Of a stretch of DNA of 64,000 nucleotides, positions 1 to 64,000 are shown piece after piece. The stretch is taken from the NCBI RefSeq assembly GCF_900105115.1, contig NZ_FNRV01000001.1, forward strand, positions 6,017,501 to 6,081,500, written 5' to 3'. The notes below the pieces were generated by a model, which made no database searches, was not told where the DNA came from, and saw nothing but the letters and a program-made list of their open reading frames with translations. Numbering within the stretch: position 1 is the first letter of the stretch; the number at the start of each line of letters is the position of its first letter. Source of the DNA: Pseudomonas mohnii. Its GTDB lineage: Bacteria; Pseudomonadota; Gammaproteobacteria; Pseudomonadales; Pseudomonadaceae. Made by a program: the position numbers and the translations under genes.

Positions 1-1
1 C

Positions 2-367
2 GTGGTTGGAACTGGCGAAGATCACGCGCTTCACGCCATGACGGCGCGCGGCTTCGTAGATGTGAAAGACGCCGCAGATGTTGGCGCCGAGGATCTCTTC
101 GAACGAACGCTCGGTGGACACGCCGCCAAAGTGCAGGATCGCGTCCACGCCTTCGACCAGTTGATGCACGGCTTGCTTGTCGGCCAGATCGCACGGCACG
201 ACTTCTTCACGGTCGTCGATGGCTGGCGCGATGTCGGCGATGTCCGACAGGCGAATCACATTGGCGTAGGGGCGCAGTGTTTCGCGAAGGACCTTGCCCA
301 AGCCACCGGCGGCACCGGTCAGCAGCAGGCGATTGAAAGGGGCGCGGGCAGTGGGAGTGGTGGTCAT
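2..367 (-). CDS. udh: Uronate dehydrogenase (N-terminal part; gene runs off the window)
   Basis: NAD-dependent oxidation of D-galacturonate or D-glucuronate to the aldarolactone, in the cytoplasm. The visible 122 residues start MTTTPTARAPF and carry the short-chain/epimerase Rossmann motif LTGAAGGLGK near residue 17, then a conserved DLAD (about residue 66), LHFGG and the FASSNH segment, where the window cuts the gene. Family members are about 270 residues, so over half is missing. A palindromic operator-like site lies 45 bp upstream, and related sites precede the neighbouring OprD porin, which fits a uronate/aldarate uptake and oxidation unit. Family call is firm; the exact substrate is inferred. 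Confidence 0.85.
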   Translation of the reverse strand, partial: MTTTPTARAPFNRLLLTGAAGGLGKVLRETLRPYANVIRLSDIADIAPAIDDREEVVPCDLADKQAVHQLVEGVDAILHFGGVSTERSFEEILGANICGVFHIYEAARRHGVKRVIFASSNH

Positions 368-411
368 GGGGCGTCCTGGACAAGCAGTGGTGGTCATTGA
401 ATTTGTTGTAG

Positions 412-424
412 GTTGTCGTACGAC
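412..424. promoter_or_regulatory. Palindromic operator-like site upstream of udh
   Basis: GTTGTCGTACGAC, containing the perfect palindrome GTCGTACGAC (415-424). Closely related copies precede the OprD gene at 1913-1922 and 1968-1980. Size and symmetry are compatible with a GntR-type repressor site; the regulator is not in the window. Confidence 0.5.
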
Positions 425-519
425 TAGCAAGAGTATCGTAAGGCTTTCCGTTTCTTGTCAACGTGTCTTGCGTCGAATTTGACGAAGGGTGGGGTCATCT
501 TTCGATGGCAAGTTACACC

Positions 520-549
520 TGTGGCGAGGGAGCAAGCTCCCTTGCCACA
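520..549. repeat. REP-like palindrome
   Basis: Imperfect palindrome of the form TGTGGCGAGGGAGCAAGC followed by its complement, typical of Pseudomonas REP elements. It lies just past the OprD stop codon and could also act as a 3' end structure. Confidence 0.7.
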
Positions 550-572
550 AGACCGGTATCAGCCGATCCGTT

Positions 573-1868
573 TTACAACAACGAAATCGGATAGCTGATG
601 AAGAGGCGGTTTTCGTCGAACTCGTTGGTGCTGAAGTTTTTGCGGATGCTTGCGTTACGCCATTTGACGTTGAGGTTTTTCAACGGGCCGCTCTGCACCG
701 TGTAGGCCAGTTCCGATTCACGGCCCCATTCCTTGCCGTCGGTGATGGTCCCGGTGTGCACGTTATCGCCACTGATGTAGCGGTTCATCAGGGTCAGGCC
801 CGGCACGCCCAGGGCCACGAAGTTGTAGTCGTGACGCACTTGCCAGGATTTTTCCTTGGCATTGTCATAGCTGGAGTTGTAACTGTCGTTGGCCAGGGTG
901 CCGCCGCTGGTGCCGTTGACGCGCATCCACACATCATCGCCCGTGAGCTTTTGCAGGCCGACATAGAAGGTGTTGCCGCCGTACTTGGCCGAGAGCAGGG
1001 CGAACGCGGTTTTGTTATCGAGGTCGCCGGCCAGGGCGCTGCCGTCTTCCTTGCCGATGAAGTAGCCGAGGTTGGCGCCGAGGGTCCAGTCGCCAATGGG
1101 TTGGCTGTGGCTCAGGTTGAAGTATTGCTGTTGATAGATGTCGCTGAGTTCCGCGTACCACACGCCGATCTGGGTGCGTTTGTCGTTGAAGGCATATTCA
1201 CCGCCGCCGAAGTTGAAACGGTCCGACGTGAACGCCGCTTTACCGTTCATGAACATGTCTTCCATGCTCGCATCGTTGCGCGGGCTGTTCTGCCGGAACT
1301 GCCCGCCGTAGAGGGTCAGGCCGCTGATTTCGGTGGAGGTGACCTGACCACCACGGAAGGTTTGCGGCAGGGAACGACCGTCGTCCGAGCGCAGGATCGG
1401 CAGCACCGGCATCCATTCACCGACCTTGACTTCGGTCTTCGAGATCTTGCCCTTGAGCGCCACGCCCAGACGGCCGAAGTTGTCGGCCGGGCGGCCGTCG
1501 CTGTGGATCGGCAGCAGCTGCGTACCACCGGTGCCCTTGCCGCCATCGAGCTTCTGCGAATACAGACCCAACACATCCACACCGAAGCCGACCGGGCCCT
1601 GGGTGAAACCGGATCTGGCGTCGAGGATGAAGTTCTGTGTCCACTCCTCAGCCTTGCCCTGGGGGTAGGCCGGGTTGGTGAAGTTGCGGTTGAAGTAAGC
1701 GTTGCGCAGGTTCAGCGTGGCTTTGGCGTCATCGGTGAAACCTTCGGCGTGACTGGTCATGGGCAGGGCGATGGCCAGGCTGCTGCAACCGATCAGGCTC
1801 AGGGCATGACGGCGAACGAAGTGTGGGCGTGGGGCACGGGGGGACGGATTGCGGGCGGGCTTGCTCAC
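573..1868 (-). CDS. OprD-family outer-membrane porin
   Basis: Substrate-specific beta-barrel porin of about 431 residues. The GTG at 1868 is preferred as start: it follows a GGAG box at good spacing and gives a short basic leader (VSKPARNPSP) before a hydrophobic signal segment ending near SHAEGF. The longer frame to 1961 reads through the promoter. Typical OprD features are the N-terminal DDAKATLNLRN segment, the KVGEWMPVLPILRSD loop and a C-terminal strand ending in hydrophobic residues. The neighbouring udh gene and shared operator-like palindromes suggest uptake of uronate or aldarate, which is an inference from context. Confidence 0.9.
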   Translation of the reverse strand: MSKPARNPSPRAPRPHFVRRHALSLIGCSSLAIALPMTSHAEGFTDDAKATLNLRNAYFNRNFTNPAYPQGKAEEWTQNFILDARSGFTQGPVGFGVDVLGLYSQKLDGGKGTGGTQLLPIHSDGRPADNFGRLGVALKGKISKTEVKVGEWMPVLPILRSDDGRSLPQTFRGGQVTSTEISGLTLYGGQFRQNSPRNDASMEDMFMNGKAAFTSDRFNFGGGEYAFNDKRTQIGVWYAELSDIYQQQYFNLSHSQPIGDWTLGANLGYFIGKEDGSALAGDLDNKTAFALLSAKYGGNTFYVGLQKLTGDDVWMRVNGTSGGTLANDSYNSSYDNAKEKSWQVRHDYNFVALGVPGLTLMNRYISGDNVHTGTITDGKEWGRESELAYTVQSGPLKNLNVKWRNASIRKNFSTNEFDENRLFISYPISLL

Positions 1869-1912
1869 TGTAACGCTCCATTTCTTTTTTGTTTTTATAG
1901 TTGTTATACGTC

Positions 1913-1922
1913 GTCGTACAAC
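1913..1922. promoter_or_regulatory. Operator-like site 1 upstream of OprD gene
   Basis: GTCGTACAAC, 45 bp before the porin start and matching the udh site in 9 of 10 positions. Confidence 0.45.
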
Positions 1923-1967
1923 ATTGGAGCGATTATTTACGTGGCGTTTCTGTGTTGTCAATCAGAA

Positions 1968-1980
1968 GTTGTACGATGAC
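1968..1980. promoter_or_regulatory. Operator-like site 2 upstream of OprD gene
   Basis: GTTGTACGATGAC, 55 bp from site 1, same core in the opposite orientation. Two spaced copies would allow cooperative binding or looping (inference). Confidence 0.4.
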
Positions 1981-1994
1981 CTCGGCTGCAAATG

Positions 1995-3066
1995 CTCATG
2001 TGGGAGCCTGCTCGCGAAAAACGCGCGGGCAATGCGGGGTGTTCAGATACCCCGCGTTATCGTTGACGTCCATCGCGAGCAGGCTCGCTCCCACAAAGAT
2101 TTGCGTGGAACCTGTAGGAGCGAGCCTGCTCGCGAAAAACGCGCGGACAATGTGGGCATCCAGACAGCCCGCGTTATCGTTGTCGTCCATCGCGAGCAGG
2201 CTCGCTCCTACAAAGATTTGCGTGGAACCTGTAGGAGCGAGCCCGCTCGCGAAAAACGTGCGGACAATGCGGGCATTCAGACAGCCCGCGTTATCGTTGA
2301 CGTCCATCGCGAGCAGGCTCGCTCCCACAAAGATTTGCGTGGAACCTGTAGGAGCGAGCCCGCTCGCGAAAAACGCGCGGGCAATGCGGGTATTCAGACA
2401 GCCCGCGTTATCGTTGACGTCCATCGCGAGCAGGCTCGCTCCCACAAAGATTTGCGTGGAACCTGTAGGAGCGAGCCTGCTCGCGAAAAACGCGCGGACA
2501 ATGCGGGGTGTTCAGATACCCCGCGTTATCGTTGACGACCATCGCGAGCAGGCTCGCTCCCACAAAGATTTGCGTGGAACCTGTAGGAGCGAGCTTGCTC
2601 GCGAAAAACGCGAGGACAATGCGGGCATTCAGACAGCCCGCGTTATCGTTGACGTCCATCGCGACGGTGCGACGATTCGACAGGCTCGCTCCCACAAAGA
2701 TTTGCGTGGAACCTGTAGGAGCGAGCCCGCTCGCGAAAAACGCGCGGACAATGCGGGTATTCAGACAGCCCGCGTTATCGTTGACGTCCATCGCGAGCAG
2801 GCTCGCTCCTACAAAGATTTGCGTGGAACCTGTAGGAGCGAGCCCGCTCGCGAAAAACGCCAGGACAACGCGGGCATTCAGACCGGCCCGCGTTATCGTT
2901 GGCGAGCATCGCGAGCAGGCTCGCTCCCACAAGAATCTGCGTGGACCCTGTAGGAGCGAGCCCGCTCGCGAAAAACGTGCGGACAATGCGGGCATTCAGA
3001 CAGCCCGCGTTATCGTTGACGTCCATCGCGACGGTGCGACGATTCGACAGGCTCGCTCCCACAGGC
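1995..3066. repeat. Tandem array of about nine 117-bp REP-containing units
   Basis: The same unit recurs with the landmark CATCGCGA starting at 2071, 2188, 2305, 2422, 2540, 2657, 2789, 2907 and 3024, so the period is 117-118 bp apart from one 132 bp step. Each unit has two inverted REP cores (GCGAGCAGGCTCGCTCC and GGAGCGAGCCNGCTCGCG) and a GCGTTATCGTTGACGTC spacer. Units at 2657 and 3024 carry a different left core containing GGTGCGACGATTCGAC. Long open frames over the array are repeat artefacts and not genes. Confidence 0.95.
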
Positions 3067-3076
3067 GATTGGGTTG

Positions 3077-3934
3077 TCAGCCAGCAATCATTGGCGGCAT
3101 GGTGCCCAGCAACGACACCGCCGCCACCGCGCCGATGCCCAGCAACCATTCGGCGATCACGCTTTTACGCAATGCCGACAGGCGCTGTTCGCAGTCCTTG
3201 ATCCGCAGCCGGTTGAACAACGCCAGGCCGAGCATCGTGGCGATCAGCATGACCTTGATCAACAGGATCAGGGCAAACCCGGACAGCAAGGGCGTCGGCC
3301 AGAAGGCGCCGGTCAGGACCCGTACGTTGATCAGACCGGTGATCAGCAATCCCGCCACCACGATGTAACCGACGCCACTGAATCGCTGCAACAGCGCCCG
3401 GATGTCATGCCCGGCAGGGCGGCGCAGGATCATCACCAGCAGCATCAGGCCGCCGAGCCAGATGCCGACGCAGGCCAGGTGCACCAGTTGATTGAGCATC
3501 AGCCATCGGCCTTCGACGCCATCGAGCATGGCGCCGTGGCCGACCGGCGCCAGGGTTGCCAGTAGCGAACCGCCGAGGATGAGGCGCAAGGGCAGGTGGG
3601 TGCGCAGCGGCGTCAGCAGCAAGGCCAGCAGCAATCCGTTGAACAGCAGGTGCCAGCTCCAGACCTGGCCAAAGAAGGTGCTGCCCAGCACCAGGCGCAA
3701 GGTCGAGGGTTCGAGCGCCGCGTCCCAGGCGCCGGCCATGCTGGCGGTGATCAGCAGCAGCCAACATACGCCGCTGACCAGCGCCAGTGCCGCCAGCCAA
3801 CGGCTGATGCGTGTCAACGTCCGGTCCAGGGTGCTCTCACGGCCCAGCAACAGAGGCTTGTATACCCAGGCACCGAACAGCATCAGTACCACGGTGAAAT
3901 GCAGGAAGCGGCACAGCACCAACGCGCTCGCCAT
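3077..3934 (-). CDS. copD: CopD family copper-transport membrane protein
   Basis: Inner-membrane protein of 285 residues with about eight hydrophobic segments and no signal peptide beyond the first helix. It matches the CopD/PcoD family in length and in having scattered membrane histidines (LCRFLHFTVV near the N-terminus, SWHLLFNG mid-protein, GHGAML and QLVHLACVGIWLGG). It starts 3 bp after the stop of copC on the same strand, so the two are cotranscribed and probably translationally coupled. CopCD pairs move copper from the periplasm into the cytoplasm for cuproenzyme supply or homeostasis. The gene ends right against the REP array. Confidence 0.9.
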   Translation of the reverse strand: MASALVLCRFLHFTVVLMLFGAWVYKPLLLGRESTLDRTLTRISRWLAALALVSGVCWLLLITASMAGAWDAALEPSTLRLVLGSTFFGQVWSWHLLFNGLLLALLLTPLRTHLPLRLILGGSLLATLAPVGHGAMLDGVEGRWLMLNQLVHLACVGIWLGGLMLLVMILRRPAGHDIRALLQRFSGVGYIVVAGLLITGLINVRVLTGAFWPTPLLSGFALILLIKVMLIATMLGLALFNRLRIKDCEQRLSALRKSVIAEWLLGIGAVAAVSLLGTMPPMIAG

Positions 3935-3937
3935 GTA

Positions 3938-4303
3938 TTACTGGCCCACCTTGAAGCTGTAGGCGCCTTCGCTTTTATGGGTATCGACCGACACGGCGTG
4001 CCATTCGACTTTATAGGCACCTGCGCTCAACGGCGCAGCCGGTGTCACCACCAGGGTCTTTTTGTCACTGCCCTCGGTGGCCAGGCTTTTCACCGCAACG
4101 CTGGCCCCGTCCTTGCTGATCGTGACTGTGGTGAAGGCCGCTTCAACGCCTTCGGAAAACACCAGGCGCAATTCCGTCGGCGCGCTCACGGTGCTGTCGG
4201 CGGCGGGTGTCTCACTTTTCAGATGGGCGTGGGCGAACACCGCCGAGGTGGCCAGCAGGGAGCCGAGCAGGGCGGCGGTGGAGAGGGTTTTTTTGAGCAG
4301 CAT
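3938..4303 (-). CDS. copC: CopC-type periplasmic copper-binding protein
   Basis: A 121-residue protein with a Sec signal peptide (MLLKKTLSTAALLGSLLATS) predicted to be cut after VFA, leaving His at mature position 1 (HAHLKSETP). The C-terminal DTHKSEGAYSF carries the Asp and His that, with His1, form the Cu(II) site of CopC proteins. No Met-rich Cu(I) loop is visible, so it is the Cu(II)-only type. It leads a two-gene unit with copD. Confidence 0.92.
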   Translation of the reverse strand: MLLKKTLSTAALLGSLLATSAVFAHAHLKSETPAADSTVSAPTELRLVFSEGVEAAFTTVTISKDGASVAVKSLATEGSDKKTLVVTPAAPLSAGAYKVEWHAVSVDTHKSEGAYSFKVGQ

Positions 4304-4443
4304 GGTCGGGTTCCTGTCAGGCCGTTGCGAAGTGGGCGTCAGTTTAGCCGTCAGAGGCCTGTTGTACGAAGTTTGGTTTTCCCCTGTCGCCGCGAGGTAG
4401 AGCGGATGCTAGTCTTGTTTAACGCTGTTGTCAGGGAGCCCTC

Positions 4444-5064
4444 ATGGGCAATCACAAGATCGAGATTCGTCGCAGTAACGTCGAGAAAATTCTGCTGGGG
4501 GCCGAGAAGGTCTTCGCCGAGAAAGGCTTCGGCAGCACCGCCATGGCCGACATCGCCGCCGAAGTGCAACTGCCGCGCTCCAACCTGCATTACTACTTCA
4601 GCACCAAGACCGAGTTGTACAGCGCCGTGCTGTTCGACTTGCTGGAAGTCTGGAAGCAGGACGCGCTGTGCTTCGAGATGTTCGACGACCCGCGCGTGGT
4701 GCTCAGCAGTTACATCCGCGCCAAGATGAACCACTCCCGCAGCCGTCCCTACGGTTCGAAAGTCTGGGCCAACGAAATCATCCACGGCGCCCCGACCCTG
4801 GGGGAGGCACTGGATGCGAGCCTGTACGACTGGGCCAAGATGAAAGAAGCGAAAATCCGCCAGTGGGTGGACGACAAACGCATCCTGCCGGTGGAGCCTT
4901 CGAGCCTGCTGTACATGATCTGGGCCTCGACCCAGCACTACGCCGACTTCGACCACCAGGTGAACATCCTCAACGACCATCAGCCGCTGTCGGACATGCA
5001 GTTCGAACGGGCGATACAGACCGTGACCAGTGTGATTTTGCGCGGGATCGGGTTGGAGCCCTGA
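4444..5064 (+). CDS. TetR-family regulator, RutR-like
   Basis: A 206-residue repressor. The N-terminal helix-turn-helix spans about residues 15-55 (STAMADIAAEVQLPRSNLHYYF), and the C-terminal part (WANEIIHGAP, YMIWASTQHYADFDHQV) is the ligand domain of the RutR/YcdC subfamily, whose known member senses uracil. Its place at the head of a pyrimidine-degradation locus agrees with control of the preTA/hydantoinase/permease genes. The gene is transcribed away from copCD; its start follows CAGGGAGCCCTC. Family confident, ligand inferred. Confidence 0.88.
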   Translation: MGNHKIEIRRSNVEKILLGAEKVFAEKGFGSTAMADIAAEVQLPRSNLHYYFSTKTELYSAVLFDLLEVWKQDALCFEMFDDPRVVLSSYIRAKMNHSRSRPYGSKVWANEIIHGAPTLGEALDASLYDWAKMKEAKIRQWVDDKRILPVEPSSLLYMIWASTQHYADFDHQVNILNDHQPLSDMQFERAIQTVTSVILRGIGLEP

Positions 5065-5090
5065 GGTCGGGTGGTGTGGCTGCTGGCCTC

Positions 5091-5181
5091 TTCGCGGGCA
5101 AGCCCGCTCCCACAGGGTTTCAGGTCGTACACAAAGCCTGTGTACACCAGAGAAACCTGTGGGAGCGGGCTTGCCCGCGAA
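5091..5181. repeat. Inverted REP pair (REPIN-like)
   Basis: TTCGCGGGCAAGCCCGCTCC at 5091 and its inverted copy GGAGCGGGCTTGCCCGCGAA ending at 5181, about 45 bp apart, between the convergent TetR and preA genes. Confidence 0.85.
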
Positions 5182-5206
5182 GGCGTCGTTTCAGGCGCGG
5201 TACCTC

Positions 5207-6481
5207 TCAAGGACTGACGTGATAGGGATTCCTCGGATCATGGTTCCAGTCCAGAAACGGCTTGCCGTTTTCCACCGGCACCATCTCGATGCAGTCCTGC
5301 ACCGGGCAGGTGATCTGGCACAGATTGCAGCCCACGCATTCATCATCGATCACTTGATACTTGTGCGTGCCGTCCGCCTGCTTGAGGCTGGCCACCGCCT
5401 GGTGCGAGGTGTCTTCGCAGGCGATGTGGCAGCGGCCGCAACCGATGCAGGCGTCCTGGTCGATTTTGGCGATGACCTGATAGTTGATGTCCAGGTACTT
5501 CCAGTCGGTGGTGTTGCCCACGGCACGCCCGGAAAACTCTGAAATGCTGGCGTAACCCTGACTGTCCATCCAGCGTGACAGGCCGTCCTTCATCTCCTCG
5601 ACAATCCGGAACCCATGCAGCATGGCCGCCGTGCACACCTGCACCGAGCCGCAGCCCAGGGCAATGAATTCCGCCGCATCGCGCCAGTTGCCGATGCCAC
5701 CGATGCCGCTGATGGGCAGGCCTCGGGTCTGCGGGTCACGGGCGATTTCGGCGACCATGTTCAAGGCGATCGGCTTGACCGCCGAGCCGCAGTAGCCGCC
5801 GTGGGTGCTCTGGCTGCCGACCATGGGGTTGGCGACCATGCGCTCCAGGTTGACGCTGGTGATCGAGTTGATGGTGTTGATCAGCGACACCGCATCCGCG
5901 CCGCCACGGTGCGCCGCGCGGGCCGCCACGCGGATGTCGGTGATGTTCGGCGTCAGCTTGACGATCACCGGCAGCGAGCAATAGGTCTTGCACCAGCGGG
6001 TGACCTGTTCGACGTATTCCGGCACCTGACCGACCGCCGCGCCCATCCCGCGTTCCGGCATGCCATGGGGGCAACCGAAGTTCAGTTCGATGCCGTCGGC
6101 ACCGGTGGCTTCCACCAGCGGCAGGATGTGTTTCCACGATTCTTCGACGCACGGCACCATCAACGACACGATGAGCGCGCGGTCCGGCCAGTCCTTTTTG
6201 ACCTGGGTGATTTCCCGCAGGTTGATCTCCAGCGAGCGGTCGGTGATCAGTTCGATGTTGTTGAAGCCCATGACTTCACGGTTAGGACCGAAGTGCGCCG
6301 AGTAGCGCGACGATACGTTGACCGCCGCCGGGTCTTCACCCAGGGTTTTCCAGACCACGCCCCCCCATCCGGCCTCGAAGGCGCGGACCACGTTGTAGGC
6401 CTTGTCGGTGGGCGGCGCGGAGGCCAGCCAGAACGGGTTGGGGCTTTTGATGCCGGCGAAGACAATCGAGAGATCGGCCAT
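5207..6481 (-). CDS. preA: NAD-dependent dihydropyrimidine dehydrogenase, PreA subunit
   Basis: A 424-residue catalytic subunit that reduces uracil and thymine to the dihydro forms with PreT. Residues 1-320 form a dihydroorotate-dehydrogenase-like TIM barrel (APPTDKAYNVVRAFEAGWGG, ELNFGCPHG, GIGGIGNWRDAAEF for FMN phosphate). The C-terminus carries two 4Fe-4S ferredoxin motifs, CIGCGRCHIACE and CVGCNLCQITCPVQDC. Its ATG directly abuts the stop of preT, so the two are one transcriptional and translational unit. First step of the reductive pyrimidine pathway (PydA in Pseudomonas nomenclature). Confidence 0.95.
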   Translation of the reverse strand: MADLSIVFAGIKSPNPFWLASAPPTDKAYNVVRAFEAGWGGVVWKTLGEDPAAVNVSSRYSAHFGPNREVMGFNNIELITDRSLEINLREITQVKKDWPDRALIVSLMVPCVEESWKHILPLVEATGADGIELNFGCPHGMPERGMGAAVGQVPEYVEQVTRWCKTYCSLPVIVKLTPNITDIRVAARAAHRGGADAVSLINTINSITSVNLERMVANPMVGSQSTHGGYCGSAVKPIALNMVAEIARDPQTRGLPISGIGGIGNWRDAAEFIALGCGSVQVCTAAMLHGFRIVEEMKDGLSRWMDSQGYASISEFSGRAVGNTTDWKYLDINYQVIAKIDQDACIGCGRCHIACEDTSHQAVASLKQADGTHKYQVIDDECVGCNLCQITCPVQDCIEMVPVENGKPFLDWNHDPRNPYHVSP

Positions 6482-7849
6482 TTACGCAGCCTCCACGTTG
6501 AGCATCAGTTGAGCGTTGATGGCCTCGGCGGCCCGTTTGCCGTGCTGCACCGCCTGCACGGTGAGGTCCTGGTCGAGGCTGGTGCAATCGCCGCCGGCAT
6601 ACACGCCGGGGACGCTGGTGCGCAGCTGTTCATCGACCTCGATACGATCGCCCTGGCGCTTGAGTTCGCGGGCCAGCGGGTCGGCGAGGGCGCTGCTGTC
6701 GAAGGCCTGGCCGATGGCTTTGAAGATGGCGTCGGCGGCCAGTTCAAAGGTTTCGCCGGTGGTTTGCAGACGATCTTCGACCAGATGCGTGCGCGCGAAA
6801 CGCATGCCGCGCACGCGGCCGTTGGCATCGAGCAGGACCTCTTCGGGTTGTGCCCAGGTCATCAGGCGCACCTGATTGGCCTTGGCGATGTCCTGTTCGT
6901 GGTGCGTGGCACCCATGTCCTCGGCGCCACGGCGGTACACCAGATTGACGTCACGGGCCCCGAGGCGCGCCATTTGCACGGCCATGTCGATGGCGGTATT
7001 GCCGGCGCCGAGCACGATGCAACGATCAGCCAAGGGCAGTTGAGTCAGGTCATCGGCCTGGCGCAGCTCGCGGATGTAGTCGGTCGCGGCCACCAGCCCC
7101 GGCGCGCTTTCATGGGCCAGCCCCAATTGCTTGCTCGCCGCCAGACCCAGGCCGAGGAACACCGCATCGAATTGTTGATGCAGTTCAGTCAGGCTCAGGT
7201 TCTCGCCGAGTTTTTGCCCGTGACGGATCTCGATCCCACCGATCTGCAGCAGGAACTCCAGCTCCTTCTGCGCATAGTCATCCACCAGTTTGTACTTGGC
7301 GATCCCGTATTCATTGAGGCCGCCGGCCTTTTCCCGTGCCTCGAAAATCACCACGTCATGGCCGTGCATGGCGCTGCGATGGGCGCAGGACAAACCCGCC
7401 GGCCCGGCACCGACCACGGCGATGCGTTTGCCGGTGGCGGCGGCGCGGGGGAAGGGGTGTTCGCTGAAGTGCGCGTTGTCCACGGCGTAACGTTGTAGCA
7501 GGCCGATCAGCACCGGTGCGCACTCCTGAGCGTTGTTACGCACGCAGGCTTGCTGGCAGAGGATCTCGGTGGGGCAGACCCGGGCGCAACTGCCGCCCAG
7601 GATGTTCGCGGAGAGAATTTTCTGCGCCGCACCCTGCACGTTGTCCTGATGGATATTGCGGATGAACGATGGAATATCGATCTCGCTCGGGCAGGCGTTC
7701 ACGCAGGGCGCGTCGTAGCAATACAGACAGCGCGAGGCTTCAAGGTGAGCCTGGCGGTCGTTGAGCGGCGGTGCCAGGTCGGTGAAATGACTGGCGAGGA
7801 CGGCCGCCTGCTCAACAGGATGGGGGAGGTGGTTCAGGGTCTTGATCAC
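6482..7849 (-). CDS. preT: NAD-dependent dihydropyrimidine dehydrogenase, PreT subunit
   Basis: Flavin and iron-sulphur subunit of 455 residues that passes electrons from NAD(P)H to PreA. The N-terminal iron-sulphur region holds CLYCYDAPCVNACPSE and GSCARVCPTEILCQQAC, followed by an FAD Rossmann motif VGAGPAGLSCAH and a nucleotide-binding motif LGAGNTAIDMA; the end has GVYAGGDCT, typical of glutamate-synthase beta-like proteins. The GTG at 7849 (VIKTLNHLPHP) is chosen because upstream in-frame codons, including MGASLLAM, are translated REP repeat. First gene of preT-preA. Confidence 0.93.
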   Translation of the reverse strand: MIKTLNHLPHPVEQAAVLASHFTDLAPPLNDRQAHLEASRCLYCYDAPCVNACPSEIDIPSFIRNIHQDNVQGAAQKILSANILGGSCARVCPTEILCQQACVRNNAQECAPVLIGLLQRYAVDNAHFSEHPFPRAAATGKRIAVVGAGPAGLSCAHRSAMHGHDVVIFEAREKAGGLNEYGIAKYKLVDDYAQKELEFLLQIGGIEIRHGQKLGENLSLTELHQQFDAVFLGLGLAASKQLGLAHESAPGLVAATDYIRELRQADDLTQLPLADRCIVLGAGNTAIDMAVQMARLGARDVNLVYRRGAEDMGATHHEQDIAKANQVRLMTWAQPEEVLLDANGRVRGMRFARTHLVEDRLQTTGETFELAADAIFKAIGQAFDSSALADPLARELKRQGDRIEVDEQLRTSVPGVYAGGDCTSLDQDLTVQAVQHGKRAAEAINAQLMLNVEAA

Positions 7850-7918
7850 GGTATTGGCCTCACGGTGATGGCGGTGCTGCCTCTGTCGGGCATTTTTTTG
7901 TGTGGTTCGGGCTGACGC

Positions 7919-7991
7919 CATCGCCAGCAGGCTGGCTCCCACAGGGATTTCAGGTGTTCACAAAACCTGTGGGAGCGGGATTGCCCGCGAT
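7919..7991. repeat. Inverted REP pair
   Basis: CCATCGCCAGCAGGCTGGCTCC at 7919 and TGTGGGAGCGGGATTGCCCG at 7968, inverted, between preT and the hydantoinase gene. Confidence 0.8.
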
Positions 7992-8007
7992 AGGTCGAAG
8001 GCCGATT

Positions 8008-9992
<1,985 letters not shown>

Positions 9993-11477
9993 ATGCAACA
10001 GATCAGATCACACGTGACCGAGCGCGACGGCTTGTTTGAGTTGGAGGCCGGCAGCGACGTCCTCGACAGTCCCCGATACAACCACGACATGGCACCGACC
10101 AAGGTGCGCGAACGAACCTGGAACAAATGGCACATCACGGCCTTGTGGATCGGAATGGCGGTTTGCGTGCCGACCTACACCCTGGGCGGCGTGCTGACGG
10201 CCTATTTCGGGCTGAGCGTCGGTGAAGCGCTGCTGGCAATCCTGTTTGCCAACATCATCGTATTGATCCCGCTGACCCTGAACGCCTTTCCCGGCACCAA
10301 GTACGGTATCCCGTTTCCGGTGTTGCTGCGCTCGTCCTTCGGCGTCCTCGGTTCCAACATTCCGTGCCTGATCCGCGCCTTGGTGGCGTGCGGCTGGTTC
10401 GGCATTCAAACCATGTTCGGCGGCCTGGCGATTCACCTGTTCCTGGGGTCGGTGTTCGACGGCTGGAAATCCCTGGGCGGCACCGGTGAAGTCATCGGCT
10501 TCATGATCTTCTGGGCGCTGAACCTGTGGGTGGTGATTCGTGGCGCCGAGTCGATCAAATGGCTGGAAACCCTGTCTGCGCCATTGCTGGTGGCGGTAGG
10601 CGCAGGCTTGCTGGTGTGGGCCATGCCCAATGTGTCGATGACTGAACTGCTGGCGATTCCGGCCAAGCGTCCCGAAGGGGCCGGCGTGGCCAGTTATTTC
10701 GCCGCCGGATTGACCGCGATGGTCGGCTTCTGGGCCACGTTGTCGCTGAACATCCCGGACTTCAGCCGCTATGCGAAAAGCCAGAAGGACCAGATTGTCG
10801 GGCAGATCATCGGTTTGCCACTGACCATGTTCCTGTTCGCCTCGCTGGGCGTGGTGATGACCGCCGCGTCGGTGAAACTGGTGGGCGTGACTGTCTCCGA
10901 TCCGGTGACGCTGATCGGCCATATCCAGAGCCCGGTCTGGGTCGCATTGGCCATGGCGCTGATCATCATCGCTACCTTGTCCACCAATACCGCGGCCAAC
11001 ATCGTTTCGCCGACCAACGATTTCCAGAACATCGCCCCCAAGGTGATCAACCGCACCAAAGCCGTACTGCTGACCGGGTTTGTCGGCCTGGCGCTGATGG
11101 CCCATGAGCTGCTGAAAAAACTGGGCCTGATCGTTTCTGACGTGAGTCTGGAAACCGTCTATTCCAACTGGTTGCTGGGCTACTCCAGTCTATTGGGGCC
11201 GATTGCCGGGATCATGGTGGTGGACTATTTCCTGATCAAGAAACAGCAACTGGACCTCGCCGGGCTGTACCGCGATGACGTGTATCCGGCGTGGAACTGG
11301 AATGGGTTCCTGGCGTTCGGTGTGCCGGTGGCGCTGACGCTGCTGTCGCTGGGCAGCGATGCCTTCAGCTGGTTCTACAGCTACGGCTGGTTCACCGGCT
11401 CGGCCCTGGGCGGGTTGATTTATTACGGGTTGTGCTCGATGCGGGCGCAGCCGTCGGCCGTGAAATCGGTGGTGTAG
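9993..11477 (+). CDS. NCS1-family nucleobase/hydantoin permease
   Basis: A 494-residue inner-membrane symporter of the nucleobase:cation symporter-1 family. About twelve hydrophobic segments follow a cytoplasmic N-terminus, with the family segments ERTWNKWHITALWIGMAVC, FPVLLRSSFGVLG, GFWATLSLNIPDFSRYAKS and STNTAANIVSPTNDF. The start ATG follows AATGGAGCGGCC. Its position inside the pyrimidine catabolic locus suggests uracil, thymine or a dihydropyrimidine/hydantoin as substrate; the exact ligand cannot be read from sequence. Confidence 0.9.
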   Translation: MQQIRSHVTERDGLFELEAGSDVLDSPRYNHDMAPTKVRERTWNKWHITALWIGMAVCVPTYTLGGVLTAYFGLSVGEALLAILFANIIVLIPLTLNAFPGTKYGIPFPVLLRSSFGVLGSNIPCLIRALVACGWFGIQTMFGGLAIHLFLGSVFDGWKSLGGTGEVIGFMIFWALNLWVVIRGAESIKWLETLSAPLLVAVGAGLLVWAMPNVSMTELLAIPAKRPEGAGVASYFAAGLTAMVGFWATLSLNIPDFSRYAKSQKDQIVGQIIGLPLTMFLFASLGVVMTAASVKLVGVTVSDPVTLIGHIQSPVWVALAMALIIIATLSTNTAANIVSPTNDFQNIAPKVINRTKAVLLTGFVGLALMAHELLKKLGLIVSDVSLETVYSNWLLGYSSLLGPIAGIMVVDYFLIKKQQLDLAGLYRDDVYPAWNWNGFLAFGVPVALTLLSLGSDAFSWFYSYGWFTGSALGGLIYYGLCSMRAQPSAVKSVV

Positions 11478-11514
11478 CGGCTGGCCCAATCGCGAGCTGG
11501 GTACGCGTTACCCC

Positions 11515-11539
11515 TGTGGGAGCGAGCCTGCTCGCGATG
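11515..11539. repeat. Single REP element
   Basis: TGTGGGAGCGAGCCTGCTCG palindrome between the permease and amidohydrolase genes. Confidence 0.75.
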
Positions 11540-11603
11540 ACGGCCTCAAACACACCGACGAAATGCCTGACAGAAACCATAAGAATTGCTTGAGGAGATC
11601 ATC

Positions 11604-12887
11604 ATGAACGCTGCTGTAGAGGTTCTGCAGTCCACCCATCAGCACATCAACCGCGACCGTCTGTGGCAGTCGCTCATGGAACTGGCCAAACTCGGCGCCA
11701 CGGTCAAGGGCGGTGTTTGTCGCCTGGCCCTGACCGACCTTGATCGCCAGGCCCGGGATATTTTCGTCAAATGGTGTGAAGAGGCAGGCTGCACCGTCAG
11801 CATCGATGCCGTGGGCAACATCTTCGCCCGGCGCCCCGGGCGCAACCCGGACCTGCCGCCGGTGATGACCGGCAGCCACATCGATACCCAACCCACCGGC
11901 GGCAAGTTCGACGGCTGCTTCGGCGTGCTGGCCGGGGTCGAAGTGCTGCGCACCCTCAATGATCTGGGCGTGGAAACCGAAGCGCCGATGGAAGTGGTGG
12001 TCTGGACCAACGAAGAAGGCTCGCGTTTCGCCCCGTGCATGATGGGCTCCGGCGTGTTCGCGGAAAAATTCACCCTCGAGGAAACCCTGGCCAAGGTGGA
12101 CGCCGACGGCGTTACCGTGGGCGAGGCGTTGAGCGCGATTGGTTACGCGGGGGCACGCGCGGTCAGTGGCCACGCGGTGGGCGCCTATTTCGAAGCGCAT
12201 ATCGAGCAAGGCCCGATTCTCGAGGACGAGCACAAAACCATTGGCGTGGTCATGGGCGCGCTCGGGCAGAAATGGTTCGACCTGAAACTGCGCGGCGTCG
12301 AAGCCCATGCCGGGCCGACGCCGATGCACCTGCGCAAGGACGCCCTGGTCGGTGCCGCGGTGATCGTCGGCGCGGTCAATCGCGCCGCCCACGGTCATCA
12401 ACCCCACGCCTGCGGCACGGTCGGTTGCCTGCAAGCCTATCCCGGTTCACGCAACGTCATTCCCGGCGAAGTGCGCATGACTCTGGACTTCCGCCATCTC
12501 GATCCGGCACGGCTGGACTCGATGATCGCCGAAGTCCGCGAAGTCATCGAAACCACTTGCGAGGAGCACGGCCTGACCTACGAACTCACCCCGACCGCCG
12601 ACTTCCCGCCGCTGTACTTCGACAAGGGCTGCGTTGAAGCGGTGCGCGGTGCGGCGCAAGGATTGGGCCTGTCGCACATGGACATCGTCAGCGGAGCAGG
12701 GCACGACGCGATCTTCCTCGCTGAACTCGGACCCGCCGGTATGATCTTTGTCCCCTGCGAAGGCGGCATCAGCCACAACGAAATCGAAAACGCCGCGCCG
12801 GATGACCTGGCGGCCGGTTGTGCGGTGTTGTTGCGGGCCATGCTGGCGGCTTCGGCGGCGATTGCCAGTGGGCAATTGGCCGCTTGA
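11604..12887 (+). CDS. Zn-dependent N-carbamoyl amino acid amidohydrolase / beta-ureidopropionase
   Basis: A 427-residue M20-family hydrolase that removes the carbamoyl group from N-carbamoyl-beta-alanine or a related compound, giving amino acid, CO2 and ammonia. Metal ligands are visible in TGSHIDTQPTGGKFDGCFGV (residues about 88-107), WTNEEGSRF and the late GAGHDAIFLA and GISHNEIE segments; the dimerisation part contains GVEAHAGPTPMHLRKDAL. Start ATG at 11604 follows TTGAGGAGATCATC. It completes the dihydropyrimidine pathway: PreTA, hydantoinase, then this enzyme. Confidence 0.92.
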   Translation: MNAAVEVLQSTHQHINRDRLWQSLMELAKLGATVKGGVCRLALTDLDRQARDIFVKWCEEAGCTVSIDAVGNIFARRPGRNPDLPPVMTGSHIDTQPTGGKFDGCFGVLAGVEVLRTLNDLGVETEAPMEVVVWTNEEGSRFAPCMMGSGVFAEKFTLEETLAKVDADGVTVGEALSAIGYAGARAVSGHAVGAYFEAHIEQGPILEDEHKTIGVVMGALGQKWFDLKLRGVEAHAGPTPMHLRKDALVGAAVIVGAVNRAAHGHQPHACGTVGCLQAYPGSRNVIPGEVRMTLDFRHLDPARLDSMIAEVREVIETTCEEHGLTYELTPTADFPPLYFDKGCVEAVRGAAQGLGLSHMDIVSGAGHDAIFLAELGPAGMIFVPCEGGISHNEIENAAPDDLAAGCAVLLRAMLAASAAIASGQLAA

Positions 12888-13026
12888 AGCGCAACAGACC
12901 GTAACCCTCGGCATCCCGTGAAGGCAGTGCTGGTCGAACGCGTGCAGGAACTTCGCACGATTGCAGGCTCTGGCGGTCGTACTTGTCACCGGAGTGCAAT
13001 TGCTCCGTCGCAGGTATGGAGATGCA

Positions 13027-14523
13027 ATGAGCCAAGACGTCCTGACCACAGAAACCAGCCGCCGCCAATTGCAGCAGATCATCACGGGCTTGTCCGACGG
13101 GGTGATCCTGCTCGATCTCGACCAGACCATCGTCTGGGCCAATGATGCCGCGCTGGCCATGCACGGCATTGAGCGGATCGGAGAACTCGGGGCGAACGCC
13201 AAGGAGTACGCGCGCCGCTTTGCCCTGCGGTATCGCAACCATCACCCGGTGCCGGTGGCCAGTTACCCGATCAGCCGTGTCGCCCGTGGCGAGACCTTCA
13301 GCGATATGCTGGTCGAGCTGACCCCGGTTGATGACGAAGAACGTACCTGGGTGCATAAGGTGCGCAGCCTGGTGGTCACCGACAGCCACGGTGAGCCGGA
13401 GTCGTTGGTGCTGATCATGGACGATGTCTCCGAGTGGGCCAGCGCCGAGCAGCGCTTCGAGAAAACCTTCGCCGCCAACCCGGCCCCGGCGGTGATCTGC
13501 CGGCTCAGCGATTTGCGCTACATCAAGGTCAATGCCGGTTTCCTCGAAATGACCGGTTATGCCCGTGATCAGGTGATCGGTAGCTCCACTTATGAACTGG
13601 ATATATTGGACCAGGCGCAAAACAAGGACCTGGCCAAGCAACGTTTGCGTGAAGGCGCGACCATTCCGCAAATGCAGGCCGAACTGCGCGTGGCCGGTGG
13701 GGGAAGCAAGCAGGTCATCGTCGCCGGTCAGCCGCTTGAGCTCAACGATGAGCCCTGCATGCTGTTTTCCTTCGTCGACGTGGAGCCGCGGCGCAAGGCT
13801 GAAGTCGCCCTGCGCCAGAGCGAGGAGCGCTTTGCCAAGGCGTTTGGCCTGACGCCCGTGCCGATCCTGGTGTGCAGTGCCAGCGATCAGGTGGTGATGG
13901 ATGTGAACGAGGCGTTTCTCGAATCCCTCGCGTATCCCCGCGAGGAAGTGCAGGGCAAGACCATCGCCGACATCGACTTCATCCACGACAAGGGCGCGAG
14001 GACAAAACTGTTCAGCGCCCTGGAGAAAACCGGACGTCTGGATCGGGTTGATGTTCGCGTTCGAAAGAAAGATACCGAATTGATGGATTGCGCGGTTTCC
14101 GCTGACACCGTGAACATTCAGGACAGTGCCTGCTACCTGCTGGTGTTGATGGATATCACCGAGCGCAAACGCACCGAGCTGGAGCTGGTGTCGGCCATTG
14201 AAGAGGTGATGAAAGACGCTTCCTGGTTCAGTCGCACGCTGATCGAAAAGCTCGCTAATGTGAAGCAGGTCAACTCGCCGCAGTTGCCCAGCGTGTCCTT
14301 CACTGACCTGACGGCCAGGGAGCGCGATGTTCTGGAGTTGATCTGCGAGGGCCTGGCCGACAAGGAAATCGCTGCGCGCCTGAAGCTGGCACCGAACACG
14401 GTGCGCAACCACGTGGCAACGGTGTACTCCAAGCTTGATGTGCACAGTCGCAGCGAAGCGATTGTCTGGGCACGCGAGCGTGGGTTGTTTTCCGGCACAT
14501 GGAGACAGAAGGGCCAACGGTAG
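13027..14523 (+). CDS. PAS-domain LuxR-type transcriptional regulator
   Basis: A 498-residue cytoplasmic regulator. Three PAS-like domains occur in order (about residues 12-135, 140-255 and 268-395), the last ending in the PAC-like LMDITERKRTELEL, then a short helical linker and a C-terminal LuxR/GerE helix-turn-helix (LTARERDVLELICEGLADKE, NHVATVYSKLDVHSRSEAI). No membrane segment or kinase domain is present, so it would sense through PAS ligand or redox state directly. The ATG at 13027 follows TATGGAGATGCA. It sits 139 bp after the amidohydrolase on the same strand and may regulate the pyrimidine locus, but that is context only. Confidence 0.85.
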   Translation: MSQDVLTTETSRRQLQQIITGLSDGVILLDLDQTIVWANDAALAMHGIERIGELGANAKEYARRFALRYRNHHPVPVASYPISRVARGETFSDMLVELTPVDDEERTWVHKVRSLVVTDSHGEPESLVLIMDDVSEWASAEQRFEKTFAANPAPAVICRLSDLRYIKVNAGFLEMTGYARDQVIGSSTYELDILDQAQNKDLAKQRLREGATIPQMQAELRVAGGGSKQVIVAGQPLELNDEPCMLFSFVDVEPRRKAEVALRQSEERFAKAFGLTPVPILVCSASDQVVMDVNEAFLESLAYPREEVQGKTIADIDFIHDKGARTKLFSALEKTGRLDRVDVRVRKKDTELMDCAVSADTVNIQDSACYLLVLMDITERKRTELELVSAIEEVMKDASWFSRTLIEKLANVKQVNSPQLPSVSFTDLTARERDVLELICEGLADKEIAARLKLAPNTVRNHVATVYSKLDVHSRSEAIVWARERGLFSGTWRQKGQR

Positions 14524-14593
14524 GTGCAAATGCACTAGGTGATACGGTGCAAATTCACGTTCTGGCCAGCAGGTGGCAAGCCTTAGGCTGAGC

Positions 14594-14627
14594 GCGTGCG
14601 AATGACATTTTCGGATCATTCGCACGC
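14594..14627. promoter_or_regulatory. Inverted repeat upstream of the DUF1652 unit
   Basis: Perfect 12-bp arms GCGTGCGAATGA (14594-14605) and complement (14616-14627) around a 10-nt loop, with no T-run. It could be a terminator of the PAS-LuxR gene or a 5' leader hairpin of the next unit. Confidence 0.45.
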
Positions 14628-14652
14628 TCCGAAATCGCTAAAAGGACCAGCC

Positions 14653-14709
14653 ATGCACCTACAACGTTATTTCTGCGCAGCCGTTTGCCGCCGAGGGCCA
14701 CCGCAATGA
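14653..14709 (+). CDS. Candidate 18-residue leader peptide overlapping DUF1652 gene
   Basis: ATG at 14653 preceded by AAAGGACC at good spacing encodes MHLQRYFCAAVCRRGPPQ and stops with TGA overlapping the ATG of the DUF1652 gene. The overlap suggests translational coupling or a regulatory leader. There is no independent evidence of expression. Confidence 0.35.
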   Translation: MHLQRYFCAAVCRRGPPQ

Positions 14710-14957
14710 TGAGCCTGGCGCAACTGCGGACGCAGCTTGAGCGAACCTTTTCACCATTGGCCTGTGAATGTGCGGTCACGGGCGAACACTCGTTGACCAT
14801 CAAGCTCTATCACCCGGTGACCGGGCAAGTTGATCTGGTGGTCAGCGGTTTGAACATGACGAGGCTGCAGACGCCCGAATCGATCGCGACGCTCCTTGAA
14901 GAGCTGCGTTATGAACTGGAGAGCAACAGCCTGCAACGCCCCGACCCGGTGGTGTAG
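14706..14957 (+). CDS. DUF1652 family protein
   Basis: An 83-residue protein of the small DUF1652 family common in Pseudomonas. The sequence MSLAQLRTQLERTFSPLACE, the central LTIKLYHPVTGQVDLVVSG and the IATLLEELRYEL helix match the family pattern of an alpha-beta fold. No function is known for the family. Start is ATGATG at 14706 or 14709, overlapping the end of a short upstream frame; initiation further upstream at 14685 has no ribosome site. Confidence 0.8.
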   Translation: MMSLAQLRTQLERTFSPLACECAVTGEHSLTIKLYHPVTGQVDLVVSGLNMTRLQTPESIATLLEELRYELESNSLQRPDPVV

Positions 14958-15100
14958 GAATCGCCAGGTTTTCCCGGTCTTAACGGCGGATTACGCGATA
15001 AGAATGTATAAAAGTGATATTTCTGCACCTGCCCCGTGAACTTTTGGGCGGTGTTTTGTTGTCACACCCCTGTGTACATCCTTTTCTCGCGGGTCATCCT

Positions 15101-15322
15101 ATGAAAAGTCTTGGGAAACGCGTTTTTGCTCCAGCGTCGCTCGTACTCTGCGCCCTGATTCTCTGCGGCTGTGCCAGTCCGCCTCCGCCACCTCCCGCCG
15201 CACCGCCTCCACCCCCTGAACGCACCTGCCAGACCCTGGATAAAACCGATGTCATGGGCGATGTGAAGGCCGAAGGCGAAGTGACCCGGGTCACGACGAC
15301 CACCCGCTGCGTGACGCAGTAA
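15101..15322 (+). CDS. Small proline-rich lipoprotein
   Basis: A 73-residue protein with a lipoprotein signal peptide ending in the lipobox LILCGC, so the mature N-terminus is lipidated Cys23. After it come two proline runs (SPPPPPPAAPPPPPERTC), then a short polar domain with three further Cys/Thr-rich segments ending TTTTRCVTQ. The mature form is likely an outer-membrane or periplasm-facing tethered peptide. Function unknown. A bidirectional terminator follows 11 bp after the stop. Confidence 0.75.
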   Translation: MKSLGKRVFAPASLVLCALILCGCASPPPPPPAAPPPPPERTCQTLDKTDVMGDVKAEGEVTRVTTTTRCVTQ

Positions 15323-15333
15323 AGCGGGCACAA

Positions 15334-15360
15334 AAAAGGCAGTCCCGAGGACTGCCTTTT
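15334..15360. terminator. Bidirectional rho-independent terminator
   Basis: Perfect 12-bp stem AAAAGGCAGTCC / GGACTGCCTTTT with a 3-nt loop. A-run on one side and T-run on the other serve the convergent lipoprotein and SDR genes. Confidence 0.92.
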
Positions 15361-15380
15361 GCGCATCTGCTGAACCGGGA

Positions 15381-16148
15381 TCAGGACAGGAAACCACCGT
15401 CCACGTTCAGCGATACACCGGTGGTATAGCTCGACGCATCGCTCGCCAGATAAAGCACGGCGCCGGCCATTTCGCTCGGGTCGGCCACGCGCTTGAGCGG
15501 AATCTGAGCCAGCGCGGTATTGAGGATGGCCTCGTTCTTGACCAGCGCCGAAGCGAACTTGGTGTCGGTCAGGCCCGGCAACAGAGCGTTGCAGCGAATG
15601 CCGAACTGCGCACATTCCTTGGCGAACACCTTGGTCATGTTGATCACGGCAGCCTTGGTCACCGAATAGATGCCCTGGAACACGCCCGGCGAGACGCCGT
15701 TGATCGAGGCGACGTTGATGATGCTGCCGCCGCCGTTTTCACGCATCAGCTTGCCGGCTTCCACCGACATGAAGAAGTAGCCGCGGATGTTCACGTCGAC
15801 GGTTTTCTGGAAGGCGCTCAGATCGGTGTCCAGCACGTTGCAGAACTGCGGGTTGGTCGCCGCGTTGTTGACCAGGATGTCCAGACGCCCGAATTGTTCC
15901 TTGATGGCGGCGAAGACCTGGCTGATCTGCTCCATTTCACCGATATGGCAGGCGATGGCGGTGGCCTTGCCGCCCGCGGCGATGATTGCGTCGGCCACGT
16001 GCTGGCAGCCCTCGAGTTTGCGGCTCGAAACGATGACATGGGCGCCTTGCTGCGCCAGCAGCTTGGCGATGGCTTCACCGATGCCACGGCTGGCGCCGGA
16101 GACGAATGCGATCTTGCCGTCGAGGTCGAACAACTGAGTCTTGGACAT
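15381..16148 (-). CDS. SDR-family oxidoreductase
   Basis: A 255-residue classical short-chain dehydrogenase. It has the cofactor motif SGASRGIGEA (about 17-26), NNAA (about 91) and the catalytic Ser and YSVTK (about 156-160), ending in the SLNVDGGFLS tail typical of the FabG-like group. Start ATG at 16148 follows AAGGGAATCCC. It lies downstream of the phosphotransferase-family gene on the same strand (137 bp gap with a REP), an association frequent in fluorescent pseudomonads. Substrate unknown. Confidence 0.85.
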   Translation of the reverse strand: MSKTQLFDLDGKIAFVSGASRGIGEAIAKLLAQQGAHVIVSSRKLEGCQHVADAIIAAGGKATAIACHIGEMEQISQVFAAIKEQFGRLDILVNNAATNPQFCNVLDTDLSAFQKTVDVNIRGYFFMSVEAGKLMRENGGGSIINVASINGVSPGVFQGIYSVTKAAVINMTKVFAKECAQFGIRCNALLPGLTDTKFASALVKNEAILNTALAQIPLKRVADPSEMAGAVLYLASDASSYTTGVSLNVDGGFLS

Positions 16149-16247
16149 GGGATTCCCTTATGAAAAGTCTTGTTTTCGAGTCAAATGCCGGGTTGCGGCC
16201 AATGCTGTTCAGTTGAGCCCAGTCAGTGCGCGTTATCGTTCACGATT

Positions 16248-16272
16248 TTCGCGAGCAGGCTCGCTCCTGCAG
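16248..16272. repeat. Single REP element
   Basis: TTCGCGAGCAGGCTCGCTCC palindrome in the gap between the phosphotransferase and SDR genes. Confidence 0.7.
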
Positions 16273-16285
16273 GGATCGCGTACGG

Positions 16286-17353
16286 TCACAGGCTGGATTT
16301 CTGGATGACCTGCAGGCTCATCTGCTCCAGCAGTTTGTTCATGTGAATGAACTGCGCGAAGCGTTTGTCCTGGGTCTGGCCATGGTAGAAGCGGTAGTAG
16401 ATCTGCTGCACGATGCCGGCCAGGCGGAACAGGCCGTAGGTGTAGTAGAAGTCGAAGTTGTCGATCCGGATGCCGGAGCGCTCGGCGTAGTAATCGACGA
16501 ACTCGCGGCGGGTCAGCATGCCCGGCGCGTGGCTTGGCTGGCGACGCATCAGTTGCACCGGCGCCGGGTCACCGGCTTCGATCCAGTAGGCGAGGGTGTT
16601 GCCCAGGTCCATCAATGGGTCGCCGAGGGTGGTCAGTTCCCAGTCGAGCACCCCGATGATCTGCATCGGGTTGTTCGGATCGAGGATGACGTTGTCGAAG
16701 CGGTAGTCGTTGTGGACGATGCTGGAGGTCGGGTGATCGGCTGGCATCTTGTCGTTGAGCCAGGCTTTGACTGCTTCCCACTGTGGCGCGTCGGGCGTCA
16801 GCGCTTTCTCGTAGCGGTCGCTCCAGCCTTTGATCTGGCGTGCCACGTAGCCTTCGGGCTTGCCGAGATCGCCCAGGCCGTAGGCGTTGTAGTCGACCCG
16901 GTGCAGCTCGACGAACTTGTCGATGAAGCTCTTGCACAAGGCTTCGGTTTTCGCCGCATCCAGGCCGAGCTCCGGCGGCAGTTCGGAACGCAGGATGATC
17001 CCCTTGACCCGTTCCATCACGTAGAACTCGGCGCCGATCACTGATTCATCGGTGCAGTGCACGTAAGCCTTGGGGCAGTAGGGAAAACCCTCGCGGAGCT
17101 GGTTGAGGATGCGAAATTCGCGGCCCATGTCGTGGGCGGACTTGGCTTTGTGGCCAAAGGGCGGCCGACGCAGGACGAACTCCTGTCCGGGGTATTCCAA
17201 CAGGTAGGTGAGGTTGGACGCGCCACCGGGGAACTGGCTGATCTGCGGCAAGCCGCTGAGGCCGGGTATGTGCGCCTTGAGGTATGGGTCGATCAGGCTG
17301 GCATCGAGTTCTTCGCCGGTACGGATACGAGTGGACTGGTCAGTAAGCGCCAT
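16286..17353 (-). CDS. Phosphotransferase-family protein (APH/ACAD10-like kinase fold)
   Basis: A 355-residue cytoplasmic protein of the aminoglycoside-phosphotransferase superfamily. It has a nucleotide-binding lobe (FPGGASNLTYLLEYPGQEFV), the catalytic loop IVHNDYRFDNVILDP (about residue 204-218) with the Asp and Asn of the kinase fold, and the metal-binding VLDWELTTLGDPLMDL. This resembles the ACAD10/11 N-terminal kinase group linked to acyl-CoA metabolism rather than drug resistance. Start follows AAGGGATAAGC. The substrate is probably a hydroxylated acyl compound, by family analogy only. Confidence 0.82.
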   Translation of the reverse strand: MALTDQSTRIRTGEELDASLIDPYLKAHIPGLSGLPQISQFPGGASNLTYLLEYPGQEFVLRRPPFGHKAKSAHDMGREFRILNQLREGFPYCPKAYVHCTDESVIGAEFYVMERVKGIILRSELPPELGLDAAKTEALCKSFIDKFVELHRVDYNAYGLGDLGKPEGYVARQIKGWSDRYEKALTPDAPQWEAVKAWLNDKMPADHPTSSIVHNDYRFDNVILDPNNPMQIIGVLDWELTTLGDPLMDLGNTLAYWIEAGDPAPVQLMRRQPSHAPGMLTRREFVDYYAERSGIRIDNFDFYYTYGLFRLAGIVQQIYYRFYHGQTQDKRFAQFIHMNKLLEQMSLQVIQKSSL

Positions 17354-17496
17354 GCTTATCCCTTCTGCTTATTCTGGAGGCCTGAAACTATTGACTAATC
17401 TAATGCGCCCACCCGGCACCCACAACCATGAACGGCCCTTATAGGTGAGCGTGTTGCCGGGCAATCATTATTTTTGATACGCCTGTTTGAATTGTC

Positions 17497-18462
17497 CTAC
17501 AGGACCGCGTTACTGATGCGGGTCGGCAATTCAACCGGGGTGAGCACCGGTTGCCCGGAAAAGAACGCCACGAGGTTGCGGCCCACCAGTTCAACCGTGC
17601 CTTCGATCGCTTCCGGGGACAATCCGGCGACGTGCGGGGTGAGCACCACATTGGTCAGTGACTTGAGTGCATCCGGCACATGAGGTTCGGCATCGAAGAC
17701 ATCCAGTGCGGCCCCGGCGATGCGGCGTTGTTCCAGGGCGCTGATCAGGTCGGCGGTGACCACCACGCTGGCCCGGGCAATGTTGACCAGAAAGCCCTTG
17801 GGCCCGAGGGCGTCGAGCACCTGGCGGTTGATCAGGTGTTTGGTGGTCAGGCCTCCCGGAGTGGCGATAACCAGAAAGTCCGAGGCGCGCGCCAGTTCAG
17901 TGGGCGTGGAACAGAAGGCGTAGGACACGTCGCTGCGATGTTGCCGGTTGTGGTAGCTCACGCTCATGTCGAAGCCGTTGGCGGCGCGTTTGGCGATGGC
18001 CATGCCAACGGCGCCGAGGCCGAGGATGCCCAGGCGTTTGCCGGACAGGGAAGGGCGCATGATCTTCGGCCACTCGCCCCGGCGCACGGCAGCGTCGCAG
18101 CGCGGAACATCGCGTACCAGTGACAGCAGCAAGGCCATGGCATGGTCCGCCACTGAAGAGGCGTTGACCCCGGCGCCATTGGTGACGGTGATGCCGCGGT
18201 CGGCCGCCGCTTGCAGGTCGACATGCTCATAACCGGCGCCGATCACGCATATGATCTTCAGATTGGGCAGGGCAGCGATTTCATCGGCATACAGGCCCAA
18301 TGGGCCGCGGGTCAGGACCGCGTTGATCTGGCCGCTGTGCCGGGTGATGGCCTCGGCGCGTTCGGCAGGCGTAGGCGCCAGTATCAGGTGAAAGCCCTGA
18401 TGTTCGAGGATGGGCAGATAATCATTGATGGTTTCGACCAGTACCAGAACGGTTGCAGGCAT
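17497..18462 (-). CDS. D-isomer-specific 2-hydroxyacid dehydrogenase
   Basis: A 321-residue NAD(P)H-dependent 2-ketoacid reductase. The nucleotide-binding GLGAVGMAIAKRA (about 148-160) is followed by the catalytic Arg in NIARASVV, the Glu in DVFDAEPHVP and the His in LTPHVAG. The set and length fit the glyoxylate/hydroxypyruvate reductase-like group. Start ATG at 18462 follows AGGGAGCCAAGC. It stands alone between the phosphotransferase gene and a TetR gene. Substrate not determinable. Confidence 0.87.
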   Translation of the reverse strand: MPATVLVLVETINDYLPILEHQGFHLILAPTPAERAEAITRHSGQINAVLTRGPLGLYADEIAALPNLKIICVIGAGYEHVDLQAAADRGITVTNGAGVNASSVADHAMALLLSLVRDVPRCDAAVRRGEWPKIMRPSLSGKRLGILGLGAVGMAIAKRAANGFDMSVSYHNRQHRSDVSYAFCSTPTELARASDFLVIATPGGLTTKHLINRQVLDALGPKGFLVNIARASVVVTADLISALEQRRIAGAALDVFDAEPHVPDALKSLTNVVLTPHVAGLSPEAIEGTVELVGRNLVAFFSGQPVLTPVELPTRISNAVL

Positions 18463-18616
18463 GCTTGGCTCCCTGTGGGCATCGGTATTTCGGACTCGAA
18501 CATCGGTGGAGATTGCTGGCTGCCGGACGTCCTGGCAATCAGCAACATCGGTGCCGCGTCACTCAGTGTAGGAGCTGGCGCGGCAGGCGAGGGTTTTCTG
18601 TGGGGTGGCCAAGCAT

Positions 18617-19234
18617 TCAGCGTGGGGCAGGGGATGCAGGCACCGCGCCGAGAAAGCCCTTCGCCGCCTCCAGAATTTCATCCGACAGGGCGTCGCCGCG
18701 CGTGGCGCGGGCCAGCGTCAACGCACCGACCATCAGCGAATATTGCACCAGCGCTTGCTGGCGGTTACTGGCGGCGTCGTCCGAGTCCATCAGCTGACTC
18801 AGGGTGTCGAGCAGCCTGTTCAGGCCGGTCATGAACGTCTCGCGCAAGGCGCTGTCGGCGGACTCGTGGCACATGTCACCGGCAAACGCCACCACCGGGC
18901 AGCTGTCACCCGGGTTGTCGCGGCTGGCGGTCGACAGGTAGGGTTCGACCAAGGCGCGGCGTGCAGCGGCGTGGTCCTCGGCCGTCCCGATCCGCTCCCG
19001 CCAGCGGCCTGCCACTTGTTCGAACGCCCGGTCACTGGCTTCAACGGCCAGCGCCTCCTTCGATTCAAAGTGACCATAGAACCCGCCATGGGTCAGGCCC
19101 GCCGCGCCCATCACATCGACGACGCTGATCCCATGCAGGCCGCGCTCGCGAAACAGCCGCGTGGCCGCCTCGACGATGATTTCGCGGTTGAGGTCGGCTT
19201 GCTTGCGGGAGACTCGGGGCATGGGTGGGCTCAT
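18617..19234 (-). CDS. TetR-family transcriptional regulator
   Basis: A 205-residue repressor (or 201 if the second ATG at 19222, MPRVSRKQA, is used). The helix-turn-helix is about residues 30-60 (ISVVDVMGAAGLTHGGFYGHF), and the C-terminal part has the SCPVVAFAGDM segment seen in regulators of the NemR/AcrR-like branch that often contain a reactive Cys. The gene runs in the same direction as the upstream neighbours. Target genes are unknown. Confidence 0.82.
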   Translation of the reverse strand: MSPPMPRVSRKQADLNREIIVEAATRLFRERGLHGISVVDVMGAAGLTHGGFYGHFESKEALAVEASDRAFEQVAGRWRERIGTAEDHAAARRALVEPYLSTASRDNPGDSCPVVAFAGDMCHESADSALRETFMTGLNRLLDTLSQLMDSDDAASNRQQALVQYSLMVGALTLARATRGDALSDEILEAAKGFLGAVPASPAPR

Positions 19235-19380
19235 AAAAATTCAAATGGGACATCAGATCGCGTATTTGGCAATGCCATTACCGCACGACCCGTTCTCTTG
19301 CTTTAATCATAAATACATGATGTCGGACCTTTATCAAGCGGGGGTTGCGCTTTGGCGATGAAACACCAATGCGCCAACCC

Positions 19381-19468
19381 TGTGGGGGCGGGCTTGCTCG
19401 CGATAGTGATCGATTCAAAAACGGTGGCGCCTGACGCGCCGCCATCGCGAGCAAGCTCGCTCCCACAC
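19381..19468. repeat. Inverted REP pair at the left edge of the mobile island
   Basis: TGTGGGGGCGGGCTTGCTCG (19381) and the inverted CCATCGCGAGCAAGCTCGCT (19443), about 40 bp apart. Past this point the sequence becomes visibly AT-rich. Confidence 0.8.
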
Positions 19469-19710
19469 CATAGGCTTTCAATATGCGTTGGAATGGATGT
19501 GCAGGTTTTGTTGAGGTTTGCGCGATTAATTTCAGCGATGTTGAATTTTTTTGTCAAAAAAAATGGTACTAGGTTAATTGGCGTCAACATGAATTGGTAC
19601 TGCACCACAAACGTGTGGGCGGAGAGATAGCGATACAGTCACAGTCGTTTTATAATGGGATGTATGGAAACAAGAAATTTTGAGTGTGCGCGTTTTTACG
19701 AAGTAGCGTT
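19469..19710. other. AT-rich gap at the TniQ end of the island
   Basis: No gene is supported; a short plus-strand frame at 19655 is a shadow of tniQ. The stretch contains TGTCA at 19552-19556 followed by two TGGTACT copies 31 bp apart (19564 and 19595), possible but unproven transposon end and transposase-binding sites. Confidence 0.3.
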
Positions 19711-21954
19711 TTACGCGAGGTATTTGTCGCTTTTGGTTGGTGCAGGATATTTCATATGCTTGTACGCATCAATATCGCTTCTCAGGATTAATTTGATTCT
19801 AGAGGTGGGAGCTAATGGATTTGTAGTCGAGGTCAGACGACCACTGTTCAAAAGTGAGCGAGTATATCCTTGCGAGGTGGAAAGCATTTCATCTGCTTCT
19901 GGGCAAGTAACATAATCTCGACAAAGGTGTTCGATTTTATGATGTGCTTTCTCAGAGATGTAGCGTTCGCCGTAATGTGTTTGATGTTCTATAAGTCCTG
20001 CTTTTAAAAATCGATTATAGAAGGTTTCGCTCGATATTTTGTATTTTCTGCATAGTGCTGTGATGGGGTGATCGAGTGAAGAATGGTCTTTTCGAAGAGG
20101 TCTTATGTTTTTTGTGTTCGTTTTTTTCGGTGTTTTCATTTTTGCTAGTTTATTAATTAGCTTGGGTGTAATGTCCGATTTTCTGAAAAAATGAGTTAGA
20201 CCGTTTTTAGCCAAAGGTCCGGCAATCGGCGAAACGCCATTTGCTACTAGCACTAACGCAACACGCGTTTGCGCAATATGGAGTAAGGAAGAAAGCTCGC
20301 GAGGCCTGAATGTAGAGTTGCTGAATTGCAGCGCATCCTGCTTCGCAACAAGGTATTTACCGTGACGGCCCTTGACATGGCAGGGCATGATGCCCAGTCG
20401 TATCAGGTTGTGTATATCACGGCGTTCAATGGACAAAAAATTTGCACATTGCTCGCCACTTAACAGATCGATATTTTTCGAGGGTTCGACGAATGGAAGA
20501 TTGGCACTGAATTTTTTACGTAAGTCGCTGGATGCGGCGAGTGGAGGAGGGCGCAGAAGTTGTTCGATTAACTGTGCATGGTCTGTTCGAAGGATTATTG
20601 ATGGAGCGCCAGAAAAATTACACTCCGGTATCCTGATGTTGATTGCCTCTATTGCATGGGTGACCTTGTACAACTTTACTTTCAGTTCACGAGCGATTTG
20701 CTGGGCACAGACGTATTTTTCATCAAATGACTGAGCCCAAAATTTACCGATCACTTGACAGGAGTATTTGGACTTGTGAATCGCTCCGAAAATCTTGGTC
20801 TTTCTAGCAAGTATTGGGATGGATTTGATTGGTAGGCCGGTGAGTGCAGCAAAATCCTTTATTGAGATAAGCTGCTTGTCGCGATTAACAACTGATTTGT
20901 CCTTTTGGGTGGGGAGAGTGTTAAAGCTGGAATGCAATGCGCAATTCAAGACTTTCTGTACTGAGTCTATCCTTCCGGTTGTTGGCATGTGTCGGTATTC
21001 TTTTAGTTTTAAAAAAGCAAAGCGGTGTTTGATTTTGTACCAGGCTTGATAATTTATTCCAAGATGGGTTAGCAGGGTGCGCAACGAGATCCGGAATTCT
21101 GCAAGTGAGGAACTTTGTTGCGATGGGGTTGCAGCCAGGCGTTGCCGCGTTTTGGAGAGAGTGAGTATGTTCATGCAGGGCTGCAGGATGGCGGTGATAA
21201 TATTTATGTCCTCGTAGGATCTGCAGGGCAGGCAGCAATGTATTGATTGAATGATGTCTTCTAAGTCGTCGCGGTTAATGGCGATGGCCAGGCGTGTCAA
21301 GTGTGTCTTTGTGGTGGGATTGGAGGTGTAGGTGTTCTTTTTCAGGCTTTTCAAGGTGTTTTGAATTGAATGGAATGTCGCCGGTTTGCCATCGCGGAAG
21401 AGGGCAAGTAGGAAGTGAGCGTCTCTCCTGTCCTGAGCCGCTGCATCAGGACTGTTGAGTGAGTGCTTGCAAGCGCATCGTCCTTCCAGCATCTGGCGCC
21501 AATTCAACGTTTTACCACATTCAGGGCAATCGATAAGGTACTGTTTGTCGTGAAAGGGGCAGGCTGCGAACAAGGTTATATCTTTCGGGTAACGCTCCCA
21601 GCCTTCTTTGAAGCATTCGGAACAAAAAGCTGTTGCGTTGAAGCGCAGGTTTATTTTCTCTACTTCAATGCCGTGAATCATGGCGTTGGTTAGCTTTAAA
21701 AATGGGTGGCTGGGTGGGTAGAAGTTTGTGGTAAGGCGATCAGCCGCATGGGGTGCGCATAGGTAAATGGCGCGTGCGGCAGGTGAGTTAGCAAGTATTA
21801 CATTCGCGCGAATCAATTGTGCTGTCGCTTTTCTCAAGTATTCAAAAAGCTTATAACAAGTGGGAAAGCCATTTGCTCTTGCAGTGCGCTGTATCGCACT
21901 CGTGGGGCTTTCATTTTCTAAAGGTAATGGTAAGAATGCCAAATATGAGATCAT
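19711..21954 (-). CDS. tniQ: TniQ-like targeting protein with long multi-HTH C-terminus
   Basis: A 747-residue protein when started at MISYLAFLPLPLENESPTSA, which matches the TniQ N-terminus; the frame opens ten codons earlier. A TniQ zinc region follows with ligands C111/C114, C132/H135, C143/C146 and C160/C162/H164 (FCSEC, ACPFH, DCPEC, CACKH). From about residue 380 onward at least five helix-turn-helix-like segments recur (for example SIKDFAALTGLPIK, GEQCANFLSIERRDIHNLI, PRELSSLLHIAQTRV, CRKYKISSETFYNRFLKAGL, CPEADEMLSTSQ). TniQ/TnsD proteins choose the target for TnsC. TnsD-type proteins are about 500 residues, so this one is long. Strongly AT-rich; foreign. Confidence 0.75.
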   Translation of the reverse strand: MISYLAFLPLPLENESPTSAIQRTARANGFPTCYKLFEYLRKATAQLIRANVILANSPAARAIYLCAPHAADRLTTNFYPPSHPFLKLTNAMIHGIEVEKINLRFNATAFCSECFKEGWERYPKDITLFAACPFHDKQYLIDCPECGKTLNWRQMLEGRCACKHSLNSPDAAAQDRRDAHFLLALFRDGKPATFHSIQNTLKSLKKNTYTSNPTTKTHLTRLAIAINRDDLEDIIQSIHCCLPCRSYEDINIITAILQPCMNILTLSKTRQRLAATPSQQSSSLAEFRISLRTLLTHLGINYQAWYKIKHRFAFLKLKEYRHMPTTGRIDSVQKVLNCALHSSFNTLPTQKDKSVVNRDKQLISIKDFAALTGLPIKSIPILARKTKIFGAIHKSKYSCQVIGKFWAQSFDEKYVCAQQIARELKVKLYKVTHAIEAINIRIPECNFSGAPSIILRTDHAQLIEQLLRPPPLAASSDLRKKFSANLPFVEPSKNIDLLSGEQCANFLSIERRDIHNLIRLGIMPCHVKGRHGKYLVAKQDALQFSNSTFRPRELSSLLHIAQTRVALVLVANGVSPIAGPLAKNGLTHFFRKSDITPKLINKLAKMKTPKKTNTKNIRPLRKDHSSLDHPITALCRKYKISSETFYNRFLKAGLIEHQTHYGERYISEKAHHKIEHLCRDYVTCPEADEMLSTSQGYTRSLLNSGRLTSTTNPLAPTSRIKLILRSDIDAYKHMKYPAPTKSDKYLA

Positions 21955-22257
21955 TTTTTTATTCTCTATTTTTCTAGCAAACACGCGAATTTTTTTCGAA
22001 AAGAGTGTCCGTCTTTTATGCGCCGTGATGGTGGCCGGTAATGTCAGTCGCGCCCATGACGTCGCTTATTGGCAAGGTCTACGGACCACGAATCAGTGCA
22101 GCAAAAAATTACCCTCAGGTGATTGGCGTGTCGCTTGTCTAGGACAGGCAGTAGCTCGCGGCAATTTTCGAAGCCACTTGCTTGGGTGGTGCGCTGCCTG
22201 CCGCTGATTGGGATTTCGTCGGGCAGAGGAAACGGTCCGTAAGAAAGACCGACGTTT
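21955..22257. other. Gap between tnsC and tniQ
   Basis: 303 bp without a supported gene. It probably holds a tniQ promoter, since the other tns genes overlap each other but tniQ does not. Confidence 0.4.
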
Positions 22258-23196
22258 TCATGGTTCACTGTTCGCCATTTCGAGCAAGCGGTTTCTGTCA
22301 ACCTCAAAGGGATTGCCTTCCGCCAACATACAATGGTCGTGACGGGTGATTTCAAAAGCATCTGAAAAGTCTTCACAGCGCAAAGTTCCGTCACCGCGAT
22401 ACAGGGAGAAGGAAAATGCATTCGACAAATGCAGTCTTAGATCCTCCATTATGCCGCCGGAGGCAAAAAATAATGGAAGCGTGATTTCAGGCTCATGCAA
22501 ATGGACGCCTGTCTTCAAATGGCCAATTTCATACATCTTCTTATCCAGCCCTCGAAGCACAAGTTGCAAGTCTGAGCCCGGCTCGGTTAGATCGAGTTGA
22601 AGGGGTGTGAGGCGGGCAAAAAAAGGAAATCGGCGACGAAGTATGTCTTTTTCGTAAAAGAAGCTTTCAATGTCTGGTGTGCCAAGTATGACAAACGGGA
22701 TGCGGGTACGATCGACAAGTCTTGCGACACAGTTGATTACATCAATGCGTGCCTGTTCGGCTTTTTTGTCTGCAAGCATTTGGAATTCATCTAAAAATGC
22801 CACCTCCACATTTTGTAGGAGGATCTGTCGGATAGCGCGCTGAGTCAGTTCGAACGCATCCCCCGAATAGGCTTCAAATTTCAAGGATTCCAAGAGAGCT
22901 TTGGCAAAGGATTTTATCGTCGCTTTGGTGGGGAGCCCGCAATACATCGTAGGTCGTCTGTTCCGTACACCGCCATTATCTTCCTCTGAACTCTCCGGGG
23001 GGTAAGTCGATATGATCTGGTTTGCCAAAGTGCTCTTCCCGCATCCAGACGGTCCTACGAGAACTACGCAAGAAGGAATACCTCGCATCTGCGTGGCCTG
23101 AATAGATCGCATGACAGTCATGTAGGCAAGGTTATAGGACCGGTAATTGATGATTTGAGATTCAAAAGACTTCAACTGTTCGGTGATATCAATCAT
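22258..23196 (-). CDS. tnsC: TnsC/TniB-family AAA+ ATPase of transposition
   Basis: A 312-residue AAA+ regulator. Walker A is GPSGCGKST (residues 48-56), Walker B AFLDEFQ with D136 E137, then sensor-like GTPDIESFF and an arginine-rich RRRFPFF. Its size matches TniB of Tn5053 more than the larger Tn7 TnsC. TnsC links target selection by TniQ to the transposase. The start ATG overlaps the end of tnsB by 8 bp and has a strong GGAGG site inside tnsB. Confidence 0.88.
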   Translation of the reverse strand: MIDITEQLKSFESQIINYRSYNLAYMTVMRSIQATQMRGIPSCVVLVGPSGCGKSTLANQIISTYPPESSEEDNGGVRNRRPTMYCGLPTKATIKSFAKALLESLKFEAYSGDAFELTQRAIRQILLQNVEVAFLDEFQMLADKKAEQARIDVINCVARLVDRTRIPFVILGTPDIESFFYEKDILRRRFPFFARLTPLQLDLTEPGSDLQLVLRGLDKKMYEIGHLKTGVHLHEPEITLPLFFASGGIMEDLRLHLSNAFSFSLYRGDGTLRCEDFSDAFEITRHDHCMLAEGNPFEVDRNRLLEMANSEP

Positions 23197-25102
23197 TTTT
23201 CATAACCTCCGTGATGTCGCCTACAGCGGGCGCGGTGTACATACCAAAGAACTTCGCGATATCGGTGGTAGGGAGATGAGCGCCACTGGGCGGTGCGGGA
23301 CGGCGTGCGGTATCTGACGTAGGGTGTGCCAGACCAATTTTTTCGTCCGTTTGAGCGGCTTTACGGCGACCCCGTTTGTGCTCGTAGTCGTAGCGATCTT
23401 GCATAGTGCGAGTTCTGTGCTCGCGTGCCTCTCTGAAGTCGAACTCCTTGGCCTCCTTATTTTGAGTGGCGTTTAGTAGAAGATGCAGATCCAGAGTAAG
23501 ACCGTCCTGATAACTCATTTCACAGCCCTTGGCGTGAAACACCTTTTCGGGATACTCAGGGTGGGTAACCAGCACCTGCCCCAGGTCGCTTGAGTCGTAG
23601 AAAATGGTGAGAAGCTGCTCCTTGGTACCCAGATCGTGGAGGTTTTTTAGTTCACCGCAGCTCCACTGAAGGTTTTTGAAACGGACTCTGCCTTCGACGA
23701 GTTTGGAGCTTGTCTGACTCAGAAAGAGGCGGGACATGTCTTCGGAAGCAACACGCCGTAAGGGCGGTTGCTTGTTTGCTAACATGGCCCACATTTTGTT
23801 TGGCGACGTACCAATCCCGCGATGCCGACGCTTGTGATAGACATTTTCCAGCCAATCCTCGAAGCGCTCCTTGACGACCTCAAGGGTGTAGATTGCCTTT
23901 TTCTCTGAGGGATAATCGCCTCGTTCCTTGGGGCAGGAGAAGGTGGTGCCACGCAGTCTGTGTGTAAGCCCCGTGGTCAGCGTTTTAAACCAACGCTCTA
24001 CGTATGGTTTTTCGTTAGGGCGGCGCACTCGGCAGTAAGTGATATTGGGGCCGAGCAAGGGGAACAGCCCATCGAGCGCATCTTCTTTGGTGTTCTCCGC
24101 ACCATTATCCAGTCGATATTCTTCGCCGATACCCACCCGGTGGATGGAGTCCTTGAGTGCGCGGATCGTCTTCTGTGCCGAGGGGGGATTGATCGAGATG
24201 TCCCAACCGGTCACTCGTCGAGACGCGACGTCCAGCAGGATGGTGAGCGCGGCTTTGCCAATGGTGTCCCCATACTCATTGACCAGTTCTATATCCAAAA
24301 TATGGGTATCCCCTTCAATCCGCTGCAGGAGACGGTATTGACGCCTGAGCTTCACGCTCCAGCGGCTGGCCTTGATTGCTTCCTGCTCGCCTTTTTGTTT
24401 CAGCAGGCGGCGGAATTCACCACTTTCCCTGATCCTTCGACGGAGGGTACTGTCGGACGGCACGACGATCTGGTCAGTCAGCGGTCGAAGGGTATTGTAT
24501 TGTTCAAGCCCGGACTGGATCGCCCCGATGATGTCGCTGACCGATTCCGGTTCCTCAATGTAGTAGTACTTGTCCAGGCAGTCCTCGATTGTCTCTCGAG
24601 TGATCTCCGGCAGTCGCTCCCATTGATCCTTATGCAGCTTTTTTAAGGGAATCAAAGCGGTCACCGATGCATTGCGCTCCAGATAGCGGTGCACCCAGTT
24701 GCGCAGCGTGTTGAAACACGGCGGGCTGGTGTCTCCGATGATGTCTTTTACCTCGGCGATCAGCGCTTTACAGTCTTCCCTTGGCAACCGACTCTTGAAT
24801 CGTTCGACGGCGGCTCGCACGTATGCAGTACGACGATCAAGTGCAGCTCGACTTTCCGGATTGAGGGCTGCCACGATCTGGTGGTATCGGCCGGAAAATG
24901 GAGCTTCACGCACCTGTACAAACCGTTGGCGTTTGGCTGCTTGCTCCAAGCGCTCGAGCGTCTGCAAGCGCATATTTGACGGTTGCGTGGTGCTGTGCAG
25001 TTCAACGAATCCGCGCGATACGCTCGCGATCACGTAGACATGCCCGTTGTAGCGATACTCCTCACCAACAATCAGTTCGAGGTCACCCACATCGTTTTTC
25101 AT
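23189..25102 (-). CDS. tnsB: TnsB/TniA-like DDE transposase
   Basis: A 637-residue Mu/TnsB-type transposase that joins 3' ends. Residues 1-250 hold N-terminal DNA-binding helices. The retroviral-integrase-like core follows, with catalytic D270 (ILDIEL), D332 (RLDNGAE) and E369 (KPYVERWF), a D-x36-E spacing. A beta-barrel part and a basic C-terminal tail (YEHKRGRRK) complete it. All three acidic residues are intact. Its ATG overlaps the tnsA-like stop by 4 bp and its end overlaps tnsC, so the three form one translationally coupled operon. Confidence 0.92.
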   Translation of the reverse strand: MKNDVGDLELIVGEEYRYNGHVYVIASVSRGFVELHSTTQPSNMRLQTLERLEQAAKRQRFVQVREAPFSGRYHQIVAALNPESRAALDRRTAYVRAAVERFKSRLPREDCKALIAEVKDIIGDTSPPCFNTLRNWVHRYLERNASVTALIPLKKLHKDQWERLPEITRETIEDCLDKYYYIEEPESVSDIIGAIQSGLEQYNTLRPLTDQIVVPSDSTLRRRIRESGEFRRLLKQKGEQEAIKASRWSVKLRRQYRLLQRIEGDTHILDIELVNEYGDTIGKAALTILLDVASRRVTGWDISINPPSAQKTIRALKDSIHRVGIGEEYRLDNGAENTKEDALDGLFPLLGPNITYCRVRRPNEKPYVERWFKTLTTGLTHRLRGTTFSCPKERGDYPSEKKAIYTLEVVKERFEDWLENVYHKRRHRGIGTSPNKMWAMLANKQPPLRRVASEDMSRLFLSQTSSKLVEGRVRFKNLQWSCGELKNLHDLGTKEQLLTIFYDSSDLGQVLVTHPEYPEKVFHAKGCEMSYQDGLTLDLHLLLNATQNKEAKEFDFREAREHRTRTMQDRYDYEHKRGRRKAAQTDEKIGLAHPTSDTARRPAPPSGAHLPTTDIAKFFGMYTAPAVGDITEVMKND

Positions 25103-25752
25103 GTTCGCGCGCTCGGTAATGTGAGGGCTGTCGTGCGCGTAATGGGAAGACGCAGGTCAGCCGTTGCCTCGCCATAGAAGAGCTGGTAGGCGATGTCGCT
25201 GAAATCCGCACCGGCGTCTAAGAGCTCCTGGACCGTGCAGTTGTTGCGATGTTTAAGGATATCCAGCGCGACGCTGGAGTCTTGTGCCTTGAAGCTGAAC
25301 GAATAGCCGTAGAGGTAACGCCATTGAAGCAGTTCGCAGTAGCTGATGTTCGTGTACGGCTGACAAGGACAGAAGGGATAACCCATCTCCCCAAACCAGT
25401 CTTCATGACGAACAAGCTGGTCTTCACAGCCGTCGGACATAAATCGGGTGGTTTCGAAAAAGATCAGCCCCAAATCATCGCCGTAGGCACATACGGCAGG
25501 GGTGTACCGAAATGCCCGGCTGGGTTGTATCAACGTGTACGGGGTCGGCTGGTAGTAGCGGATGTCGCGTCTGCGCTCCAGCATTAAGCAGAAATCCAAC
25601 AAGGTGGGCGACATCCTTAAACAGTTGTCATTTTTTCTTGAATGGATCACCACCAATTGCTGGAAATGCGATCCGTGTCGCCTCGGTTTGAGGAGTTCGA
25701 CCTTGATATCGCGAACAGAATCGGGCTGGCGAAAGAAGAGTTCGGTCTTCAT
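25099..25752 (-). CDS. tnsA: TnsA-like endonuclease homologue with degenerate active site
   Basis: A 217-residue protein from the ATG at 25752 (MKTELFFRQPDSVRD), which has GAGG upstream. The middle matches the TnsA N-terminal nuclease pattern (SPTLLDFCLMLE, RDIRYYQPTPYTL, RYTPAV, LIFFETT), and the C-terminus matches the TnsA winged-helix end (TVQELLDAGADFSDIAYQLF, then ADLRLPITRTT). By position, the usual catalytic Glu is Leu51, the Asp of the YTPD pattern is Ala86 and the Lys of the VEVK pattern is Thr102, so 5'-strand cleavage should be lost. First gene of tnsABC by overlap. The family call rests on pattern and context, not on a search. Confidence 0.62.
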   Translation of the reverse strand: MKTELFFRQPDSVRDIKVELLKPRRHGSHFQQLVVIHSRKNDNCLRMSPTLLDFCLMLERRRDIRYYQPTPYTLIQPSRAFRYTPAVCAYGDDLGLIFFETTRFMSDGCEDQLVRHEDWFGEMGYPFCPCQPYTNISYCELLQWRYLYGYSFSFKAQDSSVALDILKHRNNCTVQELLDAGADFSDIAYQLFYGEATADLRLPITRTTALTLPSART

Positions 25753-26105
25753 TGTCTGAACCTCGTCCGGGTAATTAGGACGTCGGCGATAAACGCACCG
25801 CCTGGTTTCGTTGCCATTCCTGTCAGCGCAACTCAGGAATGTAGAATCAGGACAAGCGCAGTGAACTGCACGCCTGTCCTGATTCATGTCCACAGGGCTG
25901 AAAGCAGCAGATGGCTGCATGGCCGTTTAAACGACGCGACCTATCAAAACGGGGCAGCGTTTGTCCCATTTCGATATAAACATTGCCTGATATTCAGTGA
26001 GCGCAGCGCACATCACAGGCAAGTCGTTTTTTAAACCAGACCTGTCAGTACATATACCTACCCACATGGAGCCCAGTCGCAAGTATCGCGTAGTTTGGGT
26101 GGTGG
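25753..26105. promoter_or_regulatory. Control region upstream of tnsABC
   Basis: 353 bp without a gene. It holds a perfect 11-bp inverted repeat, GAATCAGGACA (25844-25854) with its complement (25875-25885), and a partly overlapping shorter palindrome ATTCCTG/CAGGAAT nearby. This is a candidate operator for autoregulation, or transposase-binding sites of a right end. Confidence 0.4.
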
Positions 26106-26921
26106 TTACTGTTTAAGCTCGGGCGGCGACTGTTCTGCCGTATGGATCGGCTGCCGATCAAACGGCTTGCTGCTTATGCCAGCGAACAGCTTGACGATTG
26201 TGCGCTTGGCAGCGCGCCCGTTGGACAGCGCAAAAAAGTAGTACTCGTCCATGAACAAGCACAATGTTTTGAGAGCCGGAATGTTCAACTGCTGATCGCC
26301 AGGGCGAGAGAGGTTCATCGCCTGAATTTCAGCCTGCATCCGCCGGGCCAATTCAGACTTCGTCGCCCCTGCTACGCAGTACAAGGACTCGAAATAATAG
26401 CCAACCAGGCGTTGAATTTCGGATGGTTGCTGCGCAAAGGACGCCCGAGATTTGCGCAGACGCTGGCCTTTGACCGGCTCTACGCGCACGTAGGCTGAAG
26501 CCGTGGCCTGGCGCTCCAAGTCTTGTTTTGAAGGACGGGCATCATATGACCCGACGTTGGCTGCGAGTCGCCTTGGTCCAATGGGCCGTAACCAGACGCA
26601 ACCATTGTGAATGACACATACTTCGTAGGGGATACCGAGGTACCCGTAGCAGCGCTTGAGATGGCATTGGCTCGAACGGCCGGTGGCATCGGTAGAGGAC
26701 TTCGACAGCATTTCCGGCGACCTGATCGTCGCCTTGGCCAGCGTTCCATCATAAGAGACGCGTTGGTCGATCGGACAGTCGTGTAGCAGATCCCATGCCG
26801 TCGAGATGAAACAGCGTAGCCCAAGTTGGCCGTTTGCTTTTTCTAGGTTTGAAGTGATCTGCCGGGTCTCGATGAGAATGGTGGCAGATGGGCTGTGTTT
26901 ACCCGTGGTATTTACGCTCAT
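26106..26921 (-). CDS. Unrecognised island protein (271 aa)
   Basis: The ATG at 26921 (MSVNTTGKHSPS) is chosen because AAGGAGTC precedes it at good spacing; the frame itself opens further upstream. The product is soluble, with no signal or membrane segment, a Cys-containing middle (QCHLKRCYGYLGIPYEVC, VIHNGCVWLRP) and a basic, helix-rich second half. I do not recognise a family. It lies on the same strand as tnsABC, 353 bp upstream of tnsA, so it may be an early transposition gene or cargo. Confidence 0.55.
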   Translation of the reverse strand: MSVNTTGKHSPSATILIETRQITSNLEKANGQLGLRCFISTAWDLLHDCPIDQRVSYDGTLAKATIRSPEMLSKSSTDATGRSSQCHLKRCYGYLGIPYEVCVIHNGCVWLRPIGPRRLAANVGSYDARPSKQDLERQATASAYVRVEPVKGQRLRKSRASFAQQPSEIQRLVGYYFESLYCVAGATKSELARRMQAEIQAMNLSRPGDQQLNIPALKTLCLFMDEYYFFALSNGRAAKRTIVKLFAGISSKPFDRQPIHTAEQSPPELKQ

Positions 26922-27632
26922 GATGCGAAGACTCCTTAAATGAAAGAACCAACCCATGCTCTCGGCTGATCAAAGCGCAGCCGTCGCCGTTGTGTCCCGC
27001 CGCACTCCCGCTGGGCGTGCCGTGAAGCGGCCGTTTAGAATCAGCTCCAGCACGCCGATCAGGGCCGAGTACCAGGCGACGCTGCACACCCTGCAGGTGC
27101 AGCGCACCGCCATGTACGTTTTCGAACTTGAGGTGCCATCATTGGTCGGGACGGAACGAATTGCTCTGGTTAAACTGGATGACGCGCGCGCGCGATGGTG
27201 GTGGGGATGACTGGCAGTCGTCTCCATTTCCCGAGTGCGAGCCATTCAACGCATTGCTGCATTTGCTGCCTAAACACACAGACCTGGGAATAATTACCGC
27301 CTTTACCGTCACATCACTCATGTTCTTCTCCCATTGTTTAGCGTTGGAAGTGGCAACCGAATCGGGTTGTGCGGAGATTATTTGCCCCCTATTACCGGTA
27401 AGAAATGGCGTTCTGGCGCAACACCAAAAAAAATATATTCCCAACACCGCGGCGAAATTCGCCATCTTGGCGTAGTTTTTTGTTCATTTATGCCGATTCT
27501 GTCCAATTGGTAGACTTTTTTGGCCGTCTTTACGTTTCGTGTAACCTTGCCACTACCTTGCCAGCATCAAATTTTGTTTATGCGGTGCAAGCTATGCTGT
27601 TAGATAATTTTAACGCGCGGAGGACTGTCGAA
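26922..27632. other. Intergenic stretch between divergent island genes
   Basis: About 710 bp with only short overlapping frames on both strands and none with a convincing start. Divergent promoters of the two unrecognised genes must lie here. Confidence 0.4.
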
Positions 27633-28538
27633 GTGACGAGCCCCGTACATCGCCTCGCCCATCGACTCAAGGCGATTGTTTTTATCAATCAACTCATTTT
27701 TCTGGCTGGTATCAGTAGGACCCCAGGTGCGCTGGAGTGCTGGGGTGTAACCTTCGAGGCGCGGCTGGGATTGATCGGACCTGACGGTGGGGAACCGGGT
27801 AAGTGGAGGAATTATCTCACCGGGGTTTTGCCAAAAGGAAAGTTGCGGACTGCCTTGATCAACGAATTTCCGGTACTGGAGGAGGTGTTGGACAACCCCC
27901 TCTGGGCGGTTCTGCACTTGCTAGAAGTGTCGAGCGATCATGGCAAGACATTGGTGATGCAGCTCAGACTGCATGACAAGCCATTGCATGGACTGCAACG
28001 CCCGCGGTTGCAGCGCCGGATCACGACCGCCGACTGGCGGGATCTGGGGTTTTGGTTAGTGATTCTGGCCGGTGATCTGGATAAATACCGCTGGGCACGC
28101 GAGTTTGTGAAGGCGCGCTTTATGGTCTATCTCCATTTGATCTGTGTGCAACGCGAATTCACCGGCGCGGCGAAATGGCTGTATCCACTACTGGATTATC
28201 ATTTCCGTGAGGGGCACTTGGTATCGATGGAGTGGTGGCCGGTAAATACCGAGAAATTTGAAAACTACGTACGCCTGTTTCGTGGGTTTCCGCGCTACTT
28301 GATGAAACAGGTGCAGATCGAAGGTGAACTTGCGCTCGGTTTTTTCTGCGCTGATCCGGAAGGGTTTGCGGCGGTGAGCTCCGGCTACGGCTTGTACTGG
28401 GATGCCGATTGGAACCGGCGGGTGTTGACCTCCAAGGAAAAGCGGTACTTATCTCCACCGCTGCAAATAAGCCTTGAAGGATTACCCGCGGACGGTAAAC
28501 GCCGACGCAGAAGGGCAAGCGAGAAGAGGGCTGTTTGA
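27633..28538 (+). CDS. Unrecognised island protein (301 aa)
   Basis: The GTG at 27633 (VTSPVHRLAHRLKAIVF) has CGGAGGA 9 bp upstream and is preferred over ATGs at 27594 and 27405. The protein has many Trp and aromatic residues (ECWGVTFEARLGLIG, LVSMEWWPVNTEKF, YLMKQVQIEGELALGFF) and a strongly basic C-terminal tail (GKRRRRRASEKRAV) that suggests nucleic-acid contact. No family recognised. It is convergent with the TnpT-like gene (109 bp gap) and probably part of the same mobile module. Confidence 0.6.
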   Translation: MTSPVHRLAHRLKAIVFINQLIFLAGISRTPGALECWGVTFEARLGLIGPDGGEPGKWRNYLTGVLPKGKLRTALINEFPVLEEVLDNPLWAVLHLLEVSSDHGKTLVMQLRLHDKPLHGLQRPRLQRRITTADWRDLGFWLVILAGDLDKYRWAREFVKARFMVYLHLICVQREFTGAAKWLYPLLDYHFREGHLVSMEWWPVNTEKFENYVRLFRGFPRYLMKQVQIEGELALGFFCADPEGFAAVSSGYGLYWDADWNRRVLTSKEKRYLSPPLQISLEGLPADGKRRRRRASEKRAV

Positions 28539-28647
28539 TGAGGCGGTCGCGATGCGGGCTATTTATCTATACGTGGTCGCCGGGTGCCTGGGTGCCAGTA
28601 GCTTGGGGCGGCGTGGGTGAAGGCGGCTGCGAATGGTCGGGCAGCGG

Positions 28648-29628
28648 TCAATCGGGGCCTGTCGGCGCTGATTGAGTCAACCGCTCCACCAGCGTTTGTA
28701 GCTGGGTAATCTGTTGTGTCTGGCTCCGCAGCTCGCGCTGGGTCTGCCTTTGTTTAAGCAATTGCTGCTTGGTCTTCTCGCGCAAAGTGGTGAGCTTGTG
28801 GGCGATGGCATGCATCTGACGCAGATCGCTCTGATGTTCGAGGTCGGCTGCCTGCACTTGCTCCTGGGCCGATTGCAGGGCCTGTTCCAGGCGGCGCGTC
28901 TCTTGATGCTGGCGCAGTTGTTCACCGCTCATGCGCTCCAAATCACGGTACAACTGGCTCAGTTCTTCCTGTTTGCTGAGCAATTGGTCGCGGTTTGTCC
29001 GTGCCTCACGCTGCAATTGCTGGAGTTGCTGATCGTGACGTTGGACCTCTTGTTCGCGCTGGAGCAGGTGCTGTTCCCGATAGTGGTCCAGTGCTTCCTG
29101 AGTCAGGCGGTGTTTATCCTCAAGGGAAACGATCTGCCCCGCCCTGTCCTCAAGCAGGCGCAGTTGTTGCTCATGGGCCTCCTGTAACCGCTGGCTTTCC
29201 ACTTCACACGCCTGTAACTGGCTGGTCAAGGTCTGTTCATGGACCAGGCCAGCCTGTCGGGCTTGTCCCAGGGTGGCGTGGGCCAATTGCAGATGCTCCA
29301 GATGTGCTGCTTCCACTTCCCGTTGTTGCCTGGCTGCCAGTTGCTTACGGTCGAAGGCCGCTCGATCAGCCGCCAGAGCCTCCTCGGCTCGCTGTTGGAC
29401 GCGCACGACTAGACTGGCGATGTAGCGGGTGAGTTCTTCGTCCAGCGGCATTTCCGGCGTAGGAGCCTCGGCCTCCCCGAGTTCCTTGAGATAGCGCTGA
29501 ATGGTGGATTTCGAACCGGTATTGCCCAGCTCAACACGCACGGCGTCGATGCTGGGGTGCAGGCCGCGGGCGAGGAGGGCATTGCGTGCGATCTGAACTA
29601 CTGCCTTATTGACGCCGCCGCGAGCCAT
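28648..29628 (-). CDS. tnpT: KfrA-like coiled-coil DNA-binding protein, TnpT-like
   Basis: A 326-residue protein. Residues 1-60 form a KfrA-type DNA-binding domain (VNKAVVQIARNALLARGLHP, GSKSTIQRYLKELG); the rest is an almost continuous Gln/Glu/Arg/Leu-rich coiled coil. Length, domain order and divergent placement next to a tyrosine recombinase match TnpT, the helper protein of Tn4651-type cointegrate resolution, which binds the res region with TnpS. A plasmid KfrA-like role is the alternative, but the paired recombinase and shared inverted repeat make the transposon role more likely. Confidence 0.72.
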   Translation of the reverse strand: MARGGVNKAVVQIARNALLARGLHPSIDAVRVELGNTGSKSTIQRYLKELGEAEAPTPEMPLDEELTRYIASLVVRVQQRAEEALAADRAAFDRKQLAARQQREVEAAHLEHLQLAHATLGQARQAGLVHEQTLTSQLQACEVESQRLQEAHEQQLRLLEDRAGQIVSLEDKHRLTQEALDHYREQHLLQREQEVQRHDQQLQQLQREARTNRDQLLSKQEELSQLYRDLERMSGEQLRQHQETRRLEQALQSAQEQVQAADLEHQSDLRQMHAIAHKLTTLREKTKQQLLKQRQTQRELRSQTQQITQLQTLVERLTQSAPTGPD

Positions 29629-29805
29629 GGCTTGGCCTCCTACGATTTCGTAGTGTTTTACGCAGTATGGAAGTACAGGTGTACAAAAGCCCGGAATGCA
29701 ACGAACTGGGCGACGAAATAACTCTGGAGAATGCTGATTTCTCCAGAGTTATGCAGCAGTTTTTCGAAATGGGGCTTTTTCGCGGTACGCGAGGAGGGGA
29801 ATCCC
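29629..29805. other. Candidate resolution site (res/rst) between tnpT and tnpS
   Basis: A 177-bp intergenic region with a perfect 14-bp inverted repeat, ATAACTCTGGAGAA (29718-29731) and its complement (29739-29752), around a 7-bp spacer TGCTGAT: the geometry of a tyrosine-recombinase core site. Accessory symmetric elements are TACGATTTCGTA (29641-29652) and two GTAC copies at 29673-29684. Confidence 0.6.
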
Positions 29806-30714
29806 ATGACAGACCCAGCGGATCGTTATCTACGGCCCGTACAGCGGGATAGCACCCAGCGACGCTATCAGGGCGTGCTGAGGTATTTCGAGCAGGGGTG
29901 GGGCGCCTGTTTGCCAGCGTCCGGTGCCACGGTGGTGCGGTATCTGGTGGAACATGCCGAAACGCTGTCCAGCAGCACGTTGGGCCTGCATCTGGCCGCG
30001 CTTGCGCAGTGGCATCGCGGCCACGGTTTCGATGATCCCACCAAAAGCGCAAAAGTACGCCAAGTGCTGCGCAACATCCGCGCGCAACACCCACGCCTGG
30101 TCAAACAAGCCGAGCCTCTGCCGTTGATCGAGCTGGAGCGCTGTGTCGCCGGACTGCAGGAACTGATCGCCAGTGATCACCCGGTGGCACGCCTGCGTGC
30201 TTACCGTGACCAGGCGCTGATTTTGATGGGCTTCTGGCGGGCGTTTCGCGCCGACGAGCTGTGTCGACTGCGGGTGGAGCACAATAGGTTATGCCAGGGG
30301 CAGCAGTTGGAGGTGTTTCTGGGCAGCAGCAAGACGGATCGAGAATTTCGCGGGCAGGTGGTCCTGTTGCCGGCATTGAAGCGTTTGTGTCCGGTGCAGG
30401 CCTACGAGGACTGGCTTTCGATCAGCGAGTTGCAGGAGGGGCCGGTATTTCGTCCGATTAACCAGTGGGGGCAGATCAGTCCCCAAGGGCTCAAGCCCGA
30501 TGGGGTGACCTATGTATTGCGCGAGGCGTTTGCGTGCAGTGGTTTGGATGGTGAGGCCTACACGGGGCATTCATTGCGCCGTGGATTTGCTACGTGGGCG
30601 AATAACGATAACTGGAGCACCAAGCAATTGATGGACTATGTCGGTTGGAGAGATGTGAAGTCGGCCATGCGCTACATTGATACCACCGCTCCTTTTGGAG
30701 ACCTGCGCCGTTAG
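29806..30714 (+). CDS. tnpS: Tyrosine recombinase, TnpS-like
   Basis: A 302-residue site-specific recombinase. An N-terminal SAM-like core-binding domain (residues about 15-95) is followed by the catalytic domain with R148 (WRAFRADELCRL), K176 (SSKTDRE), H255 and R258 (HSLRRGFATW), W281 and the nucleophile Y290 (AMRYIDTTAP): a complete set. Start ATG at 29806 follows GAGGAGGGGAATCCC; the frame opens 25 codons earlier. Divergent from the TnpT-like gene, as in Tn4651-type elements, where the pair resolves cointegrates. Confidence 0.85.
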   Translation: MTDPADRYLRPVQRDSTQRRYQGVLRYFEQGWGACLPASGATVVRYLVEHAETLSSSTLGLHLAALAQWHRGHGFDDPTKSAKVRQVLRNIRAQHPRLVKQAEPLPLIELERCVAGLQELIASDHPVARLRAYRDQALILMGFWRAFRADELCRLRVEHNRLCQGQQLEVFLGSSKTDREFRGQVVLLPALKRLCPVQAYEDWLSISELQEGPVFRPINQWGQISPQGLKPDGVTYVLREAFACSGLDGEAYTGHSLRRGFATWANNDNWSTKQLMDYVGWRDVKSAMRYIDTTAPFGDLRR

Positions 30715-30745
30715 AGGGATTTAGTCGGTATGCTTTTGGCCGGGT

Positions 30746-30772
30746 AGCGACGGTTTAGTTGCGACCGTCGCT
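30746..30772. terminator. Hairpin after tnpS
   Basis: 9-bp inverted repeat AGCGACGGT (30746-30754) / ACCGTCGCT (30764-30772) followed by an AT-rich tail; possible terminator or part of the island edge. Confidence 0.4.
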
Positions 30773-30779
30773 TGTAAAT

Positions 30780-31307
30780 TTAGACCTCCGTCTGCTCAGT
30801 CATTTCTAGAGCATCGTCGACCTCAACTGCCAAACCGTGGGCCTGAACAAGCCTTTTTCCGTGTGGGGTCAGCACCTCTGTGTTGGGATGTCCCGTCTTC
30901 AGAAGGTCGTAGAAAATGTGCTGTGTGTCATTGTTAAGCTCAAGTTTGCAGCGGCCATCGGCATATAAATAATCTGGGATCTCACGTTCATATTCTAGCT
31001 GACCGTGCTCAATCAACTTGCGAAGGATCAGCGACAGGTACAAGCAAGTGGTGGTCAACCGTTGTTGACCGTCAACCACATCCACCACTTTCAAGCGGCG
31101 GGTGCCGTAGTTGACTACCTCAGCGTCACGACCGGCATAAATCACCACCGTTCCGGTGTAATGGCCATGCACCTTTTCGTCAACAAGTGCATCAACATCT
31201 TGGACGAAATCATTCCACTGTTTCTCTACCCACGCATAGCCACGCTGGTAGTCTGGTATTTTATATAGGGACTCTGAAAACAAAGTGGTCATTGTTTTTT
31301 TATGCAT
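30780..31307 (-). pseudogene. Truncated DUF262 (GmrS-like) gene
   Basis: 175 residues from MHKKTMTTLF. They carry the DUF262 hallmarks IPDYQRGYAW (about 17-26) and VVDGQQRLTTTCLYL (about 77-91), the ParB-like nucleotide-binding part of GmrSD-type restriction proteins. The family is usually 350 or more residues. Here similarity-like sequence stops near LTPHGKRLVQAH, and a short unrelated tail precedes the stop, only 66 bp from tnpS. I read this as a 5' gene fragment cut off by the island. Confidence 0.7.
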
Positions 31308-31397
31308 GTCTACGTGTCCCTACCAGCGCAATAAAGTAGACGCCTAGCCATCAAGCTCAGCGGTTAGACCGTACAGGGTTCGTGAGAGGAGGAGACA

Positions 31398-31616
31398 ATG
31401 ACCATGCCGAGTGAGCGCACACGAGCGCTGATTCAGACGCGAGATCTCTTGGTCGAACTTGCACAAGATCCCGGGCTGTCAGAGTCCATTCGACGTCAGG
31501 CCCGCCAGCTGTTACGCCATTATCCCCATGCAAACGAGATACTAAGGGCAGGGCAGCTCGAAGAGCGACGGGTCGACCGGCTGACCGAGCCCTTCCTGAG
31601 CTCCAGTATCGATTAA
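31398..31616 (+). CDS. Small BPSL0761-family protein
   Basis: A 72-residue protein, MTMPSERTRALIQTRDLLVE, with the RQARQLLRHYPHANEI segment typical of the small BPSL0761-type family found near mobile and plasmid-like regions. The strong GAGGAGGAGACA just upstream fixes the start. No known function; the fold is likely helical. It lies on the genome side of the DUF262 fragment. Confidence 0.65.
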   Translation: MTMPSERTRALIQTRDLLVELAQDPGLSESIRRQARQLLRHYPHANEILRAGQLEERRVDRLTEPFLSSSID

Positions 31617-31804
31617 CCGTCTTGGCTAACCATGATCGGCCAAAAGTCGCTGATCCCGAACCATTGATAGGTAAGGGTTAAGCAGTTCTCTCCGATGCTT
31701 CCTACCAAACACGTTTAACCTAAGTCGTAGTGAAATATCAAAACGACACTGGTAATGTCTTGATTACGTTCGTCAAACCATTAAGGGATGGAGGCGAAAA
31801 TAGA

Positions 31805-31848
31805 AGCCCTGGAGCCGCGAACCTCCAGGGCTTTGTTTTTTTGTTTTT
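31805..31848 (+). terminator. Rho-independent terminator
   Basis: 10-bp stem AGCCCTGGAG / CTCCAGGGCT with an 8-nt loop and a long T-run on the plus strand, between the small plus-strand gene and the convergent glcB. Confidence 0.85.
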
Positions 31849-31876
31849 CAACAAGGTAAGGGAATTCGATCAACAT

Positions 31877-34054
31877 TTATTTTTGTTGTTTAAATACGGC
31901 ACGGAAGCGATGCAGAAGCGGCTCTGTATAACCACTCGGTTGGTGCAACCCTTCGAACACGAGCGCACAAGCCGCCTGGAATGCTACCGAGCCTTCGAAG
32001 TCGGAAGCCATCGGTCGATACAGCTGATCGCCAGCATTTTGCTGATCCACCACATGCGCCATGCGCTGCAGGATCTTCAGCGTCTGCTGTTGGTCAATCA
32101 CACCATGACGCAGCCAGTTGGCGATGTGCTGGCTGGAGATACGGAGTGTGGCGCGGTCTTCCATCAGACCAACATCATGGATATCTGGCACTTTGGAGCA
32201 ACCCACGCCTTGCTCGACCCAGCGCACCACATAACCAAGCAGACCCTGTGCGTTGTTTTCCACTTCTTCGCGGATTTGCTCCGCCGTCCATTTAGCGTCA
32301 ACAGCAACTGGCACGGTCAGCAGGTCATTGAGCAGGTCGTCACTAACAGCTGCCAGGTCAATCCCCTCGAGCTCTTGTTGAATCGCCGCTACGTCGACGT
32401 TGTGGTAGTGCAAGGCGTGCAAAGTCGCAGCAGTTGGGGACGGCACCCAGGCAGTGTTCGCGCCTGCTTTCGGGTGCGCGATTTTCTGCTCGACCATGGC
32501 CGCCATCAAGTCGGGCATGGCCCACATGCCTTTACCGATCTGTGCCCGGCCGCGCAATCCGCAGTTCAAGCCGACTAGGACATTGTTGTACTCATAGGCC
32601 TGTATCCAGGCGCTGCTTTTCATGTCGCCTTTGCGCAGCATCGCGCCAGCTTCCATGGAGGTATGCATCTCGTCGCCGGTGCGGTCAAGAAAACCTGTAT
32701 TGATAAAGGCGACACGTGACGCCGCCGCAGCAATGCACGCCTTGAGATTGACGCTGGTGCGGCGCTCCTCGTCCATGATGCCCATCTTCAGCGTGTGGCG
32801 TTCAAGCTGCAGCACGTCTTCGATACAGCTGAACAAGCGCTCGGCGAAAGCAACTTCGGCTGGCCCGTGCATTTTCGGTTTGACGATGTAGACGCTGCCG
32901 GTGCGCGAGTTGCCTTGGCGCTTTAGATCGTGCAGGGCGATCAGGCTGGTGACCATGCCGTCGAGAATGCCTTCGGGAATTTCCCGATTGTTGCCATAGA
33001 GCACGGCCGGGTTGGTCATCAAGTGTCCGACGTTGCGAATGAGCAGCAGCGCGCGGCCGTGCAGTTTGAAGGCAGTACCGTCGACGCCAGTGTATACACG
33101 GTCCCCGTTGAGCCGACGGGTGACGGTTTTGCCGTTCTTCTCCAGCGTCTCTGAAAGATCGCCCTTCATCAGGCCCAGCCAGTTGCGATATACCCGTACC
33201 TTGTCGTCGGCATCGACGGCCGCGACGGAGTCTTCGCAGTCGATGATGGTCGACAAAGCCGATTCGATCAGCAGGTCTTTCACCGAAGCGGCGTCGCTAC
33301 GCCCGATCGGGCTCGTCGGATCGATCTGGATCTCGATATGCAAGCCATTGTTGCGCAGAACGATGGCCGTCGGTGCGGTGGCCGTACCTTGGTAACCCAC
33401 CAATTTTTCGGGCTGACGTAGCGTGGTGTGCTGATCGCCTTTGAGTATGACAGCCAACGCACCACCTAAGATGCGGTACGAAGTGGCGTTGGCGTGTGAG
33501 CCCGACTTCAATGGCAAGGCTTCATCCAGGAAGGCTTTGGCAAAGGCCACAACTTTGGCGCCACGCACCGGGTTGTATCCCATGCCCGATTCTGCACCGT
33601 TGTCGCTGCTGATCACGTCGCTGCCGTACAGGGCGTCATACAATGAGCCCCAACGTGCATTGGCAGCATTCAGGGCATACCGCGCGTTGATGGCGGGCAC
33701 GACCAGCTGCGGCCCTGCCTGTTGGCTGATTTCGCGATCAACTTTGGTGGTGCTGGCCTGTACTTGCGCAGGTTGTGGTTGCAGGTAGCCGATTGAGGAC
33801 AGGAACGCGCGATACGCCGGCATATCGGTGATGGGGCCTGGATTGGCTTTATGCCAGATGTCCAATTCCAGCTGCAAACGTTCGCGGTCGGCCAACAAAG
33901 CCCGGTTGGTCGGCGCCAATTCCTGGACCAGATCGGAGAACCCGCTCCAGAAGGTTTGGACGTCAATGCCTGTGCCGGGCAGGACTTCTTCATCGATAAA
34001 TGCCTGCAGGGCAGGCGCGACCTGCAGCCCGTGAATTTTTACGTAATCAGTCAT
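31877..34054 (-). CDS. glcB: Malate synthase G
   Basis: A 725-residue cytoplasmic enzyme joining glyoxylate and acetyl-CoA to malate. Length is normal for isoform G. Conserved parts include [24 protein letters not shown] near the start and the [28 protein letters not shown] and [17 protein letters not shown] stretches of the barrel active site. The start at MTDYVKIH (34054) follows AGAGAAGAACCC. It is the last gene of the glcDEFG-glcB series (11 bp after glcG); in most pseudomonads glcB stands alone, so the linkage is notable. Confidence 0.97.
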
Positions 34055-34065
34055 GGGTTCTTCTC

Positions 34066-34467
34066 TCAATTCAAGGCTCGGACGCCGGCTGCGGCAATCT
34101 GTGCATCCTGGTCGGCCTTGACGCCGGAAACGCCGACCGCGCCCACGACCTGACCCTCGACAACAATGGGTACGCCACCTTCGAGGGACGTCACCAGCGG
34201 CGCCGAGAGGAATGCGCTACGCCCACCGTTGACCATCTCTTCATAGCCTTTCGACTCGCGTCGACCGAGGGCCGACGTCCGGGCTTTTTCCGTGGCGATG
34301 TAAGCACCGATTGGCGCGCAACCGTCCAAGCGCTCAAGGGCCAGCGGATGACCGCCATCATCCACCACGGCAATGCAGACATTCCATTGGTTGAGCTGGG
34401 CTTCGCTGCGCGCGGCAGCGAGGATCAGGCCGACTTCTTTCTGGCTCAATACGGCTTTGCTGTTCAT
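34066..34467 (-). CDS. glcG: GlcG-type heme-binding/DUF336 protein
   Basis: A 133-residue small soluble protein of the GlcG/HbpS family, from the ATG at 34467 ([16 protein letters not shown]). Family features are [17 protein letters not shown] near residue 40 and the glycine-rich [19 protein letters not shown]. It overlaps the glcF stop by 4 bp. Its role in glycolate oxidation is accessory and not well defined. Confidence 0.9.
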
Positions 34468-35696
34468 GGGTTTTCCTGTGAGTGAATGGCATCTTCGACC
34501 ACCTCGATCCAGTGCCGTACCGGGGTGCGACCGGCACTGTCGAGGTGGGTTTGGCAACCGATGTTGGCGGTGGCAATAACGGTGGGTGAGCCGCTCTCCA
34601 ACGCTTTCATCTTGTTGTCGCGCAGCTGGCGCGAAAGCGTGGGTTGAGTGATTGAGTAGGTGCCCGCAGAGCCGCAGCAAAGATGGCTGTCGGGCACGGC
34701 GGTAAGATGAAATCCCAGGCGAGTCAGAACGCTTTCGACCGCGCCGCCGAGCTTGAGGGCATGTTGCAGTGTGCACGGGCAATGGAAGGCCAGGCGTTGC
34801 TCGCTGCGAGCGCCAAGTTGCTCCAAAGGCTCCGTTTGCAGGACCTCGACCAGATCCTTGCTCATGGCACTGATCCGGGCCGCCTTCTGGGCATACGCCG
34901 GGTCATGCTTGAGCAGATGGCCATACTCCTTGACGAAAGCACCGCAGCCGCTGGCGGTTTGCACGATGGCTTCGGCACCACTTTCGATAGCCGGCCACCA
35001 GGCGTCGATATTGCGCCGGGCTCGCTCCAGCCCCGCTTGCTGGGCGTCGAGGTGGTAGTCAACCGCGCCGCAGCATCCAGCCTGGCTGATTGGCGTGATG
35101 CTGATGCCCAAGCGATCCAGCACCCGCGCGGTGGCAGCATTGGTGTTCGGGGACAAGCTTGGCTGCACGCAGCCTTCGAGCATTAACATCGTTCGTGCGA
35201 GCGTTCGCGTCGGCCTGGGCTTCGCTTGGGTAATGTGCCGCGGCAGTTTCAGTCTTACGGTTTGCGGCAGTAAGGGGCGCAAGCTATTGCCGATTTTCAG
35301 TAAGGGCTTGAACAGCAGTGGGTTGGGCAACAAAGCCCGCAAGCCATGGCGCAACATGCGCTGACCCCTGCTGCGCGGCACTGCCTGATCGACCACGGCA
35401 CGACCAATGTCCAGCAAGTTGTGATAGTTCACGCCGGATGGGCAGGTGGTTTCACAGTTTCTGCACGACAGGCAACGGTCCAGATGTTGTTGCGTCTTGG
35501 CCGTGACTTCGTTGCCTTCCAGCACTTGCTTGATCAGGTAGATGCGCCCGCGCGGGCCATCCAGTTCATCACCCAACAGTTGGTAGGTCGGGCAGGTGGC
35601 ATTGCAGAAACCGCAATGTACGCAACTGCGCAGGATGCTTTCGGCTTCTTCTGCGCGCTCCAGTCGCTGGGCTTTTTCGCTCAAGGTGGTTTGCAT
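34464..35696 (-). CDS. glcF: Glycolate oxidase iron-sulphur subunit GlcF
   Basis: A 410-residue electron-transfer subunit. Two 4Fe-4S motifs (CVHCGFCNATCPTYQ at about 25-39, CLSCRNCETTCPSGV at about 75-89) precede two cysteine-rich CCG domains (AGCCGAVDYH and LCCGSAGTYS). GlcF passes electrons from GlcDE to the membrane quinone pool. The ATG at 35696 (MQTTLSEKAQRLERAEEAES) is the usual family start; 2 bp separate it from the glcE stop. Confidence 0.95.
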   Translation of the reverse strand: MQTTLSEKAQRLERAEEAESILRSCVHCGFCNATCPTYQLLGDELDGPRGRIYLIKQVLEGNEVTAKTQQHLDRCLSCRNCETTCPSGVNYHNLLDIGRAVVDQAVPRSRGQRMLRHGLRALLPNPLLFKPLLKIGNSLRPLLPQTVRLKLPRHITQAKPRPTRTLARTMLMLEGCVQPSLSPNTNAATARVLDRLGISITPISQAGCCGAVDYHLDAQQAGLERARRNIDAWWPAIESGAEAIVQTASGCGAFVKEYGHLLKHDPAYAQKAARISAMSKDLVEVLQTEPLEQLGARSEQRLAFHCPCTLQHALKLGGAVESVLTRLGFHLTAVPDSHLCCGSAGTYSITQPTLSRQLRDNKMKALESGSPTVIATANIGCQTHLDSAGRTPVRHWIEVVEDAIHSQENP

Positions 35697-35698
35697 GA

Positions 35699-36757
35699 TC
35701 AGATCTCTGCGTACATTCGGCCTGGATTGAAAATCCCTTGTGGGTCCAGTTGTGACTTGAGCGATTGCTGGTAGCGCAGCAACGGTGCCGCCAGTGGCTG
35801 GAAGGGCTGCTCGGCATTTGCATGGCAGGTGGCATTTCCTCCAGCTTGACTGGCAATGGCGCGGATGGTCTCGGCGTTGGCGCTGGATTTCAGCCAGCGC
35901 TGGGCACCGCCCCAATCGATCAATTGCTCGCCTGGCAGGCTCAAAGGGCCGGTGTGGGTCGGCAGTGACAGGCGCCAGAGCGGGCGGTCATCGGCAAAAA
36001 ATGCCAGGCGCTGGGCGTTCAGTTCGCTCCAGTAACCGGCGTCGAGCAGTTCGCCGCCCAAACGATCATGCGCCGCCGTTACCGAGCCTTCGCCGCCCTC
36101 CAGACGCAGATTCAAGCGTTGTCCGTCATGACTGGCCGCGCTGATGGGGATGGGTTCCTGCCCCCACTGCGCCAGTTTCAGCAGGGCCTGCTCGGTGCTC
36201 ATTTCCAGGGTGATACTGAGGCTGTGTCGCGGCTTTGGCAGGACCTTGAGGGACACTTCGGTCAGCAGCCCCAGGCAGCCAAAACTGCCTGCCATCAAGC
36301 GCGACAAGTCGTAGCCCGCCACGTTCTTCATCACTTCGCCACCGAAGCGCAGATGCTTGCCATGACCGGTAATGACGCGGGTTCCCAGCACGTAGTCGCG
36401 AACCGAGCCGGCCCACGGTCTGCGTGGCCCTGACAGGCCGGCCGCAACCATGCCACCAAGGGTCGCTCCGTCATCGCTGTGGGGTGGTTCGCACGGCAGC
36501 ATTTGCCCGGCGGCGTCCAGCGTTGCGTTCAATTCGGCCAACGGCGTGCCGGCGCGTGCCGTGATCACCAGTTCCGTAGGGTCATAGGTCACAATGCCGC
36601 GATGCGCACGAGTATCGAGCAGTTGACCGCGCACCTCGCGACCCAGATGAGCCTTGCTGTTACCTCCCTGAATGCGCAATGGAACATGGTTGCGCAGGGC
36701 ATGCTCAACCTGTTGCAAAAGCGCTGCGCCAGCGTCGTTGGAATGTTGGCCAGGCAT
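35699..36757 (-). CDS. glcE: Glycolate oxidase FAD-binding subunit GlcE
   Basis: A 352-residue FAD-binding (PCMH/BBE-type) subunit. FAD-domain signatures are VPLRIQGGNSKAHLGR (near residue 26), DDGATLGGMVAAGLSGPRRP and VMKNVAGYDLSRLMAGSFG; the C-terminus ends in DPQGIFNPGRMY. Its start overlaps the glcD stop by one base, indicating coupling. Works with GlcD and GlcF to oxidise glycolate to glyoxylate. Confidence 0.95.
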   Translation of the reverse strand: MPGQHSNDAGAALLQQVEHALRNHVPLRIQGGNSKAHLGREVRGQLLDTRAHRGIVTYDPTELVITARAGTPLAELNATLDAAGQMLPCEPPHSDDGATLGGMVAAGLSGPRRPWAGSVRDYVLGTRVITGHGKHLRFGGEVMKNVAGYDLSRLMAGSFGCLGLLTEVSLKVLPKPRHSLSITLEMSTEQALLKLAQWGQEPIPISAASHDGQRLNLRLEGGEGSVTAAHDRLGGELLDAGYWSELNAQRLAFFADDRPLWRLSLPTHTGPLSLPGEQLIDWGGAQRWLKSSANAETIRAIASQAGGNATCHANAEQPFQPLAAPLLRYQQSLKSQLDPQGIFNPGRMYAEI

Positions 36758-38256
36758 TAGAAACGCTCCAGTTCAGGGAAGGGCAACTGCCCCATGTGCA
36801 CATGCATGGCGCCGAACTCGGCGCATCGATGCAGGGTGGGAATGTTCTTTCCGGGGTTTAGCAGGCCGCTGGGGTCGAAGGCAGCCTTGACCGCGTGGAA
36901 CAGCGTCAGTTCGTCACTGCTGAACTGGGCGCACATCTGGTTGATTTTCTCCCGGCCCACACCGTGTTCGCCGGTGATGCTGCCACCGACCTTCACGCAC
37001 AGTTCGAGGATCTTGCCGCCCAGGGCTTCGGCGCGATCCAGTTCTCCAGGGGTATTGGCATCGAACAGAATCAGCGGATGCATGTTGCCGTCGCCGGCGT
37101 GGAAGACGTTGGCGACGCGCAGGTTGTATTCGGCGGACAACTCGGCGATTGCCCGCAGAACACCGGGCAGCTCGCGGCGCGGGATGGTGCCATCCATGCA
37201 GTAATAATCCGGCGAGAGGCGCCCGACAGCGGGAAAGGCATTCTTGCGTCCGGCCCAAAAGCGCACGCGTTCGGCTTCGTCTTTGGCCTGGCGCACTTCG
37301 GTGGCACCGGCTTGCTCCAGCACTCGTCGGACGCGCTCGCAGTCGTCGTCGACATCGGCCTCGACGCCGTCAAGTTCGCACAGCAGGATGGCTTCGGCGT
37401 CGACTGGATAACCGGCGTGGATGAAGTCCTCGGCGGCGCGAATGGCCAGGTTGTCCATCATCTCAAGGCCACCGGGGATGATACCGGCAGCAATGATATC
37501 GCCGACTGCACGACCGGCTTTTTCCACGGAGTCGAATGCTGCCAGCAACACCTTGACTGATTGTGGTTTGGGTAGCAGCTTGACGGTCACCTCTGTGATC
37601 ACCCCGAGCATGCCTTCGGAGCCGGTGAACAGTGCCAGCAGATCAAAACCTGGCGAGTCGAGGGCATCGCAGCCCAGGGTCAGGCGTTCGCCGTCCACCG
37701 TGAGCATTTCCACTTTCAGCAGGTTGTGCACGGTCAGACCGTATTTCAGGCAGTGCACACCGCCAGCGTTTTCCGCGACGTTGCCGCCGATGGAACAGGC
37801 GATTTGCGAGGAGGGGTCTGGGGCGTAATACAAACCATGGGGGGCGGCAGCCTGAGAGATCGCCAGGTTGCGCACTCCCGGTTGTACGCGGGCAAACCGC
37901 CCGGCAGGATCGATTTCAAGAATTTTGTTGAAGCGCGCCATCACCAGCAACACGCCTTTTTCCAGTGGCAGTGCACCGCCCGACAGGCCTGTGCCGGCTC
38001 CGCGAGGAACCACCGGAACACGCTGCTGATGGCAGATCTTCAGCAGTTTTTCGACCTGCTCGATTTCGCGGGGCAACACCACCAGCATTGGCGTCGTGCG
38101 ATAGGCGGATAAACCGTCGCACTCGTATGGTTTGAGTTCTTCGCGGCTGCGAAGGATTTCCAGGTCTGGTATTTGCTCGCGCAATGCCTGCAAAAGCGCT
38201 TGTTTATCGGTGGCGGGGAGAACCCCGTCAACGCGTTCGTCGTAAAGGATATTCAT
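36757..38256 (-). CDS. glcD: Glycolate oxidase catalytic subunit GlcD
   Basis: A 499-residue FAD-linked 2-hydroxyacid oxidase subunit. The FAD PCMH domain is shown by VVPRGAGTGLSGGALP (about 82-97) and IGGNVAENAGGVHCLKYG; the C-terminal catalytic part has NVFHAGDGNMHPLILFD and GEHGVGREK. Length is typical. The gene begins inside the last codons of the upstream MaoC-like gene (4-bp overlap), so the glc genes are coupled to a gene outside the standard glc set. No glcC regulator is present in the window. Confidence 0.96.
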   Translation of the reverse strand: MNILYDERVDGVLPATDKQALLQALREQIPDLEILRSREELKPYECDGLSAYRTTPMLVVLPREIEQVEKLLKICHQQRVPVVPRGAGTGLSGGALPLEKGVLLVMARFNKILEIDPAGRFARVQPGVRNLAISQAAAPHGLYYAPDPSSQIACSIGGNVAENAGGVHCLKYGLTVHNLLKVEMLTVDGERLTLGCDALDSPGFDLLALFTGSEGMLGVITEVTVKLLPKPQSVKVLLAAFDSVEKAGRAVGDIIAAGIIPGGLEMMDNLAIRAAEDFIHAGYPVDAEAILLCELDGVEADVDDDCERVRRVLEQAGATEVRQAKDEAERVRFWAGRKNAFPAVGRLSPDYYCMDGTIPRRELPGVLRAIAELSAEYNLRVANVFHAGDGNMHPLILFDANTPGELDRAEALGGKILELCVKVGGSITGEHGVGREKINQMCAQFSSDELTLFHAVKAAFDPSGLLNPGKNIPTLHRCAEFGAMHVHMGQLPFPELERF

Positions 38257-38705
38257 ATTGGGGCAGACAACCCTTTCTTATTGTTGTGACCGGCCAGCGA
38301 CGAAACAACCCCGCAGGCTTCGGCGTCCATTACTGTCATTCCCGCTTCGTTGGTCATCGTGATTTTGGCGATTGCACGGCCTTGATTGCCCAAAGTCTTG
38401 ATGACCCAGTGGCAGGTGATCATGTCCCCGGTATAGGCCGGCTGCGTGAAGTGGAGGGTGATGCGGTCACCTACCCAGCCAATTTTCCTGCCGATTTCGG
38501 TGACCAGGCTGGCCGTCAACAACTCGTGGGAAACACGTGCTTTAAAAACAGCGGCCTCGGCACAACACGCATCGAAAAATGCAGGTTGATAGTCCCGAGA
38601 AAATCTCGTGAAAAGCTGGATGTCTTCAAGGTTAAAGCGGCGGGAAGCTGTGAAGCTGTCCCCAGCCTGAAGCTCCTCCGAGGCACGCTGTCTGAAGCGA
38701 GGCAT
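38253..38705 (-). CDS. MaoC-like hot-dog protein in the glc operon
   Basis: A 150-residue single hot-dog domain of the MaoC/FAS1 dehydratase group. The usual SGDxNPxHxD signature reads FSRDYQPAFFD here: Asp is retained but the catalytic His is replaced by Phe, followed by KARVSHELLTASLVTEIG in place of VAHGML. Hydration activity is therefore doubtful. It overlaps glcD by 4 bp and follows the AcnB-N-like gene by 11 bp, so it is in the same transcript. Confidence 0.75.
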   Translation of the reverse strand: MPRFRQRASEELQAGDSFTASRRFNLEDIQLFTRFSRDYQPAFFDACCAEAAVFKARVSHELLTASLVTEIGRKIGWVGDRITLHFTQPAYTGDMITCHWVIKTLGNQGRAIAKITMTNEAGMTVMDAEACGVVSSLAGHNNKKGLSAPI

Positions 38706-38716
38706 TGGAAAATCCC

Positions 38717-39016
38717 TTACATGAGTTCGGCATCGTCCGGCGATTGCTCCAGCATCTCGCTGGCCCGTTGCTTTCCAATGATTGGGCAGTAGATTTCGCC
38801 AGAGATAATTGCCTGGAGATAACTCTTTTTCAGCTTCATAGCTTTCGTTTCACTCGAAACCTTATTGGCAAACAGGTCGACCAGCACAGCCTCTTCAAAT
38901 GCTGGTGGGTTCTGAAGCAGCCCAATCAGGCCATTTGTTTGCTCTGCATTCAGGAATCTCGGTGCCATGCCTGCTTTTTCACAGGCCATCAAATATTGTT
39001 GATAGGCGTAAAGCAT
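38717..39016 (-). CDS. Stand-alone AcnB N-terminal (HEAT-like) domain protein
   Basis: A 99-residue protein, MLYAYQQYLMACEKAGMAPR, that lines up with the first ~95 residues of aconitase B (MLEEYRKHVAER, PLDANQ, LLKNPPAGEE, LDLLTNRV, FLAAIAKGE, and pre-domain SP.L....A..LL) in the same order. The catalytic domains are absent and the AcnB HEAT domain itself is only partly covered. It is the first gene of the MaoC-glcDEFGB series, under an operator half-site. Could be a remnant or an interaction module; the similarity is by eye. Confidence 0.6.
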   Translation of the reverse strand: MLYAYQQYLMACEKAGMAPRFLNAEQTNGLIGLLQNPPAFEEAVLVDLFANKVSSETKAMKLKKSYLQAIISGEIYCPIIGKQRASEMLEQSPDDAELM

Positions 39017-39080
39017 GGGGTGTACCTCCAGGATTCAGTCGAAGGGTGACGTTCATACTATAGCTGGCTTTTTATCAAAA

Positions 39081-39099
39081 AAATAACAAAATGTCAGTT
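39081..39099. promoter_or_regulatory. TetR-regulon operator A (half-site)
   Basis: AAATAACAAAATGTCAGTT, with an intact right half TGTCAGTT and a degenerate left half, between the AcnB-N-like/glc series and divergent etfB. Confidence 0.45.
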
Positions 39100-39199
39100 A
39101 TTGATGCCTTAGATGTTGACATTTTTTCAGGCGGGAACAAGAGTGGAGTGGCAGGTCATTTCGGCCTTTTTTCCTGTTATCACCAAATAGAGAATGCAC

Positions 39200-39949
39200 A
39201 TGAAAATCCTGGTCCCTCTCAAACGGGTGGTCGATTACAACGTCAAGGTTCGCGTCAAGGCGGACAACTCCGGCGTCGACCTCGCCAACGTCAAGATGTC
39301 GATGAACCCATTCTGCGAAATCGCAGTGGAAGAAGCCGTACGCCTGAAAGAGAAGGGCGTCGCGACTGAAGTTGTCGTCGTTTCCGTAGGCCCGTCCATC
39401 GCTCAGGAGCAGCTGCGCACCGCGCTGGCTCTGGGTGCCGACCGCGCCATCCTCGTTGAATCCGCCGAAGACTTGACGTCCCTGGCCGTTGCGAAACTGT
39501 TGAAAGCCGTTGTCGACAAGGAACAGCCCCGGCTGGTGATCCTTGGCAAGCAGGCCATCGACAGCGACAACAACCAGACCGGCCAGATGCTGGCGGCACT
39601 GAGCGGCTACGGTCAGGGCACGTTCGCTTCGAAAGTCGAGATCAGTGGCGACAGCGTGGCTGTCACCCGCGAAATCGACGGCGGTGCGCAGACCGTTTCC
39701 CTGAAACTGCCGGCCATCGTCACCACCGACCTGCGTTTGAACGAGCCGCGTTATGCGTCCCTGCCAAACATCATGAAGGCCAAGAAGAAGCCTCTTGAGA
39801 CATTGACTCCGGACGCCTTGGGCGTTTCCACCGTCTCCACCAACAAGACCGTCAAAGTCGAAGCGCCGGCTTCCCGTAGTGCCGGCATCATGGTCAAGTC
39901 GGTGGCTGAGCTGGTCGAGAAACTGAAAAACGAAGCGAAGGTGATCTAA
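39200..39949 (+). CDS. etfB: Electron-transfer flavoprotein beta subunit
   Basis: A 249-residue ETF beta subunit starting [19 protein letters not shown] (ATG at 39200 rather than the ATG two codons earlier). The AMP-binding and partner-recognition parts [21 protein letters not shown] and ATEV are as in the family; the recognition loop shows [20 protein letters not shown]. It takes electrons from acyl-CoA dehydrogenases, two of which lie at 55-57 kb. Single-base spacing to etfA indicates an operon. Confidence 0.96.
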
Positions 39950-40879
39950 ATGACAATTCTGGTTATTGCCGAGCACGACAACAAAGTGCTGGCTCCGGCC
40001 ACGCTGAACACCGTTGCTGCCGCTGCCGAAATCGGTGGTGACATCCACGTACTGGTTGCAGGTCAGGGCGCTGGCGCCTTGGCTGAAGCCGCTGCACAAG
40101 TGGCTGGCGTGGCGAAAGTGCTGGTGGCCGATAACGCCGCCTACGCTCACCAACTGCCGGAAAACGTCGCCCCGCTGGTATCCGAGTTGGGCAAGGGCTA
40201 CAGCCACATCCTGGCTGCTGCCACTTCCAACGGCAAAAACATCCTGCCGCGCGTTGCCGCAGCCCTGGACGTTGACCAGATCTCCGAGATCATCTCGGTA
40301 GAAAGCGCTGACACCTTCAAGCGTCCGATCTACGCCGGTAATGCCATCGCGACCGTGCAATCGAGCGCTGCGGTCAAAGTGATCACCGTGCGTGCTACCG
40401 GTTTCGACCCGGTTGCCGCTACTGGTGGTTCGGCTGCTGTTGAAGCCGTTGGCGCTGCTCACGATGCGGGCATCTCCAGCTTCGTTGGCGAAGAGCTGGC
40501 CAAGTCCGATCGTCCGGAACTGACCGCTGCCAAGATCGTCGTTTCCGGCGGCCGTGGCATGCAGAACGGTGACAACTTCAAACACCTGTACGCCCTGGCC
40601 GACAAGCTGGGCGCTGGCGTGGGTGCTTCGCGCGCCGCGGTCGACGCAGGCTTCGTACCCAACGACATGCAGGTCGGTCAGACAGGCAAGATCGTTGCGC
40701 CTCAGCTGTACATCGCCGTCGGTATCTCCGGCGCGATCCAGCACCTGGCCGGCATGAAAGACTCCAAAGTGATCGTTGCGATCAACAAGGACGAAGAAGC
40801 GCCGATCTTCCAGGTGGCCGATTACGGCCTGGTGGCGGATCTGTTCGAAGCCGTGCCGGAATTTGAACAGCTGGTCTGA
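39950..40879 (+). CDS. etfA: Electron-transfer flavoprotein alpha subunit
   Basis: A 309-residue FAD-binding ETF alpha subunit. The C-terminal FAD domain shows [40 protein letters not shown] and [20 protein letters not shown]. Probably a second copy beside the housekeeping etfBA, dedicated to this catabolic cluster, because it shares the operator region with the glc operon. Confidence 0.96.
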
Positions 40880-40936
40880 TCCATCTTGCAGCGAGGCGGG
40901 CGTGAGCTCGCCTTGCTGACCGTCGAAGGAGGCATC

Positions 40937-41965
40937 ATGCGTTACAAGCTATTGGGAAGATCCGGCCTGCGGGTATCGGAGCTGTGCCTGGGTACCATGA
41001 CATTCGGCAACCAGGGATGGGGCACGGAGGAAGCCGAAGCGGCGAGGCTTTACTCGCACTATCGCGATCAAGGCGGCAACTTCCTCGATACCGCCAATGA
41101 AATCTATGCAGGCGGTGCCAGCGAGCAGATGCTGGGGCGATTGCTGCAAGGCCATCGCGATCAAATGGTGGTAACCACCAAATATTCCCTGGCACTTCCG
41201 GGTGGCCAGGACATCAACGCCGGCGGCAATCATCGTAAAAGCCTGCATCGCTCGGTCGAAGCAAGCTTGCGACGCCTGGGTACTGACTATATCGATCTGC
41301 TGTGGGTACACGCTTGGGACGCATTGACGCCCGTCGAGGAAATGCTGCGAGCTCTGGATGACCTGGTCAGTCAGGGCAAAGTGCTTTACCTGGGCATTTC
41401 CAACACGCCGGCCTGGGTTGTGGCCAAATGCAATACATTGGCGCGTGCCAACGGCTGGACGCCCTTTATCGCCATGCAGGCCGAGTACAACTTGCTCGAG
41501 CGTTCGATCGAACATGAAGTGTTGCCGATGTGCCGCAGCGAAGGGTTGAGTCTGGCTGCCTGGTCTCCACTGGCCAGCGGGATCCTGAGTGGCAAGTACA
41601 GTGCTGAAGCGGCAGGGGGTGAGAGCAAGCGTCTGGATGTCGCGGCAATGAAGTCCCTGGACGAGCGGGGACTGCTCATGGCTGAGGCCGTAGGCAAAAT
41701 CGCCAGGCAAATTGGCCGGACTCCAGCGCAAGTTGCCTTGAACTGGTTGCGTGCACAGCCGGATGTCATTCCGCTGTTGGGCGTAAGGACCCACGCTCAG
41801 TTAGTGGACAATATGGGGTGTCTTGAGTTTGATCTGGATTCGGCGTGCCTGGCCGAACTGGGTGCGTCAGGCAAGCCGGTTGCCCATTACCCTTACGATT
41901 ATTTAAACAAGTATCAAAATCTGATCAACGCAGGTTTTCATTCGCAGATCGATATCGATCGTTAG
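40937..41965 (+). CDS. Aldo/keto reductase
   Basis: A 342-residue NADPH-dependent (alpha/beta)8 oxidoreductase, MRYKLLGRSGLRVSELCLGT. The catalytic set is visible: Asp in FLDTANEIYAGGASE (with Tyr), Lys in VTTKYS and His in LLWVHAWD; the cofactor end has LAAWSPLASGILSGKYS and IPLLGVRTHAQL. It is close to the AKR11/AKR13-type group. Start follows GAAGGAGGCATC. It follows etfA by 57 bp and is ended by a strong terminator. Substrate unknown. Confidence 0.88.
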   Translation: MRYKLLGRSGLRVSELCLGTMTFGNQGWGTEEAEAARLYSHYRDQGGNFLDTANEIYAGGASEQMLGRLLQGHRDQMVVTTKYSLALPGGQDINAGGNHRKSLHRSVEASLRRLGTDYIDLLWVHAWDALTPVEEMLRALDDLVSQGKVLYLGISNTPAWVVAKCNTLARANGWTPFIAMQAEYNLLERSIEHEVLPMCRSEGLSLAAWSPLASGILSGKYSAEAAGGESKRLDVAAMKSLDERGLLMAEAVGKIARQIGRTPAQVALNWLRAQPDVIPLLGVRTHAQLVDNMGCLEFDLDSACLAELGASGKPVAHYPYDYLNKYQNLINAGFHSQIDIDR

Positions 41966-41973
41966 GTTGGGTG

Positions 41974-42002
41974 CCCCTCACGGCTTAGCCGTGAGGGGTT
42001 TT
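41974..42002. terminator. Rho-independent terminator
   Basis: 11-bp perfect stem CCCCTCACGGC / GCCGTGAGGGG with a TTA loop and TTTT, between convergent aldo/keto reductase and amidohydrolase genes. Confidence 0.93.
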
Positions 42003-42005
42003 GCT

Positions 42006-43331
42006 TCACGCTTCGATCTTGCCGTCTTCCTTGGATACCTGGGTGAACATCTTGATGATGTCACCCGAGGTCACGCAGCGACGGGTTTCGCCTTCAGCCA
42101 GCGGTGCCGGGCCACCGAACGATTGCGGACGGGTATCAATGTGGGTGGCCTGAGCACGCAGCGCGCCCGCCGTGCAGTTTTTGCGACCTCCCATCAGGCT
42201 GAACGCATCGAAGTTGTAGAGACGCATGGCGTTGCCATGGGTGATCTTGTCGATGGTGCTGGCCGGCAGGTGGGAGACGGTTTCGATCAGGCGATCGGGA
42301 CACTCTGGCCAGACGGTATCGGAGTGCGGGTAATCGCACTCGTAGGCAACGTTGTCTTCGCCGATGTCTTCGAGGTTTTTCAGGCCGAACTTGTCATCGA
42401 TAAAGCACGTGAGGAAATGCTCGCGGAACACTTCGCTTGGCTTCTTGCCCCCGAAATCGGCATAGGTCCAGGCGCGGTGGTGGTCGTGCACGAAGTCTGC
42501 GCGCTCCAGGAAATACGGAATCCAGCCAATGCCGCCTTCAGACAAGGCGATCTTCAGGTCCGGATAACGCTGCAAGGCCTTGAGGTGGAGCCAGTCGGCC
42601 GCCGAATTGACGATGGAAATCGGCATGGTGATGATCCATGCGTCAATCGGAGTGTTCATCGAAGCATGCGGTGCCTGGGCGCCGGAACCGATATGAATGT
42701 TGATGACGACCTTGTTTTCCGCGCAGACCTTCCACAGTGGCTCCCAGTGGGCGTCGTGCAGGCTCGGCTGGCCTTTGAGGGATGGGTTGTCGGTGAAGCT
42801 GATGGCGTGGCAGCCCTTGGCAACCACACGCTTGATTTCTTCGACGGTAGCCTGGATGTCCCAGTACGGGACAATGGCATTGGGAATGTTGCGACCCGGG
42901 AAGCTGCCGCACCATTCGTCGATGTGCCAGTCGTTGTAGGCCTTGAGCAGGGTCAATGCGTTTTTCTTGTTATCGAACTGGTGGAACAGGCTGCCATCGA
43001 AAGTCACGACGCTGGGGAAGTTCAGCGAAGCCAGCAGGCCGTTGGCGTTCATGTCATCGATGCGTGCCTTGATATCCCATGCGCCTCTGCGCATTTGCTC
43101 GAATGAAATGGGCTCGCAGCCATATTCTTCGCGGTTGCGCCCGACCACGGCATTCAACCCGATATTGCCAGCGCGACGGCCTTCGAAGAGCCAGTAGTCC
43201 GCACCATTCTTGTCTTTGAGCACTTTGGGAGCGAAGGCTTTTTGCTCCACGGTCAGGTGCTGATCGAACATGGTGGGAGGCTCTACGATGTGGTCGTCAA
43301 CGCTAATCAGGATCAAGTCATCGACTTTCAT
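42006..43331 (-). CDS. Amidohydrolase-2 family metal-dependent hydrolase
   Basis: A 441-residue TIM-barrel hydrolase of the ACMSD-like family, started at MKVDDLILISVDDHIVEPP (GGAG upstream). Metal ligands are suggested by VDDHIVEPP, VVINIHIGSG, LERADFVHDHHRAW and YECDYPHSDTVWP. Relatives occur in actinobacterial and proteobacterial clusters for steroid or terpenoid degradation, where they may open a ring or split a beta-keto acid. Divergent from the cache protein; two operator-like sites lie between them. Reaction unknown. Confidence 0.85.
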   Translation of the reverse strand: MKVDDLILISVDDHIVEPPTMFDQHLTVEQKAFAPKVLKDKNGADYWLFEGRRAGNIGLNAVVGRNREEYGCEPISFEQMRRGAWDIKARIDDMNANGLLASLNFPSVVTFDGSLFHQFDNKKNALTLLKAYNDWHIDEWCGSFPGRNIPNAIVPYWDIQATVEEIKRVVAKGCHAISFTDNPSLKGQPSLHDAHWEPLWKVCAENKVVINIHIGSGAQAPHASMNTPIDAWIITMPISIVNSAADWLHLKALQRYPDLKIALSEGGIGWIPYFLERADFVHDHHRAWTYADFGGKKPSEVFREHFLTCFIDDKFGLKNLEDIGEDNVAYECDYPHSDTVWPECPDRLIETVSHLPASTIDKITHGNAMRLYNFDAFSLMGGRKNCTAGALRAQATHIDTRPQSFGGPAPLAEGETRRCVTSGDIIKMFTQVSKEDGKIEA

Positions 43332-43454
43332 TGGCTGCTGTCTCCATTTCGTATGCTGCCGCTGGCCAGGCAGGGCCAGCATCACGGGGCTGCTTCAGGT
43401 TTCTGTTTTTAGCTGGGAGAACATTAAGGCTTTTGCCGTGCCTCGGCAAGCAAT

Positions 43455-43473
43455 AACCGACATATTGTTAGTT
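43455..43473. promoter_or_regulatory. TetR-regulon operator B
   Basis: AACCGACATATTGTTAGTT, between the amidohydrolase and cache-domain genes. Confidence 0.55.
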
Positions 43474-43537
43474 AATGGGCGGGTTGGTGACGGGCTGTAC
43501 TCTTGTGCGCCACGTAAATTGCATGGAAATTCAGTGT

Positions 43538-43556
43538 AAATGATACTATGTCAGTT
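43538..43556. promoter_or_regulatory. TetR-regulon operator C (half-site)
   Basis: AAATGATACTATGTCAGTT with an intact TGTCAGTT half, 37 bp upstream of the cache-domain gene. Confidence 0.45.
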
Positions 43557-43592
43557 AATTTGTAACTTTATCTAACGGCGTAGGTGCAGTGC

Positions 43593-44447
43593 ATGAAACG
43601 GTTTCAAGGGGCGGGCAGGTGGGTAGCGTGCTGGATATTTCTGCTGATCACCGTTCAGGCCGGGGCCGCAGAGCCTCAAGACGATGGTCAGGGGGCAAGG
43701 GCTCTGCTTGAGCGTGCAGTTCTTTATTATCAGGAGCACCACGAGAGTGCCATGGCGGCTTTCAGTCGTCAGGGGGATTTTGTCGACAACAACTGTTATG
43801 TGTTGGTGCTCAATACTAGTGGCGTAATGCTGGCAAGTGGCGGCCCCTCCAGTTACCTGATCGGGAAGAGCGTCGGTGAGGTCTTGCCAAAAGAATTGAA
43901 GACGGCTTTCTCCGAGGCCCTGAGGACCGAGTCAGGCCAGGGCGTGCAGAAGGCCCAATATCACTGGAAAAGCTGGAGTGGCGACCGCGACGAGAACAAG
44001 GTCGTCTACTACCGTCGCGTCGATGACAAACTTTTCGCCGTGGGCTACTTCATTTCACGGGAGTCTGCGGAAAATGCCCGGTTGATGCTCGACAAGGTTG
44101 CGGATGCCATCGCATCCAACCCTGCCTCGACGCTGGATGCCATCAATCAGGCGAACCCGGCGTTTCGTCAGGATGATCTGTACCCTTACGTGATTGATCT
44201 GAACAGTCGGCGCTTTGTGGCTCATGGCCTCAATAAGCGGTTGCTGGGCGTGGATTTCAGTACGCTCAAGGACGCCCATGGCCAGCCACTGGGGGCGCCG
44301 ATTCTGCGTATTTCCCAGCGCAAGGGCACGGGAGAGTATCAATACCTCTGGATGAATCCTTTGACCAACCGGATCGAGAACAAGCATGCGTTTTTCCGCC
44401 GGGTGGGTGCTTATCTGGTCGCTGTCGGTTATTACCAGGACCAATAG
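43593..44447 (+). CDS. Exported double-cache domain protein
   Basis: A 284-residue protein with a signal peptide (MKRFQGAGRWVACWIFLLIT, cut near AGAAEP) and two single-cache-2-type sensory domains in tandem (about 40-150 and 160-280; YVLVLNTSGVMLASGG and YPYVIDLNSRRFVAHG). No cytoplasmic output domain is attached, so it is a free periplasmic ligand-binding protein. It might feed a partner sensor such as the chemoreceptor at 61.6 kb. A GTG at 43584 is an alternative start. Confidence 0.8.
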   Translation: MKRFQGAGRWVACWIFLLITVQAGAAEPQDDGQGARALLERAVLYYQEHHESAMAAFSRQGDFVDNNCYVLVLNTSGVMLASGGPSSYLIGKSVGEVLPKELKTAFSEALRTESGQGVQKAQYHWKSWSGDRDENKVVYYRRVDDKLFAVGYFISRESAENARLMLDKVADAIASNPASTLDAINQANPAFRQDDLYPYVIDLNSRRFVAHGLNKRLLGVDFSTLKDAHGQPLGAPILRISQRKGTGEYQYLWMNPLTNRIENKHAFFRRVGAYLVAVGYYQDQ

Positions 44448-44497
44448 CAACACGGAGAAGGGCGGCGCCGGATACCCGGCGCTGCGGCCTGTATCAG

Positions 44498-45760
44498 TCA
44501 GGCGGGGGTAGTCGTTTGAGCGAGGATGTCCTTGATTGACATTGAATCGTCGACAAGGCTTTGGATGTCAGGTTTGTGTCGTCCCTGAACGAGCTTCTTG
44601 ATCAAGGCGAATTCCAATTGGCGATTGATGCAGTCTGCAGCAATCACCATGCCCTCGCGCAGGTAGAACACGACAAACGAACGCAAAGCCGGCGATCCGC
44701 GCAGGCAGGTCTGGTCGTGACCCTGTGACAAGCCGACAGTTTGCAGTTTCAGGTCGTACTGATCGGACCAGAACCAAGGGACGGAACGATAGGGCAAGGG
44801 CTTGGCGCAGATCGCCAGTGCCGCCGTCCGGGCTTGCTCAATGGCGTTGGGAATCGACTCCAGGCGCAGCCGGCGACTGTAGAGCTCGCTTGGATGGCTG
44901 CAACAATCACCAATGGCGTGAATGAATGGGTCGCTGGTGTGAGTGTTCTCATCGACCACAATGCCATTGTCGATTTCAAGTCCCGCTTGCTCGGCCAGTT
45001 CGGTATTGGCAATGGCACCGATGCCGACCAAAACCAGATCGGCCGGGAACACACTGCCATCAAGGAGTTGAACCGATTCAACCCGTTCACCCGTGGTATC
45101 GAGATTCAAACGATCGAGTTGGGCATTGAGGTGCAGTTTTGCCCCTTCAGCCTGATGAGCGTGCTGATAGAAGCTTGAGACATCTGGGGCTGTTACACGT
45201 GCCAGAAGCCGGTCCATGCTTTCTATCAAATTGACCTTGAGCCCTCGCTTGAGGGCCACGGCGGCGACTTCCAGGCCAATGTAACCTCCACCAATGATGA
45301 CCAGGCGTTTGCCTTCGAGCATTTGTTCGCGCATCTGCTGCGCATGAGCGAGGGAGCGCAAATAATGCAGGTTCGCCAGAGGGCGCTCCGGGGCCAGGTC
45401 GGCAAGAGGTCTCGGCCGGCTGCCGGTGGCGAGAATCAAATGGCTGTAGCCCAGGCTGCTGCCATCGGACAACTCAATGGTCTTTTGCGCGGCGTTCAGG
45501 CTCACCACCTGAACGCCGAGACGCGTCTCGATGTTGGCCTTTTCATAAGCGTCGGCGGGACGAATGAGCAAAGCCTGATCATCGACCGTACCGGCCAGAA
45601 AACCTTTGGACAGGGGAGGGCGCTGATAAGGCAGGCTGACTTCATTGCCAATCAGAACAACGCGCCCGGTGTAACCGTTCTGGCGCAGCGAAAAGGCCGC
45701 TTCGCAGCCGGCATGGCCGCTGCCGACAATCAGGGTGCAGCTGGATTCAGGTTGGCTCAT
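44498..45760 (-). CDS. FAD-dependent ferredoxin/rubredoxin reductase
   Basis: A 420-residue NAD(P)H:ferredoxin-type reductase. It has an FAD motif near the start (VGSGHAGCEAAFSLRQNGY), PYQRPPLSKGFL, a second Rossmann motif IIGGGYIGLEVAAVAL and AIGDCCSHP: the CamA/BphA4 family order. The neighbouring upstream gene is a rubredoxin, so the pair should deliver electrons from NADH to an oxygenase or similar acceptor, but no P450 or AlkB-type hydroxylase is visible in this window. Confidence 0.9.
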   Translation of the reverse strand: MSQPESSCTLIVGSGHAGCEAAFSLRQNGYTGRVVLIGNEVSLPYQRPPLSKGFLAGTVDDQALLIRPADAYEKANIETRLGVQVVSLNAAQKTIELSDGSSLGYSHLILATGSRPRPLADLAPERPLANLHYLRSLAHAQQMREQMLEGKRLVIIGGGYIGLEVAAVALKRGLKVNLIESMDRLLARVTAPDVSSFYQHAHQAEGAKLHLNAQLDRLNLDTTGERVESVQLLDGSVFPADLVLVGIGAIANTELAEQAGLEIDNGIVVDENTHTSDPFIHAIGDCCSHPSELYSRRLRLESIPNAIEQARTAALAICAKPLPYRSVPWFWSDQYDLKLQTVGLSQGHDQTCLRGSPALRSFVVFYLREGMVIAADCINRQLEFALIKKLVQGRHKPDIQSLVDDSMSIKDILAQTTTPA

Positions 45761-45786
45761 TTACAGTCTCCCGGCGACGGCCTGTT

Positions 45787-45954
45787 TCAGGCGATTTCCA
45801 GCATGGCGAAGTCTTCTTTGGTGGCGCCGCATTCCGGGCAAATCCAGTCTTCGGAGACATCTTCCCAACGCGTGCCGGCGGGAATGCCCTCGGCCGGCGC
45901 GCCGAGTGCTTCGTCGTAGATGTAACTGCAAAAAAAACACTGCCACTTTTTCAT
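45787..45954 (-). CDS. Rubredoxin
   Basis: A 55-residue protein, MKKWQCFFCSYIYDEALGAP, with the two metal-binding CxxC pairs (CFFC at 6-9 and CPEC at 39-42) that hold one iron, and the WEDVSEDW segment between them. Too short for common ORF cut-offs, but unmistakable. Lies 26 bp upstream of the reductase in the same operon. Confidence 0.95.
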   Translation of the reverse strand: MKKWQCFFCSYIYDEALGAPAEGIPAGTRWEDVSEDWICPECGATKEDFAMLEIA

Positions 45955-46006
45955 GATCGTCGTGCACCTTCTTAGCGCGTGGAAATGGAGAGCTGTCGTT
46001 TAAGTG

Positions 46007-47026
46007 TCACGCCACCCTGACGACGACTTTGGCGGACAGTTCGGGGACCTGGGCCATGGCAAAGGCTTCGGCAAACTGAGCGAAATCGAACGAGTGGCTG
46101 AGCATTGGGGTGATATCGAGTTGTGAATCGCTGAGCATCTCGATGACTTCCGGAAATTCATCGGGATAGGAGAGGGAGCCGATCAGTACGAGCTCCTTGA
46201 TCATCACCTGGATCATGTTCAGTTGAACCGGCTTCTTGTGCGTCGCCAGTACCACGATCCGTGATTTTTCCCCGGCCATGTCCACCATTTGCTCCAGCAG
46301 CGGGCCGTGCCCGGCACAGTCGATGTACAACGAGGCGTCGACCACGGGTAGCCCGGTGAGCTTGGCGGTTCGCATGCCCAGATATTCCTGGAGTGTTGAC
46401 TGCAAATCCGCACGACCGGGATTGATGACATGGTCAGCTCCCAGTTGACGGGCGCGCTCCAGTCGCTCGTCGGTCAAGTCCACGGCAACCACTTTGGAAA
46501 CTCCGCGGTACTTCAAGGCGGCAATCACACCCAGGCCGATCGGGCCCGCACCGAAGACAACGGCACGGTCTTGAGTATTAACGCCAGCCTGGTTCAGGCC
46601 ATGCATACCCACGGCAATGGGTTCGGTCAGTACGGCGCGCTGGAAGTCCAGCGAGTCGGTCAAGGGAAACAGCGTTTCGCCCAGTCGTGCATTTCGCACC
46701 AGCAAGTACTCGGCAAAGCCACCGTGGTCAGGGTCCCCGGTACCAATGCGGCTGGAGCCCTTCATGGGATCGACCACCACTCGCAGGCCTGGCTGGATAT
46801 TTTTTACATCACTGCCGACGGCGTGAACGGTGCCGACCAACTCATGCCCCAACGGTAATGGCTGACCGCCCGGTCGACCAATGTATCCGTCGCGGGCAAA
46901 GCCAAGATCGCTGCCGCAGATGCCAAACATAGCGACCTTTACAATCACATCGAGCGGACCGGCCTCAGGCATCGGCACGTCGACAATTCGCAGATCTTGA
47001 ATGCCATACAAGCGTACTTGTTTCAT
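46007..47026 (-). CDS. Zinc-type alcohol dehydrogenase (MDR family)
   Basis: A 339-residue medium-chain dehydrogenase. Catalytic zinc ligands lie in FGICGSD (about 35-41) and PLGHE (about 57-61); the Rossmann motif is VFGAGPIGLGV (about 158). The structural-zinc lobe with four spaced Cys is absent: the region reads VVVDPMKGSSRIGTGDPDHG. It would oxidise a secondary or primary alcohol with NAD+. Part of the operon headed by the SDR at 48469. Confidence 0.88.
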   Translation of the reverse strand: MKQVRLYGIQDLRIVDVPMPEAGPLDVIVKVAMFGICGSDLGFARDGYIGRPGGQPLPLGHELVGTVHAVGSDVKNIQPGLRVVVDPMKGSSRIGTGDPDHGGFAEYLLVRNARLGETLFPLTDSLDFQRAVLTEPIAVGMHGLNQAGVNTQDRAVVFGAGPIGLGVIAALKYRGVSKVVAVDLTDERLERARQLGADHVINPGRADLQSTLQEYLGMRTAKLTGLPVVDASLYIDCAGHGPLLEQMVDMAGEKSRIVVLATHKKPVQLNMIQVMIKELVLIGSLSYPDEFPEVIEMLSDSQLDITPMLSHSFDFAQFAEAFAMAQVPELSAKVVVRVA

Positions 47027-47048
47027 CGGGAGGCCTCGTTGAGTGGGT

Positions 47049-47525
47049 TCAGCCGGCCAGATTGGCGCGGCCCTTTACCAGGCGCAGCGGCGTATAGACC
47101 ATCACCACGGTGCCGTCCTGTTTGACCACTTGGTTGCGGGTGCGCACAAGCCCCATGCCAGGCTTGCCTTTGCTTGCCCTGGATTCAATGACTTCGACTT
47201 CAACGTGCAGTGTGTCGCCGGCAAAAGTCGGTCCTTTGATATCCAGTTCCGTGTGCAGGAAAGCCACGCCAACGCCTTGCAGGGCGGTCTGGAAGAGAAG
47301 CCCCTCCGCGAAGCAGAACACTTGCCCACCCGGTACCAGGCGGCCATTGAAGCCGGCCTCCTTGAGGAACTTGACGTTGGTGAACAACACTTCGAGCATT
47401 CCGGTCGCGGAAATGAAGTTGACAATGTCGGCCTCGGTCACGGTACGCCCGAGTGTTTTGAAAGTGCGCCCTACCGGGAGGTCTTCCCAGGGAAAGCCAA
47501 TGCCAATGGTTTCGAGTTCGCTCAT
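47049..47525 (-). CDS. MaoC-like hot-dog protein
   Basis: A 158-residue single hot-dog domain. The hydratase signature (SGDxNPxHxD) is replaced by ATGMLEVLFTNVKF, although RLVPGGQVFCFAEGL follows in the right place, so the catalytic Asp/His pair is not apparent. It could act as a structural partner of another MaoC protein or as a thioesterase-like enzyme. Between the alcohol dehydrogenase and SDR genes in one operon. Confidence 0.78.
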   Translation of the reverse strand: MSELETIGIGFPWEDLPVGRTFKTLGRTVTEADIVNFISATGMLEVLFTNVKFLKEAGFNGRLVPGGQVFCFAEGLLFQTALQGVGVAFLHTELDIKGPTFAGDTLHVEVEVIESRASKGKPGMGLVRTRNQVVKQDGTVVMVYTPLRLVKGRANLAG

Positions 47526-47566
47526 CTTGTTATCTCGTGTCTGATTGCAAAGTCGGGAACGAGGGA

Positions 47567-48469
47567 TCAGATCGGATCCCAGGTAGTCAGCTCTGGTGAT
47601 GGCGTGTTCGCATAAAAGGAGGTCTGCATGGCCGGTATCGCGTGTTCGGCGATGGTTTCTGCGGTCCAGCCCTCGCTGCGATGCACCGAGCGGATGACCC
47701 GGGATTGCGAGAACAGATAAATCTCGTTAGCGCGCACACCGAAGATCTGCCCGGAAACACCGGCCCCCGCGTCGCTCGCTAGGTACACGGCCAACGGGGC
47801 AATCTTGCGCGGCTCCATGAGTTTGAGTTTTTCCATGCGCGCAGCGGCTTCGGGGGTGTCGGTCGGCACTGAAGCGGTCATGGCGGTCCATGCCCAGGGG
47901 GCGATGCAGTTCGAACGCACGTTGTAGCGCTTCATGTCCAGTGCGATGCTTTTGGAGAGCCCGACCACGGCCATTTTCGCTGCTGCGTAGTTGGCTTGCC
48001 CGGGGTTGCCGATCAGGCCACTGGTGGAGGTCATATGGATGTAGCTACCGCTGGCCTGTTCTTTGAAATAGGGGGCAGCGGCACGGGCGACGTAGAACGA
48101 GCCATTGAGGTGCACGTCGACCACCGCCTGCCATTCCTCAAGGCTCATCTTGAAGAAGAAGCGGTCACGCACAATGCCGGCGTTGTTGATGACCGTATCG
48201 ATTCGGCCGAACTGATCCAGCGCACATTCGACGATGCGGTGCGCGGAGTCCCACTGGGCAACGCTCTCGACGCTGGCCACGGCTTCACCACCCGCCTGGC
48301 GTATTTCATGGACGACGGCCTCGGCAGCGCTGCCGCCATCCGGGGTGCGACCCAGATCATTGACGACCACCCGCGCGCCCTCGGCGGCAAAAGCGAGGGC
48401 ATATTCGCGGCCAATCCCACTACCGGCCCCGGTGATAACGACGACTTTGTCTTGAACCATGGATGGCAT
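47567..48469 (-). CDS. MFE-2-type short-chain dehydrogenase
   Basis: A 300-residue SDR started at MPSMVQDKVVVITGAGSGIG (AGGAGA upstream). It has the VVVNDLG signature of the peroxisomal multifunctional-enzyme-2 dehydrogenase group, NNAG (about 98), TSTSG and YAAAK, so it is catalytically complete. Expected to oxidise (R)-3-hydroxyacyl-CoA. First gene of the operon running to the reductase; operator D lies 77 bp upstream. Confidence 0.86.
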   Translation of the reverse strand: MPSMVQDKVVVITGAGSGIGREYALAFAAEGARVVVNDLGRTPDGGSAAEAVVHEIRQAGGEAVASVESVAQWDSAHRIVECALDQFGRIDTVINNAGIVRDRFFFKMSLEEWQAVVDVHLNGSFYVARAAAPYFKEQASGSYIHMTSTSGLIGNPGQANYAAAKMAVVGLSKSIALDMKRYNVRSNCIAPWAWTAMTASVPTDTPEAAARMEKLKLMEPRKIAPLAVYLASDAGAGVSGQIFGVRANEIYLFSQSRVIRSVHRSEGWTAETIAEHAIPAMQTSFYANTPSPELTTWDPI

Positions 48470-48545
48470 GCCCGTCTCCTGCGTATTGAGTGCGGTTTCC
48501 GATAAGGTTTGCGTGTCTGTGTGGCATAGATATGCTATCACCAAT

Positions 48546-48564
48546 AACTGTCATTATGTCAGTT
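48546..48564. promoter_or_regulatory. TetR-regulon operator D
   Basis: AACTGTCATTATGTCAGTT, the best palindrome of the set, between the SDR operon and the TetR gene. Confidence 0.65.
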
Positions 48565-48787
48565 GTTGATTTGGCGCGGCAAGCGGTTGCTTCACCCTTT
48601 ATGCAGTGAATCGATAGGGAAACAACTGTTGCGTGTGCGAGGTAGTTTCTATAGGTTTCACTAATAGCTGTTCGATTGTTGTTTTTTGATTGCCAATTGG
48701 CGCTGACGAACCGGTTGATGCAGTATTTTTTGTTTTCGGGTTAGCGATACCCGCATTTTTTCGATTTGATGGAGCGAGACTCAACCC

Positions 48788-49534
48788 ATGGCAAACGACG
48801 TCACGATGAACAAGCAAGGCCAGACGCTCGGACGCAAAGGCTTGGAAACCCGGCAGCGGCTGATGTCCGCCACCCGCCGATTGCTCTATACGCACCCGCT
48901 GCCGGATATCACCGCAGTGGCGATTGCCAAGGCGGCGAGTACGTCATCGGCAAGCTTTTATATGTATTTCGATGATGTGCAGGATGTGCTGTATGCGCTG
49001 AGTCTTGATGCAGGCGAAGAGATGGCTGAAGTAGCGCGCTTGCTTGAAAAGCCTTGGGACCCTGCGCGTTACGAGGAGGAAGCGCTGCGTATTATCGAAT
49101 CATTGAACATGGTCTGGAGCCGTCACCGCGAGGTACTGCGTTATCGGAACCTGGAAGCCGACCGTGGCGACCCTCGTTTCGAAGAGCTGCGTATGAACAC
49201 CTATATCCCGTTCATCGAACGCTTTGCCAAGCTGATCCTGGCGGTCAACCCACCTTTGGGCGGGCGCAAGAAAGGCGACGCGTATGCCGAGGCCACGGTA
49301 TTGCATGCGGCAATGGAGCGCCTGGCAGCGCTGGATCCGGTGGTCATGGAACGAGGGCTTGGTGCCAAGCGTGTCAATGCGGCCATTGCTCGAATCGTCG
49401 TGCAGACCCTGATCGGCCAGCCTTCCGACAGCGGCAGCATGAAAGCGACAGCGCTGGCCAAGCCCAAGCGTGGTGCTTCCAAAGCCACAGCTGAAGACGC
49501 TGTAGCTCCGGAGGAGACTGAAGCCCAGCCTTGA
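48788..49534 (+). CDS. TetR-family regulator of the catabolic cluster
   Basis: A 248-residue regulator. The helix-turn-helix is about residues 25-62 (LPDITAVAIAKAASTSSASF, YMYFDD). A long C-terminal ligand domain follows, then an Ala/Lys-rich disordered tail (KPKRGASKATAEDA). It is the only regulator gene in the 32-63 kb cluster, and eight similar palindromes lie at its divergent promoters, so it is the likely repressor. Ligand is probably an acyl-CoA intermediate (inference by TetR analogy). Confidence 0.85.
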   Translation: MANDVTMNKQGQTLGRKGLETRQRLMSATRRLLYTHPLPDITAVAIAKAASTSSASFYMYFDDVQDVLYALSLDAGEEMAEVARLLEKPWDPARYEEEALRIIESLNMVWSRHREVLRYRNLEADRGDPRFEELRMNTYIPFIERFAKLILAVNPPLGGRKKGDAYAEATVLHAAMERLAALDPVVMERGLGAKRVNAAIARIVVQTLIGQPSDSGSMKATALAKPKRGASKATAEDAVAPEETEAQP

Positions 49535-49536
49535 TT

Positions 49537-50388
49537 TCAGGTTGGGTCGAACTCGATGAAGCCGTGGCTCAGCACCGGCGCATCGCGTTCGCAGGCGTGC
49601 ATCTTGAACAGCGCAAAACCCGGGCGCACATGCCACAAGTCGATGCTCATGGTTTCACTTGTCAGCATCGGCCCGGCATAGCGCACGCCAATGGCGCGCA
49701 GGCGATCGGGTTCATTGTCGCAGGCCATTAGCAAAGCACCTCGCCCGGCCAAACCAAAACAGCCCAATCCGCGCAGCATGTATTGCTGCGTGTCCGCTTG
49801 CGCCTGCGCGGCGACCGCAATGTCGGCCGATAACCGGAACAAGGTGTCGGCGCCCTCGGGGGTACGGATTTCCAGCGTGCAATCAGGACGGCGATCAGGA
49901 ATCGCTTCCGGGCGCTTTGAGGGTTGCGGCTGGCCGCCAAAGCCGCCGTTACCACGCAATACCGTGGTCACTTCGATGCTCACCAGCGGATGACCCTGCT
50001 CATCGCTGAGCAGTTGCTCCTGCACCATCAAGGCACCTTTGTCCCCTCGATCGAACACGTCTTTGATCTTCTGGGTCAGCACCACACTTCCTTCTACCGG
50101 CAGAGGGCGATGCACACGCAGGCTCTCCTGGGCATGCACCATCTGCTGCCAGACGATCCCGCTGCGCGGATCTTGCTGCCAGAACTCACCATCAGCCAAG
50201 GCTACTGCGCTCATTGGCAGGCCGGTCAATGCCGGGTTGTCATCGATAAAGCGGCTATCGATTTCCCGCCAGCTGGGGTCGACGCCCGCACCGAAACCTT
50301 TGGCGAAGCGAATGCTGTCCGCTCTGCTGTAGGTGCGAGTGGAGGCCGCAAACGGCCAGTTCATTAGCGTTTGATAATCAAGGGACAC
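49537..50388 (-). CDS. Hydratase-2-like MaoC protein, degenerate active site
   Basis: A 283-residue double hot-dog protein similar over its length to the 289-residue paralogue at 51268 (both start MSLDYQ, then WPFAA or WPIPEA). The hydratase-2 signature reads FRLSADIAVAAQAQADTQQY, with the catalytic GDxNPxHxD residues lost, and ILHG is LRGLG. Likely an inactive partner subunit or a substrate-binding module. Convergent with the TetR gene, with only 2 bp between them. Confidence 0.8.
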   Translation of the reverse strand: MSLDYQTLMNWPFAASTRTYSRADSIRFAKGFGAGVDPSWREIDSRFIDDNPALTGLPMSAVALADGEFWQQDPRSGIVWQQMVHAQESLRVHRPLPVEGSVVLTQKIKDVFDRGDKGALMVQEQLLSDEQGHPLVSIEVTTVLRGNGGFGGQPQPSKRPEAIPDRRPDCTLEIRTPEGADTLFRLSADIAVAAQAQADTQQYMLRGLGCFGLAGRGALLMACDNEPDRLRAIGVRYAGPMLTSETMSIDLWHVRPGFALFKMHACERDAPVLSHGFIEFDPT

Positions 50389-50446
50389 TACGGTTACTCC
50401 AGGCGATGACGCGGTTGGGCAGGCCCGCAGGCCTGCCCGTCGGGGC

Positions 50447-51247
50447 TCAGGATTGGGCTTTCTTGGCGGCTTCCAGCGAGGCGCGCATGCCAGCGGCGGC
50501 TACGGCGTAGTGCTCGTTGGTCGAGGTGCTGAGGATATGGGTGTCGAAGTGCGCCATGATCGAATTGCGGAAACCCATGATGTCAGCCGAGCGATTGATC
50601 GAACGCTTGAGCATGCGCAGGCCGATGGGCGGTGCCTTGGCGATGTGCTCGGCCATTTTCATGGTGTATTGCTCAAGTTCCGCGCGTGGCACCACATGGT
50701 TGACCATGCCCCATTCCTTGGCTTCGGTTGCGCTGATTCTCTGCCCGGTGAACAGAAACTCCTTGGCTTTGCGAATGCCCATCACCCAAGGATGGACCAG
50801 TGTTTCCACCGAGGCCGCAGCCAGGCTATGGGCGACCGGGTCGCTGAAGAAGGCGTCGTCGGCAGCGATCATGATGTCGCACATGTTGGCGACCATGAAA
50901 CCACCGGCGATGCAGGCACCTTGCACCTGAGCGATCGTTGGTTTTGGAAAGTCCCAGATACGCAGGGCGTTGCCCAGGTAGTGTTCGCTTTCCCACAGCC
51001 AGTGCTGCTCGGGCGAGAATTCGCCGCGTTTCTCCATGCCATCCATCAAGTCGTGCCCGGCCGAAAAGTGCTTGCCTATGGCGCCAATGATAAGTACGCG
51101 GACATTGTCGTCCTTTTTCGCCAGATCCAGTGCGTGGTCGAGTTCGGCGAGCAAGTTTTCCGATTCGGCGTTGGCGTTGCCTGGCCGGTTATGACTGATG
51201 CGGGCCACGTGGCCGATGATTTCGTAGCTGATGTCTTGGTATTCCAT
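50447..51247 (-). CDS. Enoyl-CoA hydratase/isomerase family protein
   Basis: A 266-residue crotonase-fold enzyme from MEYQDISYEIIGHVARISHN (AGGAAAACCATC upstream), preferred to the ATG at 51271 that overlaps the MaoC stop. The oxyanion-hole segment GKHFSAGHDLMDG (about 62-74) and QGACIAGGF are present, but the usual catalytic glutamate-containing PE segment reads SDPVAHSLAAASVETL, so the reaction may differ from simple hydration. Sits between the two large MaoC genes. Confidence 0.83.
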   Translation of the reverse strand: MEYQDISYEIIGHVARISHNRPGNANAESENLLAELDHALDLAKKDDNVRVLIIGAIGKHFSAGHDLMDGMEKRGEFSPEQHWLWESEHYLGNALRIWDFPKPTIAQVQGACIAGGFMVANMCDIMIAADDAFFSDPVAHSLAAASVETLVHPWVMGIRKAKEFLFTGQRISATEAKEWGMVNHVVPRAELEQYTMKMAEHIAKAPPIGLRMLKRSINRSADIMGFRNSIMAHFDTHILSTSTNEHYAVAAAGMRASLEAAKKAQS

Positions 51248-51267
51248 GATGGTTTTCCTGTTGTCAG

Positions 51268-52137
51268 TCATGCGTCGAACTCAACGTAACCGTTGTTGAG
51301 GATGGTGATGTCGCGCTGTGTAGCAATCACTCTGAAAGAGGCCTGGCAAGGGCCTTCGCGCCAGGCTTCGATACGCACCGTTTCACCGGGATACATGGGG
51401 GCGGCGAAGCGCAGGTTCAGCTCCCGCAGTCGAGCGGGGTCGTTGTCGCAAAGCAGCTTGATCAATGCTCTGCCAGCCATTCCATAGCTGCTCATGCCGT
51501 GCAGGATCGGCTTGTCGAATCCGGCGAGGGCGGAAAAGGCCGGGTCGATGTGCAAGGGATTCAAATCTCCTGACAGGCGATAAATCACGGCCTGCTCAGG
51601 ACGGCTTTCCAGCTCGATGCTCAAATCGCAAGGCCGGTCCGTGGGGACTGGATGCGGTTTGGGCTGGCCTTCGGCCGAGCCACCGAAGCCGCCGTTGCCA
51701 CGCATGAAGGTCGACCACTTCGAGGTCGCCAGTAGCGTTTCAGTGCGCGCGCAGTAGATGCGCCGCGACATGTACATCACCGCACCCTTGTCAGCACCCT
51801 TGTCGAAAATTTCGTCGACCTGGTCACGGCCGATCACTTCACCGTGAGCGGGAAGGGGCTGATGCAGGGTCAGGAACTGTTCGCCATGCAGGACCTTGCT
51901 CAGGTCAATTCCGGTTTCCGGATCGGCCAGCCAGGATGCGCCGCCGGCCAGGATGCTGGCCATGGTCGGCAACGCCTTTAAGCCAGGCTCGTAGACGTAC
52001 TGCAGGTCCTCGGCGGCGAGAGGGTTGCAGGTAGCGGCACCGACACCCAATGCATAAAGGATGGTGTCGCGTTCGCTGTAGGTTTGTCTGGCCTCTGGAA
52101 TGGGCCAGTTTTTTATACGTTGGTAATCGAGAGACAC
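51268..52137 (-). CDS. (R)-specific enoyl-CoA hydratase (MFE-2 hydratase-2 type)
   Basis: A 289-residue double hot-dog hydratase. The hydratase-2 signature is intact, YRLSGDLNPLHIDPAFSALA (about 187-206), with catalytic Asp and His, followed by GFDKPILHGMSSYGMAGRAL. It adds water to trans-2-enoyl-CoA to give the (R)-3-hydroxy product, the substrate type of the adjacent MFE-2-like SDRs. Of the four MaoC-fold proteins in the window it is the only one with a full signature. First gene of its operon, next to operator E. Confidence 0.9.
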   Translation of the reverse strand: MSLDYQRIKNWPIPEARQTYSERDTILYALGVGAATCNPLAAEDLQYVYEPGLKALPTMASILAGGASWLADPETGIDLSKVLHGEQFLTLHQPLPAHGEVIGRDQVDEIFDKGADKGAVMYMSRRIYCARTETLLATSKWSTFMRGNGGFGGSAEGQPKPHPVPTDRPCDLSIELESRPEQAVIYRLSGDLNPLHIDPAFSALAGFDKPILHGMSSYGMAGRALIKLLCDNDPARLRELNLRFAAPMYPGETVRIEAWREGPCQASFRVIATQRDITILNNGYVEFDA

Positions 52138-52192
52138 GTTTTATTCCTCGGCCAGGGTGGTTGCTGAGCCATAGCATTGCCTTTAACATTAA

Positions 52193-52211
52193 AACTGTCA
52201 AATAGTCAGTT
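52193..52211. promoter_or_regulatory. TetR-regulon operator E
   Basis: AACTGTCAAATAGTCAGTT, between the divergent MaoC and SDR genes. Confidence 0.62.
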
Positions 52212-52330
52212 ATGCGGTGTAGTATTCATGTGAGGCCGCTAAAAACAGGCCGTTCGGCACAAATTAGTGACTGAGGTTCAGTTGGATGTCCGAGGCCTCG
52301 CTCATAACAAGAACGTTTTGGAGACAGACA

Positions 52331-53194
52331 ATGGCTTTATTGAGTGGGAAAGTCGCAATCATCACTGGTGCCGGGCGCGGGCTGGGTGCTGCCTATGCAA
52401 CGTTGCTGGCCGCCGAGGGCGCGGCCATTGTGGTCAATGACCTGGGCCGCGACGAAAACGGTGCCTATATTGCCGAGTCAGTGGCCCAGGGGATTCGCGA
52501 TAGCGGTGCCCAGGCAGTCGCCCACACCCAGGACATCTCGACCGTCGAAGGCGGTCAGACCTTGTGCGCAACCGCGCTGGAGCATTTCGGTCGTGCCGAT
52601 ATCCTGATCAACAACGCCGGGATCCTTCGCGACAAATCGTTCCTCAAGTTGAGCGAAGCGGATTGGGATGCGGTCATCGCGGTCAACCTCAAGAGCATGT
52701 ACGCCGTCACTCAACCGGTATTTGGCTGGATGAAGGAGAACGGTGGCGGGGTCATCGTCAACACCTCTTCCACGTCCGGGCTGGTTGGCAATTTTGGCCA
52801 GGCCAACTACGCAGCGTCCAAATGTGGTGCCTGGGGCTTCTCCAATGTGCTGGCGATCGAGGCTGCAAAATTCGGCGTGCGGGTCTGGACGCTCGCACCG
52901 GCCGCGGTTTCCGCGCTGACCGCGCCATTGATGGACGAAATCAGCAAGGCTCAGTTGGCGCCCGAGCATGTGGCCCAGGTGGTGCTGTACATGGTCAGTG
53001 AGCTATCCGGCCAGCGCACCGGGCATTGCCTGTTTGCCTCCGGCCAGAGCGTGCGAGAACTGAAGCTGGTGTCGGCTGAAGGCATTCGTGGTGGTGGCGT
53101 CGATCCGCAGTTCAGTGCCCAGCGCCTGGCCGCTGAAGAGGGCAAGGTTTTCCGTTCGGAAACTGCTCTGACAATCATGGATTTCGCTCGTTAA
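52331..53194 (+). CDS. MFE-2-type short-chain dehydrogenase
   Basis: A 287-residue SDR from MALLSGKVAIITGAGRGLGA. It has the same VVNDLG signature as the SDR at 47567, plus NNAG, the Ser of NTSSTSG and YAASK. A C-terminal extension of about 50 residues (LAAEEGKVFRSE) follows the core. Second (R)-3-hydroxyacyl-CoA dehydrogenase candidate, perhaps for another chain length or second turn of beta-oxidation. 51 bp before the thiolase. Confidence 0.87.
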   Translation: MALLSGKVAIITGAGRGLGAAYATLLAAEGAAIVVNDLGRDENGAYIAESVAQGIRDSGAQAVAHTQDISTVEGGQTLCATALEHFGRADILINNAGILRDKSFLKLSEADWDAVIAVNLKSMYAVTQPVFGWMKENGGGVIVNTSSTSGLVGNFGQANYAASKCGAWGFSNVLAIEAAKFGVRVWTLAPAAVSALTAPLMDEISKAQLAPEHVAQVVLYMVSELSGQRTGHCLFASGQSVRELKLVSAEGIRGGGVDPQFSAQRLAAEEGKVFRSETALTIMDFAR

Positions 53195-53245
53195 GCAAGC
53201 ACCGATCAACTCATCTCGGACGCGCATTGTCCTGTGGAGAGCAGC

Positions 53246-54433
53246 ATGAGCAATAAAGTTCTGGTCGCCGGTGTTGGCATGGTCAAGTTCACCAAGCCCG
53301 GCAAGAGTGAAATGTATGACGTCATGGGCGCACAGGCGATTGCCAGTGCCCTCAAGGATGCCGGTATTGAATATGGTCAGGTACAGCAGGCGTATGCCGG
53401 TTTCGTTTCCGGTGACACCTGCTCTGGGCAGACCGCGCTATACCATGCGGGGTTGACGCAGATTCCGGTCATCAACGTGAACAACGCCTGTGCGAGTGGG
53501 TCTTCGGCCTTGTTTCTGGCGCGTCAGGCGGTCATGAGTGGCGTTGTCGATGTAGCCTTGGCCGTTGGTTTCGAACAAATGAATCCCGGTGCCCTGGCGG
53601 GCAGTGATGCCGCTGCCCGCACGCCGATCACTGTGCGTATCGATGAGGCCACTCGACGCATCCGTGGCTGGGACGAGCTGGCGCCCACTGGGCCTCAGTA
53701 CTTCGGTGGGGCGGGTGCCGAGTACATGGAAAAATACAACGTGAGTGCCGAGCTGTTCGGTCGCGTCTCGGTCAAGGCTCGCAGCCATGCCGGGCGCAAT
53801 CCTTACGCACTGTTCACTGACCCGTTGACCTTGGAACAGGTCATGGGTTCGCCGGCCATTTTTGGTCCATTGACGCGCCTGATGTGCTGTCCGCCGACCT
53901 GCGGCGCCGCCGCGACAGTGGTGGTGTCCGAAGCCTATGCACGCAAACATGGCCTGGCCAATTGCGTGGAGATCGCCGGCATGAGCCTGACCACCGACGG
54001 ACCGCAAAGCTACGAGTCCGGCAGCATGATCCAAGTGGTCGGTGCTGGCATGACCTCGCTGGCTGCTCAGCAAGCCTATGCGCAAGCAGGTGTAGGGCCG
54101 CAGGACCTGGATCTGGTCGAGCTGCATGACTGCTTCTCATCCAATGAGATCATCAGCTACGAAGCCCTGGGCTTGTGCGCCGAAGGTGGCAGCGAACGTT
54201 TCGTTCTCGATGGCGACAACACCTATGGCGGCAAGGTGGTCACCAATCCATCCGGCGGACTGTTGTCCAAGGGGCATCCATTGGGGGCGACGGGCCTGGC
54301 GCAGATCGCTGAAGTGTCCTGGCACTTGCGCGGGTTGGCGGGTGATCGCCAAGTACCTGGCGCACGACTGGGGCTGCAGCATAACGTCGGGTTGGGCGGC
54401 GCCTGCGTCGTCACCATTCTGAAAAAGATCTGA
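53246..54433 (+). CDS. SCP2-type thiolase / lipid-transfer protein family
   Basis: A 395-residue thiolase of the SCPx/Ltp branch. The nucleophile Cys lies in VNNACASGSSALF (about residue 77-89), then HDCFSS, and the C-terminal GHPLGATG and GLQHNVGLGGACVV. In the family, such enzymes cleave 3-ketoacyl-CoA of branched or sterol side chains, or act as retro-aldolases when paired with a DUF35 protein (as Ltp2). A DUF35 protein lies at 59415. Start ATG at 53246 follows GTGGAGAGCAGC. Confidence 0.87.
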   Translation: MSNKVLVAGVGMVKFTKPGKSEMYDVMGAQAIASALKDAGIEYGQVQQAYAGFVSGDTCSGQTALYHAGLTQIPVINVNNACASGSSALFLARQAVMSGVVDVALAVGFEQMNPGALAGSDAAARTPITVRIDEATRRIRGWDELAPTGPQYFGGAGAEYMEKYNVSAELFGRVSVKARSHAGRNPYALFTDPLTLEQVMGSPAIFGPLTRLMCCPPTCGAAATVVVSEAYARKHGLANCVEIAGMSLTTDGPQSYESGSMIQVVGAGMTSLAAQQAYAQAGVGPQDLDLVELHDCFSSNEIISYEALGLCAEGGSERFVLDGDNTYGGKVVTNPSGGLLSKGHPLGATGLAQIAEVSWHLRGLAGDRQVPGARLGLQHNVGLGGACVVTILKKI

Positions 54434-54454
54434 CCTCCAGCGCTCCAGGCCCAA

Positions 54455-54487
54455 GGGCTCGTTAGTTTTGCTAAACGAGCCCGCTTT
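54455..54487. terminator. Hairpin after the thiolase gene
   Basis: 9-bp stem GGGCTCGTT / AACGAGCCC with a 10-nt loop and a T-rich tail; moderate terminator. Confidence 0.6.
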
Positions 54488-54546
54488 CTTCCAGTCGATT
54501 GATTTGTCTGCGCAGGTGTTGGCCGGCGTGGTTTCGTGAGGGCGAT

Positions 54547-55107
54547 ATGAGCGAGCAGTTGTCGCAGCACTATCAGGCCATCCTTCAGGGGCTTGGTGAA
54601 AATGTCGAACGTGAAGGGTTGCTGGACACCCCAAAACGTGCGGCCAAGGCCATGCAGTATTTGTGTAATGGTTACCAGAAAACCGTCGAAGAACTTGTCA
54701 ACGGCGCGCTGTTCGAATCGGACAACGATGAAATGGTGATCGTCAAGGATATCGAGCTGTACTCGTTGTGCGAGCACCATCTACTGCCGTTCATAGGCAA
54801 GGCGCATGTGGCCTACATTCCGTCCGGCAAGGTATTGGGCTTGTCGAAGATTGCCCGCATCGTCGATATGTTCGCGCGCCGTCTGCAGATTCAGGAAAAC
54901 CTGACTCGACAAATTGCCGAAGCGGTCCAGCAAGTCACCAATGCGGTCGGTGTCGCCGTAGTGATTGAAGCCAAGCACCTGTGCATGATGATGCGCGGTG
55001 TGGAAAAACAGAACTCGATGATGACGACCTCGGTCATGCTCGGACAATTGCGCGAATGTACCAACACTCGCCAAGAGTTTTTGCAGTTGATCAGAAGCCA
55101 GAAGTGA
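54547..55107 (+). CDS. folE: GTP cyclohydrolase I (FolE)
   Basis: A 186-residue homodecameric-type enzyme turning GTP into dihydroneopterin triphosphate for folate or pterin synthesis. The zinc motif LCEHHLLPF (about residue 77-85) and the [13 protein letters not shown] near residue 150 with the second ligand Cys are present; MTTSVMLG ends the active site. It is oddly placed inside a degradation cluster and separated by a hairpin from the thiolase. Start ATG at 54547 has weak GAGGGCGAT upstream. Confidence 0.96.
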
Positions 55108-55163
55108 TACGAAGAAACTGAGAGCGTGCCGGCCCTGCAAGCAAGGCCGACAGCATCTTGATG

Positions 55164-56225
55164 CTAGGCAGACTGTTCCATCGGTTGGGTCAGCCTGCTC
55201 CACAAGGCCGCGCCGTCGCGGGCCAAAATCTGTTGCCCCAGACATTCTGTCCAGTAGTGTTCGCTGCCGGCATCCGCACGCCATTGCCACAGGCGTCGGG
55301 TGTAGTAGTGCAGGCTGTGCTCGTCGGTCACGCCAATGGCACCAAAGACCTGGTGGGCCATGGCGGCAGCGCGTCCCGCGGCCTTTCCAACCAGTGCCTT
55401 GGCCACGGCCGCCGCCTGGAACGGATTGCCTGCATCGATCATGCGTGCCGCGTACAAACCGGCCACCTGGGCGGCGGCGGCCTGGGAGGCCAGCTCGGCA
55501 ATCATGTGTTGAATGGCCTGGAACTTACCGATCGGTTTACCGAACTGCACACGGGTGTTGGCATAGTCGACACAGAACTCCAGCACCTTGGCCAAGGCAC
55601 CGGCCATCTGAATGCTTCTGAGCACAGCGATCAGCGGCTGCAGCGTGCTCGTTCCAATCGTTGGCGGTGCGGCTGCAAACTGTTCGGGACGCGCACCGCA
55701 CAGGCTCCATTGTGCGCAGGGAAGGCGATCGAGGGTTTCGACTATTTGCTGCTCACCTTCGCTGGCGCGAACCAGGCAGAGGTACAAATCGCCTTCGCGC
55801 TCGGCGAGCAATACGACATGTTCGACCTGCGGCAACCAGCTCAATTGCGGGTCACGACCCTGCAAGCGATCTTGCCCATCCAGTTGATACACGCTGGTCG
55901 ATACCGCCATGGGGCCTTCTGGTACTTGCAGTCCGGCACAGGAAAGCGCCCAGGCTGCGATGGCCGTTTCCCCGACAGGCAACGGAACCGCATGGGCGCC
56001 ACACAGGCGCAACATCGGTTCACTCTCGGTCCAGCTCAGGCCGGCGCCGCCATGCTGTTCCTGACACATGGCAAGGGGGATGCCCAACTGCTCGATCTCG
56101 ACCCAGAGGGCTGTCGCCGGGCGGCCATCTTCAGCATCGACCCAGGTCTGGCGATCGATACGGTCAGTGAAGAGTCGGTTCACTTGTTCTGCGAGCATTT
56201 CGCTGATGTTCATGTCTTCACTCAT
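55164..56225 (-). CDS. Acyl-CoA dehydrogenase, probable non-catalytic subunit
   Basis: A 353-residue ACAD-fold protein, short for the family. The C-terminal helical part is clear (VQFGKPIGKFQAIQHMIAEL, VFGAIGVTDEHSLHYYTRRL). The catalytic-base region of normal ACADs is not seen and the N-terminal half is weak, as in FadE28-type partners of heterotetrameric ACADs. It overlaps the upstream 386-residue ACAD by 4 bp, so equal expression is likely. Together they should form an alpha2beta2 dehydrogenase feeding EtfBA. Confidence 0.82.
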   Translation of the reverse strand: MSEDMNISEMLAEQVNRLFTDRIDRQTWVDAEDGRPATALWVEIEQLGIPLAMCQEQHGGAGLSWTESEPMLRLCGAHAVPLPVGETAIAAWALSCAGLQVPEGPMAVSTSVYQLDGQDRLQGRDPQLSWLPQVEHVVLLAEREGDLYLCLVRASEGEQQIVETLDRLPCAQWSLCGARPEQFAAAPPTIGTSTLQPLIAVLRSIQMAGALAKVLEFCVDYANTRVQFGKPIGKFQAIQHMIAELASQAAAAQVAGLYAARMIDAGNPFQAAAVAKALVGKAAGRAAAMAHQVFGAIGVTDEHSLHYYTRRLWQWRADAGSEHYWTECLGQQILARDGAALWSRLTQPMEQSA

Positions 56226-57382
56226 CGCAGTCCAAGCCCCTTGGCAATGATGCCGCGCAAAATTTCGCGTGTTCCGCCACGCAGGGAGAAGCTCGGCACG
56301 TTCTGTACGAGGAAACCCTGCAATTCACTCAACTTGTTACCACTGACAAGGGTGGATGGCGTGTCGAGCAATTCGCGCACGAGCTCCGGGATTCGTTGTT
56401 CATGGGTATTGCCCAGGTCCTTGACCAGGGCGGCTTCCTTGGCAGGGGAGTGGCCATCCTGAAGTTGGCCAAGGATGGACAGTGACATCTCGCGCAACAC
56501 CGTCAATTCCGCGTAGGCCTCTCCCAGTTTGCGTGCCGCCAGACGGTCGGCCTTGTGGTCGCCATGCAGGGCTTCGATGGTCAAGGGCAGCAGAGGAAAG
56601 CTGCTCATATAGCGATCCGGTTGGCTGCGCTCGAAAGCTAGCTCCGCCGTGGCCTGGCTCCAGCCATCGCCTTCCTGCCCCACCAGCATATCGTCGGGGA
56701 CGAAGACATCTTCGAAGACGACTTCATTGAAATGCGCTTCGCCGGTCAGATCGTGGATGGGGCGTACTTCGATGCCGGATGAGCGCATGTCGATCAGGAA
56801 CTGCGAAAGGCCTTTGTGGCGCTCCGAGTCAGCACTGGCACCCGTGCGGAACAGCCCGATCATGAAGTCGCACAGGTGTGCGTTGGTGGTCCAGACTTTG
56901 CGGCCATTGAGTCGCCAGCCACCGTCGACACGGGTAGCGCGAGAACGCAATGAAGCCAGGTCAGAGCCCGAGTCGGGTTCACTCAGGCCAATGCAAAACG
57001 AAGCCTGACCTTTGACGATGAGGGGTATGAAGCGGCGACGCTGTTCTTCGCTGCCCAGGCGCAAGAGCAGGGGGCCGCTCTGTCGGTCGCCGAACCAGTG
57101 CGCACCCAGCGGCGCGCCGGCGGCGAGCATTTCCTCGACCACCACGTATCGCTCAAGGCCCGAGCGCTCGTGGCCGCCGTAGGCTTTGGGCCAGGTCATG
57201 CCGATCCAACCGCGGCGACCGACTTCAAGGCTGAATTCGCGGTCGAAACCCGTCCAGGAGTGACCGATCTTCCAGCCTGACCATTGGCTGGCGCTGTCCT
57301 GCAGAAAAGACCGGACTTCCTGGCGTAATGGCTCCAGGGCAGCAGGCAATTGCAAGGGTTTGAAACTGAAGGTTGAAGTCAC
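56222..57382 (-). CDS. Acyl-CoA dehydrogenase, catalytic-type subunit
   Basis: A 386-residue ACAD with FAD/substrate segments GLSEPDSGSDLASLRSRA, WRLNGRKVWTTNAHLCDFM and GWSQATAELAFERSQP, and a C-terminal end GGTREILRGIIAKGLGL at the place of the usual YEGTNEI stretch. Length matches FadE29-like subunits (about 387). Follows the CoA-transferase by 10 bp. Desaturates an acyl-CoA with electrons to ETF. Confidence 0.9.
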   Translation of the reverse strand: MTSTFSFKPLQLPAALEPLRQEVRSFLQDSASQWSGWKIGHSWTGFDREFSLEVGRRGWIGMTWPKAYGGHERSGLERYVVVEEMLAAGAPLGAHWFGDRQSGPLLLRLGSEEQRRRFIPLIVKGQASFCIGLSEPDSGSDLASLRSRATRVDGGWRLNGRKVWTTNAHLCDFMIGLFRTGASADSERHKGLSQFLIDMRSSGIEVRPIHDLTGEAHFNEVVFEDVFVPDDMLVGQEGDGWSQATAELAFERSQPDRYMSSFPLLPLTIEALHGDHKADRLAARKLGEAYAELTVLREMSLSILGQLQDGHSPAKEAALVKDLGNTHEQRIPELVRELLDTPSTLVSGNKLSELQGFLVQNVPSFSLRGGTREILRGIIAKGLGLR

Positions 57383-57392
57383 GGCAGATCCC

Positions 57393-58634
57393 TCAGATGA
57401 CGTTGCGTTGACGCAGTTCAGCGATGTGCGCCGGGTTCATCCCCAGCCAGTCACCGAGAATTTCACTGGTGTGTTCGCCAATGGTCGGTGGCGCCGACTT
57501 GTATTGAACCGGCGTCGAGGAGAACCGCATCGGGCTTGCCGCGGTACGAATCGTTCCATTGACCGGGTGTTCCAGCGGCACGATCATTTCGCGTTCGATG
57601 GCATGAGGGTCGCGCTCCAGATCGGCCATGCTATTGATCGGGCCGCAGGACACGGTGGCGGCATTGAGGTGGGCGATCCACTCATCCTTGCCACGGCCAC
57701 GCAACGCCTCGGTGAGCAGCGCCGACAGTTCCTGGCGATTGGCGACACGCGCACCGTTGCGGGCAAAGCGGGGGTCTTCGATCCACTCGGCGCGGTCCAC
57801 GGCGGCGGCTAGCCGGGCGAATTCACGGTCATTGAAGGTAGCGACCAGGATAAAACCGTCATCCACCGCGTAAACGCCGTAAGGCGATGCGCTTGGGTGA
57901 TCATTACCCGTGCGGCCCAGTTCCTTGCCGCCGTTGAACCAGGCAGAAAAGGTGTTGAGCAATGCGGCGACCTGGGAGTCGAACAGCGACACATCGATGT
58001 GCTGACCTTCACCGCTCTCATGGCGGTGATTGACCGCGGCCAGTACGCCGATGGCGGCGTAGAGACCGGCACAGATATCAGCCACTGGCACACCGACTCG
58101 CATGGGGCCATCGCCGGCGTGTTCGTCGCGGTGACCGGTCACCGACATCACCCCGGCCATGGCCTGGATCAGGTAGTCATAACCAGACCGGTTGGCGTAG
58201 GGGCCGGTCTGGCCAAAGCCAGTGATAGAGCAGTAGATCAGGCGCGGGTTGATCTCGCGCAGCTCTTCATAACTCAGGCCGTATTTGGCCAGGGTGCCGG
58301 TACGGTAGTTCTCCAGCAAGATGTCCGATTTGGCCGCCAGCTGGCGCAATAGCTCGGCGCCTTCGCGCTCAGCGAAATTGACGCTGATCGAGCGCTTATT
58401 GCGGTTGACCGATTGGCTGTAGGTGGATTCCTGGTGAGGTTCGTTCTCGGTGCCCTTGATCCATGGCGGGCCAATGCGACGGATATCGTCGCCTTCGCCC
58501 TGGCGTTCGACCTTGAGGACGTCGGCGCCGAGGTCGGCGAGTATCTGCCCGGCATAAGGTCCGGCGATGACCCGGGTCATGTCGAGTACGCGCAGGCCTG
58601 CAAGTGCTTCTTTGGCAATATTGTGCATAGTCAT
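57393..58634 (-). CDS. Class III CoA-transferase (CaiB/BaiF family)
   Basis: A 413-residue family III CoA-transferase. Typical blocks are MTRVIAGPYAGQILADLGAD, the catalytic Asp in GYDYLIQAMAGVMSVTG (about residue 170) and HIDVSLFDSQVAAL. The alpha-methylacyl-CoA racemase His-Asp arrangement is not seen. No acyl-CoA synthetase lies in the window, so this enzyme could activate the substrate by CoA exchange. Overlaps the SDR gene by 4 bp. Confidence 0.9.
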   Translation of the reverse strand: MTMHNIAKEALAGLRVLDMTRVIAGPYAGQILADLGADVLKVERQGEGDDIRRIGPPWIKGTENEPHQESTYSQSVNRNKRSISVNFAEREGAELLRQLAAKSDILLENYRTGTLAKYGLSYEELREINPRLIYCSITGFGQTGPYANRSGYDYLIQAMAGVMSVTGHRDEHAGDGPMRVGVPVADICAGLYAAIGVLAAVNHRHESGEGQHIDVSLFDSQVAALLNTFSAWFNGGKELGRTGNDHPSASPYGVYAVDDGFILVATFNDREFARLAAAVDRAEWIEDPRFARNGARVANRQELSALLTEALRGRGKDEWIAHLNAATVSCGPINSMADLERDPHAIEREMIVPLEHPVNGTIRTAASPMRFSSTPVQYKSAPPTIGEHTSEILGDWLGMNPAHIAELRQRNVI

Positions 58635-59404
58635 ACCGCTATGGTGTACCCGCCATTGACCGAAAGGACCTGGCCGGTGATATAGGAAGCCGCTTCGGAC
58701 AGCAGGAAGCAGACAGGGACTGAAACTTCTTCAGGAGAGGCGAAGCGCCCCAGCGCAATCTGCGCCAGGTAGGTTTCGAGAAACTTGGGATCGGTACGCA
58801 CTTTCTCGGTCATGGCGGTTTCCACCATGCCGAAGCACACGGCGTTTGCGCGGATGCCGTGTTTTGCCCATTCCCGTGCAGCCGTCATGGCCATGCCGAA
58901 CATGCCGGACTTGGCCGCCGAATAGTTGATCTGGCCGAGGCTGCCCCGGCGGCCCGCATCGGACGAGATAAACACGATCGAGCCCGGCGCGCTGTCGCCT
59001 GCCCGAGCGCGTTGCAATAGATGCTGACCGACCGCCTGGGTGAAGAAAAACGAGCCTGTCAGGTGCACATCGATCACCTGTTGCCATTGCTCCAGCGTCA
59101 TCTTTTCGATCATGGCCGGCCGGCCAATGCCAGCGTTGTTGACCAGACCGTGGACGGCCCCGAAGTGACTGACGGCTTGTTCCACGGCTGACTGTACAAA
59201 GGCCTGGTCACTGACACTGCCAGCCAGTGGCAGATAGTGCTCGCCCAGCTCATGGGCGGCGCTGTGCAGGGCATCGGCATTGAGGTCGACAGCCGCGACG
59301 TTCGCACCCAATTCGATGGCCAGGCGGGCAATGCCCAGGCCGATTCCCTGACCGGCACCGGTCACGACAATTGTGCGACCAGCAAGTGACATCGGATTTT
59401 TCAT
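58631..59404 (-). CDS. SDR-family oxidoreductase
   Basis: A 257-residue classical SDR from MKNPMSLAGRTIVVTGAGQG (TGAGQGIG motif), with NNAG (about 90), the Ser of FISSDAG and YSAAK, ending in SVNGGYTIAV. Catalytically complete; belongs to the FabG-like branch rather than the MFE-2 one. Between the DUF35 and CoA-transferase genes in a five-gene operon. Confidence 0.88.
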   Translation of the reverse strand: MKNPMSLAGRTIVVTGAGQGIGLGIARLAIELGANVAAVDLNADALHSAAHELGEHYLPLAGSVSDQAFVQSAVEQAVSHFGAVHGLVNNAGIGRPAMIEKMTLEQWQQVIDVHLTGSFFFTQAVGQHLLQRARAGDSAPGSIVFISSDAGRRGSLGQINYSAAKSGMFGMAMTAAREWAKHGIRANAVCFGMVETAMTEKVRTDPKFLETYLAQIALGRFASPEEVSVPVCFLLSEAASYITGQVLSVNGGYTIAV

Positions 59405-59414
59405 GATCTATCGC

Positions 59415-59786
59415 CTAGTGGTGGTGTGGGTCGAAAACGACAAAGAACTGGTCAACTTCCTCGACGATGCGCGCCTTGACGCGCAGGCCGATCGTGACCT
59501 GTTCGGCGGGCATGCCTTCAATGCGCGTCATCATTCGAGGGCCTTCATCAAGGTCGACCAAGGACACGTTGTAGGGCTGTGCGGGAGGCTTGGGGCGGAT
59601 GACCGTCGCTGAGTAGACGGTGCCAAGCCCGCTGGCTTGCACCCATTCCAGGTCGGTATTGCCGGTTCGCGGCTCAAGCACTCGAGGATAAAAAAAGCAG
59701 CGTTGGCTCGAGCGGCTGCGCTGGAGCATGAATTGGCCTTGCTTCAGAAATTCCTGAAAGTCGGCGTCGGGGCGAATAGTCGTCAT
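59415..59786 (-). CDS. DUF35/OB-fold protein without zinc ribbon
   Basis: A 123-residue protein, MTTIRPDADFQEFLKQGQFM, with an OB-fold like that of DUF35 proteins (WVQASGLGTVYSATVIRP, YNVSLVDLDEGPRMMTRI, VKARIVEE). The usual CxxC zinc ribbon is reduced to a single Cys (SSQRCFFYPRV), so zinc binding is probably lost. DUF35 partners activate SCP2-type thiolases and the Ltp2 retro-aldolase; the only thiolase here is 5 kb away. Heads the operon under operator F. Confidence 0.75.
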   Translation of the reverse strand: MTTIRPDADFQEFLKQGQFMLQRSRSSQRCFFYPRVLEPRTGNTDLEWVQASGLGTVYSATVIRPKPPAQPYNVSLVDLDEGPRMMTRIEGMPAEQVTIGLRVKARIVEEVDQFFVVFDPHHH

Positions 59787-59810
59787 CGAAAGCCTGCTCC
59801 ATGATCACTA

Positions 59811-59829
59811 AACTGCCACAGTGTCAGTA
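59811..59829. promoter_or_regulatory. TetR-regulon operator F
   Basis: AACTGCCACAGTGTCAGTA, upstream of the DUF35 gene. Confidence 0.58.
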
Positions 59830-59882
59830 ATTGACGGTGTATGGCAGTGGATTGTCGATTCTTGTTGTCCTATCTGATATAA

Positions 59883-59901
59883 AACTGTCAAACAGTTAGT
59901 T
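59883..59901. promoter_or_regulatory. TetR-regulon operator G
   Basis: AACTGTCAAACAGTTAGTT, upstream of the MFS gene; 72 bp from operator F (start to start). Confidence 0.58.
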
Positions 59902-59967
59902 TTAAATATGCGGTCATTCCTTTCGCCCGTCAAGCGCGGGGACTGCATCAGAGAAGGCGAGGCTTCG

Positions 59968-61551
59968 ATGACAGACAGTTCGAATTCGTTATGGGCGCCG
60001 CTGCGATTTGCCTCCTTCCGTGCCTTGTGGCTGGGCGCGTTGGCAATGAACCTGGCGATCTGGATGCAGAACGTAGGCGCTGCCTGGCTGATGGTGTCGC
60101 TGACCAGCTCACCGATGCTGGTGGCGCTGGTGCAGACGGCAATCAGCCTGCCGGCGTTTTTCTTTGGGCTGCCAGGCGGCGTGTTCGCCGATATTTTCAA
60201 TCGACGCCGTTACCTGCTGGTCACCCAGATAGGGATGTTTTGCACCGCCGCTACCCTGATCACTTGCAGCGCACTGGGCCTGGTCACGCCCTGGCTGCTG
60301 CTGGGGCTGACGTTTTGCTTCGGTATCGGTTTTGCCCTGCAAGGGCCGGCTTGGTACACCACACAAGCGGAGTCTGTGCCGCGACCCTTCATGGCCTCGG
60401 CTTTGGCGCTTTCGTCGTTGTCCTACAGTTCGGCGCGTGCTGTTGGCCCGGCGCTGGCTGGCAGCGTGGTCGCGATGTCGAATGTGGTCAGCGTGTTTGC
60501 CATTTGTGGGCTGCTGTTGCTGGGGTCGTTGCTGGTGGTGATCCGCATGAAGGTGCCGGCCCGTGATACCAGCCTGCCACCCGAAACGCTGTGGGCCGGA
60601 TTGCGCGGCACGATGCGCTACGTGCGGCACTCAGCCGTCATGCGTGAGCAATGCTTGCGCACCTTTGCCTTTGTCGGTGCAGCCAGCGGCCTGTGGGCGT
60701 TGTTGCCAGTGGTCGCCAGCGAGTCGGGTGGCGCCGGGAACTATGGCGTGCTGTTGGGCAGTCTCGGCGTGGGCACCATGGTGGGAGCGTTTCTGATGCC
60801 CATGGTCCGCGCCCGGATGTCGCTTAACCTGATGCTGGCGCTGGCGGCATTGTTGTATGCGCTCAATTGTCTGTTGGTGGCGCTGGCGTCGAGCACGGCA
60901 GTGCAGTGTGTGGCGCTGTTTTTCGCCGGCATCGGCTGGCTCGCTGTAGGCACCAGCAACCTGGTCGCCATCCAGTCTTCGGTTGCACCGTGGATTCGCG
61001 CTCGCGCAGTGGCGATCTACATGCTGGTGTTTCAGGGCTCCCTGGCCATCGGCGGTGCGTTGTGGGGGGCGGCGGCCAGTCACTTCGACAGTCGCACAGC
61101 GTTGATGCTCGCAGCCATGGCGGTGGCACTGTCGATGCTGGTGATGTGGCGCTACCCGGCGTGGCTCGGTAACGACGACGAAGTCACCCCGTCGAGCGCC
61201 GAACTGCCGGCTTTCAATTTTGCCGGTCTCGAGCCAGGCGAGGGACCGGTGGCGGTGCAGATCGCCTATCAGGTCAGTGCGCAGAGTCGCGAAGAGTTCC
61301 TCCGTCAGATCAGCCGTATCGGTGCCCAGCGTCGCCGGGATGGCGCCAGCTTTTGGCGAATCTACCGGGAACTGGACCATCCGGATCACTACCTCGAGCG
61401 ATTCATTGTCGATTCATGGTCCGATTATCTGCGCCAGCAAACCCGAACCACCCTCGCTGACCAGCAGGCTGAGGCGAAGGTCAGAGCCTTTCACTGTGGC
61501 GATGGCCCACCGAAGGTTTCGCATTTCATCGGTGAGCACCTGGTGCATTGA
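59968..61551 (+). CDS. MFS_3-type transporter with C-terminal monooxygenase-like domain
   Basis: A 527-residue membrane exporter from MTDSSNSLWAPLRFASFRAL (AGGCGAGG upstream). Twelve hydrophobic segments with the MFS loop GVFADIFNRRRYLL are followed by a soluble tail of about 120 residues (VQIAYQVSAQSREEFLRQIS, WRIYRELDHPDHYLERFIVD) that resembles the small antibiotic-biosynthesis-monooxygenase/dimeric barrel fold known from MFS_3 proteins. May expel pathway intermediates. In an operon with the chemoreceptor. Confidence 0.83.
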   Translation: MTDSSNSLWAPLRFASFRALWLGALAMNLAIWMQNVGAAWLMVSLTSSPMLVALVQTAISLPAFFFGLPGGVFADIFNRRRYLLVTQIGMFCTAATLITCSALGLVTPWLLLGLTFCFGIGFALQGPAWYTTQAESVPRPFMASALALSSLSYSSARAVGPALAGSVVAMSNVVSVFAICGLLLLGSLLVVIRMKVPARDTSLPPETLWAGLRGTMRYVRHSAVMREQCLRTFAFVGAASGLWALLPVVASESGGAGNYGVLLGSLGVGTMVGAFLMPMVRARMSLNLMLALAALLYALNCLLVALASSTAVQCVALFFAGIGWLAVGTSNLVAIQSSVAPWIRARAVAIYMLVFQGSLAIGGALWGAAASHFDSRTALMLAAMAVALSMLVMWRYPAWLGNDDEVTPSSAELPAFNFAGLEPGEGPVAVQIAYQVSAQSREEFLRQISRIGAQRRRDGASFWRIYRELDHPDHYLERFIVDSWSDYLRQQTRTTLADQQAEAKVRAFHCGDGPPKVSHFIGEHLVH

Positions 61552-61583
61552 ACTCATAAAAACAATAAGGGAAGGAGTGCAGC

Positions 61584-63596
61584 ATGAAGGCTTTGTTCTA
61601 TCCGGGAATCTGGCTGATGAACCGTCTGGGGTTCGCCATGAAATTCAGCCTGATCAGTGTTTTATTCTTCGTGCCTTTACTGGGGGCCAATACGTACCTG
61701 GTCGGCATTGCCTACCACCAGTGGCGGGTCAGTGCCGCTGTACTGGGCAGCCTCGCGGCGGTGCGGGAGTCTGTGCAGTTGCAGCAACAGCTTGACCTGC
61801 TCAAGGATCTGGCCCTGATCCGGCAGCGGGTGAGCCAGGTGGAAAAGAAAAGCGATATCACCCAGCGGATCGAACGGGCTGAAGAGGCTGCCGTTTCCAC
61901 GATCAGCCGGCTGGACATTTCTGGCCTTGATTCGCAGTCGATCGAACGTCAGCGCACAGCGTTGGTCCAGGGGCTGCAAACCTTGCGCAAAACCGAAGGC
62001 GCAGCCCCCCGGTCGGAATTGAGCGCTCAGTTGGCGGCGCAAGGTGCGCTTCTGCTGGAAAGTATTGTCGAGCAGGCGGGGCTGAGCCAGAACGATGAGC
62101 CGCGCGTGCGTCAGCTCAGTACCCTGATCGCGGTGCAAGTGCCACGGCTGTCGGCGCTGCTGAACAATGCCCGGACACTGGGCTCGATCACCTTGGGCCA
62201 AGGCTACCCAAGTGCCGCCGACAGCATTGCCCTGGAGCAATTGATGGTGGGGATGGATCGAGTCGGTGTCGAAAGTGCGCAGAAATTCCAGGTTTTTGAC
62301 GCGCACATTGCACGTTCGCTTGCACCCGCGCTGCAGGTCGGGTTGCAAAGCATCGAAAGAGGCAAGCAACTACTCGATGAGCAAATCCTCAATGCGGCGG
62401 AGCCAATGCAGCAGTGGCCCGCCTATTTCGATCAGATGACCGGCTTGAGTGACAAGGTTCAAGGGCTGAACGAAGCAGCGCTGGCTTCGCTCACCCAGTC
62501 ATTGCAACAGCGGCTTGGACAGGCCCGCGGCGAGATGATCCTGTTGTCGGTGGCGTCACTCGCCATTTTGTTGTTGATCACCTACTTGTACGGTGCTTTT
62601 TATTTGGCGACTCGCGGCATCCTGGATGACTTGAGTCGGGTGATGGGCAAGGTTGCCAAAGGCGACATGACCGTGAATTTCGTGGTGCAGGGTAAGGACG
62701 AGTTAGCGGCGCTCGGTACGGTGTTCAACGGAACGGTTGGACAGATCCAGCACCTGATCAGGCAAGTCGATGGCGTAGTGTTGCAGGTCGGCCAACAGAG
62801 CGATCTGGTGCAATCGGTTGCCCGCTCCAGCGCCCGTGAGGTAACCGGGCAACGTGAGCAACTGGAAGTCGTTGCCACAGCCATGAACCAGCTTGCAGTG
62901 ACTGCACGTCAAGTTGCACGCAACGCGGAAAGTGCGGTCAGCAGCGCCCGAGAGGTAAACCGGGAAACCGAGCAGGGGCGCCTGAGGGTGCGAGAGCAGG
63001 TCGGTGCAATCCAGCGACTGGCGGGGGAAATCGACGGGTCGATGCACTTGATTCATCAATTGGCGGCCGACAGCGAGGCGATAGGCCAGGTCCTGGAGGT
63101 GATCCGCAATATCGCAGAACAAACCAATCTGCTCGCACTCAACGCGGCCATTGAAGCCGCCCGCGCCGGCGAGCAGGGCCGGGGGTTTGCCGTAGTCGCC
63201 GACGAAGTGCGCACACTGGCACGACGTACTCAGCAATCGACACTTGAGATCGAACAGATGATCGGCAACTTGCACAGCCGGGTCGCTGAGACAGTCAAAG
63301 CCATGAGCAACAGCCACAAGACCGCGGGAACTACGGTTAGCCAGGCTGATGAAGTGCAACAGACACTGGAGAATATCGTCCGGGCCACAGGGCTGATTGT
63401 TGAACAGAGTCAGCTGATAGCCGTTGCGGCGGAGCAACAGACCCAGGTGTCGATGGAGATCGACAAGAGCCTTGTCGACATTAGTCAGGTGGGTGAGCAG
63501 ACCTCCAGGGGCGTTATTCGGGCGGAGCAGGCGAGTCAGGATTTACATGGGTTGGTGAATGCTTTGCGTAAGGAGATTGGGGCGTTTCGGATTTGA
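61584..63596 (+). CDS. Methyl-accepting chemotaxis protein
   Basis: A 670-residue chemoreceptor. A first membrane helix (about residues 18-40, [17 protein letters not shown]) leads to a long all-helical periplasmic domain (about 45-310) followed by a second membrane helix (about 315-340, [20 protein letters not shown]), a HAMP domain (about 340-395) and a conserved signalling hairpin with [18 protein letters not shown]. The helical sensor resembles the helical-bimodular type. Probably steers cells to the cluster's substrate or its breakdown products. Confidence 0.93.
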
Positions 63597-64000
63597 GGGG
63601 CGCATTGCGAGTGGTGGGGGATCGGATAATGGCGATTTCGATTGCTGTAGTCGTTGTGGCGATTTGGTAGCCCTTTATGACCGGGTGGATAGGGTTTGAT
63701 GTGGTCGTGGTGGAAGAGAATGGTCAAAAGCTGCCAAAACCTGCCGGTGACAACGGGAACGGTAAGAAAACGGCCAACAGGGGACGCTCAGTTCAGTAAC
63801 CGCAGACTAAAAAACGCCATTCCGGCGTGTCTACAAAAGTAGGGACTATTCAAGTAGGCATGATATCAATTTGATCTTCCTCGTGATCCGATGAAACGAG
63901 AGGCACATGCGGCTGATCAGCTACCAATAATGACGGGTGGAGAATGCTCGCCGTTGCCTATCATCAGTGACTTACAGTCATACTGTCATTGTGCTATCCA
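63597..64000. other. Intergenic end of window
   Basis: No gene is supported. The stretch ends in a possible operator (63973-63991) that suggests another divergent unit beyond the edge. Confidence 0.4.
63973..63991. promoter_or_regulatory. TetR-regulon operator H (weak)
   Basis: TACAGTCATACTGTCATTG, 6 of 8 matches in each half to the consensus, close to the window end. Confidence 0.38.

Follow-up and report, generated by a model that had tools for sequence, protein, structure and literature searches.

A Tn7-like transposon with a degenerate TnsA and a Tn4651-type TnpS/TnpT module that appears to predate the loss of the nuclease

A Tn7-like element of about 122 kb (122,234 bp) in a Pseudomonas-like bacterium carries, beside tnsABC and tniQ, a TnpS/TnpT resolution module of the Tn4651 type, and its TnsA has lost the catalytic residues of the nuclease. 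We consider it probable that a resident TnpS/TnpT resolvase let TnsA decay repeatedly to a structural subunit, with a shift to replicative transposition. A wider proposal, which we put at about even chances, is that a resident resolvase beside a working TnsA permitted nuclease loss three to four times or more, while TnsA persisted as a structural subunit, and that the same rst site lets elements swap their cargo half by site-specific recombination. Throughout, the “dead” status of TnsA is read from sequence.

The element begins at position 19469 of the window, the 64,000-nucleotide stretch of DNA analysed, and continues past position 64000 to extended position 141702 (G000:C1:6036969-6159202), its right end lying about 78 kb outside the window. 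It was delimited by terminal repeats and empty-site comparison: in two related genomes without the element the flanks are only about 0.57 and 0.73 kb apart, and host homology restarts at 141732, 25 bp past the end of the right copy of a 5-bp target duplication, CACAC (left copy 19464..19468; right copy 141703-141707, in extended coordinates). The terminal repeats, CATAGGCTTTCAATAT and CGTAGTTTTTCAGTAT, match at 12 of 16 positions, a fit to be read beside the 89,348 pairs scored without host-junction restriction, which include one with 13 matches and several with 12, as shuffled controls do. This pair of ends emerged on joint testing of left and right candidates. No left end was found at first within 40 kb; a left end at 19523, taken from the TGAAATTAATCG motif, had no partner with a duplication and was rejected, terminal matches being likewise partnerless, and the initial right-end candidate for the relatives L023 and L176 was replaced after the paired end search. 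The initial annotation had confined the locus to 22258..30714, which is indeed part of the element and leaves out tniQ (19711-21984) and both ends.

Passages of PMC11406308 define a Tn7-like transposon by TnsB and TnsC with TnsA and/or TniQ, and the window element has this gene set together with the 5-bp duplication and terminal inverted repeats; no Tn3 TnpA transposase was found among the proteins scanned, a part of the 122 kb. The six delimited elements span 56-122 kb. The duplications in relatives are TTAGC, GCGGC, GCTAC, AGAGG and GGAGG, the terminal similarity of the GGAGG element being weak; T-rich repeats are visible by eye near some element ends. Both tnpST and a catabolic cargo lie inside the ends of the window element, and the delimited ends of relatives include tnpST as well, which disposes of the objection that the ends might exclude the module. 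The window element and three relatives with dead TnsA are simple insertions with a 5-bp duplication and terminal repeats.

Of the transposition genes, all on the reverse strand, tniQ (19711..21984) encodes a 757-aa TniQ-family target selector with a helix-turn-helix region, assigned from Pfam TniQ (E 9e-4, under the gathering cut-off), HTH_17 (3e-9), PADLOC TniQ_IF (4e-9) and syntenic homologues. The TnsC/TniB AAA ATPase (22258..23196; Pfam TniB 5.5e-19) is followed by the TnsB DDE transposase (23189..25102), which matches solved TnsB structures, and the tnsA-tnsB-tnsC overlaps of 4 and 8 bp noted earlier were found at 25099-25102 and 23189-23196. The triad proposed for TnsB, D270-D332-E369, stands for D332 and E369; D270 is His in one aligned TnsB, and the first catalytic Asp is more likely D265, judging by an alignment in which D265-D332-E369 is invariant in 9 of 9 sequences.

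The TnsA-like pseudo-nuclease (25099..25752, reverse strand, 217 aa) was characterized by alignments, a family profile and an AlphaFold2 model. Intact relatives have the motifs SLLESDF, YTPDF and EVK, in place of which the window protein has SPTL-LDF, YTPAV and ETT; the expected Glu is thus replaced by Leu (or lost by a one-residue deletion), the Asp by Ala and the Lys by Thr, substitutions that the initial annotation had reported, and the three residues of an active TnsA in cut-and-paste Tn7 are absent. All three are also missing in all 15 of the full-length close homologues that were aligned (67-93% identity), among which the Lys position is variable; several other degenerate TnsA lineages, unlike that of the window, retain the Asp. 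The family profile aligns to TnsA of PseTnsAB entries with Glu, Asp and Lys in register, and neither it nor the motif alignment places intact acidic or lysine residues at the window's site. The model (pLDDT 88, pTM 0.82) matches three PDB chains at E <= 0.001, namely chain 9bw1_M of the TnsABCD transpososome and two 1t0f chains (Tn7 TnsA), with modest TM-scores of 0.48-0.57 by query length and rmsd of 6-8. The fold predicted by the model is still TnsA-like, and the lost residues imply a protein probably unable to nick 5′ ends. In related lineages with dead TnsA, dN/dS is 0.15-0.35 in 5 of the 6 pairs with usable values (intact pairs, 0.11-0.16 in 4 of 5), and codon comparison thus shows purifying selection on TnsA there. 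This suggests that selection maintains a function of TnsA other than cutting.

The divergent pair recognized earlier as TnpT-like and TnpS-like is homologous to that of Tn4651. The TnpT-like helper (28648..29628, reverse strand; Pfam KfrA_N 5e-20) is 46% identical to Tn4651 TnpT over 235 columns, and the TnpS-like tyrosine recombinase (29806..30714, forward strand, 302 aa, ATG at 29806) is 50% identical to Tn4651 TnpS, with a PDB match to Cre and the Pfam Phage_integrase domain. Between them lie an accessory palindrome, CTCCTACGATTTCGTAGT (29637..29654), identical in Tn4651, and an rst-like core site, TAACTCTGGAGAA-TGCTGAT-TTCTCCAGAGTTA (13-7-13; 29719..29751), with 13 of 13 pairs and none of 60 shuffles as good. 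The core is offset from the TnpT start by 90 nt, compared with 89 nt for the candidate site in Tn4651. Gene fragments lie immediately to the right of tnpS. On its other side the module is accompanied by orf377 (27405..28538, forward strand; true start probably later, e.g. 27558), whose model (pLDDT 75) is mostly helical, a call of medium confidence; of the 35 tree rows that match TnpS or TnpT, 34 have orf377, and none of the 12 other rows does.

The order of events was read from a TnsB tree of 47 rows. Dead TnsA occurs in 11 of them through four changes with differing substitutions, at least three being forced by well-supported branches; counting the loss in the window separately depends on an unstarred branch (93/86), and the row of the window is marked as a long one. 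All 11 rows have a TnpS match and 10 a TnpT match as well. Intact TnsA motifs are found in all 12 rows without TnpS and TnpT, and also together with both genes in 21 rows. In the TnsB clade holding the window (26 rows), tnpT and orf377 are present in 26, tnpS in 25 and intact TnsA motifs in 17. Since tnpT runs through the whole clade and rows with intact TnsA carry tnpST, the module predates TnsA loss there. The earlier proposal, in which TnpS/TnpT was acquired to make up for lost 5′ cleavage, is not supported by the same rows, and later acquisition is rejected on this tree, which suggests that the resolvase came first and nuclease loss later, unlike a “lose tnsA, gain resolvase” scenario. Resolvase presence and TnsA loss are not significantly associated (p 0.5-1), in an underpowered comparison of three to four independent pairs.

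L024 (the same element as L023), L031, L091, L092, L094, L096 and L097 were left out before rows were counted; a 36-row tree that included them again gave four changes. L091 and L094 have neither TnsA nor a TnpS/TnpT match within their 20 kb, so either TnsA absence without the module exists or matches were missed. Genus-scan TnsB matches weaker than about 1e-100 were represented by samples only, frameshifted TnsB genes (L033, L075, L085, L090) by their longest piece, and G621, G650, G1004, G230 and a second G784 match are not among the relatives analysed. No relatives were found in genome_contigs (single TnsB and TnsA queries), viral_contigs (single TnsB query) or plasmids (single TnsA query).

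We propose that TnsB, directed by TnsC and TniQ, would cut and join the 3′ ends, with TnsA kept as a folded, non-nicking subunit. Because TnsA could no longer nick the 5′ ends, a cointegrate would be expected from each event, and TnpS with TnpT would recombine its two rst copies to leave a simple insertion with a 5-bp duplication. Identity jumps at the core site in 4 of 9 element pairs compared, and these natural breakpoints in relatives suggest that TnpS acts at the rst-like core. The module would have been in the family before TnsA failed, making the nuclease dispensable at least three times. L023 and L176 represent one element lineage with dead TnsA, which most likely moved after the loss because it is found at two sites that are unrelated and have separate duplications.

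The module may do something else, because relatives with intact motifs, 21 rows in all, carry it too. It could be mainly a system of cargo exchange or multimer resolution, in which rst recombination between elements swaps tnpS plus cargo against the tnpT-tns side and TnsA decay is loosely connected. In the four pairs with an identity step at the core, near-identical tnpT sides are joined there to more divergent tnpS sides (for L177/L178, dS is 2.3 for TnpS and 0.03 for TnpT). However, passages of PMC7157771 describe the same Tn4651 genes as a cointegrate resolvase, exchange may be a by-product of resolution, and elements with dead TnsA occur as simple insertions; we regard this alternative as rather unlikely. 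Persisting cut-and-paste, with the 5′ ends cut by substitute residues of TnsA, an intact TnsA in trans or a host nuclease, seems more doubtful. Clean insertions with duplications look identical under either route, and the host genome has a second Tn7-like locus, L031, with an intact-motif TnsA; yet with 25% identity over 287 columns its TnsB makes cross-supply unlikely. All three positions are gone in the window clade, and the Lys position varies among close homologues. The gene fragments beside tnpS would fit a decayed, immobile island whose TnsA is simply eroding, but tnsABC, tniQ, tnpS and tnpT are all open, TnsA has close homologues at 67-93% identity, and lineages with dead TnsA are under purifying selection and have copies that moved and are flanked by duplications, which makes this very improbable. 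Hardly credible is a recombinase serving target selection like TnsF of Tn6022-like elements, which according to passages of PMC10293859 has an inactivated tyrosine recombinase domain and targets comM: two relatives do interrupt one and the same gene at an identical point, but TnpS comes with a helper gene and an rst-like site arranged as in Tn4651, natural breakpoints fall there, and TniQ is available for target choice.

Passages of PMC8649781 already link Tn7-like elements that lack tnsA with a resolvase of the tyrosine or serine type. These elements, on branches of clades 2 and 3 of Benler et al. 2021 and with Tn5053 among them, share with the window element transposition by TnsB, TnsC and TniQ, which is predicted to be replicative and to be finished by the resolvase. 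The window element differs in keeping tnsA as a pseudo-nuclease, in that its resolvase is made up of TnpS and TnpT and comes with an rst-like site, and in that its module also occurs in relatives with intact TnsA motifs. Replicative products are described in passages of PMC8649781 and PMC11406308 for Tn7 with TnsA active-site mutations and for the TnsA-less V-K CAST, whereas TnsA loss in the window's family is natural, repeated and paired with a resolvase. Tn4651, of the Tn3 family, is alike in its module; transposition of the window element depends instead on tnsABC-tniQ, and its short terminal repeats are of another kind. The TnsA and TnsB profiles of the window best match solved chains of PseTnsAB, which belongs to a Type I-F3 CAST, and of Tn6677 TnsB; unlike that type, the window element has an inactive TnsA and TnpS/TnpT, and a scan of 10 cluster proteins found no CRISPR protein. 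In the literature searched, as far as its listings and passages show, no element was found that combines TnpS/TnpT with a TnsA kept in inactive form. The family may offer natural, replicated cases of a shift from cut-and-paste to replicative transposition inside a single gene family, for which sister elements with intact motifs serve as controls, and it points to large transposons with a built-in, possibly cargo-swapping recombination site. Between tnsA and orf377 lies orf283 (26106..26957, reverse strand), part of which is similar to approximately residues 158-286 of relatives' TnsB (blastp E 5e-6 to 5e-4).

Motif loss was evident in the TnsA of the window's Tn7-like element, which encodes tniQ, tnsC, tnsB and tnsA on the minus strand (19711-25752), followed in the cluster by orf283, orf377, tnpT and tnpS; the tns genes overlap by 4 and 8 bp, as the initial annotation had it. 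The catalytic residues of Tn7 TnsA are E63, D114 and K132. A search of 5.8 billion proteins with the window's TnsA returned 17 close homologues, 15 of which (67-93% identity) were aligned with it, an incomplete sixteenth (P0016) being joined to them and P0017 left out. The names of the homologues point to a Pseudomonas-like host. Across the 15 aligned proteins, Leu or a deletion stands in place of the Glu, according to where a one-residue gap is placed, Ala or Ser stands in place of the Asp, and the residue at the Lys position varies; in P0016, which begins downstream of the Glu motif, Ser replaces the Asp and Thr the Lys. The claimed loss of the nuclease residues is thus borne out by substitutions in the window and the 15 aligned homologues, with the catalytic motifs of the family profile in register with PseTnsAB. 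The predicted fold agrees: when an AlphaFold2 model was compared with the PDB, the three hits at E <= 0.001 all fell on entries that contain TnsA, at modest TM-scores. The TnsB triad proposed as D270-D332-E369 stood in part: D265, D332 and E369 are invariant in all nine aligned sequences, and position 270 is His in one of them.

Searches with TnsB, the window's genome counted in each, found relatives in 42 of 398 genomes of the genus (E <= 1e-40), 23 of 398 of the family and 9 of 369 of the class. Loci were fetched from genomes and plasmids, mostly as 20-kb regions, and their genes were mapped with profiles built in this analysis. The combination of tnsABC-tniQ with tnpST does occur elsewhere, in the recurring order tnpS-tnpT-orf377-tnsA-tnsB-tnsC-tniQ. 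Among the 47 rows of the resulting tree, 31 have both TnpS and TnpT matches, 12 have neither, one has TnpS alone (L082) and three TnpT alone (L079, L083, L179), all scored within the fetched stretch, where a missing match does not equal absence from the whole element. Eleven rows have a degenerate TnsA, namely the window (Glu, Asp and Lys all lost), L023/L176 (E to Q, K to R), L029/L030 (E to H, K to C or S), L074/L177/L178/L180 (E to Q, Lys lost) and L081/L082 (E to Q, D to H, K to Q or R). The motifs are intact in the other 36, including L169, whose tnsA (7882-9456) is interrupted by a ~0.9-kb insertion relative to the otherwise near-identical L168; this adds another case of TnsA loss, a recent one, in an element that carries tnpST. 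Two TnsA-like ORFs lie side by side within one element in L078 (6724-8447) and L173 (7542-8720). The host genome holds a second Tn7-like locus with intact TnsA motifs (G000:C1 3312001-3332000, L031) and, on the second contig (G000:C2 ~43600), a match to the TnsA-N domain, around which profiles of the window's Tns/Tnp family gave no match in 20 kb.

The initial annotation supposed that loss of TnsA cleavage was compensated by a later gain of tnpST, and the tree reverses this order. The window lies inside a 26-row clade (support 100/100) with TnpT and orf377 in 26/26 rows, TnpS in 25/26 and intact TnsA motifs in 17/26; intact-motif members bear tnpST throughout, and therefore the module is older than the TnsA losses there. 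Parsimony places four TnsA losses on the tree, three of them forced by well-supported (starred) branches. The window itself sits on a long branch, and the grouping with its closest neighbours has low support (83/54); its loss counts as a separate event by virtue of a 13-row group supported at 93/86, which is unstarred. L081/L082 are a weaker case because they fall outside the clade, their recombinase is distantly TnpS-like, and the TnpT match is weak in L081 and missing from the fetched stretch of L082.

Compared with their Tn4651 (pWW0) counterparts, the window's TnpS shows 50% identity and its TnpT 46%. Its core site, TAACTCTGGAGAA-TGCTGAT-TTCTCCAGAGTTA, begins 90 nt from the TnpT start; the corresponding Tn4651 site begins at 89 nt (9/13 pairs, spacer 7), and the two have the same 18-nt accessory palindrome, base for base. 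At least 9/13 pairs with spacer 7 at an offset of 80-100 were found in 21 of 34 loci, and likewise in Tn4651. Among the other 13, L074 reaches 8/13 pairs at the expected position, a core-like site lies elsewhere between the widely separated tnpS and tnpT of L026 and L173, and L081 has one at a different offset; the scan found no convincing core site in the remaining loci of the 13, dead-TnsA L029 and L030 included. None of 60 shuffles was as good as the window's core, and 10/13-pair sites were equalled in 6-13 of 60. In four of nine pairs of loci, identity is lower on the tnpS side than on the tnpT side, where it rises to 93-100% over the initial ~700 nt; L028 occurs in two of these four, and the L182/L184 step is smaller. 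The mismatch-free stretch of L028/L075 and L028/L073 starts one base in from the outer edge of the core and runs to -68 and -44, the L177/L178 changeover falls within the core, and the outer arm of the core holds the last mismatch of L182/L184. We read these steps as probable natural TnpS crossovers. A further TnpS-like gene ~1-3 kb past the first in L168, L169 and L182 may likewise reflect exchange on the tnpS side.

The element is bounded at 19469/141702 by CACAC on both sides and encloses tnpST, so that shared ends do include the module. In the related genomes G002 and G005, the window's left and right flanks are ~0.57 and 0.73 kb apart, compared with 122 kb in the window's genome; the empty site is inexact because host homology ends 165 bp before the left end. 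Near the junction, this pair matches at 12/16 terminal bases and the next at 9. Over 190 kb, 89,348 pairs included one at 13 and several at 12, with shuffled controls likewise, and therefore the end assignment is supported by the host junction. Three further dead-TnsA elements were delimited: L178 (61.6 kb, duplication TTAGC, 12/16), L176 (78.0 kb, GCGGC, 13/16) and L023 on a P. putida plasmid (56.0 kb, GCTAC, 13/16). Random single ends reached 12/16 in 1, 1 and 4 of 200 trials.

L176, whose genome has a genus code other than the window's and whose contig measures 4.6 Mb, and L023 share CGGTGTTTCTCA at both termini, the same left end, and ~92% identity in the core and in some of the cargo either side of tnpST; their flanks differ. 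These comparisons make it most likely that at least one move took place after TnsA was already without its Glu and Lys; the alternative would be parallel, independent decay of the two TnsA copies. Two elements whose TnsA motifs are intact, one of 79.6 kb (AGAGG) and one of 93.0 kb (GGAGG, with weak terminal similarity), interrupt the same response-regulator gene. The related elements L028 and L073 (genomes G276 and G382) lie at an identical position in a LuxR-type response-regulator gene, which suggests site-specific targeting by their TniQ.

Selection on window-clade TnsA was gauged from protein conservation alone, and dN/dS covers other dead lineages. The dead-TnsA values are 0.34, 0.15, 0.35, 0.25 and 0.18 (four of five pairs involve the L074/L177/L178/L180 group, the last has dS 1.65, and a sixth pair was saturated); the intact values are 0.16, 0.11, 0.15 and 0.11 (dS > 2 in two of four, a fifth pair saturated), and some frames had mis-called starts. 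These values fit a dead TnsA that may be kept as a structural part under somewhat relaxed constraint.

Taken together, the observation is confirmed and enlarged, and the mechanism is plausible and well anchored. Replicative Tn7-like transposition with tnpST resolution, the module being older than TnsA loss, is probably the best explanation overall, our confidence being slightly reduced by L091/L094 and the unstarred branch. We infer that a resident resolvase permitted TnsA decay, and go no further because the correlated-change test was non-significant (3-4 pairs, p 0.5-1; significance is out of reach at that number) and L091 and L094, in a smaller row set, gave neither TnsA nor TnpS/TnpT matches in 20 kb. 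TnsA may have been missed in L094, whose near neighbour L097 has a weak match. The literature searched, covering TnsA with TnpS/TnpT, cointegrates with recombinases, TnsABC in Pseudomonas and degenerate TnsA, was compared through parts of PMC8649781, PMC11406308, PMC7157771 and PMC10293859. In line with the claim that no Tn7-like element of such design is described, no natural inactive TnsA with TnpS/TnpT turned up there, subscription Tn4651 papers lying outside this scope; TnpT and TnsB occurred together in the full text of one paper, in separate rows of one table (PMC3056050).

Among matches from ten scanned element proteins were CoA-transferase III, amidohydrolase, DUF1302, DUF1329, MMPL, acyl-CoA dehydrogenase, AMP-binding ligase, thiolase, helicase-like and inositol monophosphatase-like proteins. 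Genes at 31877-38256 resemble a glycolate oxidase/malate synthase G operon; they and the acyl-CoA, DUF1302/DUF1329 and MMPL genes at 38-141 kb (extended coordinates) are transposon cargo. The element's flanks almost touch in G002 and G005. Right beside tnpS, an ORF (30732-31307) fuses an N-terminal GmrSD fragment to a tail resembling the end of an integrase-like ORF, named by eye, at another place in the genome (L138 5201-5458); it is recombination debris within the element. By structure prediction (pLDDT 75), orf377 would be mostly helical. The product of orf283 (26106-26957) is similar to part of TnsB and is possibly a TnsB-derived regulator or remnant; in L030 (8517-10278), an adjacent ORF likewise shows weak similarity to TnsB. 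Short ORFs between tnsA and tnsB in L026 (17311-17586) and L033 (10911-11540) duplicate TnsB residues ~322-379, which include the second and third catalytic positions.
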